This document shows positions 1 through 40,452 of a DNA stretch of 40,452 bases, one piece after another. Below the pieces are notes generated by a model. It did not search any database. It was not told where the DNA came from and saw only the letters and a list, made by a program, of their open reading frames with translations. Positions within the stretch are counted from its first letter, which is position 1; every line of letters starts with the position of its first letter. Position numbers and translations under genes: made by a program. The DNA comes from Metallosphaera yellowstonensis MK1 (GTDB taxonomy: Archaea > Thermoproteota > Thermoprotei_A > Sulfolobales > Sulfolobaceae). The DNA lies in the NCBI RefSeq assembly GCF_000243315.1, contig NZ_JH597761.1:296660-337111 (forward strand), in the 5' to 3' direction.

Positions 1-157
1 AAGGGATTCCCGCCCAGGTATAACGCTAGGCCAACTAGGGAATTACAGAGATAGGACGGAACGAACCAAAGGTCCAAAGTCACAGTCAAAGGTTTCGATC
101 GATCCTAGTTTGTATTATTTCCTTCAAACAAAAATCAAACAAGAATACAGTCGCATA

Positions 158-1314
158 GGGCGATTCAGGGCTCCATTGCGATTTCTATTTGTTTCTATAG
201 AATGAAAGTGACTTAATTGATCCTACATCAGTAACACTAAAAAGGGGACGAGCGCTAGGTCATACCATGAGATCTCTATCCAATCACGTGGTGACCTCGC
301 TCGTCCCCGAGTTACTTGGGAAGGACGCGCTATTAAATGAAACGGTGGCTGAGATCGAGAGGAGGGCCCTGGAGGAGGCGGAGAGGACCTCCCCCAGGTA
401 CGCCAGGGGGAAGGAGGTGAGGAGGAGGGGTTACGCCGGGTACAGGTTCTTGAAGGGGTTCAGGGTCTCCCTCCTGGGGAGGAGGGTAGTGTACGGGCTG
501 GAGTGGGTCACGGTGAGGTTGCCCGTGCTGTACAGGGGAGGGGAGAGGGTGAGGACGAGGGTGGAGGAGGAGTTGCTCAGGGAGGAGGGGCTGGTGCTCA
601 GGTCCCTCCTCCTGCCCGTGTTGGGAGGGAACGCCAAGCTCTGGACCCAGGAGCTGGAGGTGAGGGGGGACTTCAAGTACGTGGTCGTGGACGGGAAGTA
701 CGTGAAGTTGAGGGGAGGGAGGAGGGGGGTCCTCTTAATCGCGTTGGGACTCACTGACCACTGTGTGAGGGCCGTGCTTGACGTGATCCTGACCAGGGAG
801 GAGGACGTCGTGAGCTACTGGGACCTCCCGGTGAGGCTGTGGGGGAGGTACAACCTCACCCTGGTCGTAGCCGACGGGGTGAAGGCCCTAGACACGGCAA
901 TCTCCCGCTCCGGGATCAAGGTCGCGAGGCAGACCTGCCTGGTCCACCTCAAACGGAGGGTGGACAGGAGGGTTAGGGTCTTGCTGGACCTCCTCCTCTC
1001 CCTCGCCGAGTCCGTCCCCACCCGTGGCTCTCCCCTCCTACCTCCTCGCCCCCAGGGAGGCCCCTCCTCAGGTCAAACAACCTGGCCGAGTCCTTCAACT
1101 CCCTCCCGGAGAGTTCGGGAAGTGCCACTCCCCCTGGAGGATCGCCCGGGCCATAGCCCTCAACTACAACCTCTCGACCTGTTATCTCATCCTGATAATA
1201 TTACAAGGACCCTTATTTCTTCGTGAAATGATCAAATATATTCAGTAATTCCTTCATTGAATAAGTCTAAACCGAGAGATATATTACAATTTGCAAAGGA
1301 GCCCTGAATCGCCC
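158..1314 (+). mobile_element. Decayed IS256-like insertion sequence
   Basis: A perfect 17-bp terminal inverted repeat is visible: GGGCGATTCAGGGCTCC at 158-174 and its complement at 1298-1314. Similarity continues inward for about ten more bases with mismatches. The only gene inside is a broken mutator-type transposase. The 8-9 bases flanking the two ends do not match, so no target duplication remains. The IS256 assignment rests on the transposase motifs; the ends show that the element boundaries are intact even though the gene is not. Confidence 0.75.
267..1248 (+). pseudogene. IS256/mutator-type transposase, frameshifted
   Basis: The first 250 codons read well as a mutator-type DDE transposase. 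A basic N-terminus (TSPRYARGKEVRRRGYAGYRF) is followed by the first catalytic Asp in VVVDGKYVKLRGG (about residue 141), the second in VVADGVKALDTAI (about residue 202), and a conserved CLVHLKRRV. After about position 1020 the frame breaks. The segment SNNLAESFNS, which holds the expected catalytic Glu, lies in another frame near 1070-1100. The C-terminal RIARAIALNYNLS lies in a third frame near 1140-1175. Some 60-100 residues also seem to be missing before the Glu segment, judged by the usual length of about 380-400 residues. The enzyme is therefore inactive, although its ends might be mobilised in trans. Confidence 0.75.
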
Positions 1315-1369
1315 ACTCTCAACCGGAGTATGGGTATTAACTATCATTGCTGGTTTAGTTGCAGCAATA

Positions 1370-1621
1370 ATGTTCAGTAAAGGATATTTAAAAGCAACAG
1401 CCTCTTCATTTCTGGGCGGAGTGGCTTCCTCAGGATTATTCATTTTCTTAAATTACGTTACCTTAGGGGCCCCAATAGTTAAAATCGGCTATTACGCAGG
1501 GGAAGTTGCAGGTCTACCAGGATCCATCCTTTTAATCTTTTCAATCCTTCTAACGGGCCTTTATTGTATAATAGGCTCAGTTATAGGAACGTATACAGGA
1601 AAGCTCATACATGGCAGTTAA
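1370..1621 (+). CDS. Small membrane protein, possibly 5'-truncated by IS
   Basis: This 83-residue protein has two or three hydrophobic stretches (residues about 10-30, 33-45 and 51-75) with Gly/Ser-rich spacing, as in small archaeal multi-pass proteins such as the DUF5518 type. I do not recognise it firmly. The reading frame stays open upstream of the ATG through a hydrophobic run (VWVLTIIAGLVAAI) and into the right end of the IS256-like element. The original start was therefore probably lost to the insertion, or the present start is internal. The gene is more AT-rich than most of the window and uses TTA and ATA codons freely. No partner gene adjoins it. Confidence 0.4.
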   Translation: MFSKGYLKATASSFLGGVASSGLFIFLNYVTLGAPIVKIGYYAGEVAGLPGSILLIFSILLTGLYCIIGSVIGTYTGKLIHGS

Positions 1622-2116
1622 GTTACACGTAGCCCTTCTCAAAAATTTCTGTACATACTTGAGATTTTCAGTCATATATTGATTCATGTGTTTATAACTG
1701 TACATCCGTATGTATCAATGTCAATCTTGAGAATAACGGGGTTTAGTGTTTACCCGTGGCGTAACTTACCTTCTTTAATTACTTCTAATTCCGCCACGGG
1801 CACCCCTCTTAAGGGATCATATACGGTCACCCTTAACTCATTGGGGCTGGTCGAGGGAAACTTCAATACCCTCCCATCCACACTTTTATCACTCCCCAAA
1901 CCTCGTGAGCAGTGCCCGTCATCAGTTAGGGGGATCATCAATAAAAACTACTTCGGTAATACTATATAAACACAACTTGTCAAAACGATATTTAGAAGTG
2001 ATTAAAATTAACGAGTAGTTACGTAGAAGCGTTACAGTCTTAATTCGGTTCTAGGATTAAGGTAGGTCGTTCATCCTTAAGTAACGTTTATTAATTGCCT
2101 CACTATCAAACACTTC
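1622..2116. other. Intergenic stretch upstream of acyl-CoA synthetase
   Basis: Apart from the repeat at 1745-1947 I see no gene here. The last 130 bases are AT-rich and should contain the promoter of the acyl-CoA synthetase, but no single TATA box stands out at the usual distance from the GTG start. No Shine-Dalgarno sequence precedes that start. Confidence 0.4.
1745..1947 (-). repeat. Decayed ~200-bp repeat, inverted copy 1
   Basis: Read on the minus strand, this stretch aligns over about 200 bp with 5395-5592 on the plus strand, with scattered substitutions and small indels. It carries a 63-codon open frame ending in EVIKEGKLRHG, which looks like the tail of a transposase-type gene. The terminus contains inverted arms CCCGTGGCG (1753-1761) and CGCCACGGG (1792-1800), able to form a hairpin. 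The outermost motif CGCCACGGGTAAACACT (on the minus strand) recurs at 3881 and 5576. It is probably the 3' end of a degraded transposon; which family is not clear. Confidence 0.65.
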
Positions 2117-3787
2117 GTGGATTACACCACGGCCTATCAGACGGCACTCAACGACCCCGAGAAGTACTGGGGTCCGTTCGCCGAGTCCCTCTCCTGGTTC
2201 AGGAGTTGGGACCACGTTTTGACTGGAGACAAGTGGTTCGTGAACGGTACCACCAACATAGCCTACAACGTGCTCAGGCACGAGGGCACCGCCCTCATCT
2301 GGTACGGTGAGGGGGAGAGGAGGGAACTCACCTACGCCCAATTGAGGGCGTTGACTGAGGAGATAGTCTCACGGCTTAAGGAGAGGGGAGTCTCCAAGGG
2401 AGACAGGGTCTCGGTCTACATGCCCAACCTCCCGGAGACCATAGCAACCCTGCTGGCCTGTGCCAAGATGGGGGTGATATACTCAGTCGTCTTCGCGGGT
2501 CTAGGAGAGGAGGCGGTGAAGTCCAGGATAACTGATCTATCTCCTAAGTTGGTGGTGACCACCCAGTACACTGTCAGGAGGGGGAGGAAGATCCCTCTCC
2601 TGGGAGGAGACCTATTCTTGCCCAGGGGGATGGAACCTGGATCTAGGGAGGAGACGCCTTCGGAACCCATTGAGGCGAACTCCCCTCTCAAGGTGATGTA
2701 TACCTCTGGAACTACGGGAAAGCCCAAGGGGATCGTCCTCCCCCACGGCTCCTGGATGGTGGGCCATTACGTGGTCTTCGACATCCTGTTCTCCCTGAGG
2801 CCTGGGGACAAGGTCTTCACCACCGCGGACGTGGGGTGGATCACATTCTCAAGGATAATGTACGGCACCCTCCTCCACGGGGGCACCTTAATTTTCATGG
2901 AAGGAGCACCAGACTATCCCAGGGACAGGGTGGCCAGGATAGTGGAGGAGGAGAGGCCGAAGGTCTTCTTCACCTCCCCCACCCTACTTAGGCTTCTCCG
3001 TTCCATGGGGGTGAGACCTCCCAGGGTGGAGTACTTGGCCACCGCCGGTGAGATAATGGATGAGCCATCCTGGGACTTCGCTGAGACATTTGCGGACAAG
3101 GTGACCGACGTCTACGGACAGTCTGAGACAGGTTACGTGGTGGGCGTTCCCTTCTCCTTGGGTGTGGAGCCGAGGAAGGGGTTCGCCGGGGTACCCTTTC
3201 CAGGGGCAGTCCTGGACACGGTGGACGATCAGGGGAGATCGGTAAGGGGAGAACCGGGCTACCTGCTACTCAAGTCACCCTTCCCCACGAAGTTCGTGGG
3301 GGTGTGGAGAAACGAAGAGAAGTACAGGGAGTACTCCAAGAGGTTCAACTACCACGACACTGGGGACGTGGCTGTGATACAGGACTGGTACGTTAAGATA
3401 GTGGGGAGAAGTGATGACATGATAAAGGTGGCAGGTCACAGGATAACTAGCGGGGAGGTGGAGGCTGTGGTAGGCACAATACCTGGAGTTAAGGACGTCT
3501 CAGCCGTGGGAGTTCCAGACTCGGTAAAGGGGGAGAAGCTCGTTATCTTCGTCGTGGGGGAAGTGGACGAGGAACTCATAAAGGATACCGTGAGGGAGAA
3601 GCTCGGCCCGATATACGTCGTCGACAAAGTGATAAAGGTGCCGAGGATGCCCAAGTCTAGGAGCGGAAAGGTGGTGAGAAGGATCTTGAGGGACCTCACG
3701 GTGGGGAAAGAAGTCGACCCGACCATACTGGAGGACCCTGAAGTTGTGGTAGAGCTCAAGGACGCCCTGAGGAAGGGTGGAAACTGA
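2117..3787 (+). CDS. AMP-forming acyl-CoA (acetyl/propionyl) synthetase
   Basis: This 556-residue member of the ANL superfamily should activate a short carboxylic acid to its CoA thioester with ATP, through an acyl-AMP. The phosphate-binding loop [11 protein letters not shown] is at residues 195-205. The adenine-site segment DVYGQSETG stands where acetyl-CoA synthetases have a TETG-type motif. The hinge region HDTGDVAV and [15 protein letters not shown] follow, and the catalytic lysine in SRSGK is residue 518. It is about 80-100 residues shorter than classical acetyl-CoA synthetase, with much of the loss just before the P-loop. The GTG start at 2117 gives a typical N-terminus ([16 protein letters not shown]). 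The nearby acetate transporter suggests acetate or propionate as substrate. 3-Hydroxypropionate or 4-hydroxybutyrate, both used in Sulfolobales CO2 fixation, cannot be excluded. Confidence 0.85.
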
Positions 3788-3876
3788 GGGACAACTAGGG
3801 TAGCAGTTATTTGACTCTCCCTTAACTGACGTCCTGTTATCGAGAGAAATCTTATGACCACTCGGGATTGATTAGA

Positions 3877-3897
3877 GTTACGCCACGGGTAAACACT
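3877..3897 (+). repeat. Solo terminus of the ~200-bp repeat
   Basis: Twenty-one bases containing CGCCACGGGTAAACACT are identical to the outer ends of the repeats at 1745 and 5592, in the same orientation as the 5.4-kb copy. Nothing else of the repeat is present. It lies in the convergent gap between the synthetase and transporter genes. It may be a remnant or an insertion-target scar. Confidence 0.55.
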
Positions 3898-4058
3898 TAT
3901 CCGTCAGAGGTCATTCTAGCTGACCCGTCACTTTAGCTCTATATACTAGGGGACGTCGCACAACATGAACCTGTGTCCCTCTACGGAGTCGGGGAGCAGG
4001 ATTTTCCGAAAAGAGAATTAAAAAAGGATCCCTTGCTCCTTCTTTTAAATGTTCTGCC

Positions 4059-4619
4059 TCACGACATGGGAGCCTTTCCTAGGGGTGCCTTAGCCCCCAG
4101 GGCTTCGGCCACCACGCTCGCCAACCCTGTGTACCAGGCAGCAATGGCGGTAAGTATTCCCACGTAACCTCCAGCGTGGAAGAGACCGACGTTGCCTGTC
4201 ATGGCACCTATGCCCAACAGGAAGAAGGTTATCCACAGGAGGAGGAACGTCATGAAGAGGCCCATGTTGGACTTGAAGGTCCCGAACCACATCACCAACG
4301 TGAATATCCCGAACACCACCAGGACGTAACCTATGGCTGTAGCCGACACTGTGCCGAAGACTCCTATGGACGTGAGGAAGAACCACTCCCAGAAGGCACC
4401 ATACGTGAAGAACGCCACGTAGCCGAAGGTATTTCCTGCCCTCCACTCCAATACGGCAGCGAGGAGTTGTGCTAGTCCGCCGTAAAATGCGGCGAGACCC
4501 AACACGACTCCACTACCGCTGCTCAAGAGGCCCGCATTGAAGGTGCTGAGAACGAGGGTCGTAAGGGCGAAGCCGGACAGACCTAGGGGAGCTGGATTAG
4601 CTCTCTTCTGTTCCGTCAT
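4059..4619 (-). CDS. GPR1/FUN34/YaaH-family acetate transporter
   Basis: This 186-residue protein has the family signature [14 protein letters not shown] at its N-terminus and six hydrophobic segments. It matches SatP/YaaH-type acetate-succinate carriers in length and layout. It should sit in the cytoplasmic membrane and move acetate or another short organic acid. At low external pH such acids enter cells readily, so uptake coupled to CoA activation is a plausible joint role with the convergent synthetase gene. The C-terminus ([15 protein letters not shown]) is soluble. Upstream of the ATG is an AT-rich region with a possible TATA box, and it diverges from the CBS gene. Confidence 0.88.
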
Positions 4620-4774
4620 TATAGATCTAATTTTTTTGGTATGTTATTAATATTAAGCTTTACTGCAAAGTTAATCACGATGAATCTTCCCTGAGTGTAC
4701 CCCAGGGGGCTTTAGTGACTGGAGAATCCTCTCTTTCATGTTCTATAAACACTTTTCTTACATAGAGATTATTC

Positions 4775-4787
4775 TTATATATATAAA
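4775..4787 (+). promoter_or_regulatory. Strong TATA box for CBS-pair gene
   Basis: A run of alternating T and A (TTATATATATAAA) is the strongest TATA-like box in this part of the window. Transcription would start near 4810, leaving a leader of either about 30 or 70 bases depending on which start codon of the next gene is used. Confidence 0.5.
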
Positions 4788-4876
4788 TCTCGAAGGTTGC
4801 CAGATCCAAATCAACGTTTATTTTTTCCGTAAATAAGTTGGGAAACAGCTTAAATAATGAAAATGAATTAATATAT

Positions 4877-5254
4877 ATGGAATCATCAACAACTCACTTG
4901 AGGATCAGGAGGCCCCTCATAGTTACCTCCGACGTAGACGTGCGGGAGTTGCTCAAGAGGATGGAGGAGGAGGGTAAGGGGATAGCTGTGGTCATGGAGG
5001 ATAGAAGGCCCGTGGGGATCGTAACAAGACGAGCTCTCGAGAGGGCATTATCGAGAGGTTTGAAGGGCGAGGTTAAGAAGATAATGAACGAACTCATCAT
5101 CACCATCACCGGCGAGGAAGACCTGTTGGATCTACTCACTACCATGATAAAGAACAAATTGGAGTGCTTCGTGGTGATGAGGCGAGGTAAGTTGATCGGT
5201 GTGGTGACGGTGGACGACTTGTTCTACTCCATTCAGAAAAGGACATACTCCTAG
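4877..5254 (+). CDS. CBS-domain pair protein
   Basis: The protein consists of two CBS motifs and little else, giving one Bateman module. The first half runs from RRPLIVTSDVDVRELLKRM to RPVGIVTRRALERAL. The second runs from VKKIMNELIITITGEEDLLDLL to KLIGVVTVDDLFYSI. Such stand-alone modules bind adenosine nucleotides or similar ligands and regulate a partner. I place the start at the ATG at 4877 (125 residues). A TTG at 4838 would add 13 poorly conserved residues. Its position beside the acetate transporter suggests, without proof, that it senses energy charge or acyl-CoA status for the acetate module. Confidence 0.85.
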   Translation: MESSTTHLRIRRPLIVTSDVDVRELLKRMEEEGKGIAVVMEDRRPVGIVTRRALERALSRGLKGEVKKIMNELIITITGEEDLLDLLTTMIKNKLECFVVMRRGKLIGVVTVDDLFYSIQKRTYS

Positions 5255-5394
5255 GGAGACAAACGAGTGCAGAACTAAATTTGCTTTCGCCTTGACTTCG
5301 TAGAGACTGTAACTCTTTTACGAAACTGCTAGTCATTTTAACTCTCTAAAGGTCGTTTTGATTAAGTTATGTTCATGTAGTATTACCCAAGAAT

Positions 5395-5592
5395 TCTCTC
5401 GATGATCTCCCAACTGATGACGGGCACTGCTCACGAGGGTGGGAGTGATAAGATCGTGGATGGGAGGGTATTGAAGTTTCCCTCGACTAGCCCCAATGAC
5501 TTGAGGGTGAGCGTGTATGATCCCTTAAGAGGGGGTGCCCGTGGTGGAATTAGAAGTATTAAAGAAGGTAAGTTACGCCACGGGTAAACACT
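5395..5592 (+). repeat. Decayed ~200-bp repeat, inverted copy 2
   Basis: This copy is in the opposite orientation to the one at 1745-1947. It carries the same shared segment (VDGRVLKFPSTSPN) and the same EGKLRHG ending, then the outer motif CGCCACGGGTAAACACT. Relative to copy 1 it has indels that break the frame around residue 45. Together the two copies form an inverted pair around the acetate genes. Confidence 0.65.
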
Positions 5593-6016
5593 CGCTCCAG
5601 GACGACTGTAATTTAGAGGATGTCGTAAACTAGAGGATGTTTGAGGTTAGAAATTAGAAGTTTATCTCGAGATTAAAAATAGAGCTGAACCTTCTACTTT
5701 TGCAATATCGAAATACTAATTCCCAGAATCGAGTCAGTTAATACTTATAATCGTAGTCTTCATTGTCTAAGACTCTTGTACTAGATTAAAACAAATGTAA
5801 CGAAGTACAAGGTAATGAACCCTGGATATAACTGAAAACTAAATACCTCAAAGATCATCAATGTGAAAATTTCATCCTTTATCTTAATGGGGGTTAAGGG
5901 AGGAAGACCCCCACCGTGGGGATGAATAGCCCCTTGTAGAAAGGCTTTATATTTATAAAGAGTGTGGAAATAATGTAGTCATTAACCTATTTATATTTGT
6001 ATAATGATTATTACTT
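5593..6016. other. AT-rich intergenic region with G/C-rich hairpins
   Basis: No gene is visible. Around 5888-5935 are two tandem G/C-rich hairpins: GGGGGT pairs with ACCCCC, followed directly by GGGG pairing with CCCC around ATGAATAG. Such tandem hairpins are typical of the right ends of IS200/IS605-type elements, where they overlap the guide (omega) RNA of TnpB. No tnpB precedes them here, so they would be a solo end. The rest is featureless. Confidence 0.4.
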
Positions 6017-6640
6017 ATGGGTAGGAAGGCTGTAGTTAGGTAAGTCGTTTCTTGTCCCTCTTGTAGTTCCCATCATGTTGTTAAGTGTGGTAGACCTTTG
6101 GGTAGGCAGAGATATTTGTGTAGGGATTGCGGTAAGTACTTCTTGGGTGACGCTAATTACCATCACCATTCCAAGAAGTTGAGGGAGGAGGCTTCAAAAA
6201 TGTATGCTAATGGTATGAGTATGAGGGCCATATCCAGGGTGCTTAATGTACCTCTAGGTACTGTGTTCACTTGGATTAAACGTTATGGTGGGCAGAAGTA
6301 GGAGTATGGGGATAAGGCTTATGACGCTAATGAGGTTTACAAGACTGGGGTTGAGGTTGTTGTCCCACCTAGGAAGAACGCTTCTACTAGGCGTGGTCAT
6401 CCTGCCAGGCTGTAATGGAGTTCAAGAAACTGGGTTATGATCGTTGGAGGGAGGAGAAGGGTTATGGAGTTAGATGGAGGATTGAGTCCTTGTTCTCTGC
6501 TGTGAAGCGTACTTTTGGGGAATCCGTTAGGACCACAAGTTTTGCATGTAAAGTGGTTGAAGGCCAAGTTCTGGGCTTACGCGTGGATGGCCCACTTGGC
6601 TAATTCTGTAGTTGATAGGGCTCCGGGTATTAGGGTGTGA
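6017..6640 (+). pseudogene. Transposase remnant with internal deletion
   Basis: The 5' part encodes a zinc ribbon (CPSC and CRDC) and a helix-turn-helix (MSMRAISRVLNVPLGTVFTWIKRYG), as in IS1-type and related archaeal transposases. A TAA at 6041 interrupts it after eight codons. After 6300 the sequence jumps to the C-terminal half of a DDE transposase of IS5-like type: YGDKAYDANEVYK, PPRKNASTRRGHPARL, then WRIESLFSAVKRTFGESVRTTSF. That half is split over frames and ends at a TGA at 6638. The middle of the gene, including most catalytic residues, is missing. Whether the two halves come from one ancestral gene or a fusion of two elements cannot be settled from this sequence. Confidence 0.65.
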
Positions 6641-6778
6641 GCTTGAAAATAACTTTGAAAAAATAATACTTACTGAAAAATTCTCATCATATCATGTCAT
6701 ACTTATGAAATAAATTGAAGAGATCAACAAAACATTACTCTTAATAAAGTTTAAATCTACGTCCTCTTTAATTATCTC

Positions 6779-7126
6779 ATGAGCTTTAAAGAAGGTGACG
6801 TTCTAGTTACTAACGGCGAACAATTACCTGGATATAAAATTGTTGAAATAAAAGGTTTAGTAGTAGGAATAACTGTAAGGTCTAGAGGTTTAGGCAAAAA
6901 CATAATTGCATCTTTGCGTAGCCTTGTAGGAGGAGAAATTAAAGAATACGTAGAATTAGCAGAGCAAGCCAGGTTACAAGCTATAGAGAGAATGGTAAAT
7001 AACGCAAAAGCCTTAGGAGCAAATGCAGTGGTGAATGTTAGGTTCGACTCTAATGAGCTGTCAGAGGCGATGGACGAAATTATAGCTTACGGAACTGCAG
7101 TTGTGGTAAAGAAAGATAGTATGTAG
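6779..7126 (+). CDS. YbjQ/UPF0145-family protein
   Basis: This 115-residue protein matches the YbjQ (UPF0145) family of small pentamer-forming proteins. It begins with a beta strand (VLVTNGEQLPGYKIVEIKGLVVGIT), continues with the conserved SLRSLVGGEIKEYVELAEQARLQAIERM helix, and has the ALGANAVVNVRFDSN motif. Older annotation calls these heavy-metal-binding, but their role is not established. A TATA box (GTTTAAAT at 6749-6756) lies 27 bases upstream of the ATG, implying a leaderless transcript. The gene is clearly more AT-rich than the surrounding genes and prefers AGA, ATA and TTA. It is wedged between transposon remnants, so recent acquisition from a lower-GC relative is likely. Confidence 0.85.
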   Translation: MSFKEGDVLVTNGEQLPGYKIVEIKGLVVGITVRSRGLGKNIIASLRSLVGGEIKEYVELAEQARLQAIERMVNNAKALGANAVVNVRFDSNELSEAMDEIIAYGTAVVVKKDSM

Positions 7127-7139
7127 TAAAAGTAGGTGA

Positions 7140-7257
7140 GGTAATCTGTAACGGAATGGTAGGTGAACCTTATCCTCCTTTATCACGGGCTCACCCAGTT
7201 CTAACCCTTTGACCCGTGGAGAGAACCAGGTGTGGGACCAGGAGAGGGTCAAGTACT
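7140..7257 (+). repeat. 118-bp direct repeat, left copy
   Basis: An ungapped match to 40317-40434 with only two or so substitutions, both within tnpB. Outside these limits the two copies diverge. The pair brackets 33 kb that includes all the hydrogenase genes. Confidence 0.75.
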
Positions 7258-7690
7258 GGTGAGGTTTAACAGTTATCCTCACGTTCTCACCATCAACCTT
7301 CCTCAGAGTAGACTTAACCCTTACGTAAACCTTCTTCAATCTAGGTTTCCTCAGTGAAGCTCGTCCTTTTTCAGCCCTCCTCCAACCTTTCAACACGGAG
7401 TAAGTGTCGCTTATTGCCTTGTCAGCGTAGTGTGAGGTTAGGACGTTGACCTCCTCCAGTTCGTCCCTCAACGTCCTGTAAACCCCTTCTTCTCGGGGTG
7501 GGTTATCTTGACCTTCGTGATGACTTTCTTACCCCTCTTCACTTCCCTCCTCTCAACCTTCGTCTTTTCCCACAACCAGTCTAAAGCCCTCTGCAGTAGG
7601 ACTCTGTAGTTCTCTAATAATACTCTGCTCTCCTCCTTCTTGTTGTTCTTCATGGAGTAAGTTAGGTAGACGTATTCCTCCTCTGGTTGA
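7140..7690 (-). pseudogene. IS607-type tnpB, 3'-truncated and frameshifted
   Basis: The N-terminal part of a TnpB (RNA-guided nuclease of IS607/IS605 elements) is spread over two frames that meet near 7470. It begins with FQPEEEYVYLTYSMKNNKK just after tnpA and continues through YADKAISDTYSVLKGW to LTLSWSHTWFSPRVKGLELG. It stops matching at about 7140, a few bases beyond the stop of the YbjQ gene, so the whole RuvC-like domain and zinc finger are gone. The last 118 bp are almost identical to 40317-40434, part of the second tnpB in this window. Confidence 0.75.
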
Positions 7691-7696
7691 AACGAT

Positions 7697-8336
7697 TTAA
7701 GCCTTAATTTCCTCGACGCACTTCCTCACCTTCTCGTACTTGTGACTCCCCATTCCTTGCAATTTCTCGCTGAACGAGACCAAGATCGAGATCAGATCCT
7801 CTATCAACTCTTGTTCCGGAGTTTTGTCCTCCCTGTTCAACACCACGAGCTCACAGCTGTGCGCTTTGCACACTTCCTCAAGTATCTCGAAGCCGAACCT
7901 AACAAGTCTGTCGGGATATGCAATGACTTTTGACACCTCGTTATTTAATATCATCCTCAGTTGAGGAACCCCTTCCTCTTCACGTTCAACGAAGATCCCA
8001 CGTCTTTTATCACCTTCGTATTCCTTAACGTTCTCCTCAAGGTATTTAACTTGCAGCAGTTATGGGATTTCTCGTTAGGTGTAGCCTTGAAGTCTAGGCA
8101 AAGTCTAATAACTGCTGTACTTGGTTTATCAAGTCGTCCTTTTGTGTATTTGATACCCTAGCATAAAGTATCACTTTCCTCCTTCTAACAATCCCCATCA
8201 ACTTCTCTACGTACTCCTCCCTGAACCTCCACTTCCCGCTCTGTAGTACTGGTTTTATCTATCCCTTCTTTACGTATTCTCTAAGTGTTGCATAGGATAT
8301 TCCTAAGCGTTGGTGGACTTCCTTAGGTCTCAACAT
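7697..8336 (-). pseudogene. IS607-type tnpA serine recombinase, interrupted
   Basis: The N-terminal MerR-like helix-turn-helix (LRPKEVHQRLGISYATLREYV) is followed by a TAG. The catalytic segment VILYARVSNTQKDDL then carries the nucleophilic serine. Just after QVQ the gene is interrupted by a 64-bp palindrome-ended insertion (8054-8117). Downstream the frame shifts again before MILNNEVSKVIAYPDRLVRFGFEILEEVC, and the C-terminal region runs to LVSFSEKLQGMGSHKYEKV. This order (DNA-binding domain before the resolvase domain, tnpA ahead of tnpB) identifies IS607. It has at least one nonsense codon, one insertion and one frameshift, so it is inactive. Confidence 0.8.
8054..8117 (-). mobile_element. 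64-bp MITE-like element, copy 1
   Basis: The element is bounded by perfect 10-bp inverted repeats CAGCAGTTAT and ATAACTGCTG. It sits inside the IS607 tnpA, which proves insertion. Flanking hexamers are AACTTG on the left and TACTTG on the right (five of six matching), as expected of an old target duplication. Its interior matches the copy at 31573-31636 when read on the minus strand. Confidence 0.75.
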
Positions 8337-8507
8337 AATATAAGAGTTTATGACGAAATAATATAAATTTCACGTTTTGTCTGAAACTGTTGGCTATGGC
8401 TCCCCAGGGAAGACCTATCGTAATTTGAGAGAGGAGGGCCTCATATTCCCAGATCTGAGGATGCTGAGCTCCATAAGTTAATATCCCCCTAAAGCTAAAG
8501 ATAGGTA

Positions 8508-10739
8508 GTGCAAACGTTACGAATAGTGGTTTCGGGTTTAGTTCAGGGAGTGGGATTCAGGCCCTTCATATACAGGATCGCCACTGAAAGTAACGTCAAG
8601 GGTTTCGTTAGGAACATGGGAGGAAGTGAGGTGGAGATAGTCATCCAGGGTGGAAAGAGAGAAATCTCCACGTTCTTCTCGCTATTTTACTTGAAGCTCC
8701 CCGCTCCAGCCAGGATAGAGTCCTTGAGGGTGGAGGGATTAGAGGAGTGTAAATTCGGAGAGTTCAGGATTATGCCCAGTTCTCTGGACAGGAGGGAGCC
8801 CAGCCAGATCCCCCCGGATTTCACAGTCTGCGACGACTGCCTGAGGGAGGTCTTAGACCAGAGAAACAGGAGGTACAGATATCCCTTCAACAGTTGCGCC
8901 TACTGCGGACCTAGGTTCTCCATGATCATGGCAATCCCCTACGATAGGGAAAATACCTCGATGCGTGATTTCCCCCTCTGTGAGCACTGTAGTGGGGAGT
9001 ACTCAAACCCCACGGACGAGAGGAGGTTTGACGCCCAGGGGATAAGTTGTCCCATCTGTGGTCCGAGGCTCTTCCTGGAGGACCTCTCAGGGGAGAGGGT
9101 GGAGGGAGATCCCATACTTCAGACAGCCAAGTTACTTTCGGAGGGCCACATTGTAGCGGTGAAGGGTGTGGGGGGTTATCACATAGCAGTCAACCCCTTC
9201 AATGACGACCTCGTGAAGGAGCTCAGGAGGAGGAAGAACAGGCCCGAGAAACCCTTCGCCGTCATGTCGATCTCTACCTCTGTCGTATCCAGGTATGCTT
9301 ACCTGTCCAGGGAGGAGGTGGAGGCTCTGGAGTCTCCCGAGAGGCCCATAGTCCTCCTCAGGAAGAGGGAGGAGAGTCAGCTGTCCAAGTACATTTCCCC
9401 AGGACTTGACAGGGAGGGATTCTTCCTTTATTACACCCCCCTCCACTACCTGATATTAAGGGAAGTTGAGGGGAACTCACTGATCATGACCAGCGGGAAC
9501 AAACACGGATACCCCATGTGCATCGACGAGAAGTGCGTCAGGGAGAAACTCAAGGGGATCGCGGACTACGTCCTCTACCATAACAGACAGATAGTCAACA
9601 GGGTGGATGACAGCGTGATGAAGTTCACGGGGTCGAGGAGACACTTGCTGAGGAGGGGAAGGGGATTCGCACCGCTTTGGATAAGACTGAGGAGGATTGG
9701 ATTGCCGGGCCTGGCGATCGGGGCCGAGTTGGGGAACGCAGGGGGAGTCCTACTAGGCGACAAGGCCATCCTAACGCAGTACGTGGGCGACACGGACAGG
9801 GTGGACAACCTGGTCCAGTTGGAGAGATCCCTCGACTTCCTCCTGAGAACCTACGGGGTCGCTCCCAAAGTCGTGATAACAGATAAGAATCCGGCTTACC
9901 AGAGCAGGAGGTTGGCCAGAAAGTACGCTGAGAGATTCTCGGCCCAACTAGTCGAGGTTCAACATCACTTCGCCCACGCCTTGAGCGTCAGTGCAGAGAG
10001 GGGCGTGGAGGAGGGGATCGCCATAACCATAGACGGCGTGGGGTACGGCGACGATGGGAACGCGTGGGGAGGAGAGATCCTCAGGTTCAGGGGGGCAGAC
10101 TACAGCAGGGAGTTCCACCTCAGATACATACCTTACCCAGGAGGGGACGTTAACGCGCTTAAACCTAGGAGGATGCTGGCTAACTTCCTGGGCACTTTCA
10201 TGGACTGGGAGGAGGCAGGAAAGGTCGCGGGAATTCCGCCCGAGGAGGTAGTTGTGCTTTCTAACCTCAACAGGAGACCTGGACTCCTCACCTCCAGCAC
10301 GGGCAGGTTTTTGGATGCCGTGTCCGCTTACCTCGGGGTGTGCCACAGGAGGACGTATGAGGGCGAACCAGCCATCAAACTGGAGGCTGCAGCTAAGGGT
10401 GGTAAGGTGTTGGACTTGGATTTGCCGGTGAGGGGTAGAGAGATAGATACGGTGGAGGCGTTCAAGTGGCTAGTCTCGCATGACCCACCGTTAGCTGATG
10501 CAGCCGCGACTGTCCTGTACAGGCTCGGGGAGGCCCTAGTCAAGGCTGCCCTGAGGCTGAACCCCGACGTGATCCTGGTCTCCGGCGGTGCGGCTGTCAA
10601 TGAGTACATCCTCAAGGGGATGGAGGACAACTCCCAGGGGATCAGAGTGGTAACACCAAGTAAAGTTCCGGCAGGAGATGGGGGAATAGCCCTGGGACAG
10701 CTAAACTTCTCTACGTTGGCTAATCTGGAAGGGTTATAA
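8508..10739 (+). CDS. hypF: Carbamoyltransferase HypF
   Basis: HypF uses carbamoyl phosphate and ATP to make the thiocarbamate on HypE that becomes the cyanide ligands of the [NiFe] site. All domains are visible in the 743 residues. There is an acylphosphatase domain with SGLVQGVGFRPF at residues 9-20. Two zinc fingers follow, with cysteine pairs at 108/111 and 130/133 and at 158/161 and 181/184. Then come a YrdC-like domain (about 200-380) and a Kae1-like domain with VQHHFAHA and a late LVSGGAAVNEY. The GTG start lies about 28 bases from a TATA-like AGTTAATATC (8475-8484), so the transcript is probably leaderless. The next gene, a hydrogenase protease, follows after 22 bases. Confidence 0.96.
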   Translation: MQTLRIVVSGLVQGVGFRPFIYRIATESNVKGFVRNMGGSEVEIVIQGGKREISTFFSLFYLKLPAPARIESLRVEGLEECKFGEFRIMPSSLDRREPSQIPPDFTVCDDCLREVLDQRNRRYRYPFNSCAYCGPRFSMIMAIPYDRENTSMRDFPLCEHCSGEYSNPTDERRFDAQGISCPICGPRLFLEDLSGERVEGDPILQTAKLLSEGHIVAVKGVGGYHIAVNPFNDDLVKELRRRKNRPEKPFAVMSISTSVVSRYAYLSREEVEALESPERPIVLLRKREESQLSKYISPGLDREGFFLYYTPLHYLILREVEGNSLIMTSGNKHGYPMCIDEKCVREKLKGIADYVLYHNRQIVNRVDDSVMKFTGSRRHLLRRGRGFAPLWIRLRRIGLPGLAIGAELGNAGGVLLGDKAILTQYVGDTDRVDNLVQLERSLDFLLRTYGVAPKVVITDKNPAYQSRRLARKYAERFSAQLVEVQHHFAHALSVSAERGVEEGIAITIDGVGYGDDGNAWGGEILRFRGADYSREFHLRYIPYPGGDVNALKPRRMLANFLGTFMDWEEAGKVAGIPPEEVVVLSNLNRRPGLLTSSTGRFLDAVSAYLGVCHRRTYEGEPAIKLEAAAKGGKVLDLDLPVRGREIDTVEAFKWLVSHDPPLADAAATVLYRLGEALVKAALRLNPDVILVSGGAAVNEYILKGMEDNSQGIRVVTPSKVPAGDGGIALGQLNFSTLANLEGL

Positions 10740-10761
10740 GGTTGAACCTTTAATTTCACCC

Positions 10762-11310
10762 ATGAGGGTTCTCGTTTTAGGGGTAGGTAACGTCTTCATG
10801 GGAGATGACGGCTGCGGTGTAGCTGTGGCACAGTCCCTTGAGGGACAGGTGGAGGGGGGAGACGTTAGGGACTTAGGGACCGGAGGGTTACCTGCGGTAG
10901 ACTTCATGAGTAACTACGATTTGGTGGTGATAGTTGACGCAGCTGAAGTCGACGACGTTAAGGTCATAGAGGTGGGCGACAAGGCTGGGGAGGACGAGAT
11001 AGCAGAGACCGTGTTGTCCATGGCCGTTGGGGGTTCACACGGGTTGGGGGTAATGGATCTCATCAACCTGGTCAGGGTCGGAGGCGACGTCCCAAAAATC
11101 GTAATAGTGGGGTGCAGGCCTGAGAGGTTAGAGGTAGGAATCGGTCTCTCCAGGGAAATGGTGGGAAGGTGCGTTAAGGCAATCGAGGTGATATCTGAGC
11201 TACTCTCCAAGTATAACGTCCAGGTGAACGTTGACGGGGCGAAGAGTAGGTTACTCCATAACGAACTTGCTAGGACTCACGATGTTAACGAACGCTCAGG
11301 AACACGGTAG
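10762..11310 (+). CDS. Hydrogenase maturation endopeptidase (HyaD/HycI family)
   Basis: This 182-residue nickel-dependent protease removes the C-terminal peptide of a hydrogenase large subunit once the active site is loaded. It has the family start VLVLGVGNVFMGDDGCGVAVAQ, in which the Asp after MG binds nickel. DLGTGGLPAVDFM follows, then VVIVDAAEVDDV with the second metal Asp, and a GGSHGLGVMDLI segment with the metal-binding His. About 30 residues at the C-terminus extend beyond the usual family length. It is co-transcribed with hypF. Since the cytoplasmic hydrogenase operon has its own protease, this one probably serves the membrane-bound enzyme at 33.3 kb; that pairing is inference. Confidence 0.92.
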   Translation: MRVLVLGVGNVFMGDDGCGVAVAQSLEGQVEGGDVRDLGTGGLPAVDFMSNYDLVVIVDAAEVDDVKVIEVGDKAGEDEIAETVLSMAVGGSHGLGVMDLINLVRVGGDVPKIVIVGCRPERLEVGIGLSREMVGRCVKAIEVISELLSKYNVQVNVDGAKSRLLHNELARTHDVNERSGTR

Positions 11311-11418
11311 AAAAGATCGCCCAGCACTTGTGGGAATTTCCCTTAAATATGGCCCTCCAACAGAGGCGAAATTTAATAATTGCTGATCACGTTCTCCTCC
11401 TGTAACGAAGAACCTTTG

Positions 11419-11652
11419 TCATAGGTCCCTGAGGTTCTCGATTATCTCCCTCAGGTTCCCCTCCACCTCCTCTCTCGAGACGACCCTAATCGCGTAACCT
11501 GCGTGAACTAGGACCAGGTCCCCTTCCTTGGCCTCCACAAGTCCCAGCTCTACCTCCCTCACTATCCCTCCGAAGTCCACCATCGCCCCAGACCCTCTCA
11601 CCTCGATTACCTTCCCCAAATGGGCCATATCGTAGGGATCGTATTCAGACAT
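11419..11652 (-). CDS. HypC-like protein lacking the N-terminal Cys
   Basis: This 77-residue protein shows the HypC/HupF fold pattern: HLGKVIEV, a MVDFGGIVREV strand and the conserved LVLVHAGYAIRVV. Canonical HypC starts Met-Cys, and that cysteine carries the Fe(CN)2CO group. Here the aligned position reads MAHLGKV and the whole protein has no cysteine. The ATG at 11652 overlaps the stop of the upstream hypC paralogue, implying translational coupling; an internal Met at residue 9 would also fit. It cannot carry iron in the known way by itself and may act as partner of the adjacent paralogue. Confidence 0.85.
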   Translation of the reverse strand: MSEYDPYDMAHLGKVIEVRGSGAMVDFGGIVREVELGLVEAKEGDLVLVHAGYAIRVVSREEVEGNLREIIENLRDL

Positions 11653-11875
11653 CCTGGAGCGCCCTCATCAATTCCTGCTGATATCTCAACATCTCAGCGT
11701 ACTCCTCCTCCGTTATCTTCTCCATTATCATCCCGTAACTCACTACCACTGGATCTCCCTCCTTCACATCGTCAAATCCGTTCACTATGACAGGCTCTAT
11801 GGCACCGTTACCGTAATCCACGAAGGCGATCTGCCCCTCTACTGAGACCACCCTTGCGGGGAAACTCAGGCACAT
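11645..11875 (-). CDS. HypC-like protein with N-terminal Cys but no HAG motif
   Basis: The start is placed at the ATG at 11875, giving MCLSFPARVVSVEGQIAFVDYGNG. A TATA box at 11898-11905 lies 26 bases upstream, so the mRNA would be leaderless. A longer reading from 11899 would begin on the TATA box itself. The 76-residue product keeps the iron-binding Cys2 but has VVVSYGMIMEKI where HypC has a conserved H-A-G motif. It is therefore the mirror image of the following gene, which keeps the motif and lacks the cysteine. The pair diverges from the large-subunit-like gene at 11988, an arrangement that recalls HoxL with HoxV in aerobic hydrogenase maturation. Confidence 0.85.
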   Translation of the reverse strand: MCLSFPARVVSVEGQIAFVDYGNGAIEPVIVNGFDDVKEGDPVVVSYGMIMEKITEEEYAEMLRYQQELMRALQDV

Positions 11876-11897
11876 CACTACTATCTTGAAATTGCCC

Positions 11898-11905
11898 AAT
11901 AAAAA
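11898..11905 (-). promoter_or_regulatory. TATA box of the hypC-like pair
   Basis: On the minus strand the sequence TTTTTATT is centred 26-27 bases before the ATG at 11875. This is the spacing expected for a leaderless archaeal transcript, and it decides the start codon of the first HypC paralogue. Confidence 0.55.
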
Positions 11906-11987
11906 CTTGAGTCCCTCAGGGGACGTTGAGGTGCCCTACAGCCCATGACTACTTATTTTCTCGGGATGAAATTGGATCAGGATAGAG

Positions 11988-13142
11988 TTGACTCCCCTCG
12001 ACATAGAGACCATAGAGTTAAGGGTGGAAATAGAGAAGAACGTAGTGACCAAGGTAACGTCGTCAGGGAATAGGCTCAGAGGTTACGAGAGGGCCTTCGT
12101 TGGGAAAGACCCCATCGAACTCTTGAGGATCATACCGAGGGTGTTGTCCACTTGCTCCCAATCCCACGTCCTCGCCTACGCTGAGGCCGTGGCGGAACCC
12201 GGAAATTGGGAGGAGGCCTCAAGGATCATGGCTATCCTCGAGATCGTTGAGAGCCACATGAAGCACCCCTACGCCTACTGGTTCCCCTACCTTGGGGGAG
12301 AGGAGTACAGTTTCCCCTCTGGGATTAAGTTCAGGAGGATAAACGAGGCGACCAGGAAAGTCAGGACGTTAATGGAGAAGGTGGGAGGGAAGTGGCCCTC
12401 GGTGGGACACCTGAGCCCTGGTGCGGGGGTCAGGTTCCGACTTCAGGACCTCATCGATGTGATCAAGGTTTTTCAGGAGCAGACCATAGGCATGGACCTG
12501 GATTCCTTCTTAGAGCTCTCCGACCTGGAGGAGTTGAGGGGCGATTCGGCCCTCCTAAACAAGGTCGAACCGTGGAGGGCAGGGTTGAAAAGGTACTTAG
12601 TGATAGGTTTCCCCTTCCGGGGGGACTTCTCCCCGCACCTGATCACTGACGAGGGTAATACCGTCACTTACTCCGGGCAAACCGTGGAAGTGGGACCTCT
12701 GGCACAGGCACTCTCGGTGGACCCCCTGATCAGGAAGCTCCACCACATGTGGGGACCCTCACCCCTGTTGAGGGAACTCTCCAGGCTCAGGATAGTCGCC
12801 TTTCTCCTCAGGGAATTGAGGGACGTGGATCTGGTATCGGAGGGGGTCAAGATCAGGGGCGGTGGGGTAGGGGGAGTCGAGTCCATAAGGGGTTCCCTCA
12901 TACACATCGTGGACCTGGGAGAGAAGGTAAGGGACTACAGGATAGTCCAACCCACGACCTTCAATGCCTCACCTGGAGGGGCACTGGAGAAGGCAGTTCA
13001 GGGGATACCTGTCAATGACCCCAGGTCTCCCTGGGAGATATCTCTGGCAGTGAGCTCACTGGACTCATGCTTTGTGACTCAGGTGGAGGTGTTCAACGAG
13101 GGTAAGTTTGTGCTCTCTAAGAGGATAGGAGGGTTCTGTTGA
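11988..13142 (+). CDS. Degenerate [NiFe] hydrogenase large-subunit homologue (HupK/HoxV-like)
   Basis: The 384 residues align along their length with hydrogenase large subunits, but the metal-ligand motifs are half lost. The first motif reads RVLSTCSQSH (residues 51-60): Cys56 and His60 are kept, while the other cysteine is Leu53. The second reads DSCFVTQVE (359-367): Cys361 is kept, with Thr364 and Glu367 in place of Cys and His. It cannot hold a standard Ni-Fe site, and there is no small subunit beside it. HupK and HoxV are known large-subunit homologues that act as scaffolds when the Fe(CN)2CO group is built, so I infer that role. The start is TTG at 11988; an upstream stop limits alternatives. 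A C-terminal cysteine (384) is also notable. Confidence 0.78.
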   Translation: MTPLDIETIELRVEIEKNVVTKVTSSGNRLRGYERAFVGKDPIELLRIIPRVLSTCSQSHVLAYAEAVAEPGNWEEASRIMAILEIVESHMKHPYAYWFPYLGGEEYSFPSGIKFRRINEATRKVRTLMEKVGGKWPSVGHLSPGAGVRFRLQDLIDVIKVFQEQTIGMDLDSFLELSDLEELRGDSALLNKVEPWRAGLKRYLVIGFPFRGDFSPHLITDEGNTVTYSGQTVEVGPLAQALSVDPLIRKLHHMWGPSPLLRELSRLRIVAFLLRELRDVDLVSEGVKIRGGGVGGVESIRGSLIHIVDLGEKVRDYRIVQPTTFNASPGGALEKAVQGIPVNDPRSPWEISLAVSSLDSCFVTQVEVFNEGKFVLSKRIGGFC

Positions 13143-13167
13143 ACTCATCTCCGTCCTAGCGTAGCTC

Positions 13168-13545
13168 TCAATGGGCCCTGGACATCTTGTCCGTTATCCT
13201 CTGCGCCGCTAACTTAATTCCCTCGAACGTCAGTTCCACTGACCCCTCCCTGACCTCAGCCAACCCAGATTCTACCAGTTCCCTGAGCGTATCACCGTCA
13301 ACCTCGTCAGCTCCCCTCTTCCTCCCGTAAGCTAAGTCCATGTACAGTACCTGGAGAAAGTCCATCAGACCGTAGAGGGAGGAGAGCTCCCTCACCCCAG
13401 CCTCCGTGAGGTACAATAACCCTCCCTCCTCCTTGACCAGTCCCCTCCTCATCAATCCCTCAAGGTCAACCCCCCGGAGCTTCAGCTCTTCCCTCCTCCT
13501 GGGGGCTACGTGGATCTCCTCGAGAGCAAGCAGGTCAGAAAGCAC
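13168..13545 (-). CDS. Tandem winged-helix-like protein of hydrogenase operon
   Basis: This 125-residue protein seems to contain two winged-helix halves. The first is GLMRRGLVKEEGGLLYLTEAGVREL (about residues 29-54). The second is LVESGLAEVREGSVELTFEGIKLAAQ (about 90-116). It has no cysteines. The gene starts with GTG inside the end of the protease gene (40-base overlap), so it belongs to the cytoplasmic hydrogenase operon. It could be a DNA-binding regulator of that operon or a structural accessory protein. I do not know a named family for it. Confidence 0.7.
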   Translation of the reverse strand: MLSDLLALEEIHVAPRRREELKLRGVDLEGLMRRGLVKEEGGLLYLTEAGVRELSSLYGLMDFLQVLYMDLAYGRKRGADEVDGDTLRELVESGLAEVREGSVELTFEGIKLAAQRITDKMSRAH

Positions 13546-13853
13546 CTAGCCTCACCTTCGTGACCTCTGGAGAAGGCCACGATGGTTACCTTTGCCTTTA
13601 CACCCCTCATCCTGGCCCTCATGAGGTACTCCTCCAGTTCACTGTAGGAGAGCACCCCGGGATATATCTCCTCCAGGCCCAGGACTAGGAACCTGACCGA
13701 CTTGGCTGAATCCACCACGATCACCTCATCCTCGTCTCTCATTAACTCATCCATGGCGTCCAGGTTGGGGCCTATGAAGAGACCCCCGAAGTCCTCCACT
13801 ATCCTTCCACCTTCATCTCCATGGAGTTCGTTCCCTACCCCTATGAGCCTCAT
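13506..13853 (-). CDS. Short hydrogenase maturation protease
   Basis: The N-terminal RLIGVGNELHGDEGGRIVEDF corresponds to the GNxxxGDDG metal site of HycI/HyaD proteases, and VIVVDSAKSVRF carries the second Asp. At 115 residues it is shorter than the usual 150-160 and lacks part of the C-terminal half, though a late His (FSRGHEG) may supply the third ligand. Its ATG overlaps the TGA of the large subunit (ATGA), so it is translationally coupled to its presumed substrate, whose C-terminal extension after the last ligand is only 13 residues. Confidence 0.82.
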   Translation of the reverse strand: MRLIGVGNELHGDEGGRIVEDFGGLFIGPNLDAMDELMRDEDEVIVVDSAKSVRFLVLGLEEIYPGVLSYSELEEYLMRARMRGVKAKVTIVAFSRGHEGEARCFLTCLLSRRST

Positions 13854-15391
13854 AACCTCATCGCCAGTTTCTCCTTTCCTCCGTCCAGGACGTGGACGTT
13901 ACATACCATACAAGCGTCGTGTGACCTGACCACGTGAGCGACCTCAATGGGGTTGGACAGGTCCTCCACTTCAGTTCCCACCAGGGCCATGGTAAGGTGA
14001 CTCGGATTCCCCTCAGGGTCCTCAGGTCCCATGTTTATCTGTGTGGGGGTGACAACCTGGTAGTTCTCTATCTTACCATCCTCCACCACGATCCAGTGTC
14101 CCAAGGACCCCCTCGAGGCCTCAACCAGACCGTAACCCATGGCGAACTGTCTCTCCTGGGGCTTTATATAGGTAGGCCCATTAAAGTCATATGTGTCCAG
14201 GTTATTCAGGATCAGCTCGTGTATTAGGGCCAACCTCACGAACCTGGCCACCTCCCTCGCCAGGACATTTGTACCGAACCTCTTAACCAGGTCAGTCATG
14301 AGCCTGTTCCCAGCTACTACCAACATGGACAACGCTCCCACCTCGGGTGCAACGTACCTGTCCTTGAGCTTATACCTGAAAGTCTTGGTGAAAGTATACT
14401 TTCCCTTCCCGTTGGGTGGGAGAGGGTTAGTCTGGCCCATGAATGGGTTCAACCCTATCCTGTCCCCAAGGTCGTAGGTGTAGAAGGAGTGGGCGACGAA
14501 CTCCAGGACGTTGTTAGGATCGACCTCGAACCTGTCCCACGAGTTTAGATCCAATATTCCCCTACTGAACACCAGCTTCTCCCTGGAGTTAGCCGGGTCG
14601 TAGTCCTCAGGCACGTTGACGTGACCGTAACTCATGAGGAACTGAGATCCCTTCCCTATCCTGTGCCAGCCCATGGATTGACCGTAGTTCCACACCTTAG
14701 ATACGTCTCCCTCGGGGTAGTCCTTGGCCCACTGCTCCAGGTCCTCGACGCTCTCAAGCTCGAGGAATTGGTCTAGGGGTCCTCCCAGGACGGTCCTCTC
14801 CAGGAACTCAGCCGTTATCTGTCTTATTATACCCTTAGCCTTCACAACGTCGTTCGGGAAAGGTTCAGCGGTTATTCCTCCAGGAACCATGGCGGAGCCG
14901 TGGGGCCACTGGCCTCCAAAGATGGCGTAAATCTCGGCGTATCTCTTGGACCACACGACTGCCTGCTTATATGACGTCCCTACGTAGGGGGCCCACCTTA
15001 GCACCATGTCCCTATAGAAGGGTAACTTCTCATACTTCCTGTTGACGGAGTCTATCATGAACATCAGGTAAGTGTGCCTCACGTCGTTCTGTCCCATCTC
15101 AGCCAGGGTGAGGACGTTCCTCAGCCTCACAGCGTTGGGGGGTACCTTGGCTCCGTAGGCCATGTCCAGGGACTTAGCTGCAGAGAGCAAGTGGGATCCA
15201 CCGCAGATCCCACAGATCCTTGGAGTTATGACCAGGGAGTCCATGGGATACTTGCCCTTGAGTATAACCTCAATGCCCCTGAAGAGCCTGGACATGGGAT
15301 AGGCCTTGACTACCTTCCTCCCCTCAAAGATCACCTTGAGGTCCAGGTCTCCCTCCACCCTGTTGAGGGGGCTTATCACCCTCTCATTCAA
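13850..15391 (-). CDS. [NiFe] hydrogenase large subunit, cytoplasmic type
   Basis: The catalytic subunit (513 residues) has both Ni-Fe motifs: PRICGICGGSH (Cys60, Cys63, His67) and DACMVCNVH (Cys494, Cys497, His500). Only 13 residues (501-513) follow the last His and would be cleaved on maturation. It starts with TTG overlapping the small-subunit stop. The absence of a Tat signal on its small subunit places the enzyme in the cytoplasm, as in group 2 uptake or sensory hydrogenases; by family knowledge the best match is the Sulfolobales subgroup 2e implicated in aerobic H2 oxidation. It is encoded in one operon with its protease and a winged-helix protein. Confidence 0.95.
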   Translation of the reverse strand: MNERVISPLNRVEGDLDLKVIFEGRKVVKAYPMSRLFRGIEVILKGKYPMDSLVITPRICGICGGSHLLSAAKSLDMAYGAKVPPNAVRLRNVLTLAEMGQNDVRHTYLMFMIDSVNRKYEKLPFYRDMVLRWAPYVGTSYKQAVVWSKRYAEIYAIFGGQWPHGSAMVPGGITAEPFPNDVVKAKGIIRQITAEFLERTVLGGPLDQFLELESVEDLEQWAKDYPEGDVSKVWNYGQSMGWHRIGKGSQFLMSYGHVNVPEDYDPANSREKLVFSRGILDLNSWDRFEVDPNNVLEFVAHSFYTYDLGDRIGLNPFMGQTNPLPPNGKGKYTFTKTFRYKLKDRYVAPEVGALSMLVVAGNRLMTDLVKRFGTNVLAREVARFVRLALIHELILNNLDTYDFNGPTYIKPQERQFAMGYGLVEASRGSLGHWIVVEDGKIENYQVVTPTQINMGPEDPEGNPSHLTMALVGTEVEDLSNPIEVAHVVRSHDACMVCNVHVLDGGKEKLAMRL

Positions 15392-16352
15392 TCCAGTTCC
15401 CCTCCCTCTTGATGAGGGGTCTCACTAGGTACTGCGGTGCAGCGCCCCTGGCTATGGCTGAGAGGGTTATGTAAGATCCCCTGCTAACCCCCAGGGGTAA
15501 TCTCTTGGGGATCCCTGACCTGTTCTTCTCAGTCCTGAAGAAGTTGAAGGTGGGGAAGTCGAACTCGGTACAGCCCATGCAGGGGGTTCCAACCCTGGTC
15601 TTGCTGCTCTGGTTGTTCCAGAGGATGTTGTTGCACGGACTCCTGGTGTACGACCCCCTACAGCCCAACTCGAAGTAGAGACAGCCCTCCCTGTGGCCGA
15701 GTTCCTTTGAAGCTATCTTGAACGTAAAGTAGGGCTGCCTGGGGCAACCGAACTGGGTTGTGGTGGAGTAGAAGATCTTGGGCCTGTTGAAGTCGTCAAG
15801 GTCCCCCTGGGTTATCCTCTCCTCCAAGATCATGGACAAGGTCGTGAACAGCCACTCTGGATGAACGGGGCATCCCGACAGGTTTATCACGGGGAGTCCG
15901 GAGGAGGACCTGAAGTCCTTCCCCAGGAATCCGCCGGCCTCTTTCCTGTGATATTGAAGACCTGTGGATTGCGTCGGGTTTGGGTCTGCTGCCGGTATAC
16001 CACCGAAGGAGGCGCAGTCACCCACAGCTACCACATACTTGGCCCTCTTGGCTATCTCCCTAACCCAGTGCATCATGGGCTTACCTGCGAACATGTTGTA
16101 CTGACCCGTACCGTTGGGTCCAGTTATGACTGAGCCCTCGAAGAGGAACACGTGAAGTTCCAGCCTTGCCTCCAAGATAGAGTTCAACAGCCTCTTCAGA
16201 TCTCCCCCGCACTCTGGTGAGAGTGAAGGGTGCCACAAAAACCTGGCTTCGTGTTGGTGGAGAAATTCCAGGACGTCCGGGTCTGACGCGTTGAGCATGG
16301 ACAGGGTGTTTCCTCCGCATGCCCCTCCCTGGAGCCAGAGAAGGTTTCTCAT
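15384..16352 (-). CDS. [NiFe] hydrogenase small subunit, no Tat signal
   Basis: The small subunit carries the Fe-S relay. I start it at the ATG at 16352 (322 residues, MRNLLWLQGGACGGNT): a TATA box at 16375-16382 lies 26 bases upstream, and a TTG start at 16373 would fall at the box. There is no signal peptide. Visible cluster motifs include VGDCASFGG, SGCPVHPEW, QFGCPRQPYF, ELGCRGSYTRSPC and TPCMGC. The proximal-cluster motif near the N-terminus is ACGGNT, so the second of the usual two cysteines is replaced by Asn (residue 15). The electron acceptor is not encoded nearby. Confidence 0.93.
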   Translation of the reverse strand: MRNLLWLQGGACGGNTLSMLNASDPDVLEFLHQHEARFLWHPSLSPECGGDLKRLLNSILEARLELHVFLFEGSVITGPNGTGQYNMFAGKPMMHWVREIAKRAKYVVAVGDCASFGGIPAADPNPTQSTGLQYHRKEAGGFLGKDFRSSSGLPVINLSGCPVHPEWLFTTLSMILEERITQGDLDDFNRPKIFYSTTTQFGCPRQPYFTFKIASKELGHREGCLYFELGCRGSYTRSPCNNILWNNQSSKTRVGTPCMGCTEFDFPTFNFFRTEKNRSGIPKRLPLGVSRGSYITLSAIARGAAPQYLVRPLIKREGNWIE

Positions 16353-16374
16353 TTTGTAATGATAGAAACGCAAG

Positions 16375-16382
16375 ATATTTAA
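16375..16382 (-). promoter_or_regulatory. TATA box of cytoplasmic hydrogenase operon
   Basis: TTAAATAT on the minus strand is centred about 26 bases before the ATG at 16352. This predicts a leaderless transcript and supports the shorter small-subunit start. Confidence 0.55.
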
Positions 16383-16540
16383 GGCTGACTTATGAAAGAC
16401 GTTGAATAATTTTAAGTTATAGCTGGAGAATCATTGAAAATAATTATAAATCGCGTAATAAAGTTGGAGGATATATGAATAGACGTCGCTATATTAAGGA
16501 TAATGTTCAGCTCCCATATAAGTGGGCCGCAATGTGACTA

Positions 16541-16584
16541 GGATATCAGGGCAAACTTCAGGCCTGAACCTTTGAGTAATATCC
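16541..16584. promoter_or_regulatory. 44-bp dyad between divergent hydrogenase and DUF1641 genes
   Basis: A perfect 12-bp palindrome TTCAGGCCTGAA (16557-16568) is centred exactly within outer arms GGATAT (16541-16546) and ATATCC (16579-16584). Near-symmetric CAAA and TTTG lie between. It stands about 160 bp upstream of the hydrogenase TATA box and about 60 bp upstream of the DUF1641 promoter. A dimeric regulator could bind here. Confidence 0.5.
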
Positions 16585-16675
16585 GTCCAAATAATCACGT
16601 GAGGTATTTATTTTAAAAATAAGAAGTATTTGAACAAACTTTTTAAATACATGATTTAGAATCAATTAGATCTCA

Positions 16676-17173
16676 ATGAGCGAGAGAGATGAGGACTACC
16701 AGGAGGGCCTGAACAAAATCAAAGAGATAGTGATATACCTCAATACCACAGGCATCTTAGACAGCATACTGGACTTCGTCAGTGACGAGAATAAGGTGAG
16801 GTCTTTCCTCCAGTCCAGGACCTACAGGGCCGTGATCGAAATGTTGGGAGATCTCAAGGACATGATAGACAGGGGAGAGGTGAGCTCTGAGGACTTCGTG
16901 AACGGAATGATAGCCATTGCGAAGCACATGGACAAGATAGGGAAGATCCTCACTATACTGGACAAGAACGGCGTGCTTGACGTGATGACAGCGGGGTTAG
17001 CTAAGGCGGCCGAGACCATGGTTCAATCGAACAAACAGTCCAACATAGTGGAGTTACTCGCGTCCTTTGACGATCCGGATGTGAAGAAGACCCTAGCTTA
17101 CCTGAGGTTGATGTTGAAGGAACTGGGCAGGGCCGTTGATCCCCTAGTGAAAGGGAATGGTCAACAGAAGTGA
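16676..17173 (+). CDS. DUF1641-family protein
   Basis: The 165-residue, helix-rich, cysteine-free protein fits DUF1641, a family often found beside sulfide:quinone oxidoreductases, formate dehydrogenases or hydrogenases. The characteristic C-terminal part is VVELLASF-like text: IVELLASFDDPDVKKTLAYLRLMLKELGRA. Earlier it has a long amphipathic region (KHMDKIGKILTILDKNGVLDVMTAGLAKAAETM). A TATA box TTTTTAAATA (about 16639-16650) lies 28-30 bases before the ATG. It is transcribed divergently from the hydrogenase operon across the dyad at 16541. A role in membrane or redox-partner association is plausible but unproven. Confidence 0.75.
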   Translation: MSERDEDYQEGLNKIKEIVIYLNTTGILDSILDFVSDENKVRSFLQSRTYRAVIEMLGDLKDMIDRGEVSSEDFVNGMIAIAKHMDKIGKILTILDKNGVLDVMTAGLAKAAETMVQSNKQSNIVELLASFDDPDVKKTLAYLRLMLKELGRAVDPLVKGNGQQK

Positions 17174-17517
17174 TCCCTCTCTCCCCCAGGGCTTATTAAG
17201 TTCGTCAGCTCCAGGAGGATCAACATGGCATTCTTCACAGCCTTCCCCTGTGTGGTGAGGGAGTAGAAGACCTTGACCGTCCTGTCAGGTACAACCTCCC
17301 TAGCTATCATGGAGTTCTCCTCCAGCTCCTTAAGTCTCGTGGAGAGTGCCCTCTGGGTCAGACCTTCGACCTTCCTAAGGATCTCGTTGAACCTCATCTT
17401 ACCATACTTATCCAGGAGCATGAGTATCGTGAGAGTGTACTTCTTAGTGATGAGATCATAGATCTTAGGCGTATATAAGGTGCACAACTCCTCGTCGTCC
17501 CTGAGACAGCAGCCCAT
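17161..17517 (-). CDS. HxlR-family winged-helix regulator
   Basis: The 118 residues show the HxlR layout: KKYTLTILMLLDKYGKMRFNEILRKVEGLTQRALSTRLKELEENSMIAREVVPDRTVKVFYSLTTQGKAV, a winged helix with recognition helix at about residues 52-66. Cysteines cluster at the N-terminus (Cys3, Cys4, Cys12), with one more at the C-terminus. That could allow redox or metal sensing, as in other thiol-responsive HxlR proteins. Its 3' end overlaps the DUF1641 gene by 13 bases. A position between the hydrogenase and hyp operons makes it a candidate regulator of both. Confidence 0.85.
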   Translation of the reverse strand: MGCCLRDDEELCTLYTPKIYDLITKKYTLTILMLLDKYGKMRFNEILRKVEGLTQRALSTRLKELEENSMIAREVVPDRTVKVFYSLTTQGKAVKNAMLILLELTNLISPGGERDHFC

Positions 17518-17793
17518 TGCGCAATATCCTTCGAGAAAAAGATAAAACTATTGTCCACTCCAAAATTCCGTGACCCGAGTTAAATCAATATTAGCTTAAA
17601 AAGTTGTTAAAATTTATCTCGATAGGATCCTGGAAAATCTAACTCCTTTAAAAGGATTTATGATAATTTTTTATTAAATAATGGATTGAACTCAAACAAT
17701 TTATAACGCATAAATCATGGTATATCTGTCTGATCCGGAATAGTGCGATGAGACCATCGACTGCTCGGAGGTGGCTCTAGCCTCACGACAGAT

Positions 17794-18387
17794 TCATTCT
17801 CCGAACACCTTGGAGAGGGAACTCAACACTTTGGGTAAACGTGGGGTTTTCCCGTAGAGGAAGAGTTCGAACATATCGTCCAATATGGCTGAGAACACGC
17901 TGTACAACTCTGTCTCCATCATCTTACGTATTGCCCTAGGGTAGAGTTCCGGCCCTGGCTCCAATTCCCCAGCCAGGTGTAATGCGAGGTGCTCCACTGA
18001 GCCCAGCGCGAAGGACAGTCTCATGACAACGTCATCGGAGGACTTAGCCAGGGTGAGGAATGTCTTGGCCAATGAGGCATAATGACCCTCCTCAATGTTC
18101 AGAGGGGGTACTTCCGCCTCTCCCGGTAGTCTCACACCCTCCTCTAATCTCCGGTTTATCTCCTCGCTCAAGTAATACCTCTCAACACTTACCTTACCGC
18201 CCTTGTTGAGCTGGATGGCCACGTATATTACCAGTATTGGAGGAGTGAAGGGGGAAGGGGGCGTGTAGTGGAGCATGGGCATGTCCCCCCTGCTCAGGTT
18301 TACCAGACCTAATTTGACCACTGGAAGTCTGGTCTCAGGCTCGACCACGTTTACGATCTCATCCAAGTGTTCCAGGTCTTCCGCCAA
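17794..18387 (-). CDS. Unknown protein at the end of the hyp operon
   Basis: I do not recognise this 197-residue protein. It is acidic, cysteine-free and soluble. A proline-rich segment, LHYTPPSPFTPPILVIYVAI, lies at about residues 39-58. A helical half follows, with HYASLAKTFLTLAKSSDDVVMRLSFALGSVEHLALHLAGEL (about 102-142). The TTG start lies 29 bases inside the aldolase gene, so the two are translationally linked and sit downstream of hypD. Its function should be sought in hydrogenase maturation or in a step tied to the aldolase. Confidence 0.65.
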   Translation of the reverse strand: MAEDLEHLDEIVNVVEPETRLPVVKLGLVNLSRGDMPMLHYTPPSPFTPPILVIYVAIQLNKGGKVSVERYYLSEEINRRLEEGVRLPGEAEVPPLNIEEGHYASLAKTFLTLAKSSDDVVMRLSFALGSVEHLALHLAGELEPGPELYPRAIRKMMETELYSVFSAILDDMFELFLYGKTPRLPKVLSSLSKVFGE

Positions 18388-19081
18388 ACTTCACCGCCCT
18401 TATGTACCTGGCCCCAGGCTTCCTCATGTCCTGGGGAGTTAAGACGTGTTTTAGCCCTCCCAACGCCCTTGCGGCCACGTTAAACCTTGCCCACTCCTCC
18501 ATGATCTCGGCGAATGCCCTCGCCTCATGGATACACGCACCTACGGACAGAACTCCGTGATTCATGAGGATCACCACCCTGGGCACCTTGGCTCCCTCCC
18601 CCCTCACTGCCTCCCCCACGTTTCTCGCTAACTCGAGCGTACCTGGATGAGAGTAGGGAACTACCTTCACCTCGCCCAATATGGCAGCTGCCTCTCCGTG
18701 TGTGACCTCCAGGTATCCAGAGATGGCCACTCCCATGGTGTAGGGAGAGTGGGCGTGTATTACAGCATTGACGTCAGGCCTCCTCCTGTAAACTTCCAAG
18801 TGCATGCTGACCTCTATGGAAGGTTTGAGGTCTCCCTGTATCAAGTTCCCCTCCATGTCTATCTGGACCAGATCCTTGGGCTCCAGCTCAGACCTAGGGT
18901 AACCTGATGGCGTTATCCAGATCTTGTCGGATCCTGGTAGCCTGGCACTCTGGTTCCCTCCTGCGTTACTGATCATCCCCTTCCAATACAAGGTCCTCAC
19001 GCTGTTGACCAACTCCCTCTTCAGTTGTTCCTCGTTGGACTGGCAGAGCCTGCAATACGTGTTGCCTATCATGTAGACCAT
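18359..19081 (-). CDS. Class II aldolase/adducin-family protein
   Basis: The 240-residue protein has the family features of fuculose-1-phosphate-type aldolases. These include GMISNAGGNQSARLPGSDKIWITPSGYPRSEL with the phosphate or sugar loop, VIHAHSPYTMGVA with the zinc-binding His pair, and VILMNHGVLSVG with a third His. The N-terminus contains a CRLC pair that is not typical. It follows hypD after four bases and is therefore part of the hyp operon. Such enzymes cleave or decarboxylate small hydroxylated compounds; the substrate is unknown. No recognised HypX-type CO donor enzyme is present in the window, which makes an involvement in CO-ligand supply worth testing, but that is speculation. 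Confidence 0.85.
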   Translation of the reverse strand: MVYMIGNTYCRLCQSNEEQLKRELVNSVRTLYWKGMISNAGGNQSARLPGSDKIWITPSGYPRSELEPKDLVQIDMEGNLIQGDLKPSIEVSMHLEVYRRRPDVNAVIHAHSPYTMGVAISGYLEVTHGEAAAILGEVKVVPYSHPGTLELARNVGEAVRGEGAKVPRVVILMNHGVLSVGACIHEARAFAEIMEEWARFNVAARALGGLKHVLTPQDMRKPGARYIRAVKFGGRPGTLG

Positions 19082-19085
19082 TATC

Positions 19086-20213
19086 CTACCTCCTACATCT
19101 CGGGCTGACGTTGACTATCCTGTGGGTGGCCCATATCCAGCAAGTTCCCTCCTGCGACACCATGGGTGCACCCTTGGGATCCTCAGGCTTACAAGTCTTC
19201 CTGTAGAGTGGACACTCTGGGGGATCGATGAGGCCCATGACTACCTCTCCGCACCTAGCACCGGCCACGTACTCGTCCTGTGTCTTAGTTCTGTCCCTGA
19301 TGCCGTACTGAGCCCTAGCGTCCTTCCCCCTGAACTCCTCCTTCAGCCTAAACCCGGCTCTGGGGAACACGGCCACTCCCCTGACGTAACCGTCCTCAAG
19401 GTCGAAGACCCTGTCCATGACCTCCTGTGCCTTCACGTTACCCTCCCACGTAACAGACCTGGTGTACTCGTTCTCAATCCTTGGCCTTCCCTCGTCTATT
19501 TGCTTCAGGATCATGTAGATGGCCATCAGGACGTCTATGGGCTCAAACCCCGTCGCCACCATGGGCTTCTTCGACTTCAGGAAGTACTCATAATATGGCT
19601 TGAGCCCGGTAACCGTCACGGAGTGACCTGCAGAGATGAAGGCATCTATGCCCAGGACGTTCGACTCCATCACTGACCCCTGGATCGCTGGAGTGTACCT
19701 GTATGAGACCAGGAAACTGAGGTTCTCCGGGACTCCCTTGATCATCTCGAAGGCAGTAGCTGGGGCAGTGGTGTCCATTCCCACGGCGAAGAAGAGGAAG
19801 TCCTTATTCGGTTCCCTTCTTGCCATCCTCACGGCGTCCTGAACTCCGTAGATCACCCTCACGTCACCTCCTAGGGCCCTAGCCTCCTCCAGGGACATCC
19901 TCGTTCCCCTGGCCCTGGTCATGTCTCCGTAGGTAGCCACCACGACACCATCCAGGGCTAGTTTCGCAGCGTCGTCTATGTCCGTCGCGGGAGTTATGCA
20001 GACGGGACATCCAGGTCCTGCCCTGACCTCAACGTTCTCGGGAAGTAGGGATCTTATGCCGTAATGGGTTATCGTCCACTCGTGACTCCCGCAAACGTGC
20101 ATTATCATTATGTTCTCCTCAATCTTCTTGGCGAGCTCGGCTATCTTGAACCTCAAGGCCTTGGCGAGGTTCGGGTCCCTATAGTACTTCAGTATTGACA
20201 GGTACTCGCTCAC
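19086..20213 (-). CDS. hypD: Hydrogenase maturation factor HypD
   Basis: HypD is the iron-sulfur scaffold on which Fe(CN)2CO is assembled together with HypC. The 375 residues contain the conserved VCGSHEWTITHYGIR (Cys41), GPGCPVCITP (Cys69, Cys72) and a C-terminal cluster-binding region with GARCGEVVMG, PPECPLY, KTCKPED and EGTCWIWA. The start is a GTG that overlaps the hypC stop as GTGA. Length and motif order are normal for the family. Confidence 0.97.
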   Translation of the reverse strand: MSEYLSILKYYRDPNLAKALRFKIAELAKKIEENIMIMHVCGSHEWTITHYGIRSLLPENVEVRAGPGCPVCITPATDIDDAAKLALDGVVVATYGDMTRARGTRMSLEEARALGGDVRVIYGVQDAVRMARREPNKDFLFFAVGMDTTAPATAFEMIKGVPENLSFLVSYRYTPAIQGSVMESNVLGIDAFISAGHSVTVTGLKPYYEYFLKSKKPMVATGFEPIDVLMAIYMILKQIDEGRPRIENEYTRSVTWEGNVKAQEVMDRVFDLEDGYVRGVAVFPRAGFRLKEEFRGKDARAQYGIRDRTKTQDEYVAGARCGEVVMGLIDPPECPLYRKTCKPEDPKGAPMVSQEGTCWIWATHRIVNVSPRCRR

Positions 20214-20482
20214 TCCCCACCACCCACTATCTCATTGAAGTCCTGCCTCTTCTTCTCCTGAGGTAAGTCCTTGGTCATCTCGTTCCATATCTCCACTGTC
20301 CTCACGGCCTCCTCCTCGTCCACAACCTGGATTGCGTAACCTGCGTGGACCAGGACGTAGTCTCCCACCTTAGCATTGACCAGGGAGAGCAGGATGTTGT
20401 CCCTCACAGTTCCGTTTCCGAAGTCCACCTTGCCGAAATCTCCAGTTATCTCCACAACCTTACCTGGAAAAGCTACGCACAC
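20210..20482 (-). CDS. hypC: Hydrogenase maturation factor HypC, canonical
   Basis: This is the only one of the three HypC-like proteins here with both key features. The N-terminus MCVAFPGKVVEI carries the iron-binding Cys2, and YVLVHAGYAIQVV carries the conserved HAG motif. The 90 residues include a charged tail (LPQEKKRQDFNEIVGGGE). It starts with GTG one base after the zinc-ribbon gene and overlaps hypD, its known partner. Confidence 0.95.
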   Translation of the reverse strand: MCVAFPGKVVEITGDFGKVDFGNGTVRDNILLSLVNAKVGDYVLVHAGYAIQVVDEEEAVRTVEIWNEMTKDLPQEKKRQDFNEIVGGGE

Positions 20483-20483
20483 C

Positions 20484-20738
20484 TCACTTCACCCCATAAA
20501 CCCTCTTCATCTCCTCCCTCTCCGCCTCAGTGAACGAGTAGAGGGGAAAATAGTCCTCGTCGAAGTATATCATGGGCACTCCGCAGTGCCTAGGCACGTC
20601 CACCTCCTTCCCGCAGATGTCACATCGAAGCACGTCCACCCTCCTGAAGTTTCCCCTCTGAGAGTAGGACATGGGTCTCCCACAGTGGTAAGGGACGCTC
20701 TCCTCAGCCCTGCAGATTACACACATGAGTCTCTCCAT
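20484..20738 (-). CDS. Twin zinc-ribbon protein of the hyp operon
   Basis: I start this at the ATG at 20738 (84 residues), ten bases after the hypE stop; a longer open frame would lie inside hypE. It contains two copies of one metal-binding pattern: CVICRAEESVPYHCGRPM (Cys6, Cys9, His18, Cys19) and CDICGKEVDVPRHCGVPM (Cys39, Cys42, His51, Cys52). An acidic tail follows. The pattern should bind two metal ions, zinc or iron. It sits where other operons have hypA, whose product also has a zinc site, but it lacks the N-terminal Met-His nickel motif. The HypA-like role is a guess. Confidence 0.8.
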   Translation of the reverse strand: MERLMCVICRAEESVPYHCGRPMSYSQRGNFRRVDVLRCDICGKEVDVPRHCGVPMIYFDEDYFPLYSFTEAEREEMKRVYGVK

Positions 20739-20748
20739 CTCCCCCACC

Positions 20749-21807
20749 TCAACATATCCTGGGAACCGGGTCCCCCAGAGGTCTCCCCACGTATCTCTCA
20801 CCTCCCACGACTGTCTCCATGACAACTCCCTCAATGTCCTTTCTGACCTCCCCTATTACAGCTGCGTTTTTTCCTAGGGGATGTGAATGCAGAACCGCCA
20901 TGATGTCCCTCACGTACTCCGGGGAGACAGCCAGTACTGCCTTCCCCTCGTTCCCCAACTCGAGGACGTCGATCCCCAGGAACTCCACCGCTGCCCTCAC
21001 CTCATCCTTCACGGGTATTTCGCTCTCCCTTATGTAAATGCCCAGTCCAGACTTCTCTGACCAATCCTGGAGGAGGTCTGCCACTCCTCCCCTTGTTGGA
21101 TCCTTGGCGTCGGCTATGCCTCCAACCTCCATGAGGTTGAGCATGAGGCCGTTGAGGGGAGCCACGTCTGAGGTGATGTTGGACTCAAAGCCCACCCCCT
21201 CCCTCGAGGAGAGGACCGCCACAGCGTGATCCCCTACCGTGCCAGTGACTATTACCTTGTCTCCAGGTCTTATGTTTAATGGGACGAGCCAGTCCCTAGG
21301 TTGTCTCGTCTTCCTCAAGGTCTCAATGTCGTGATCGAGTTCCTTTGGCCTGACGCCCAAACCCGATGTGTTTATCACTATCCTGTCCAGACTTCCCCTC
21401 TCCATGACCTTGGTGTCCCCAGTGACTATGTGAACCTTGGCCTCCTTCGCTGTATCCCTTATGCTGTCGACTATCCTCTCTAGATCACTCTTGGGGAACC
21501 CCTCTTCCAGGATAACCCCCAGGCTCAGGGCTATGGGTTCTCCCCCCATCATGGCGATATCGTTGACCGTCCCTGTGACACTTAACCTCCCTATGTCCCC
21601 TCCCTTGAAGAAGATGGGCCTGATCACGAAGGAGTCCGTGGTGAACACGGTGTTTCCGATCACGGCAGCGTCGTCCATGAGGTCCAGGGGAACTTCTCCG
21701 AATCCGTCACTGAGTCTAATGAAGACCTCCCTTATCAACGTGTGCATATACGAACCTCCGGCACCGTGGAGGAGGGTTATCACGTCTCTACTGTTGACCG
21801 TACCCAT
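20749..21807 (-). CDS. hypE: Hydrogenase maturation factor HypE
   Basis: HypE dehydrates its C-terminal thiocarbamate to thiocyanate, the source of the cyanide ligands. The 352-residue protein has the AIR-synthase-like fold: LLHGAGGSYMHTLI, DDAAVIGNTVFTTDSFV, VNDIAMMGGEPIAL and DPTRGGVADLLQDW. It ends in the required PRIC, whose cysteine is modified by HypF. A TATA box at 21831-21838 lies 27 bases before the ATG, so this is the first gene of a leaderless operon running hypE, zinc ribbon, hypC, hypD, aldolase, unknown. Confidence 0.97.
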   Translation of the reverse strand: MGTVNSRDVITLLHGAGGSYMHTLIREVFIRLSDGFGEVPLDLMDDAAVIGNTVFTTDSFVIRPIFFKGGDIGRLSVTGTVNDIAMMGGEPIALSLGVILEEGFPKSDLERIVDSIRDTAKEAKVHIVTGDTKVMERGSLDRIVINTSGLGVRPKELDHDIETLRKTRQPRDWLVPLNIRPGDKVIVTGTVGDHAVAVLSSREGVGFESNITSDVAPLNGLMLNLMEVGGIADAKDPTRGGVADLLQDWSEKSGLGIYIRESEIPVKDEVRAAVEFLGIDVLELGNEGKAVLAVSPEYVRDIMAVLHSHPLGKNAAVIGEVRKDIEGVVMETVVGGERYVGRPLGDPVPRIC

Positions 21808-21830
21808 TTGAAGATATATGGCTTTTTGAG

Positions 21831-21838
21831 TTTATAAA
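21831..21838 (-). promoter_or_regulatory. TATA box of the hypE operon
   Basis: TTTATAAA is centred 27 bases upstream of the hypE ATG on the minus strand. The intergenic region up to 22009 should hold both this promoter and that of the divergent membrane-protein gene. Confidence 0.55.
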
Positions 21839-22009
21839 GATAGATAACCTGAAGTTTTATGACTTAAAATTATTAAAATTATCCGAATTAACAAAACTAC
21901 TCACACATGTGCGGTGTGTACCACACTCAATTGGTTAGCGATATAATCAAATATACCTTAAAAGTCCTTTTCCTCAGCAACATTAAAAAGCTTCGATTTT
22001 TTTAAGAGA

Positions 22010-23026
22010 TTGGGAACCTTGCTTTCACCGCTGGTGGCGTCCTACATAGTTTACGTAGTGTCCATGACCGTGGTGATGAGCTGGGCCTTCGAGAGGGCCT
22101 TCCACGGTGTGGGTGTCGCCTTCTGGATCCTGATCCTTTCCTCCATGACCACCCTGACTTTCCTGTTCCTCTTCTCATACTCCCCAGACGTTCTCCTGTT
22201 TTCCATAGCGATCCTCTCAATTCCAGTGACCCTATGGAACCTCGGGAAGTGGAGGTTAGGGAGTGTCGCTGGGCTCCTGGCGTCCGAGATCCTTATGAGT
22301 CTGCTCTATTACGTCATGCTGAGAGGGTTAGGAAACGCGGTCATAGCACTGGATTTTTACGGCACTGATATTCCCTCAACCTACGTTAACTCTCCCTTCC
22401 AAGTGCTGGAGGCCCTGGCTGAGCTGGCTAACTCCTTCATGTTCTTCCTGATGATCCTCCCGGAGATCCTCTACTTCTGCGTGAGGAACAGGGATACGTT
22501 CCCCTTGATTCTGGGCTCCCTGGCCCTGGGAGGGCCGAACATAGCGTCTGAGATGACCCACTCAATCCTCCCACTCCCCTACGACCCAGTGAAGGAGGCG
22601 TCCATATTCGTGTCCCTGCTCTCCCTGGTAAGTTCTGTGTACGTCTCCAACTCCTTCATGAGGGGCAAGTTAAGGGGAGGAGAGTTCCTTACCTTCATCA
22701 TCTCTAACCTCATGTTGAGCGTGTGTGGAGAGTACTACGCGGTAACGATAAACGAGATACCTTACGCCTTGGCCACTCTGATCACGCTGGGTCTGTCCTT
22801 TGTGAGACCAAAGGTGGAGCTGAGGGATTGGAGGACGTCCTTAATCCTCTCAGTCCCCCAGTACCTTTGGGGTCTATCTGTGGGTACTTGGTACAACGAG
22901 ATCTCCGTTGGGCATCTCCTGGGAACACTTTTCCTCCTAACATACCTGGTCTCACTGTCGGCTAGTCACTTGAGGATAAAGGGAGCGGATAGGGAGGGCT
23001 TGGCTCACCCCAGGAGAGTGAGGTGA
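22010..23026 (+). CDS. Polytopic membrane protein, unknown
   Basis: This 338-residue protein has about nine or ten hydrophobic segments and short polar loops. I recognise no family. The start is TTG at 22010, preceded by ATTAAAAAG about 25 bases upstream as a possible TATA element, so the first hydrophobic segment begins within ten residues. The C-terminus is basic (SHLRIKGADREGLAHPRRVR), which would place it in the cytoplasm. It is divergent from the hyp operon and precedes a permease gene by about 140 bases. A transport or heme/cofactor export role for hydrogenase is possible but unsupported. Confidence 0.7.
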   Translation: MGTLLSPLVASYIVYVVSMTVVMSWAFERAFHGVGVAFWILILSSMTTLTFLFLFSYSPDVLLFSIAILSIPVTLWNLGKWRLGSVAGLLASEILMSLLYYVMLRGLGNAVIALDFYGTDIPSTYVNSPFQVLEALAELANSFMFFLMILPEILYFCVRNRDTFPLILGSLALGGPNIASEMTHSILPLPYDPVKEASIFVSLLSLVSSVYVSNSFMRGKLRGGEFLTFIISNLMLSVCGEYYAVTINEIPYALATLITLGLSFVRPKVELRDWRTSLILSVPQYLWGLSVGTWYNEISVGHLLGTLFLLTYLVSLSASHLRIKGADREGLAHPRRVR

Positions 23027-23168
23027 GGTCCATCCAACTGGGGTGGTATACTTGCTTATACTTTACAAAAACACTTAGGGACAAGTGAGCCCCTTCTTAT
23101 ATGCAGTGGGGAAAACTCTGAAGAAATGTTATTAAAGAGAGTTCTGCAAGATTTTGGTAGGAATTTTC

Positions 23169-24599
23169 ATGGTGAGATTTCACACCAATATCTCAGAGCT
23201 GAGGAGAGACATACTTCACATCCTGGATTTGGTCCCCATGTCCACTTCCAGCGTAGCTCCCACCTTCAGCATAGCCGCAGCCTACGGGGTCATGGTTTCC
23301 CTCGCGGGACCTCAGGCCATAATGTCTACGCTATTGACCGCCATCCCCTTCATCTTGATAAGCCTCATTTTTAGGCAGTTCAACGTACACTTTCCCCACG
23401 CTGGGGCATCATACCACTGGGGAGTGAGAGTGATAGGAACGAGGTTCGGCGCCTTTCAAGCCTGGGTGGTCACGTTAGCTTATTTCCTGTCGATCCCTCC
23501 CATAGTGGTCCCTGCAGGGGAGTACACCCTGGCACTCTTGGGCTCCTTAGGTCTGATACCTCCATCTGCGGTGGGGGAACCTAGCCTAGTGACCGTGGCT
23601 GGAGTGATCTGGGCACTTGTAGCAGCGATCCCACTCCTCTTAGGGGCAAAACCCACTGCTAGGTTCACTGAGGCCTTCCTTGGGATGGAGCTGGTGATCT
23701 TGGGGCTCTTCCTGGTTCTGGGATTTTCACTCATGCCCCACCACGTGGTAAACCCCTTCTCCCCTGACTGGTTCTTCAGCACGCACGTGAATTGGGGTGG
23801 CATAGTCCTGGGCATGGTTGTGGCCACGACGATAGTGGATGGCTGGGAGATCGACAGTTACTCCTCGGAGGAGTCCAAGAGGCCCAGGAGGTGGCCTGGA
23901 TTGAGTGGCGTGATCGGACTCCTGACCGTGCTCCTGGTTTACGGTGTGACCATGCCCCTCATGACCGTGGAGACCCCACTAGCTCAATTGTCACAAAGCG
24001 TTGATCCCTTGGCGACCTGGGCCTCAATGGTAATTCCCAACTACGCCTGGCTCATGGACGTGGCTGTGTTGGCCTCCACGGCAAGTTCCCTCTGGCTCAC
24101 AGCCTTCATCCTCAGTAGAGCTTGGTACGCCATGGCCAGGGATGGGCTACTACCAAAGTTCTTCGGGTGGACCCACGAGAGGTTTGGCTCACCTTGGGCT
24201 AACGTATCTTTCATGACGGCCCTAGTAGTGCTCATCAACGTCCTCATCCTCATCTCCCCCTCCGTACAACAGTTCTTCACCCTGGTCCTCAGTGCCGCAG
24301 GGATTTTCCTGGCCTTGGAGTTCTTCCTGGACAGCGTTTGCGGGATCGTCTTCTTCTGGTTTAAACACGAACCCACGGGAAGGGAGAGACTGAAGAGTCA
24401 CGTCCACTGGACCTACAGGCTTATATCCGTGTTGTCTTCCTTAGGTTTGGGATCCTTGATCGCCCTGGGGCTATACTACAGTCCGTCCACCATAGGATAC
24501 CTCTTCCCAGAAGTATTCGCGACGTTGATAGGCACTGGAGTCATCATGGTGCTACTGTCCAGGAGGATCGTAGTGAGGGAGTTCATAGCCCCCGATTAA
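23169..24599 (+). CDS. APC-superfamily amino acid permease
   Basis: The protein (476 residues from the ATG at 23169; a TTG at 23154 would add five) has twelve hydrophobic segments. The first carries the APC-type motif MSTSSVAPTFSIAAAYGV, and later comes FPHAGASYHWGVRVIG, equivalent to the Gly-Ser/Ala-Tyr region of TM3. Loop text such as SSEESKRPRRWPGLSGV and SRAWYAMARDGLLPKFFGWTHERFGSPW is typical of amino acid/polyamine transporters. The substrate is not predictable. A weak TATA box lies near 23096. The gene converges with the beta-propeller gene, overlapping by four bases. Confidence 0.85.
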   Translation: MVRFHTNISELRRDILHILDLVPMSTSSVAPTFSIAAAYGVMVSLAGPQAIMSTLLTAIPFILISLIFRQFNVHFPHAGASYHWGVRVIGTRFGAFQAWVVTLAYFLSIPPIVVPAGEYTLALLGSLGLIPPSAVGEPSLVTVAGVIWALVAAIPLLLGAKPTARFTEAFLGMELVILGLFLVLGFSLMPHHVVNPFSPDWFFSTHVNWGGIVLGMVVATTIVDGWEIDSYSSEESKRPRRWPGLSGVIGLLTVLLVYGVTMPLMTVETPLAQLSQSVDPLATWASMVIPNYAWLMDVAVLASTASSLWLTAFILSRAWYAMARDGLLPKFFGWTHERFGSPWANVSFMTALVVLINVLILISPSVQQFFTLVLSAAGIFLALEFFLDSVCGIVFFWFKHEPTGRERLKSHVHWTYRLISVLSSLGLGSLIALGLYYSPSTIGYLFPEVFATLIGTGVIMVLLSRRIVVREFIAPD

Positions 24600-25735
24600 C
24601 CCTTCCTCCTGACGAGGTACAGTGCCAGGAATAGCGTTAACGCCACAACCAGCATGGGAAGGAGGTAGGACGGGGTTTGAGCGGGAGCAGGAGTGATCGA
24701 GGGCCTATTGATTGTCACGTTCTCAGTGACGGATTGAGTGACCGGGCAACCCGGTGCTATTATGGAGATCGTTCCGTCAAAGAAGTTGCTCACGAAGATC
24801 TCACCACTGACGGTGTCGTAGAGCACCGACTTGGGTGACACTCCAACACCTATTTCCCCAAGAGTCTCGTTTCCAGCGAACGCAAGAACGGAATCAGGCC
24901 CGTAAAGGCTATCTAGAGAAACGTAGATGAACCCATCCCTGGGATCTACAGCTATTCCCTCAACCTTCTGACCCTGCAGTTGGAGTGAAGTCAAGGGCTC
25001 AAGCGAGGACGCGTTGAAGACTTCCAGGTAACCGTCCCCTCCTACGTAAATCTTCCCGTTCCAGAAGGTCACCACGTTAGGGAAAGTATTGAGCTCCACC
25101 ACCCTATTCACGGTCAGTTCAGGTGAGATGGAGTAGAGGTATCCCTGGTTTTCGGAGAAGTTGAGTGTAGTGACGTAGATGTCCCCGTCAAGTGGATTAA
25201 CGGCAATGGAAGTCACTACTCCATCTACTCTCAGGGAAGGAGACAACTCATTGCCTCGCAGTTCCCCTAATCCTCCAGGGAAGCCCACGTAGATTTCCCC
25301 ATTACGTTGGTCGTAAACTATACCAGTTGGGGAGACGTTTAGTCCTACAGTTCTCAAGAGGGTGAGGGTTTCGTCACTTATGACCGAGATTGACATATTG
25401 GGTAAGGTTCCGCTGGCCACGTATATCAAGCTCTGGTTGGGATCGTAGGTCATATACTCAGCTCCAGACACGTTTATCTGCCTCAAGATCTTCCCGTCGT
25501 AAGGACCCAAGACGTACACTGACCCCACAGCAGCCACGAACACCCTCCCTTGGGAGTCCTGGATCAACTCGCTTGGGGAGATCTGGGAGAAGATGTTAGC
25601 CAGGCTACCTTGAACCACCGTGAAGTTTCCCAGATCCACGGTGTACTTTACGTACCCAATTGGTGGAGACAGACACGAGGAGCTCAGGGAGACTAGGAGG
25701 ATAAAAAACAGGGGGATTGAATAGATTCCCATCAC
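24596..25735 (-). CDS. Secreted membrane-anchored beta-propeller protein
   Basis: The 379 residues begin with a signal peptide (IPLFFILLVSLSSSCLS) and end with a transmembrane helix (YLLPMLVVALTLFLALYLV) and a basic tail. Between them are seven or so repeats of YVTN/NHL type such as MTYDPNQSLIYVASG, VYDQRNGEIYVGFPG, VNPLDGDIYVTT, VDPRDGFIYVS and YDTVSGEIFVSNFFDGTISII. Many N-x-S/T sites agree with an exposed glycosylated surface protein. A Thr/Pro-rich stalk (NRPSITPAPAQTP) precedes the anchor. The cellular role is unknown; adhesion or ligand binding outside the cell is likely. Confidence 0.85.
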   Translation of the reverse strand: MMGIYSIPLFFILLVSLSSSCLSPPIGYVKYTVDLGNFTVVQGSLANIFSQISPSELIQDSQGRVFVAAVGSVYVLGPYDGKILRQINVSGAEYMTYDPNQSLIYVASGTLPNMSISVISDETLTLLRTVGLNVSPTGIVYDQRNGEIYVGFPGGLGELRGNELSPSLRVDGVVTSIAVNPLDGDIYVTTLNFSENQGYLYSISPELTVNRVVELNTFPNVVTFWNGKIYVGGDGYLEVFNASSLEPLTSLQLQGQKVEGIAVDPRDGFIYVSLDSLYGPDSVLAFAGNETLGEIGVGVSPKSVLYDTVSGEIFVSNFFDGTISIIAPGCPVTQSVTENVTINRPSITPAPAQTPSYLLPMLVVALTLFLALYLVRRKG

Positions 25736-25740
25736 CTATC

Positions 25741-26508
25741 TTAAAAGTCCAACCAGTACTTCTCGTCAGGATCGTTACTTTCGTGATGCGGTTTAGCGTT
25801 CATGAGCTGACCGTAGAGCTTGGTGGATACAGCGATGACCCTCTTCAACTCCTCCTTCGTCTTCACGTTGTCCATCTCCAATCTCCCCACAAGGGACCTC
25901 ACGTTGGCCAGGTTTTGGGTAGCGTCCTTCCAGAATCCCCAGTCACTCCTAGCGTGAAGCAGTACCTTATTAACGTCTATCCTCTCCTCCAATAGTAGTA
26001 TAGCAGCTATGTCCGCGGTGTCCTTATCGGTGGGGAAGTGCATCTGTAACTTGGTGAGGAGCAAATCCGTGAGGCTCGCCGAGTACTCCTCCTCCCAACT
26101 CAGGTTGATCCTGTGATTGAAAGTGGGGACATCCATGTAATATGCCTTCAAGACCAAACTCTCATAGAAGAACATGCCAGCAACGTCGCCCATGGTCCTC
26201 TCCAAGTGATAGTAGGGAGTCCAGCCCTGTTCCTTTACCACCTCCTTGAACCTCTCCCTGGACGACGTGGGGAGTATGACGTTCATGTCCTGAGGTCCGT
26301 TCCTCCTGTAGAGCTTCAGGAGTTCCACGGAGTCCTTACTATCCTTAACCCTGTGATATATCCCTATGGATCCGTACAGGAGGATCTTAGCCCCACTCTC
26401 CTTGAGGGAGGAATATATCCTGTCATATAACTTGAGGTACTCCTGAGCTACACTCTCAAAGGGTACCTTCCTCTGTTGCGATACGTCGAACGGGGTAATT
26501 CCAGACAT
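25741..26508 (-). CDS. Nucleotidyltransferase-like protein
   Basis: The 255 residues resemble minimal or AbiEii-type nucleotidyltransferases. LLYGSIGIYHRV (about 43-54) fits the Gly-Ser motif. QDMNVILP (about 73-80) and KAYYMDVPTFNHRINL (about 121-136) occupy the places of the acidic metal motifs, although the first is Asp-x-Asn rather than Asp-x-Asp. A helical C-terminal part with LLLTKLQMHFPTDKDTADIAAILL follows, as in nucleotidyltransferase toxins and their relatives. No antitoxin-like gene adjoins it. A second protein at 30118 shares the short string KAYYMDV, which may hint at relationship. Activity is uncertain. Confidence 0.6.
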   Translation of the reverse strand: MSGITPFDVSQQRKVPFESVAQEYLKLYDRIYSSLKESGAKILLYGSIGIYHRVKDSKDSVELLKLYRRNGPQDMNVILPTSSRERFKEVVKEQGWTPYYHLERTMGDVAGMFFYESLVLKAYYMDVPTFNHRINLSWEEEYSASLTDLLLTKLQMHFPTDKDTADIAAILLLEERIDVNKVLLHARSDWGFWKDATQNLANVRSLVGRLEMDNVKTKEELKRVIAVSTKLYGQLMNAKPHHESNDPDEKYWLDF

Positions 26509-26787
26509 TGTTGAAATTTACTTTATTCATGTTATTAATAGTTTTCTTATGATGGTTAAGAGGAGAGGTTGGAGTAGAGAGGACGAGTAGGGCACTGGGA
26601 GCTCCTCAGCCTCCTCGCCAAGGACCTAAACCCAAGGTATTGGCGTGAGGACGAAACTCGGTCTGACTGTTCCTCTCTCGGATTTAAACGATACTACAAA
26701 TTTACCCTACACAGACAATGATTTCTTAAACGTTGGAAAACACGTTTGAAAAAAATATTTTAAATTTCTCTGAACGATGAATTATTC

Positions 26788-27198
26788 ATGAAGTACATTG
26801 CCGAGATAGGCACTGAGCATCCTCAAGAGTCAATTAGGGCCTTATTGTCAGACCCCCACTTCGTGATCCCCAGGGTCTTCAAGTCGGTGAAGGAATTCAG
26901 GGTAGAGGGATCCTCCTTCAGAGGGGTGGCGAGATATTTCGGCTTTGAACACGAGGTCTTAGGGAACGTCTACTCCTCCGTCAACGAGGTCTCCTATCCC
27001 TTCACCTTGAGGCATGGCGTTGACGTCGGTACTGGGAGATTGACGTTCTTGATACAGCCAGGTTCGGTGAGGGTTATCCTGGAATACGAGGGATGGATGG
27101 AGAGGTTCTCCAGGGGAATACTAAAGGGTTGGGTCAGGGACTTCCTCACCGACTTCGAGGAAGTAGTCAGGATGGAGAGAATCAAGAGGAGGTTGTGA
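26788..27198 (+). CDS. SRPBCC-like small protein (possibly DUF3211)
   Basis: At 136 residues with alternating strands and a long C-terminal helix (SRGILKGWVRDFLTDFEEVVRMERIKRRL), this looks like a START/SRPBCC hydrophobic-pocket protein. It recalls the Sulfolobales DUF3211 family, which begins MKYxxEIxTxHP. I assign it from that N-terminal pattern and the fold order only. The ATG is 28 bases from an ATATTTTAAAT TATA element, so it is leaderless. The ligand is unknown. Confidence 0.6.
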   Translation: MKYIAEIGTEHPQESIRALLSDPHFVIPRVFKSVKEFRVEGSSFRGVARYFGFEHEVLGNVYSSVNEVSYPFTLRHGVDVGTGRLTFLIQPGSVRVILEYEGWMERFSRGILKGWVRDFLTDFEEVVRMERIKRRL

Positions 27199-27767
27199 GA
27201 ACTGGGGATTTAGGGAACTGAGTTCAACAGCGGAGTTCCAGTGACGGAGAGCTGGGTTCCCTCGTGAATTGAGTGTACTACACAGGTTCTAACGCCATGG
27301 CTAGTTGAAAGCTCCATTCCACGAGGGAGGATGGCAAGGTCTCAAGTACACTCCTGCCCTGTCCTCTCAAGGAATTGTTGAGCTCTCGTGACGAGCTCAC
27401 CCCACGCCCTGAACTTTACCCACCCTCACGGAGCTCCTCCCTCACGATTTTGATTTCATGCCTCTGGGCCCCACCTTTCCCTATCCCGGAGGTGGGATTC
27501 CAGAGGCTCTACAGGTAGTCCAAGCCCCGATGCCGACGAAGTGCCCATCCAGGTTGTTGGGGCCAAGGCTCACCACATTAACCCTCGCCCTAACCGAGGA
27601 GTCTCGGTGATGCTCATTACGTCCGTTACTCTCATTTAGAGAATGGGCGAGTTGAGGTTCAAAGACCCTGTGGACTATCCATCCCTCAAGGGAGGGTGTC
27701 TTCCACCCCACAAACTCCCGAGACGATAACTGTGAACTATAAAATTGTGAAAATGCATACTTAATGC
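27199..27767. other. Gap without a convincing gene
   Basis: About 570 bases hold only short frames with no recognisable product. The composition stays as GC-rich as coding DNA up to about 27720, so a decayed gene, perhaps a transposase tail, may lie here, but I could not reconstruct one. A TATA box CTATAAAA at 27737-27744 serves the next gene, 27 bases before its ATG. Confidence 0.5.
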
Positions 27768-29030
27768 ATGGAGTTCAAGGAGTGGAGTGACTCCATAAGC
27801 GATGGGAACCCCCTCAAGGTAATCTACTTTTGGACGGAATGGTGTGAGGAGTGTGAGGCGCAGGCGAGGGAACTCTCTCTGGTCGAGAATTGGCCTGGCT
27901 TCAGTTACGTGAGTGTCAACGCAGATGAGAGACCCGACCTCGCCGTGAGGTATTCCCCTCAGATATATCCTTCCCTGAGTATAGTGACAGAGAACAGTGT
28001 GGTGGGAGGTACGTACGGGTTTGTGAGTCAAGAACAAGTCAGGGAGACGCTCCTCCTGGCCCTGAACCTCCTCTTGGGCGGAGGAAAGCTGGTCGTTCCC
28101 AAATCCACCAAAAGGGAGGGAGTAGACTCAACTCCTACATCTCCAAAGGTACTCGTGGAGAGGATAAAGCGTAATTGTCTATCGTTCTTCGACATCTATT
28201 ACGGGGGCTTCGAGAAGGAACCTAAGTATTACTTACCCAACGTGCTGAGGTTCCTCATGAGGATAAAGGGGGATCCCTACCCAATTGAGGTGGTTAGGTA
28301 CACCTTGGATGCCGTCATCTACAACCTCTGGGATGATGGTTTCTACTCTCACTCCCGTACCTACGACTGGAAGGAAAGATCCAGGACTAAACTCACGGAT
28401 CAAAACGCCGAGATGATCCTCACGTTATTGGACGCCTACGGGACCACCAATGACTCGTACTACCTGGATTACGCTGTGGAGACTGGCAGGTGGCTCATGG
28501 GGACCAGGGTGGGAGAGTTTTATCCCGTGGCAATGGTGGACGGGAGGGCCAGGGGACCTCCACTGATGACCGTCAACAGTTTGGTGGGAGAGGCACTCCT
28601 CCAATTACACTCATTCACTGGCGATCCAAAGTTCCTGAACGAGTCCTTAAGGTTGGCCTCGCTCTTGAAGAGGAGGCTAAGCCACGATCTGAGGAACGAG
28701 GGGCCTCTATTCCTCTTGGACCTGGCTTATCTCCTCAGGTTCCTCTCAGCCCTTAACCAAGGGAGAGAGTTGGTGAACTTGGCCCTCTCCCAATACTTCG
28801 GAGGAGACGCATTCTACGACGTCACCCTAGAACATGCCAAGGTTAACGGGATAGGGAGGTTCAAGCTGATAACCGACAACTCCATCCTAGGACAGGGACT
28901 CGTTAGACTCGGTATGAGGGAATTGGCAAACGGTGTTGTGGACTACTTCTCACGAAGGTACTGGAACTTCGCGTACTTTAACCAAGCTGACCTAGGCCTC
29001 CTAGTGGAGATGTTGCATGGAGATGCGTGA
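27768..29030 (+). CDS. Thioredoxin-like/DUF255 protein (YyaL/SSP411-like), short
   Basis: The N-terminal 100 residues are a thioredoxin-like domain with FWTEWCEECE (Cys26, Cys29) at the active-site position. The rest resembles the (alpha/alpha)6-type region of YyaL/SSP411 proteins: YYGGFEKEPKYYLPNVLRFLMR, WDDGFYSHSRTYDW, LTDQNAEMILTLLDAYG and MTVNSLVGEALLQL. At 420 residues it is some 200 shorter than typical members, chiefly by loss within the N-terminal linker and the C-terminal end. The next gene overlaps it by 14 bases, and a CPBP protease follows, forming a three-gene operon. It may act in redox or carbohydrate-related steps; function in this family is poorly known. Confidence 0.75.
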   Translation: MEFKEWSDSISDGNPLKVIYFWTEWCEECEAQARELSLVENWPGFSYVSVNADERPDLAVRYSPQIYPSLSIVTENSVVGGTYGFVSQEQVRETLLLALNLLLGGGKLVVPKSTKREGVDSTPTSPKVLVERIKRNCLSFFDIYYGGFEKEPKYYLPNVLRFLMRIKGDPYPIEVVRYTLDAVIYNLWDDGFYSHSRTYDWKERSRTKLTDQNAEMILTLLDAYGTTNDSYYLDYAVETGRWLMGTRVGEFYPVAMVDGRARGPPLMTVNSLVGEALLQLHSFTGDPKFLNESLRLASLLKRRLSHDLRNEGPLFLLDLAYLLRFLSALNQGRELVNLALSQYFGGDAFYDVTLEHAKVNGIGRFKLITDNSILGQGLVRLGMRELANGVVDYFSRRYWNFAYFNQADLGLLVEMLHGDA

Positions 29031-29520
29031 GCTCTACTTGATTTCCGTGGCCCTGGGTCAGGTCATCCTAGTCGTCGAAATTATCCTACTCGTGAACTCG
29101 CCCTCCCTGCTCGGGGGAACTCTCTCCACCTTCACTCTGATCAACTACTTCCTTACCTTTGTGATACAGTTCATGATAATCTTTACGTTTCTCACAATCC
29201 TGAGGGGTAGAGTTAGGTATCTATTACCTCTCTTGATAGTTCCCGTAGTGGGACAGGTCACCGAGGCCGTCCTGGTCTACCTCCTAAGTAAGGAGAGGAG
29301 AATCCTAAGGACTGCCGTGTTCGTCCTCCTCTTCCTCTCCAGCCTCCTGGTCTCCTCGTTGGTACCCTCACCTCCCCAGTTCCTCTACAATTATCCTGCA
29401 CTGAGGACCTTCGCAGAGTGGTTGGCCATATCAGATACGTTCAACGTGGCCCTCCTCCTCTACCTCTACCACCTCTTCGGTCTCTGGAGAACCCTTCCCG
29501 GGACAAGCAAGACCGCGTGA
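29017..29520 (+). CDS. Small membrane protein, unknown
   Basis: This 167-residue protein has five hydrophobic segments and short basic loops (LRGRVRY, KERRILR). No family is recognised. The ATG lies inside the last codons of the DUF255 gene, so it is translationally coupled, and it is followed after six bases by the CPBP protease gene. The three probably function together. Confidence 0.65.
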   Translation: MEMRELYLISVALGQVILVVEIILLVNSPSLLGGTLSTFTLINYFLTFVIQFMIIFTFLTILRGRVRYLLPLLIVPVVGQVTEAVLVYLLSKERRILRTAVFVLLFLSSLLVSSLVPSPPQFLYNYPALRTFAEWLAISDTFNVALLLYLYHLFGLWRTLPGTSKTA

Positions 29521-29526
29521 CTTCCC

Positions 29527-30045
29527 ATGAGATCATCCTCACTCTTCTCAGGGCTCATACTACCACTCCTAGTCATTCCCTGGGAGTTATTGGTTTACGA
29601 CTACTATAGGAGTATCTACGCAGGCGCTGTAGTTGTTACCCTCGGGGAAGTCACGGCGACGTTATTGGTAAGTAAGCTGAGCTATCGGGAGTTGAGGCTG
29701 GAGCTAAACTATGGACTCCTCCTAGTCATCCCCCTCCTGATCATTATGACCCTGTATCCTAGTCCCAGTCCCATAGGCTATACTTACCCCTTCCTCCTAG
29801 TCCCGGCCGTGGTCGGTGGGATATGTGAGGAGCTCATATACAGAGGATTCATCATGGAGGACGGTAGATACGACCCTTACGTCCAGTCCGTCCTTTGGTC
29901 CATCAATCACGTCCTTGACGGACCAGTCTTCGTAATCTACACCTTCATAATAGGGGTGATCCTAGGCTTGATATCCAGGAGGTACGGGCTCCTCCCGTGC
30001 GTAATAGTTCACCCAGTGGCCAACATGTTAAGGTTGCTCCTTTGA
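29527..30045 (+). CDS. CPBP-family intramembrane metalloprotease
   Basis: The 172-residue protein carries the Rce1/CPBP motifs: EELIYRGF (Glu101, Glu102, Arg106), SINHVLDG with His128, and VIVHPVANM with His162. Five or so membrane segments surround them. It is somewhat shorter than most family members (about 220). Such proteases cleave substrates within the membrane or process prenylated tails; in archaea roles are mostly unknown. It ends the DUF255 operon. Confidence 0.85.
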   Translation: MRSSSLFSGLILPLLVIPWELLVYDYYRSIYAGAVVVTLGEVTATLLVSKLSYRELRLELNYGLLLVIPLLIIMTLYPSPSPIGYTYPFLLVPAVVGGICEELIYRGFIMEDGRYDPYVQSVLWSINHVLDGPVFVIYTFIIGVILGLISRRYGLLPCVIVHPVANMLRLLL

Positions 30046-30117
30046 TCTGCAGTGCTTACAGGACTCTGCGTCATGTTGTCCACTGTCATGATGAAATCAA
30101 TAACCACCGCGATCAGG

Positions 30118-30621
30118 TTATTCTAGGTCCCTCAGAGGTGTCGTTGAGATCACTGAGGTGTCCCGAAGGAGTTCCATGGCCTTCTCCTTCATCATCCTCA
30201 AGCACTCCTTTCCCCACTGGCTCAACTCCATCCCTTCATCCCTTTCAACCTCGCATTCCAGGACCAACGTTAAGTCGGGCAGAACCCCCAAAGACCTCGA
30301 GACCTTCAGGAACGTATCAACGTCCATGTAATAGGCCTTCACGCTGGTGGAAATCTCCATCCAAGTTGAGAACGGACTAACGACCCCCCCAGGTCTGTAG
30401 AGCCTGAGCTCTCTCTTACCTCTCCTCTCCGCAGTTAATATCACGAGGATGGATGGGGAGACATGTTGCAGTAGGGAGGCTGCCTTGAAGGCCCCTAGAC
30501 TCAAGTCCAGGACCTCTAGACCTTCCCTCCTGAGTTCCTCCATGGCCCTTAGGGGAATGGAGTAGTCCCCTTGGTAGAGGTAGCCCAGGGCCGCGAGTGT
30601 GGGGGGACCGGTTAAATCCAA
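30118..30621 (-). CDS. Unknown soluble protein, second gene of operon
   Basis: I do not recognise this 167-residue protein. It begins with a TTG directly after the stop of the preceding gene. Its centre has ILVILTAERRGKRELRLYRPGG and then SVKAYYMDVDTFLKV, whose string KAYYMDV also occurs in the nucleotidyltransferase-like protein at 25.7-26.5 kb. The C-terminus is helical and charged. It is possibly regulatory or a partner of the gene upstream. Confidence 0.55.
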   Translation of the reverse strand: MDLTGPPTLAALGYLYQGDYSIPLRAMEELRREGLEVLDLSLGAFKAASLLQHVSPSILVILTAERRGKRELRLYRPGGVVSPFSTWMEISTSVKAYYMDVDTFLKVSRSLGVLPDLTLVLECEVERDEGMELSQWGKECLRMMKEKAMELLRDTSVISTTPLRDLE

Positions 30622-31335
30622 TTAACTCACCGCCCTAGAGAGACCTGAGGACTCCAAGGTCTCCACCATCTTCTGGGAGAACAGTAGCTCAAAGGCGTTC
30701 ATGGCGACCTTGTCTGCACCCTTAAGTAGAGCAACTTCCATGACCACGTTCCTCTTTAATACCGTGTAGTTGAAGCCATTGAGCTTAGCCTCGTGTTCCC
30801 ACATTACACCTCCCTCCACCCTACCCTCTTTCAGGAGGACTGGGATCTCCCTATGGTGTAGAAGCACAGGGTGAACTTCCCTGGACTCGGAATCCCCGCA
30901 CCTCTTGGTTAGGGAACCCAGGGCCGACCTTCCCAGAAAGGACAGTCCTGGGTTAGGTAACGCTATCTTCCTCGCCTTGCAGGCGTCTATTCCCTCTGGT
31001 GTAACCAACACCGAGTTAGTCCTAACGTAGGCCCTCCTGGTGAGCAGGATCTCCCAATCTCTGAAACCTCTCATCTCCTGAGAGGGTAGCGACACTATGA
31101 GGGGGGATCTGTCCAACACCAGGTTTCCTACCTTGACCTTCTCGTTGAAGATCTGTCTCAAGAGCACTCCTGAGGGGAGGCACTCCATGAAGGCCTTAAT
31201 GTAACTCTCGCCCAACAAGGAGAGGTACTTCTCAGCAAAGTTACAGAAGTACGTATCGAAGAAGATGACCAGTTTACTGCCTACCTCCCCGAAGAGATCC
31301 TCCACCCTGTTCCAATCAGAGGTGAGGTCTATCAT
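30622..31335 (-). CDS. Signal-less periplasmic-binding-protein-like protein (ModA-like)
   Basis: The 237 residues have features of type II solute-binding folds of the molybdate/sulfate class: FMECLPSGVLLRQI, SPLIVSLPSQ, CKARKIALPNPGLSFLGRSALGSL and LLKEGRVEGGVMWEHEAKLNGF. These correspond to the strand-helix order of ModA, in which a KIAIxNPxxxxxGRxA motif is known. No signal peptide or lipobox is present, so it would be cytoplasmic, and no ABC transporter genes adjoin. It may sense an oxyanion or another ligand in the cell. The assignment is by pattern only. Confidence 0.5.
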   Translation of the reverse strand: MIDLTSDWNRVEDLFGEVGSKLVIFFDTYFCNFAEKYLSLLGESYIKAFMECLPSGVLLRQIFNEKVKVGNLVLDRSPLIVSLPSQEMRGFRDWEILLTRRAYVRTNSVLVTPEGIDACKARKIALPNPGLSFLGRSALGSLTKRCGDSESREVHPVLLHHREIPVLLKEGRVEGGVMWEHEAKLNGFNYTVLKRNVVMEVALLKGADKVAMNAFELLFSQKMVETLESSGLSRAVS

Positions 31336-31572
31336 CGGAACTCATTTGTGGAAAGGCAATAATAAATCCTGGAGTTTAATGTGCATGACGTGCTCACCTC
31401 ACGATATCTCCAACAACGGCTGAGAGGCCCTTACGATCAGTTAATGAAAAACAGATAGATTAATATTACTAATTCTTGAGTCTTATAAATTTAATCTGCA
31501 GTACTTGATTTAAACTTGACCTCCCACAGGTCTTTCAGTAAATCTGCACAGGTCTGCCATATTTCTAATCAT

Positions 31573-31636
31573 CAGCAGTTATTAGATTTCACCTAGATTA
31601 TAGGGCGGTACCTAAGGGAGAATCCAATAACTGCTG
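31573..31636 (+). mobile_element. 64-bp MITE-like element, copy 2
   Basis: This is the best-preserved copy. Perfect 10-bp inverted repeats (CAGCAGTTAT and ATAACTGCTG) are flanked on both sides by the identical 7-bp direct repeat TAATCAT (31566-31572 and 31637-31643), a clear target duplication. The interior aligns without length change to copy 1. It carries no gene and depends on a transposase in trans. Confidence 0.8.
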
Positions 31637-31980
31637 TAATCATGTTACCGTGATTAGGTTACCTTCACCAGTGCTTTGTGTGCTTGTTCAATTTTCTCAG
31701 ATGTCAATCTCATTGCACAACTTAGAATTTAAAATCACATCATAATTTGAAAGAAAGCTTTACGTTAACTCTGATAAAAATTGAAGTAGCACATAAAGCA
31801 CTTCACTAGAGCATTAATAAATACTATTTCTAGTGGATTATCTCAATAATATAATACAATTACAGTTCCCAAAGGATCCCTACGTGACACCTCACCTAAG
31901 GCTCTAGCACTTCTCATTGTTATCAACATTTATTAAGGTAAAACTTGTTGGGAAGTTTAGTAGAAAAAATTTTTAAACAT

Positions 31981-31998
31981 GGTATAGTCTAATATACC
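31981..31998. promoter_or_regulatory. Hyphenated palindrome at hydrogenase transcription start
   Basis: GGTATA and TATACC are separated by six bases, just downstream of the TATA box (31970-31977) and ending seven bases before the GTG of the small-subunit gene. Binding here would block initiation, so it is a candidate repressor site. Confidence 0.45.
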
Positions 31999-32005
31999 TA
32001 GTAAA

Positions 32006-33313
32006 GTGGTGTATATGGGTCTAACAAGGAGGGATTTCTTAAAGGTATCGGGCGTAACTGCCCTAGGGACTAGCTTAGCCCTGTCAGGACTCTCCTACCA
32101 GGAGCTCCTGGCCAAGGCTAAGGATCCCGATCAGCCCATAAACATAGTGTGGACAGGGAACGGATGGTGCGGAGGTAATACCATAGCCTTCATTGACGCC
32201 ATGAACCCCGCAGTAGAGGACGTAGTAACTGGGGTATACTTCGATGGGAAACCCATTACTCTCAGACAGCCCAGCGTGCCTGAGCTGGGTATGATAAACC
32301 TAGTGTATCACCCAATCTTGATGCCACAGGACAGCATGGCCTATGCCACCATGGAGATGGCACTTAACGGGGAGCTGGACCCCTACGTACTGGTTGTCGA
32401 GGGAACGCTCTTCGACGAGTTCGGAGTGTATTACAAGAAGCCCAGTGGCTCCTTCTGGTGTTCTGCTGGGAGGAAACCGGACGGGAGCGTACTCCTGTGC
32501 GACGAGTTCGTCTTCAACCTCATGAAGAAGGCCTATGCTGTAGTAGCCACAGGGGCCTGTGCAACCTACGGGGGAATTCCAGCTACGACCAACGGGTTGG
32601 GTCAGAGGTCTCCTACTTACGCCATGGGCATGCTGGACGATCCCTACAGGGGCATATACGGCTTTCCCTATTACGCTCACCAGGTCTACCAACAAGGATT
32701 AGCTCCTAACGTAATAGATGAGGACATCTACTCAGCTACCAACTCCCAGGTCAACACTTCCTGGCCAGGGCCCAGTTACCACTGGCTCTCATCTGGAGGG
32801 TTACCCATAGTGTCCATAGCAGCCGACCCACCTGCCGGAGATTGGATAATGAGGACACTAGTTTCCCTAGTGCTCTACGCCAGGGGACTCGGTCCAAATC
32901 CTGCAGACGACCTAGACGTATTCAATAGACCCAAGTTCTTTTACGGGAACGAGACCCATCAGAACTGTCCTAGGGCCGGCTTCTTCGCTCAGGGCATCTT
33001 CGCCTACGAGTTCGGAGACCCACAGTGCACCTACAGCCTGGGATGTAAAGGTACAGAGGCCAACAGTCCAGCACCGAGACTCGGATGGGTAGGAGGAGTC
33101 GGTGGATGTACCAGGGGAGGTGTCTGCATAGCCTGTACTGCACCTGGGTTCCCAGACCTCTACGAACCGTTTTACGCGCCTCCGAACGCACCGACAGTCC
33201 CCAGCACTACACTCTTCGCGGCCGCAGCTGCTGCTGGAATAATAATAGGTGCAGGTAGTTACGCCTTCTCCAGGAGGAAGAGACTCCCACAAACCCCCAA
33301 GTCCCAGAGGTGA
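32006..33313 (+). CDS. hynS: Tat-exported [NiFe] hydrogenase small subunit, membrane-anchored
   Basis: The 435-residue protein starts with a twin-arginine signal (LTRRDFLKVSG), then Fe-S motifs: GWCGGNT (Cys55), GACATYGG, NCPRAGFF, YSLGCKG, GGCTRGGVCIAC. It ends in a transmembrane helix (AAAAAAGIIIGAGSYAF) with a basic tail, which anchors the enzyme on the outer face. This form is known for the crenarchaeal membrane-bound group 1 (1g) hydrogenases such as that of Acidianus ambivalens. Asn58 stands where a proximal-cluster cysteine is usual. GTG 32006 or ATG 32015 could be the start; both keep the signal. It heads a six-gene operon. Confidence 0.92.
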   Translation: MVYMGLTRRDFLKVSGVTALGTSLALSGLSYQELLAKAKDPDQPINIVWTGNGWCGGNTIAFIDAMNPAVEDVVTGVYFDGKPITLRQPSVPELGMINLVYHPILMPQDSMAYATMEMALNGELDPYVLVVEGTLFDEFGVYYKKPSGSFWCSAGRKPDGSVLLCDEFVFNLMKKAYAVVATGACATYGGIPATTNGLGQRSPTYAMGMLDDPYRGIYGFPYYAHQVYQQGLAPNVIDEDIYSATNSQVNTSWPGPSYHWLSSGGLPIVSIAADPPAGDWIMRTLVSLVLYARGLGPNPADDLDVFNRPKFFYGNETHQNCPRAGFFAQGIFAYEFGDPQCTYSLGCKGTEANSPAPRLGWVGGVGGCTRGGVCIACTAPGFPDLYEPFYAPPNAPTVPSTTLFAAAAAAGIIIGAGSYAFSRRKRLPQTPKSQR

Positions 33314-33318
33314 TGTGA

Positions 33319-35556
33319 ATGGCAACTAGTTCTCCCTATTACTTCACGTTCGACTGGACCAAACCGGTCCTCATAGAGCCCATAGTCAGGATAAAGCCCG
33401 AGCTGGGAATTCAGGTCACCTATGATTCCGTGAGCGGTAGGGCCTCTGACGCTTACGCTGCAGCAGGGATGTTCAGGGGATTTGAGATATTCATGAGGAA
33501 CAAGCCGGGGCCAGACGTCATAATGCTCTCCAGCAGGGAGTGCGGCATCTGTGGAGAGCACCACCAGTTCATAGAGAGGATAGCCCAGGAGATGGCCCAA
33601 GGGGGAAACGCCCCTCCACCCCTAGGACTTGAGGGAATAGTGCTGGCCACCGACGCTGCCATGACCTATGACGCCACAGCACACCTGACGGCTCTGGGTG
33701 GACCTGACTGGAGCTCACTGTTCTTCAAGATAGCTGGTTACTTCCCCAGCCAGATTTACGAGATAGCCCAACAGACTCCCCTGAGTAAGGTGGCCCAGGA
33801 GTCGCAGGCCTTCCCAATGGGACCACCCTCAGAGATGGAGATGGCAGGCGTTAAACTGAGAACCGTGGCTGACATCATGGACGCGTTAGTCCCAATAATA
33901 GGGGCATATTTCCTGGAAGGGGCATATGCCTGGAGGATACTTCACGAGGCAGAACTACTCTACTTCCTACGGATTCCACATCCCATCACCATGGTTCCAG
34001 GAGGAATAGGAGTTCCTCCAACCGTTGAGAACCTCCAGAGGTACTTCCAGAGGATGGTTGACGGTACTGCCTGGTTGATGAAGCAGATGGCTGCGTACGA
34101 GTACCTGACGCTCTTCTTAGCGGACTACAACAACGCGTTCGGTATACAGGCCCTCTACGACAAGATAAACGGAACCCTAGGTTTCGCGGAGGAAGGGAAC
34201 AGACCGGGGAACTTCGTATCTTACGGGCAGAGCGACGTCTCTGAGGCACCATCAGTGACTCCCTCGAGTACCTCGGTGTCCCCCTATGACGGCACGTATG
34301 AGAACATGGGTGCGTGGGGGAGAGCTAGGGTGGTCAAGCCAGGGTTAGTGATACAGAAGAACTCCAACTCCCCTCCCACATTGGTCACCAACGACCTGGT
34401 GGACATAAACCTGGGCATAAGGGAGTTAGTGGAGTCCTCCTTCTATACCCCATGGTACGAGAACGGTTCCTTCAACAGTGAGGTTCCGTCCTCGGTGAGC
34501 GGGATAGAACAGGACCCCTCAGGTAACCCCGTGAGTTTCTACCATCCATGGAGGAAGTGGACTATGCCAAATCCACAACCGAGGGCCGTGCCAATGGCCT
34601 ACGGTGCTCCCTACTCTTGGGCAGTGTCCCCTAGGTTTGTTCCATATCAGAACGGGAAACCCATCACCAATCTCTTCTACAACGTGGAGGCAGACCCCAT
34701 GGCTGTCATGTACGCTCAGGTGTTGCAACCGCAGGCCCCTACACCTATCTACACCTCAGACTACCCCTCAGGTTTCGGTGTGAGTTACAACAGCAACGAG
34801 ATGAGTGCCACCTTCGTCCTGCCCACGGTCAACAGTCCTAGGGTGACATTACCTCCGGAGTTCCAGCAGGGGAGCGAGATAGAGTTCAAGTACGTGGCTC
34901 CCTACGCCCTGTCAGGAGGGAAGATAGTGACCAACGCCATAGAGAGGATGAGGGCCAGGGCATTCGAGGCTGGGTTGGACGGAATGGGAATGTGGGTAGC
35001 GTGGATGAGTGCCGTCACCTACTTGAAGCAGGGGAGGACACAGGTCAGTAGTATGCCACCTTCCAGCTGGACCTATAAACAGAACACCAACATAGATGTA
35101 GCCCTAGGCGTGGGCATGAAGGAAGCTCCCAGGGGAGCGCAGTATCACTCTGAGGTCTTCGCCACCGGGACCGGAGTCTCTGTTCCCACGATTAATCCGC
35201 AACAGATGCAACCAACCACAGTCAACTCAGGTCCAAGGGTCAGGAACAGCTACGACGACGGGATTCAAACCATTAAGCCTGCCTCCCCCACTCACGGTGC
35301 TGGAACCTTCGAGGAGGTCATAATGGGTAACCCAGACTACAACATGCCTGGGACTCCCAGATTGACCGTGCTACCGCTAGAGCAATGGGACGGCTTCGAG
35401 TTCGCCCAGACGCTGAGGTCATTCGATCCCTGCTTCGTCTGTGGTGTTCACATGGTTCTACCCAACGGAAAGGCTAGGTATCTAACGCTGGGGGCCCCGA
35501 TAGACCTAAGCAACTCCATTAAGGCGTTCTACAGGTTTGCCATGAAGGTCAAGTGA
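33319..35556 (+). CDS. hynL: [NiFe] hydrogenase large subunit, membrane-bound type
   Basis: The catalytic subunit has SRECGICGEHH (Cys75, Cys78, His82) and FDPCFVCGVH (Cys705, Cys708, His711). A C-terminal extension of 34 residues after the last His must be cut off by a protease. At 745 residues it is longer than most group 1 large subunits, through a central insertion rich in Ser, Pro, Thr and Asn (about residues 300-500) that probably faces the outside of the cell. It would be co-exported with the Tat-bearing small subunit six bases upstream. Confidence 0.94.
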   Translation: MATSSPYYFTFDWTKPVLIEPIVRIKPELGIQVTYDSVSGRASDAYAAAGMFRGFEIFMRNKPGPDVIMLSSRECGICGEHHQFIERIAQEMAQGGNAPPPLGLEGIVLATDAAMTYDATAHLTALGGPDWSSLFFKIAGYFPSQIYEIAQQTPLSKVAQESQAFPMGPPSEMEMAGVKLRTVADIMDALVPIIGAYFLEGAYAWRILHEAELLYFLRIPHPITMVPGGIGVPPTVENLQRYFQRMVDGTAWLMKQMAAYEYLTLFLADYNNAFGIQALYDKINGTLGFAEEGNRPGNFVSYGQSDVSEAPSVTPSSTSVSPYDGTYENMGAWGRARVVKPGLVIQKNSNSPPTLVTNDLVDINLGIRELVESSFYTPWYENGSFNSEVPSSVSGIEQDPSGNPVSFYHPWRKWTMPNPQPRAVPMAYGAPYSWAVSPRFVPYQNGKPITNLFYNVEADPMAVMYAQVLQPQAPTPIYTSDYPSGFGVSYNSNEMSATFVLPTVNSPRVTLPPEFQQGSEIEFKYVAPYALSGGKIVTNAIERMRARAFEAGLDGMGMWVAWMSAVTYLKQGRTQVSSMPPSSWTYKQNTNIDVALGVGMKEAPRGAQYHSEVFATGTGVSVPTINPQQMQPTTVNSGPRVRNSYDDGIQTIKPASPTHGAGTFEEVIMGNPDYNMPGTPRLTVLPLEQWDGFEFAQTLRSFDPCFVCGVHMVLPNGKARYLTLGAPIDLSNSIKAFYRFAMKVK

Positions 35557-35566
35557 GGTATAGGCG

Positions 35567-36445
35567 ATGCTTCCAGTAGTCTTGGCAATAGGCGCATCGT
35601 TGGGGTCGGACTCCCTTTACTGGTGGGGTCTGAACGTAATCTTCCCCCTGGGTCTCCTCTTCTTCGTCTTCGGTGCCATATATAGAATCTCCAGGTACTT
35701 CCTAGGGAGAAGGGTAGTGACCTATGCCACCGCTGGGCTCGGCGCTGAAGTGAAGGAGGCCATTACTGCCATACCGACGCCCTTTCAGTCAGCCGCTAGG
35801 AGGGACCCGTTCCTCATAGTGGAGACAGTGTTCTGGCACATATTCATGCTGGGTGTAGTCGTACTGGTGGGAATTCACATCCTGGCGTGGAACTACATCT
35901 TCGGTAGTATATTCGGCGTCTCCAACCCACTGTGGTTCCTCCTAAAGATCTCCACCCCAGAGCAGTTTACCTCTGCATATCAAATGGGTCTCCTGGGATC
36001 AAACGCCTACTCCCACGGAGGGATACTGAATCCGCTAGGAGCTTGGAACTCGGCTGAAGTCTCTACGTCCACCTTCGACCCTTGGAGCTTCCTTTCGGTA
36101 CTAGTTAACGGAACCACCATGGGGCTTCTAGCCCTAGCGGGGATACTGGGATACCTGGTGACGAGGATAGTTGAGGACGTCACTGGACACAAGAGATTGA
36201 GCTCCTCCGGAGATTACGTCTTCCTCATACTACTCTTCGCAATCATAGTGACTGGCCTAGCTGCCATGTACGACTTTCAGGTTCCCTACTTGGGAATACC
36301 TAACCAGACCAATTGGTACGGACTTCACATAGCTTTGGTTGGAGCGTTCATAGGCTACGTACCCTTCAGCAAGGGATGGCACATGTTCGGCTACTACCTG
36401 GGCAAGGGAATGAGGGGTTATGGCTACGGAAGGAAGAAAAGGTGA
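35567..36445 (+). CDS. Hydrogenase cytochrome b subunit (Isp1/NarI-like)
   Basis: A 292-residue membrane protein with five or six hydrophobic segments and histidines placed as heme b ligands: VFWHIFMLGVVVLVGIHILAW, NWYGLHIALVGAFIGY and FSKGWHMFGYY. It matches the NarI/DsrM-like Isp1 proteins of crenarchaeal hydrogenases and should carry electrons from the outer small subunit through the membrane toward quinone or the Fe-S subunit encoded next. The C-terminus is basic (GKGMRGYGYGRKKR). The next gene begins inside its last nine codons. Confidence 0.85.
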   Translation: MLPVVLAIGASLGSDSLYWWGLNVIFPLGLLFFVFGAIYRISRYFLGRRVVTYATAGLGAEVKEAITAIPTPFQSAARRDPFLIVETVFWHIFMLGVVVLVGIHILAWNYIFGSIFGVSNPLWFLLKISTPEQFTSAYQMGLLGSNAYSHGGILNPLGAWNSAEVSTSTFDPWSFLSVLVNGTTMGLLALAGILGYLVTRIVEDVTGHKRLSSSGDYVFLILLFAIIVTGLAAMYDFQVPYLGIPNQTNWYGLHIALVGAFIGYVPFSKGWHMFGYYLGKGMRGYGYGRKKR

Positions 36446-37700
36446 AGTTTGCGGGGGATTCAAGGTGGAAGGAAAGAACGTGAAACTGGGTAGGAGGTTG
36501 GTCTCGAGGGCCTTGGACGAATTATCTCCCTACGATGTCTGGGGAATACAGGAGTGCATGAGGTGCGGCGTCTGTAGGTACACGTGTCCATTTTGGCTTG
36601 ACGGACAGGAGGCCACTGACATCCCGGCCTGGAGGACCTACGAGGTCAATAAGGTATACTCCATGTTCTATACTGGGTACGGTGTGGTGGTCAGGTTCCT
36701 GAGACTTAGGGGGATCAAGTCCTCGGAGTTCCTGAAGTGGAGGGAATCCGCCTACAACTGCACAGCCTGTGGGGCGTGCACAGAGACCTCCCCTCTGGAG
36801 ATACCCAACTGGTACACCGCCATACTCCTGAGAAGGATGCTCCACCTCTCAGGGACTAACCTGGAGGGGGCTGAGGAATGGGCAGGGAACACCAAGAAGA
36901 CAGGAAATGCGCTGGGTCTAACCAGAGAGGAGTGGGGAGAGAGTGCCAAGTCTCACGGGTTGCCCGTGGACGAGAGGGCAGACGTCCTTTACGTTCCCAG
37001 TGCCCTCGAGGCTAAGGATCCAAACGTGCTGGGACAGGTCTCCTCACTGTTCTCAACCCTCAAGGAGAAGTGGACGGTGAGCTCACAGGTCAGCGACGTG
37101 GGGTACTACGCTTACCTAGCGGGGGACTTCGAGACGGCGAGGGAGCAGTTCGACAGGGTGTTCCAGGAGGCCAAGAGGTTGGGAGTGAAGAGGATAGTGA
37201 CGAGTGACGGCTCAGGTTTCTTCTTCCTGAGGTGGCAGGCCCCCAAGAGCTTGGGAAGGAAAATCGACACACCGGTGGAGCACCTCACCGAGACCGTGTA
37301 CGAGGCCTATAGGGCAGGGAGGGTGAAGGTGGATCAGGCAGACGTAAAGGAAGATACCACCGTGCACGACTCGGAGTTCATGAGCAGGTTGGGCGGAGTG
37401 GAGAGACCCCATAGGGAGCTCATGAAGGCAGTACTGCCATCCTACAGGGAACCTAAGGCTTCACCCTCCTCCCACACACTGTTCACATGTGGACACCACC
37501 TGGAGCTCCTCAAGGAGAAGGAGGAGAAGCTGAAGAGGGTGAGGATGTACTCAGTGAGGCAGCTAGCCTCCTGGGCTAAGACCGTAGTAACCTTCGATCC
37601 CAACTGTAACCTCTCCATGCTTAACGGGATTAAAGACGGACAGGGACTGAGCAAGTCCTATTACTTCACGGAGGTCTTATCCAAGGCGGTGAGAACTTGA
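36420..37700 (+). CDS. HdrD/GlpC-like Fe-S subunit (Isp2-like)
   Basis: The 426-residue cytoplasmic protein has a first [4Fe-4S] motif CMRCGVCRYTCP (Cys46, 49, 52, 56) and a second one, CTACGACTETSP, in which the fourth ligand is Ser124. The C-terminal half is of CCG type but poor in cysteine: LFTCGHHLELL and FDPNCNLSMLNGI are what remains. It resembles Isp2 of crenarchaeal hydrogenases and the HdrD/DsrK family, and would take electrons from the cytochrome. The ATG overlaps the preceding gene by 26 bases. Confidence 0.83.
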   Translation: MATEGRKGEVCGGFKVEGKNVKLGRRLVSRALDELSPYDVWGIQECMRCGVCRYTCPFWLDGQEATDIPAWRTYEVNKVYSMFYTGYGVVVRFLRLRGIKSSEFLKWRESAYNCTACGACTETSPLEIPNWYTAILLRRMLHLSGTNLEGAEEWAGNTKKTGNALGLTREEWGESAKSHGLPVDERADVLYVPSALEAKDPNVLGQVSSLFSTLKEKWTVSSQVSDVGYYAYLAGDFETAREQFDRVFQEAKRLGVKRIVTSDGSGFFFLRWQAPKSLGRKIDTPVEHLTETVYEAYRAGRVKVDQADVKEDTTVHDSEFMSRLGGVERPHRELMKAVLPSYREPKASPSSHTLFTCGHHLELLKEKEEKLKRVRMYSVRQLASWAKTVVTFDPNCNLSMLNGIKDGQGLSKSYYFTEVLSKAVRT

Positions 37701-38035
37701 GCCTGCTGAGATTGTTCATGAGGCTGACTGGACTTGACTCCACCATCAAGGAGGTCGTGGACGAGATCGTGGGCTCCACCGGTAACGATCCTAAAGTGAT
37801 GGGACTCCTACGCTTGGTTCCACCTAGCCCCAGTGATGGGACAACGGAGCTCATGGAGTTGGCTAAGTCGCTGGGGATAGAGGTGAAACCGGCAGTGCTA
37901 ACAACCGACCTCAGGAGGAGGGCGACGGCTCTGGCAGCCAACACTACTACCGTAAACGTCGAGAACCCAGAGGCCGTCTTATGGGAGATAGCCCAGAGAT
38001 TCAGGGTCAGAGGAAGGAGAGATGGAAGTAGTTAG
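37697..38035 (+). CDS. Unknown protein of membrane-hydrogenase operon (112 aa)
   Basis: The protein is mainly helical, cysteine-free, with a C-terminal basic tail (RFRVRGRRDGSS). No family is recognised. A TTG start overlaps the Isp2-like stop as TTGA; an ATG seven codons later is the alternative. Close coupling to the hydrogenase genes points to an accessory role in assembly or maturation. Confidence 0.65.
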   Translation: MSLLRLFMRLTGLDSTIKEVVDEIVGSTGNDPKVMGLLRLVPPSPSDGTTELMELAKSLGIEVKPAVLTTDLRRRATALAANTTTVNVENPEAVLWEIAQRFRVRGRRDGSS

Positions 38036-38555
38036 AAGTTCGAATTCAATCATTTTTTCTAAACCGTATCCAAACGAACTACTTGACAAGATGATTGATG
38101 GGATACCTCTCGGGCCAGAGGTAGAGATCTTCGAGGAGCCCGATGAGAGGGTGAACGGATACTCCAGGTCCATTTCGTTCTCCTCCAAGGGGGAAAAGTC
38201 GCAGGAGGCCTTCGAGAGATTCCTGAGATCACTCTCCTTCAAGGGAGACCTCAGGGAATTGGTGTGGGCCTATCAGGTTGAGTTTGTGGCGAAGATCCCC
38301 AAGGTAGTTAAGCTTGACCTACCCTCAGTGTTACCCTTGGTAGGTAACGTTATGCTGACTGGTGTGGTCATAGCTAACGTTAGGAACTTAGATACGGCAC
38401 AGAGGAAGTTCACCCTGGTTCAAGTTGATAACAACGTGAGGGTACTTAAGAGGGACGAGCAGTACGTGAGCCTCAGTGAACTCCTGCGTGAGGCGGAACT
38501 CTTGGTAAAGACCTTGTGGGGAGATGGAAGTGAGCTCAGGAAGATAAAGTTTTGA
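38022..38555 (+). CDS. Unknown protein, last gene of membrane-hydrogenase operon (177 aa)
   Basis: No family is recognised. It is a soluble, cysteine-free protein with an N-terminal region SIIFSKPYPNELLDKMIDGIPLG, a middle hydrophobic segment (LPSVLPLVGNVMLTGVVIANV) and a helical C-terminus. It overlaps the previous gene by 14 bases. It could be an assembly factor for the exported enzyme, but this rests on position alone. Confidence 0.65.
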   Translation: MEVVRSSNSIIFSKPYPNELLDKMIDGIPLGPEVEIFEEPDERVNGYSRSISFSSKGEKSQEAFERFLRSLSFKGDLRELVWAYQVEFVAKIPKVVKLDLPSVLPLVGNVMLTGVVIANVRNLDTAQRKFTLVQVDNNVRVLKRDEQYVSLSELLREAELLVKTLWGDGSELRKIKF

Positions 38556-38864
38556 TGACATATTAGATTGACTAAAATAATTTAATTAGCCTATATTACC
38601 CTCACGTCAGCTGGAGCCCACCTAAAGATCAGGTTCAGGTGTCCATTGCCCCCAGCGCTCATATGCCTGTGTTCCCAGGGATCCATGAAGGGCCTGGAAA
38701 TCTCTCGAAGTTCCTAGTGATAATCACCTTATAGCAGTTATTAGATTTCGCCTTACTTATAGTGCTATATCCAGTGGAAAAATCCCATAACTAATACATG
38801 GGAGAACATTGAAGCCAAAGAATTGAAGCTTTTAGGAGGTTTTGCCCTAATATTGCTTTAACCA
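38556..38864. other. Intergenic region with MITE remnant
   Basis: No gene is visible in these 309 bases. The second half holds a degenerate copy of the 64-bp element. The first half is moderately GC-rich and may be decayed coding sequence, but nothing could be identified. Confidence 0.5.
38732..38795 (+). mobile_element. 64-bp MITE-like element, degenerate copy 3
   Basis: The left end AGCAGTTATTAGATTTCGCC and the internal AATCCCATAACT match the other copies at the same spacing, but the right terminus has lost its final GCTG. No flanking duplication is visible. It appears older than copy 2. Confidence 0.6.
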
Positions 38865-39239
38865 TCAAAGCCTACGCTGGATTTTCCTTTTTAACTTCTT
38901 GTCAAACGTGAGTAACTGCAGGTTTAACCTGAGCGATATCGATAAGATTAAGAAGTCATTAACGTCATCATAACCCCTCACTTCATCCTTGTTACCTAAC
39001 GCGTAATATACGTCCTCCAAAGTCACCGGGACTACCTCAATCTTAGGATCGTTTAACACTTCCTCTATTATTCCTAGATCCATCTTATTCTTAACGAGGT
39101 AGTAGGCCAGTTCCGTAATGGAGATAATGGGTAAATAAGCCTTCTCCAGATTGCTCCACTTCTTCAATGCCATCCGGTGGTTCTCGTGGTCTTTGAACAT
39201 CACCGCTATGACGAAGTTGGTATCAGCTACTGCCTGCAA
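38865..39239 (-). CDS. vapC: VapC-type PIN-domain toxin
   Basis: This PIN-domain ribonuclease (124 residues) has the acidic metal residues in place: ADTNF (Asp6), ITELAYYL (Glu43), and YDDVNDFLIL (Asp91, Asp92, Asp95). It should cleave RNA unless bound by its antitoxin. The TTG start lies inside the end of the antitoxin gene, so the pair is translationally coupled. VapBC pairs are frequent in Sulfolobales. Confidence 0.88.
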   Translation of the reverse strand: MQAVADTNFVIAVMFKDHENHRMALKKWSNLEKAYLPIISITELAYYLVKNKMDLGIIEEVLNDPKIEVVPVTLEDVYYALGNKDEVRGYDDVNDFLILSISLRLNLQLLTFDKKLKRKIQRRL

Positions 39240-39462
39240 TCCTCTCGCTGACCTCGTTTATTACCTCGTTTATCTCCTCGTCAGTTATCTTCCTTCCTAA
39301 AGTTAGATTGAGGGAAGCTATATCCCCTTTCTTCTTCCGAATTATTATGTTATCACCCTCAACGCGTACGATCAACTTGTCCCCTATCCTTATGCCGAGC
39401 TTTCGCCTGGCCTCGTAAGGTATGGTCACTTGGTAGTTTCTGGTTACCTTGACCTCTTCCAT
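39223..39462 (-). CDS. vapB: VapB-type AbrB/MazE antitoxin
   Basis: The 79-residue protein begins with a swapped-hairpin AbrB domain (VTRNYQVTIPYEARRKLGIRIGDKLIVRVEGDNIIIRKK) that binds DNA and an acidic C-terminal tail that should wrap the toxin. A TATA-like TATATATT lies about 28 bases before the ATG, and a pair of direct repeats lies between, suggesting autoregulation. Confidence 0.88.
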   Translation of the reverse strand: MEEVKVTRNYQVTIPYEARRKLGIRIGDKLIVRVEGDNIIIRKKKGDIASLNLTLGRKITDEEINEVINEVSERIAGSS

Positions 39463-39464
39463 GG

Positions 39465-39484
39465 TTAGTAACTAGTATTAGTAA
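39465..39484 (-). promoter_or_regulatory. Candidate vapBC operator
   Basis: Two copies of TTAGTAA (39465-39471 and 39478-39484) are spaced 13 bases apart around a central ACTAGT palindrome, immediately upstream of the vapB ATG. This is where an AbrB-type autorepressor would be expected to bind. Confidence 0.4.
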
Positions 39485-39608
39485 TATATAAAATTTTATA
39501 TGAAGTTTGGTTTACGGATCGCTCCGATTACTAACAAAACTGACTTTAGGTTTCCCTTTAATTATACAGTGGACTCTGAATCTAACTTTTCATGCTGGGG
39601 TTCAAGCC

Positions 39609-40452
39609 TCATTGAATTTTCATGAATTTGTATCCAATCCTCAGCCCTTGAGCTTCACCGGAGTCGCGGGGAAACCCGTTACTCCTCCGCCCCCTTAACG
39701 GGGTGACCCCAACCCACCTACTCCCACTGGGAGTGAGAGAGAGGTGGGGAAACCCGCACATCTTGAGGAAGATATTCAAGGATGCGTTGAGTTGTCTATC
39801 CAGGGTGAAACCACACCTCTCACAACGAAAAGTCCTACCTTTCGGGAAATCCGTCCACATCTGGGGCAGGACTTGGAAGTTAAATGCGGGTTCACCTCCT
39901 TAACTAGGGAGCCGTATAGTGGGGCCTTGTACTTCAACACACGGTGGATCGACCTCCATACAGTCCTTGAAATCTTCTTAGACAACTTGTCGTCAGCTTC
40001 TTGGAACATATCCTGTTTGTTCAGTTTCTCAACAGCAATCGTAGTCACGGGATACATCTCAAGGAGCTCGTTGACGAACTTGTGAACGTAGTCCCTAACT
40101 CTATTCCTCTCACGGTGGGAGTACTTCCTCGACAACAACTCCCCTTTCCTACCGTGCTTGGAAGCGAAGGACTGTATTCTACCCCTCTTCAACTCCATCC
40201 CAAACTTGAGGCTGTACAGCTCCCTCAAGGAGAAAGTGACGAACTTCTCGCCGTCGTAAGCGTCCAGAGTATAGAGGTTACTGTCGATTGCTAGATAGTC
40301 CAGGGGAGTTGACCAGGGTAATTTGTAACGGAATGGTAGGTGAACCTTGTCCTCCTTTATCACGGGCTCACCCAGTTCTAACCCTTTGACCCGTGGAGAG
40401 AACCAGGTGTGGGACCAGGAGAGGGTCAAGTACTCATACGGTCTTACAGTAA
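39609..40452 (-). pseudogene. IS607/IS605-type tnpB, C-terminal part, frameshifted, runs off window
   Basis: The main frame (39776-40429) covers the TnpB core: WSTPLDYLAIDSNLYTLDAYDG with the first RuvC Asp, TTIAVEKLNK with the Glu, and HLTSKSCPRCGRISRK with the first zinc-finger pair. The rest, FRCERCGFTLDRQLNASLNI with the second pair and third acidic residue, lies in another frame at 39609-39860. The gene is therefore broken at its zinc finger around 39830-39870 and is probably inactive. Its N-terminus lies beyond 40452. The stretch 40317-40434 is nearly identical to the truncated tnpB at 7140-7257. Confidence 0.78.
40317..40434 (+). repeat. 118-bp direct repeat, right copy
   Basis: The right partner of the repeat at 7140-7257, in the same orientation, within the second tnpB. 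Recombination between the copies would excise the hydrogenase island as a circle. Confidence 0.75.

Follow-up and report, generated by a model that had tools for sequence, protein, structure and literature searches.

Within the hydrogenase locus of a heat- and acid-loving archaeon of the Sulfolobales is an intact open reading frame (11988-13142) encoding a paralogue of the [NiFe]-hydrogenase large subunit, in which half of each metal-binding motif has been lost. The window, the whole stretch of 40,452 nucleotides of DNA that was analysed, also carries the genes of two hydrogenases and of much of their maturation machinery (Table 1). The genes of a group 2e hydrogenase lie 0.7 kb from the paralogue and those of a SUL2-type hydrogenase 20 kb from it, both names following an earlier classification (PMC11018855). 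No small-subunit gene is paired with the paralogue in the window. Located near the window ends are transposase-like open reading frames (267-1226 and 39776-40429), and a fragment near 7.1 kb (7061-7471) has a stretch in common with the frame at 39.8 kb.

Table 1. Genes and features of the hydrogenase locus, in positions of the window.
Feature	Position	Strand	Remark
HypF carbamoyltransferase	8508..10739	+	translation
HyaD-family maturation endopeptidase	10762..11310	+	
HypC3, HypC-family protein without N-terminal Cys2 (MSEYDPYDMAHLGKV)	11419..11652	-	
HypC2, HypC paralogue with Cys2 (MCLSFPARV)	11645..11875	-	
Spacer separating the paralogue gene from the divergent hypC2	11876..11987	.	
Half-motif paralogue of the large subunit, putative scaffold for Fe(CN)2CO	11988..13142	+	384 aa, TTG start
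L1 half-motif Leu53-x-x-Cys56-x-x-x-His60	12144..12167	+	lacks the first ligand Cys, retains the second; unchanged among orthologues
L2 half-motif Asp359-x-Cys361-x-x-Thr364-x-x-Glu367	13062..13088	+	retains the first ligand Cys; lacks the second and the terminal His
C-terminal KRIGGFC, last residue Cys384	13119..13139	+	
Short HyaD-like protein, 115 aa, overlapping the hysL end	13506..13853	-	weak similarity to maturation proteases
HysL, group 2e-type [NiFe]-hydrogenase large subunit, full CxxC motifs	13850..15391	-	possible client
HysS, hydrogenase small subunit	15384..16373	-	
DUF1641 protein, probably HysM	16676..17173	+	HucM counterpart (PMC11018855)
HypD	19086..20213	-	
HypC1, canonical HypC of the hypD operon	20210..20482	-	
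HypA-like protein and HypE (HypE C terminus PRIC)	20484..21807	-	
SUL2-type hydrogenase: TAT-type small subunit, large subunit, Isp1 and Isp2	32006..37700	+	likely client

The paralogue matches the Pfam family NiFeSe_Hases (E 1.4e-14), and both of its ends align with HysL of the same locus (30% and 23% identity), the central part of that subunit having no counterpart in the paralogue. At motif L1, RICGICGGSH of HysL corresponds to RVLSTCSQSH in the paralogue, and at L2 DACMVCNVH corresponds to DSCFVTQVE. The alignment confirms that one ligand cysteine remains in each Ni-Fe motif (Cys56 and Cys361) and that the other is replaced (by Leu53 and Thr364) with the spacing exactly kept, as the preliminary description had it. 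The paralogue does not have the four ligand cysteines and the C-terminal His/Arg cleavage site of catalytic large subunits, and the endopeptidase cleavage signature is absent from its L2 region; retained are the pocket residues Arg301 (of RGSL) and Asp359. An AlphaFold model, computed with eight orthologues as input (pLDDT 89.1, pTM 0.90), adopts the large-subunit fold, with the best match among solved structures being the group 2a Huc large subunit (7utd; TM of 0.77 by query length).

A search of 31 genomes of the family recovered eight intact copies, including that of the window, and a ninth that is interrupted. The seven other intact copies are 46-57% identical to the window protein, and 105 positions are invariant across all eight. 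Leu53, Cys56, His60, Asp359, Cys361 and Thr364 are unchanged in all seven, among them the three residues (Cys56, His60 and Cys361) for which the preliminary description had proposed a conservation check. Its reading of the last His as Glu367 holds for the window protein. Among the orthologues position 367 is occupied by E, N or K and never by His; the loss of the His is thus conserved but the Glu is not, and we reject Glu367 as a meaningful substitution. Overlooked in that description was the C-terminal GGFC, which is invariant in all nine archaeal copies, the interrupted one included. For the two closest pairs dN/dS is 0.085 (dS 0.29) and 0.066 (dS 1.66, near saturation), the remaining pairs being saturated or nearly so. 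The paralogue is a constrained protein under purifying selection, not a relic. The earlier view that its motifs do not reflect random decay is thus upheld by the invariance of the orthologues and by dN/dS values of 0.07-0.09; full-motif orthologues and a dN/dS near 1 were both sought, and neither was found.

Nine of the 31 genomes encode the paralogue (G000, G008, G009, G014, G015, G019, G027, G028 and G029), and exactly these nine encode HypC2 and the SUL2 large subunit. The nine are related members of one family, such that this co-occurrence does not represent independent events. Full HysL is encoded in eight of the nine and is split in G014. In G011 and G018, where HysL persists as remnants only, SUL2, HypC2 and the paralogue are all absent, and the paralogue is likewise absent from G001, G003 and G018, which encode HypD and a hydrogenase assigned to a group 1g-like type by similarity only. 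Acidianus brierleyi uses SUL2 as its hydrogenase under aerobic conditions and 1g under anaerobic ones (PMC11018855). The paralogue occurs only alongside SUL2 and, with the aerobic role of SUL2 taken from that study, is confined to organisms that form hydrogenase under O2. The assignment of a single client hydrogenase was considered and rejected, as SUL2 and Hys are not distinguishable by their occurrence across the genomes.

The interrupted copy, in G014 (L071 6946-8402), contains a 1.4-kb insertion with a transposase-like open reading frame. HypD is absent from this genome and the SUL2 large-subunit frame is intact despite the broken paralogue; the hydrogenase system seems to be in the process of being lost there. 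Beyond the family, a survey of 398 genomes from the phylum yielded no further orthologue; the remaining matches listed score as ordinary large subunits, and none of the 21 out-of-family loci read contains a half-motif protein. The nearest named relative carrying the locus is Metallosphaera javensis AS-7, the sole match in one contig search. A search of the nine SUL2-bearing genomes for HypX gave no acceptable match, so the CO of the cofactor would have another source there, or would be made by an enzyme not yet recognised. The HysL proteins of G019 and G015 (L068 7421-8917 and L070 7019-8521) end at the motif His, without a cleavable C-terminal peptide, and other HysL proteins have short tails after it. 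HoxC-type subunits likewise end at the motif His and have no peptide to be cut.

Divergently adjoining the paralogue in all nine genomes that carry it, and absent from all other genomes of the family, is hypC2. Its product (MC[LI]S.PA[KRV]V) retains Cys2, the N-terminal residue that is essential in HypC, and forms an orthologue group of its own, apart from HypC1, HypC3 and the HypC of 1g loci. As with HoxL and HupF, HypC2 is a partner HypC paralogue in the cluster besides that of hypCD; the C-terminal extension of HupF is missing from it. HypC3, lacking Cys2, has orthologues in ten family genomes, two of them without the paralogue. The start codons of hypC2 and the paralogue are 44-113 bp apart in seven genomes, and in the compact intergenic regions (44-57 bp in most orthologues) TATA-like boxes precede leaderless-looking paralogue starts. 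In the remaining two relatives (G008 and G009) the gap is 1.4 kb, and within it lies a radical-SAM-like sequence (CNLRCEMC; L064 7844-9298 and L065 7932-9375), the frame of which is open across 339 codons in G009 and is present as shorter open pieces only in G008.

The ligand pattern of the paralogue recurs in HoxV and HupK. Cupriavidus necator HoxV reads PRLFALCGEAH and DPCVPYTVE, with the same two cysteines lost and kept as in the paralogue and with the His replaced. All 13 HoxV/HupK proteins examined retain the second Cys of L1 and the Cys of DPC and lack the first L1 Cys, and in 11 of the 13 the last L2 Cys is lost, two Azospirillum proteins retaining it. The paralogue thus has the same Cys left in each motif (Cys2 in L1, Cys1 in L2). 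The C-terminal Cys, together with GGFC, is absent from all 13. HoxV is reported to bind the apo-large subunit and to bear Fe(CN)2CO but no nickel; for Escherichia coli HycE, the second Cys of L1 (Cys244) is regarded as the probable first docking site of the Fe group, with Cys241 being needed for contact with HypC (PMC12134894). Cys56 of the paralogue is the counterpart of HycE Cys244, and the counterpart of Cys241 is lost.

We propose, with a probability of about 0.6, that the paralogue is a non-catalytic, HoxV/HupK-like scaffold or carrier in hydrogenase cofactor assembly, taking Fe(CN)2CO from HypCD to the aerobic hydrogenase or hydrogenases. In such a relay, Fe(CN)2CO made by HypCD would move to the paralogue, with Cys56 as its first ligand and HypC2 Cys2, Cys361 or the C-terminal Cys384 as the second. 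Owing to the loss of the HycE Cys241 counterpart and of the last bridging Cys, the paralogue would neither lock the iron nor bind nickel, and would hold the Fe group reversibly, shielded from O2. HypC2 would then carry Fe(CN)2CO on to the apo-large subunit of SUL2, of Hys or of both, where nickel would be added and the tail cut. Several observations weigh against a scaffold: the paralogue resembles HoxV/HupK little overall (18% in the profile alignment), and less than it does the 2a/2e enzymes; HybE, rubredoxin, other bacterial hup genes and HypX-like genes were not found; the co-occurrence is confined to one family; and the SUL2 genes persist in G014 with a broken paralogue, though HypD is gone there too. 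In HypE the C-terminal Cys carries the cyanide precursor; that its likeness to Cys384 marks a functional link is speculation. Taken from sequence comparison, the pattern suggests that archaea own a HoxV/HupK-like helper for building the hydrogenase metal centre, probably of independent origin.

The ancestry of the paralogue bears on this last point. In a joint tree the archaeal paralogues and HoxV/HupK group together, opposite all true large subunits (82/87), and do so also when the motif columns are removed (82/73). This grouping, along with the common ligand pattern and similar length, would be expected if the paralogue were a true member of the HoxV/HupK family, acquired from bacteria by gene transfer, which would rival the proposed ancestry and leave the proposed working untouched. 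However, HoxV/HupK are monophyletic (100/99) with the paralogue outside them, and the tree program warned that two long branches meet. With HoxV/HupK omitted, the paralogue falls into the group 2 clade (99/97), with 2a/2e (85/80), and with the paralogue omitted, HoxV/HupK fall beside 2b (93/83). Because the long branches meet and each group moves once the other is omitted, we reject the joint phylogeny as proof of common ancestry. AU tests did not reject the paralogue with 2e and 2a (p 0.315) or with 2e (p 0.12). The hhalign profile scores of the paralogue are far higher to 2a (278) and 2e (265) than to HoxV/HupK (165), the latter scoring 163 to 2a. We therefore regard descent from HoxV/HupK as the less likely origin, in a sample of 13 HoxV/HupK sequences in which bridging bacterial ones could be missed.

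The most likely ancestor of the paralogue is a large subunit of group 2 (2a/2e-like) and not HoxV/HupK, and an independent origin of the two from different group 2 branches is probably the better reading of the trees and profiles. The phylogenetic comparison with HupK/HoxV and large subunits proposed beforehand thus places the paralogue outside the HoxV/HupK clade, and near 2a/2e when the long branches are separated; the suggestion that the likeness may be convergent is favoured by the leave-one-out trees and is not proven. A fuller version, which we hold tentatively, is that a group 2 large subunit independently became an archaeal Fe(CN)2CO carrier by losing the same two ligands as HoxV/HupK, with the invariant C-terminal Cys acting alongside a dedicated HypC2, either as an additional cofactor ligand or as a thiol for the handover, in what would be a convergent cofactor relay for a hydrogenase made in air.

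Alternatively, the paralogue could be a cofactor-free chaperone or decoy, a mimic of the apo-large subunit that holds HypC2 or a small subunit, or regulates maturation, and never binds Fe(CN)2CO. Such a role would fit the loss of two of the four ligands and the adjoining gene of a HypC partner, and stabilisation has a precedent in HupF, the levels of which drop without HupK (PMC3534401), but a pure mimic needs no invariant Cys56, His60 and Cys361 along with Cys384, and we consider it improbable. Still less probable is a diverged subunit, catalytic or sensory, that holds a different metal site (such as one with Fe only, or one of two Cys and a His); the fold and the pocket residues are kept, but the middle of the large subunit and a paired small-subunit gene are both missing, and the regulatory 2b enzymes retain all four cysteines. 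A decaying duplicate of hysL is refuted for the family as a whole and barely credible, for although the paralogue has evolved faster than HysL (46-57% as against 56-74% identity) and one of nine copies is broken by an insertion, the half-motifs are invariant across several genera at dN/dS of 0.066-0.085, and the one copy that is not intact sits in a genome that has lost HypD.

If the scaffold reading is correct, a second lineage, in the other domain, that has lost and kept the same ligands would show which residues a scaffold needs (the second L1 Cys and the first L2 Cys) and would tie its function to aerobic hydrogenases. For structural studies, the archaeal locus offers a scaffold and a HypC that are paired in nature and presumably thermostable, and with the private C-terminal Cys it adds a new element open to testing. 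Among the papers searched, none contains both HupK and Metallosphaera, and none was listed for HoxV together with Sulfolobales.

Among known systems, HoxV (C. necator) and HupK (Rhizobium leguminosarum) are, like the archaeal protein, large-subunit paralogues of about 360-384 residues, from which the terminal His, the cleavage tail and the middle of the large subunit are missing. A HypC paralogue is found in their clusters also, and they too are restricted to organisms with aerobic hydrogenases, HupK and HupF being confined to bacteria whose hydrogenase is made with O2 present (PMC3534401). Unlike them, the paralogue is archaeal, forms a separate clade at 18% profile identity and has an invariant C-terminal Cys; His60, always kept in it, is Gln in many HupK. 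Its gene is divergent from hypC2, whereas the bacterial genes follow the order hybE-hoxV/hupK-hypA, and no HybE, rubredoxin or other bacterial hup gene was seen in the archaeal cluster. Nearest to the paralogue by profile score and fold are the group 2e and 2a large subunits (HysL and Huc), which have all four cysteines and the terminal His; the paralogue is about 130 residues shorter and is without a small subunit. The HoxC-type regulatory hydrogenase (group 2b), another of the group 2 type, is paired with a small subunit and keeps all four cysteines. Owing to the shared ligand pattern, the pairing with a HypC and the link to aerobic hydrogenases, the parallel to HoxV/HupK is anatomical, genomic and ecological, and the counterpart beside HypC-like genes envisaged in the preliminary description is supported at the level of anatomy, by the HoxV ligand pattern, a private HypC2 in nine of nine genomes and its occurrence only in genomes with hydrogenases of aerobic type.
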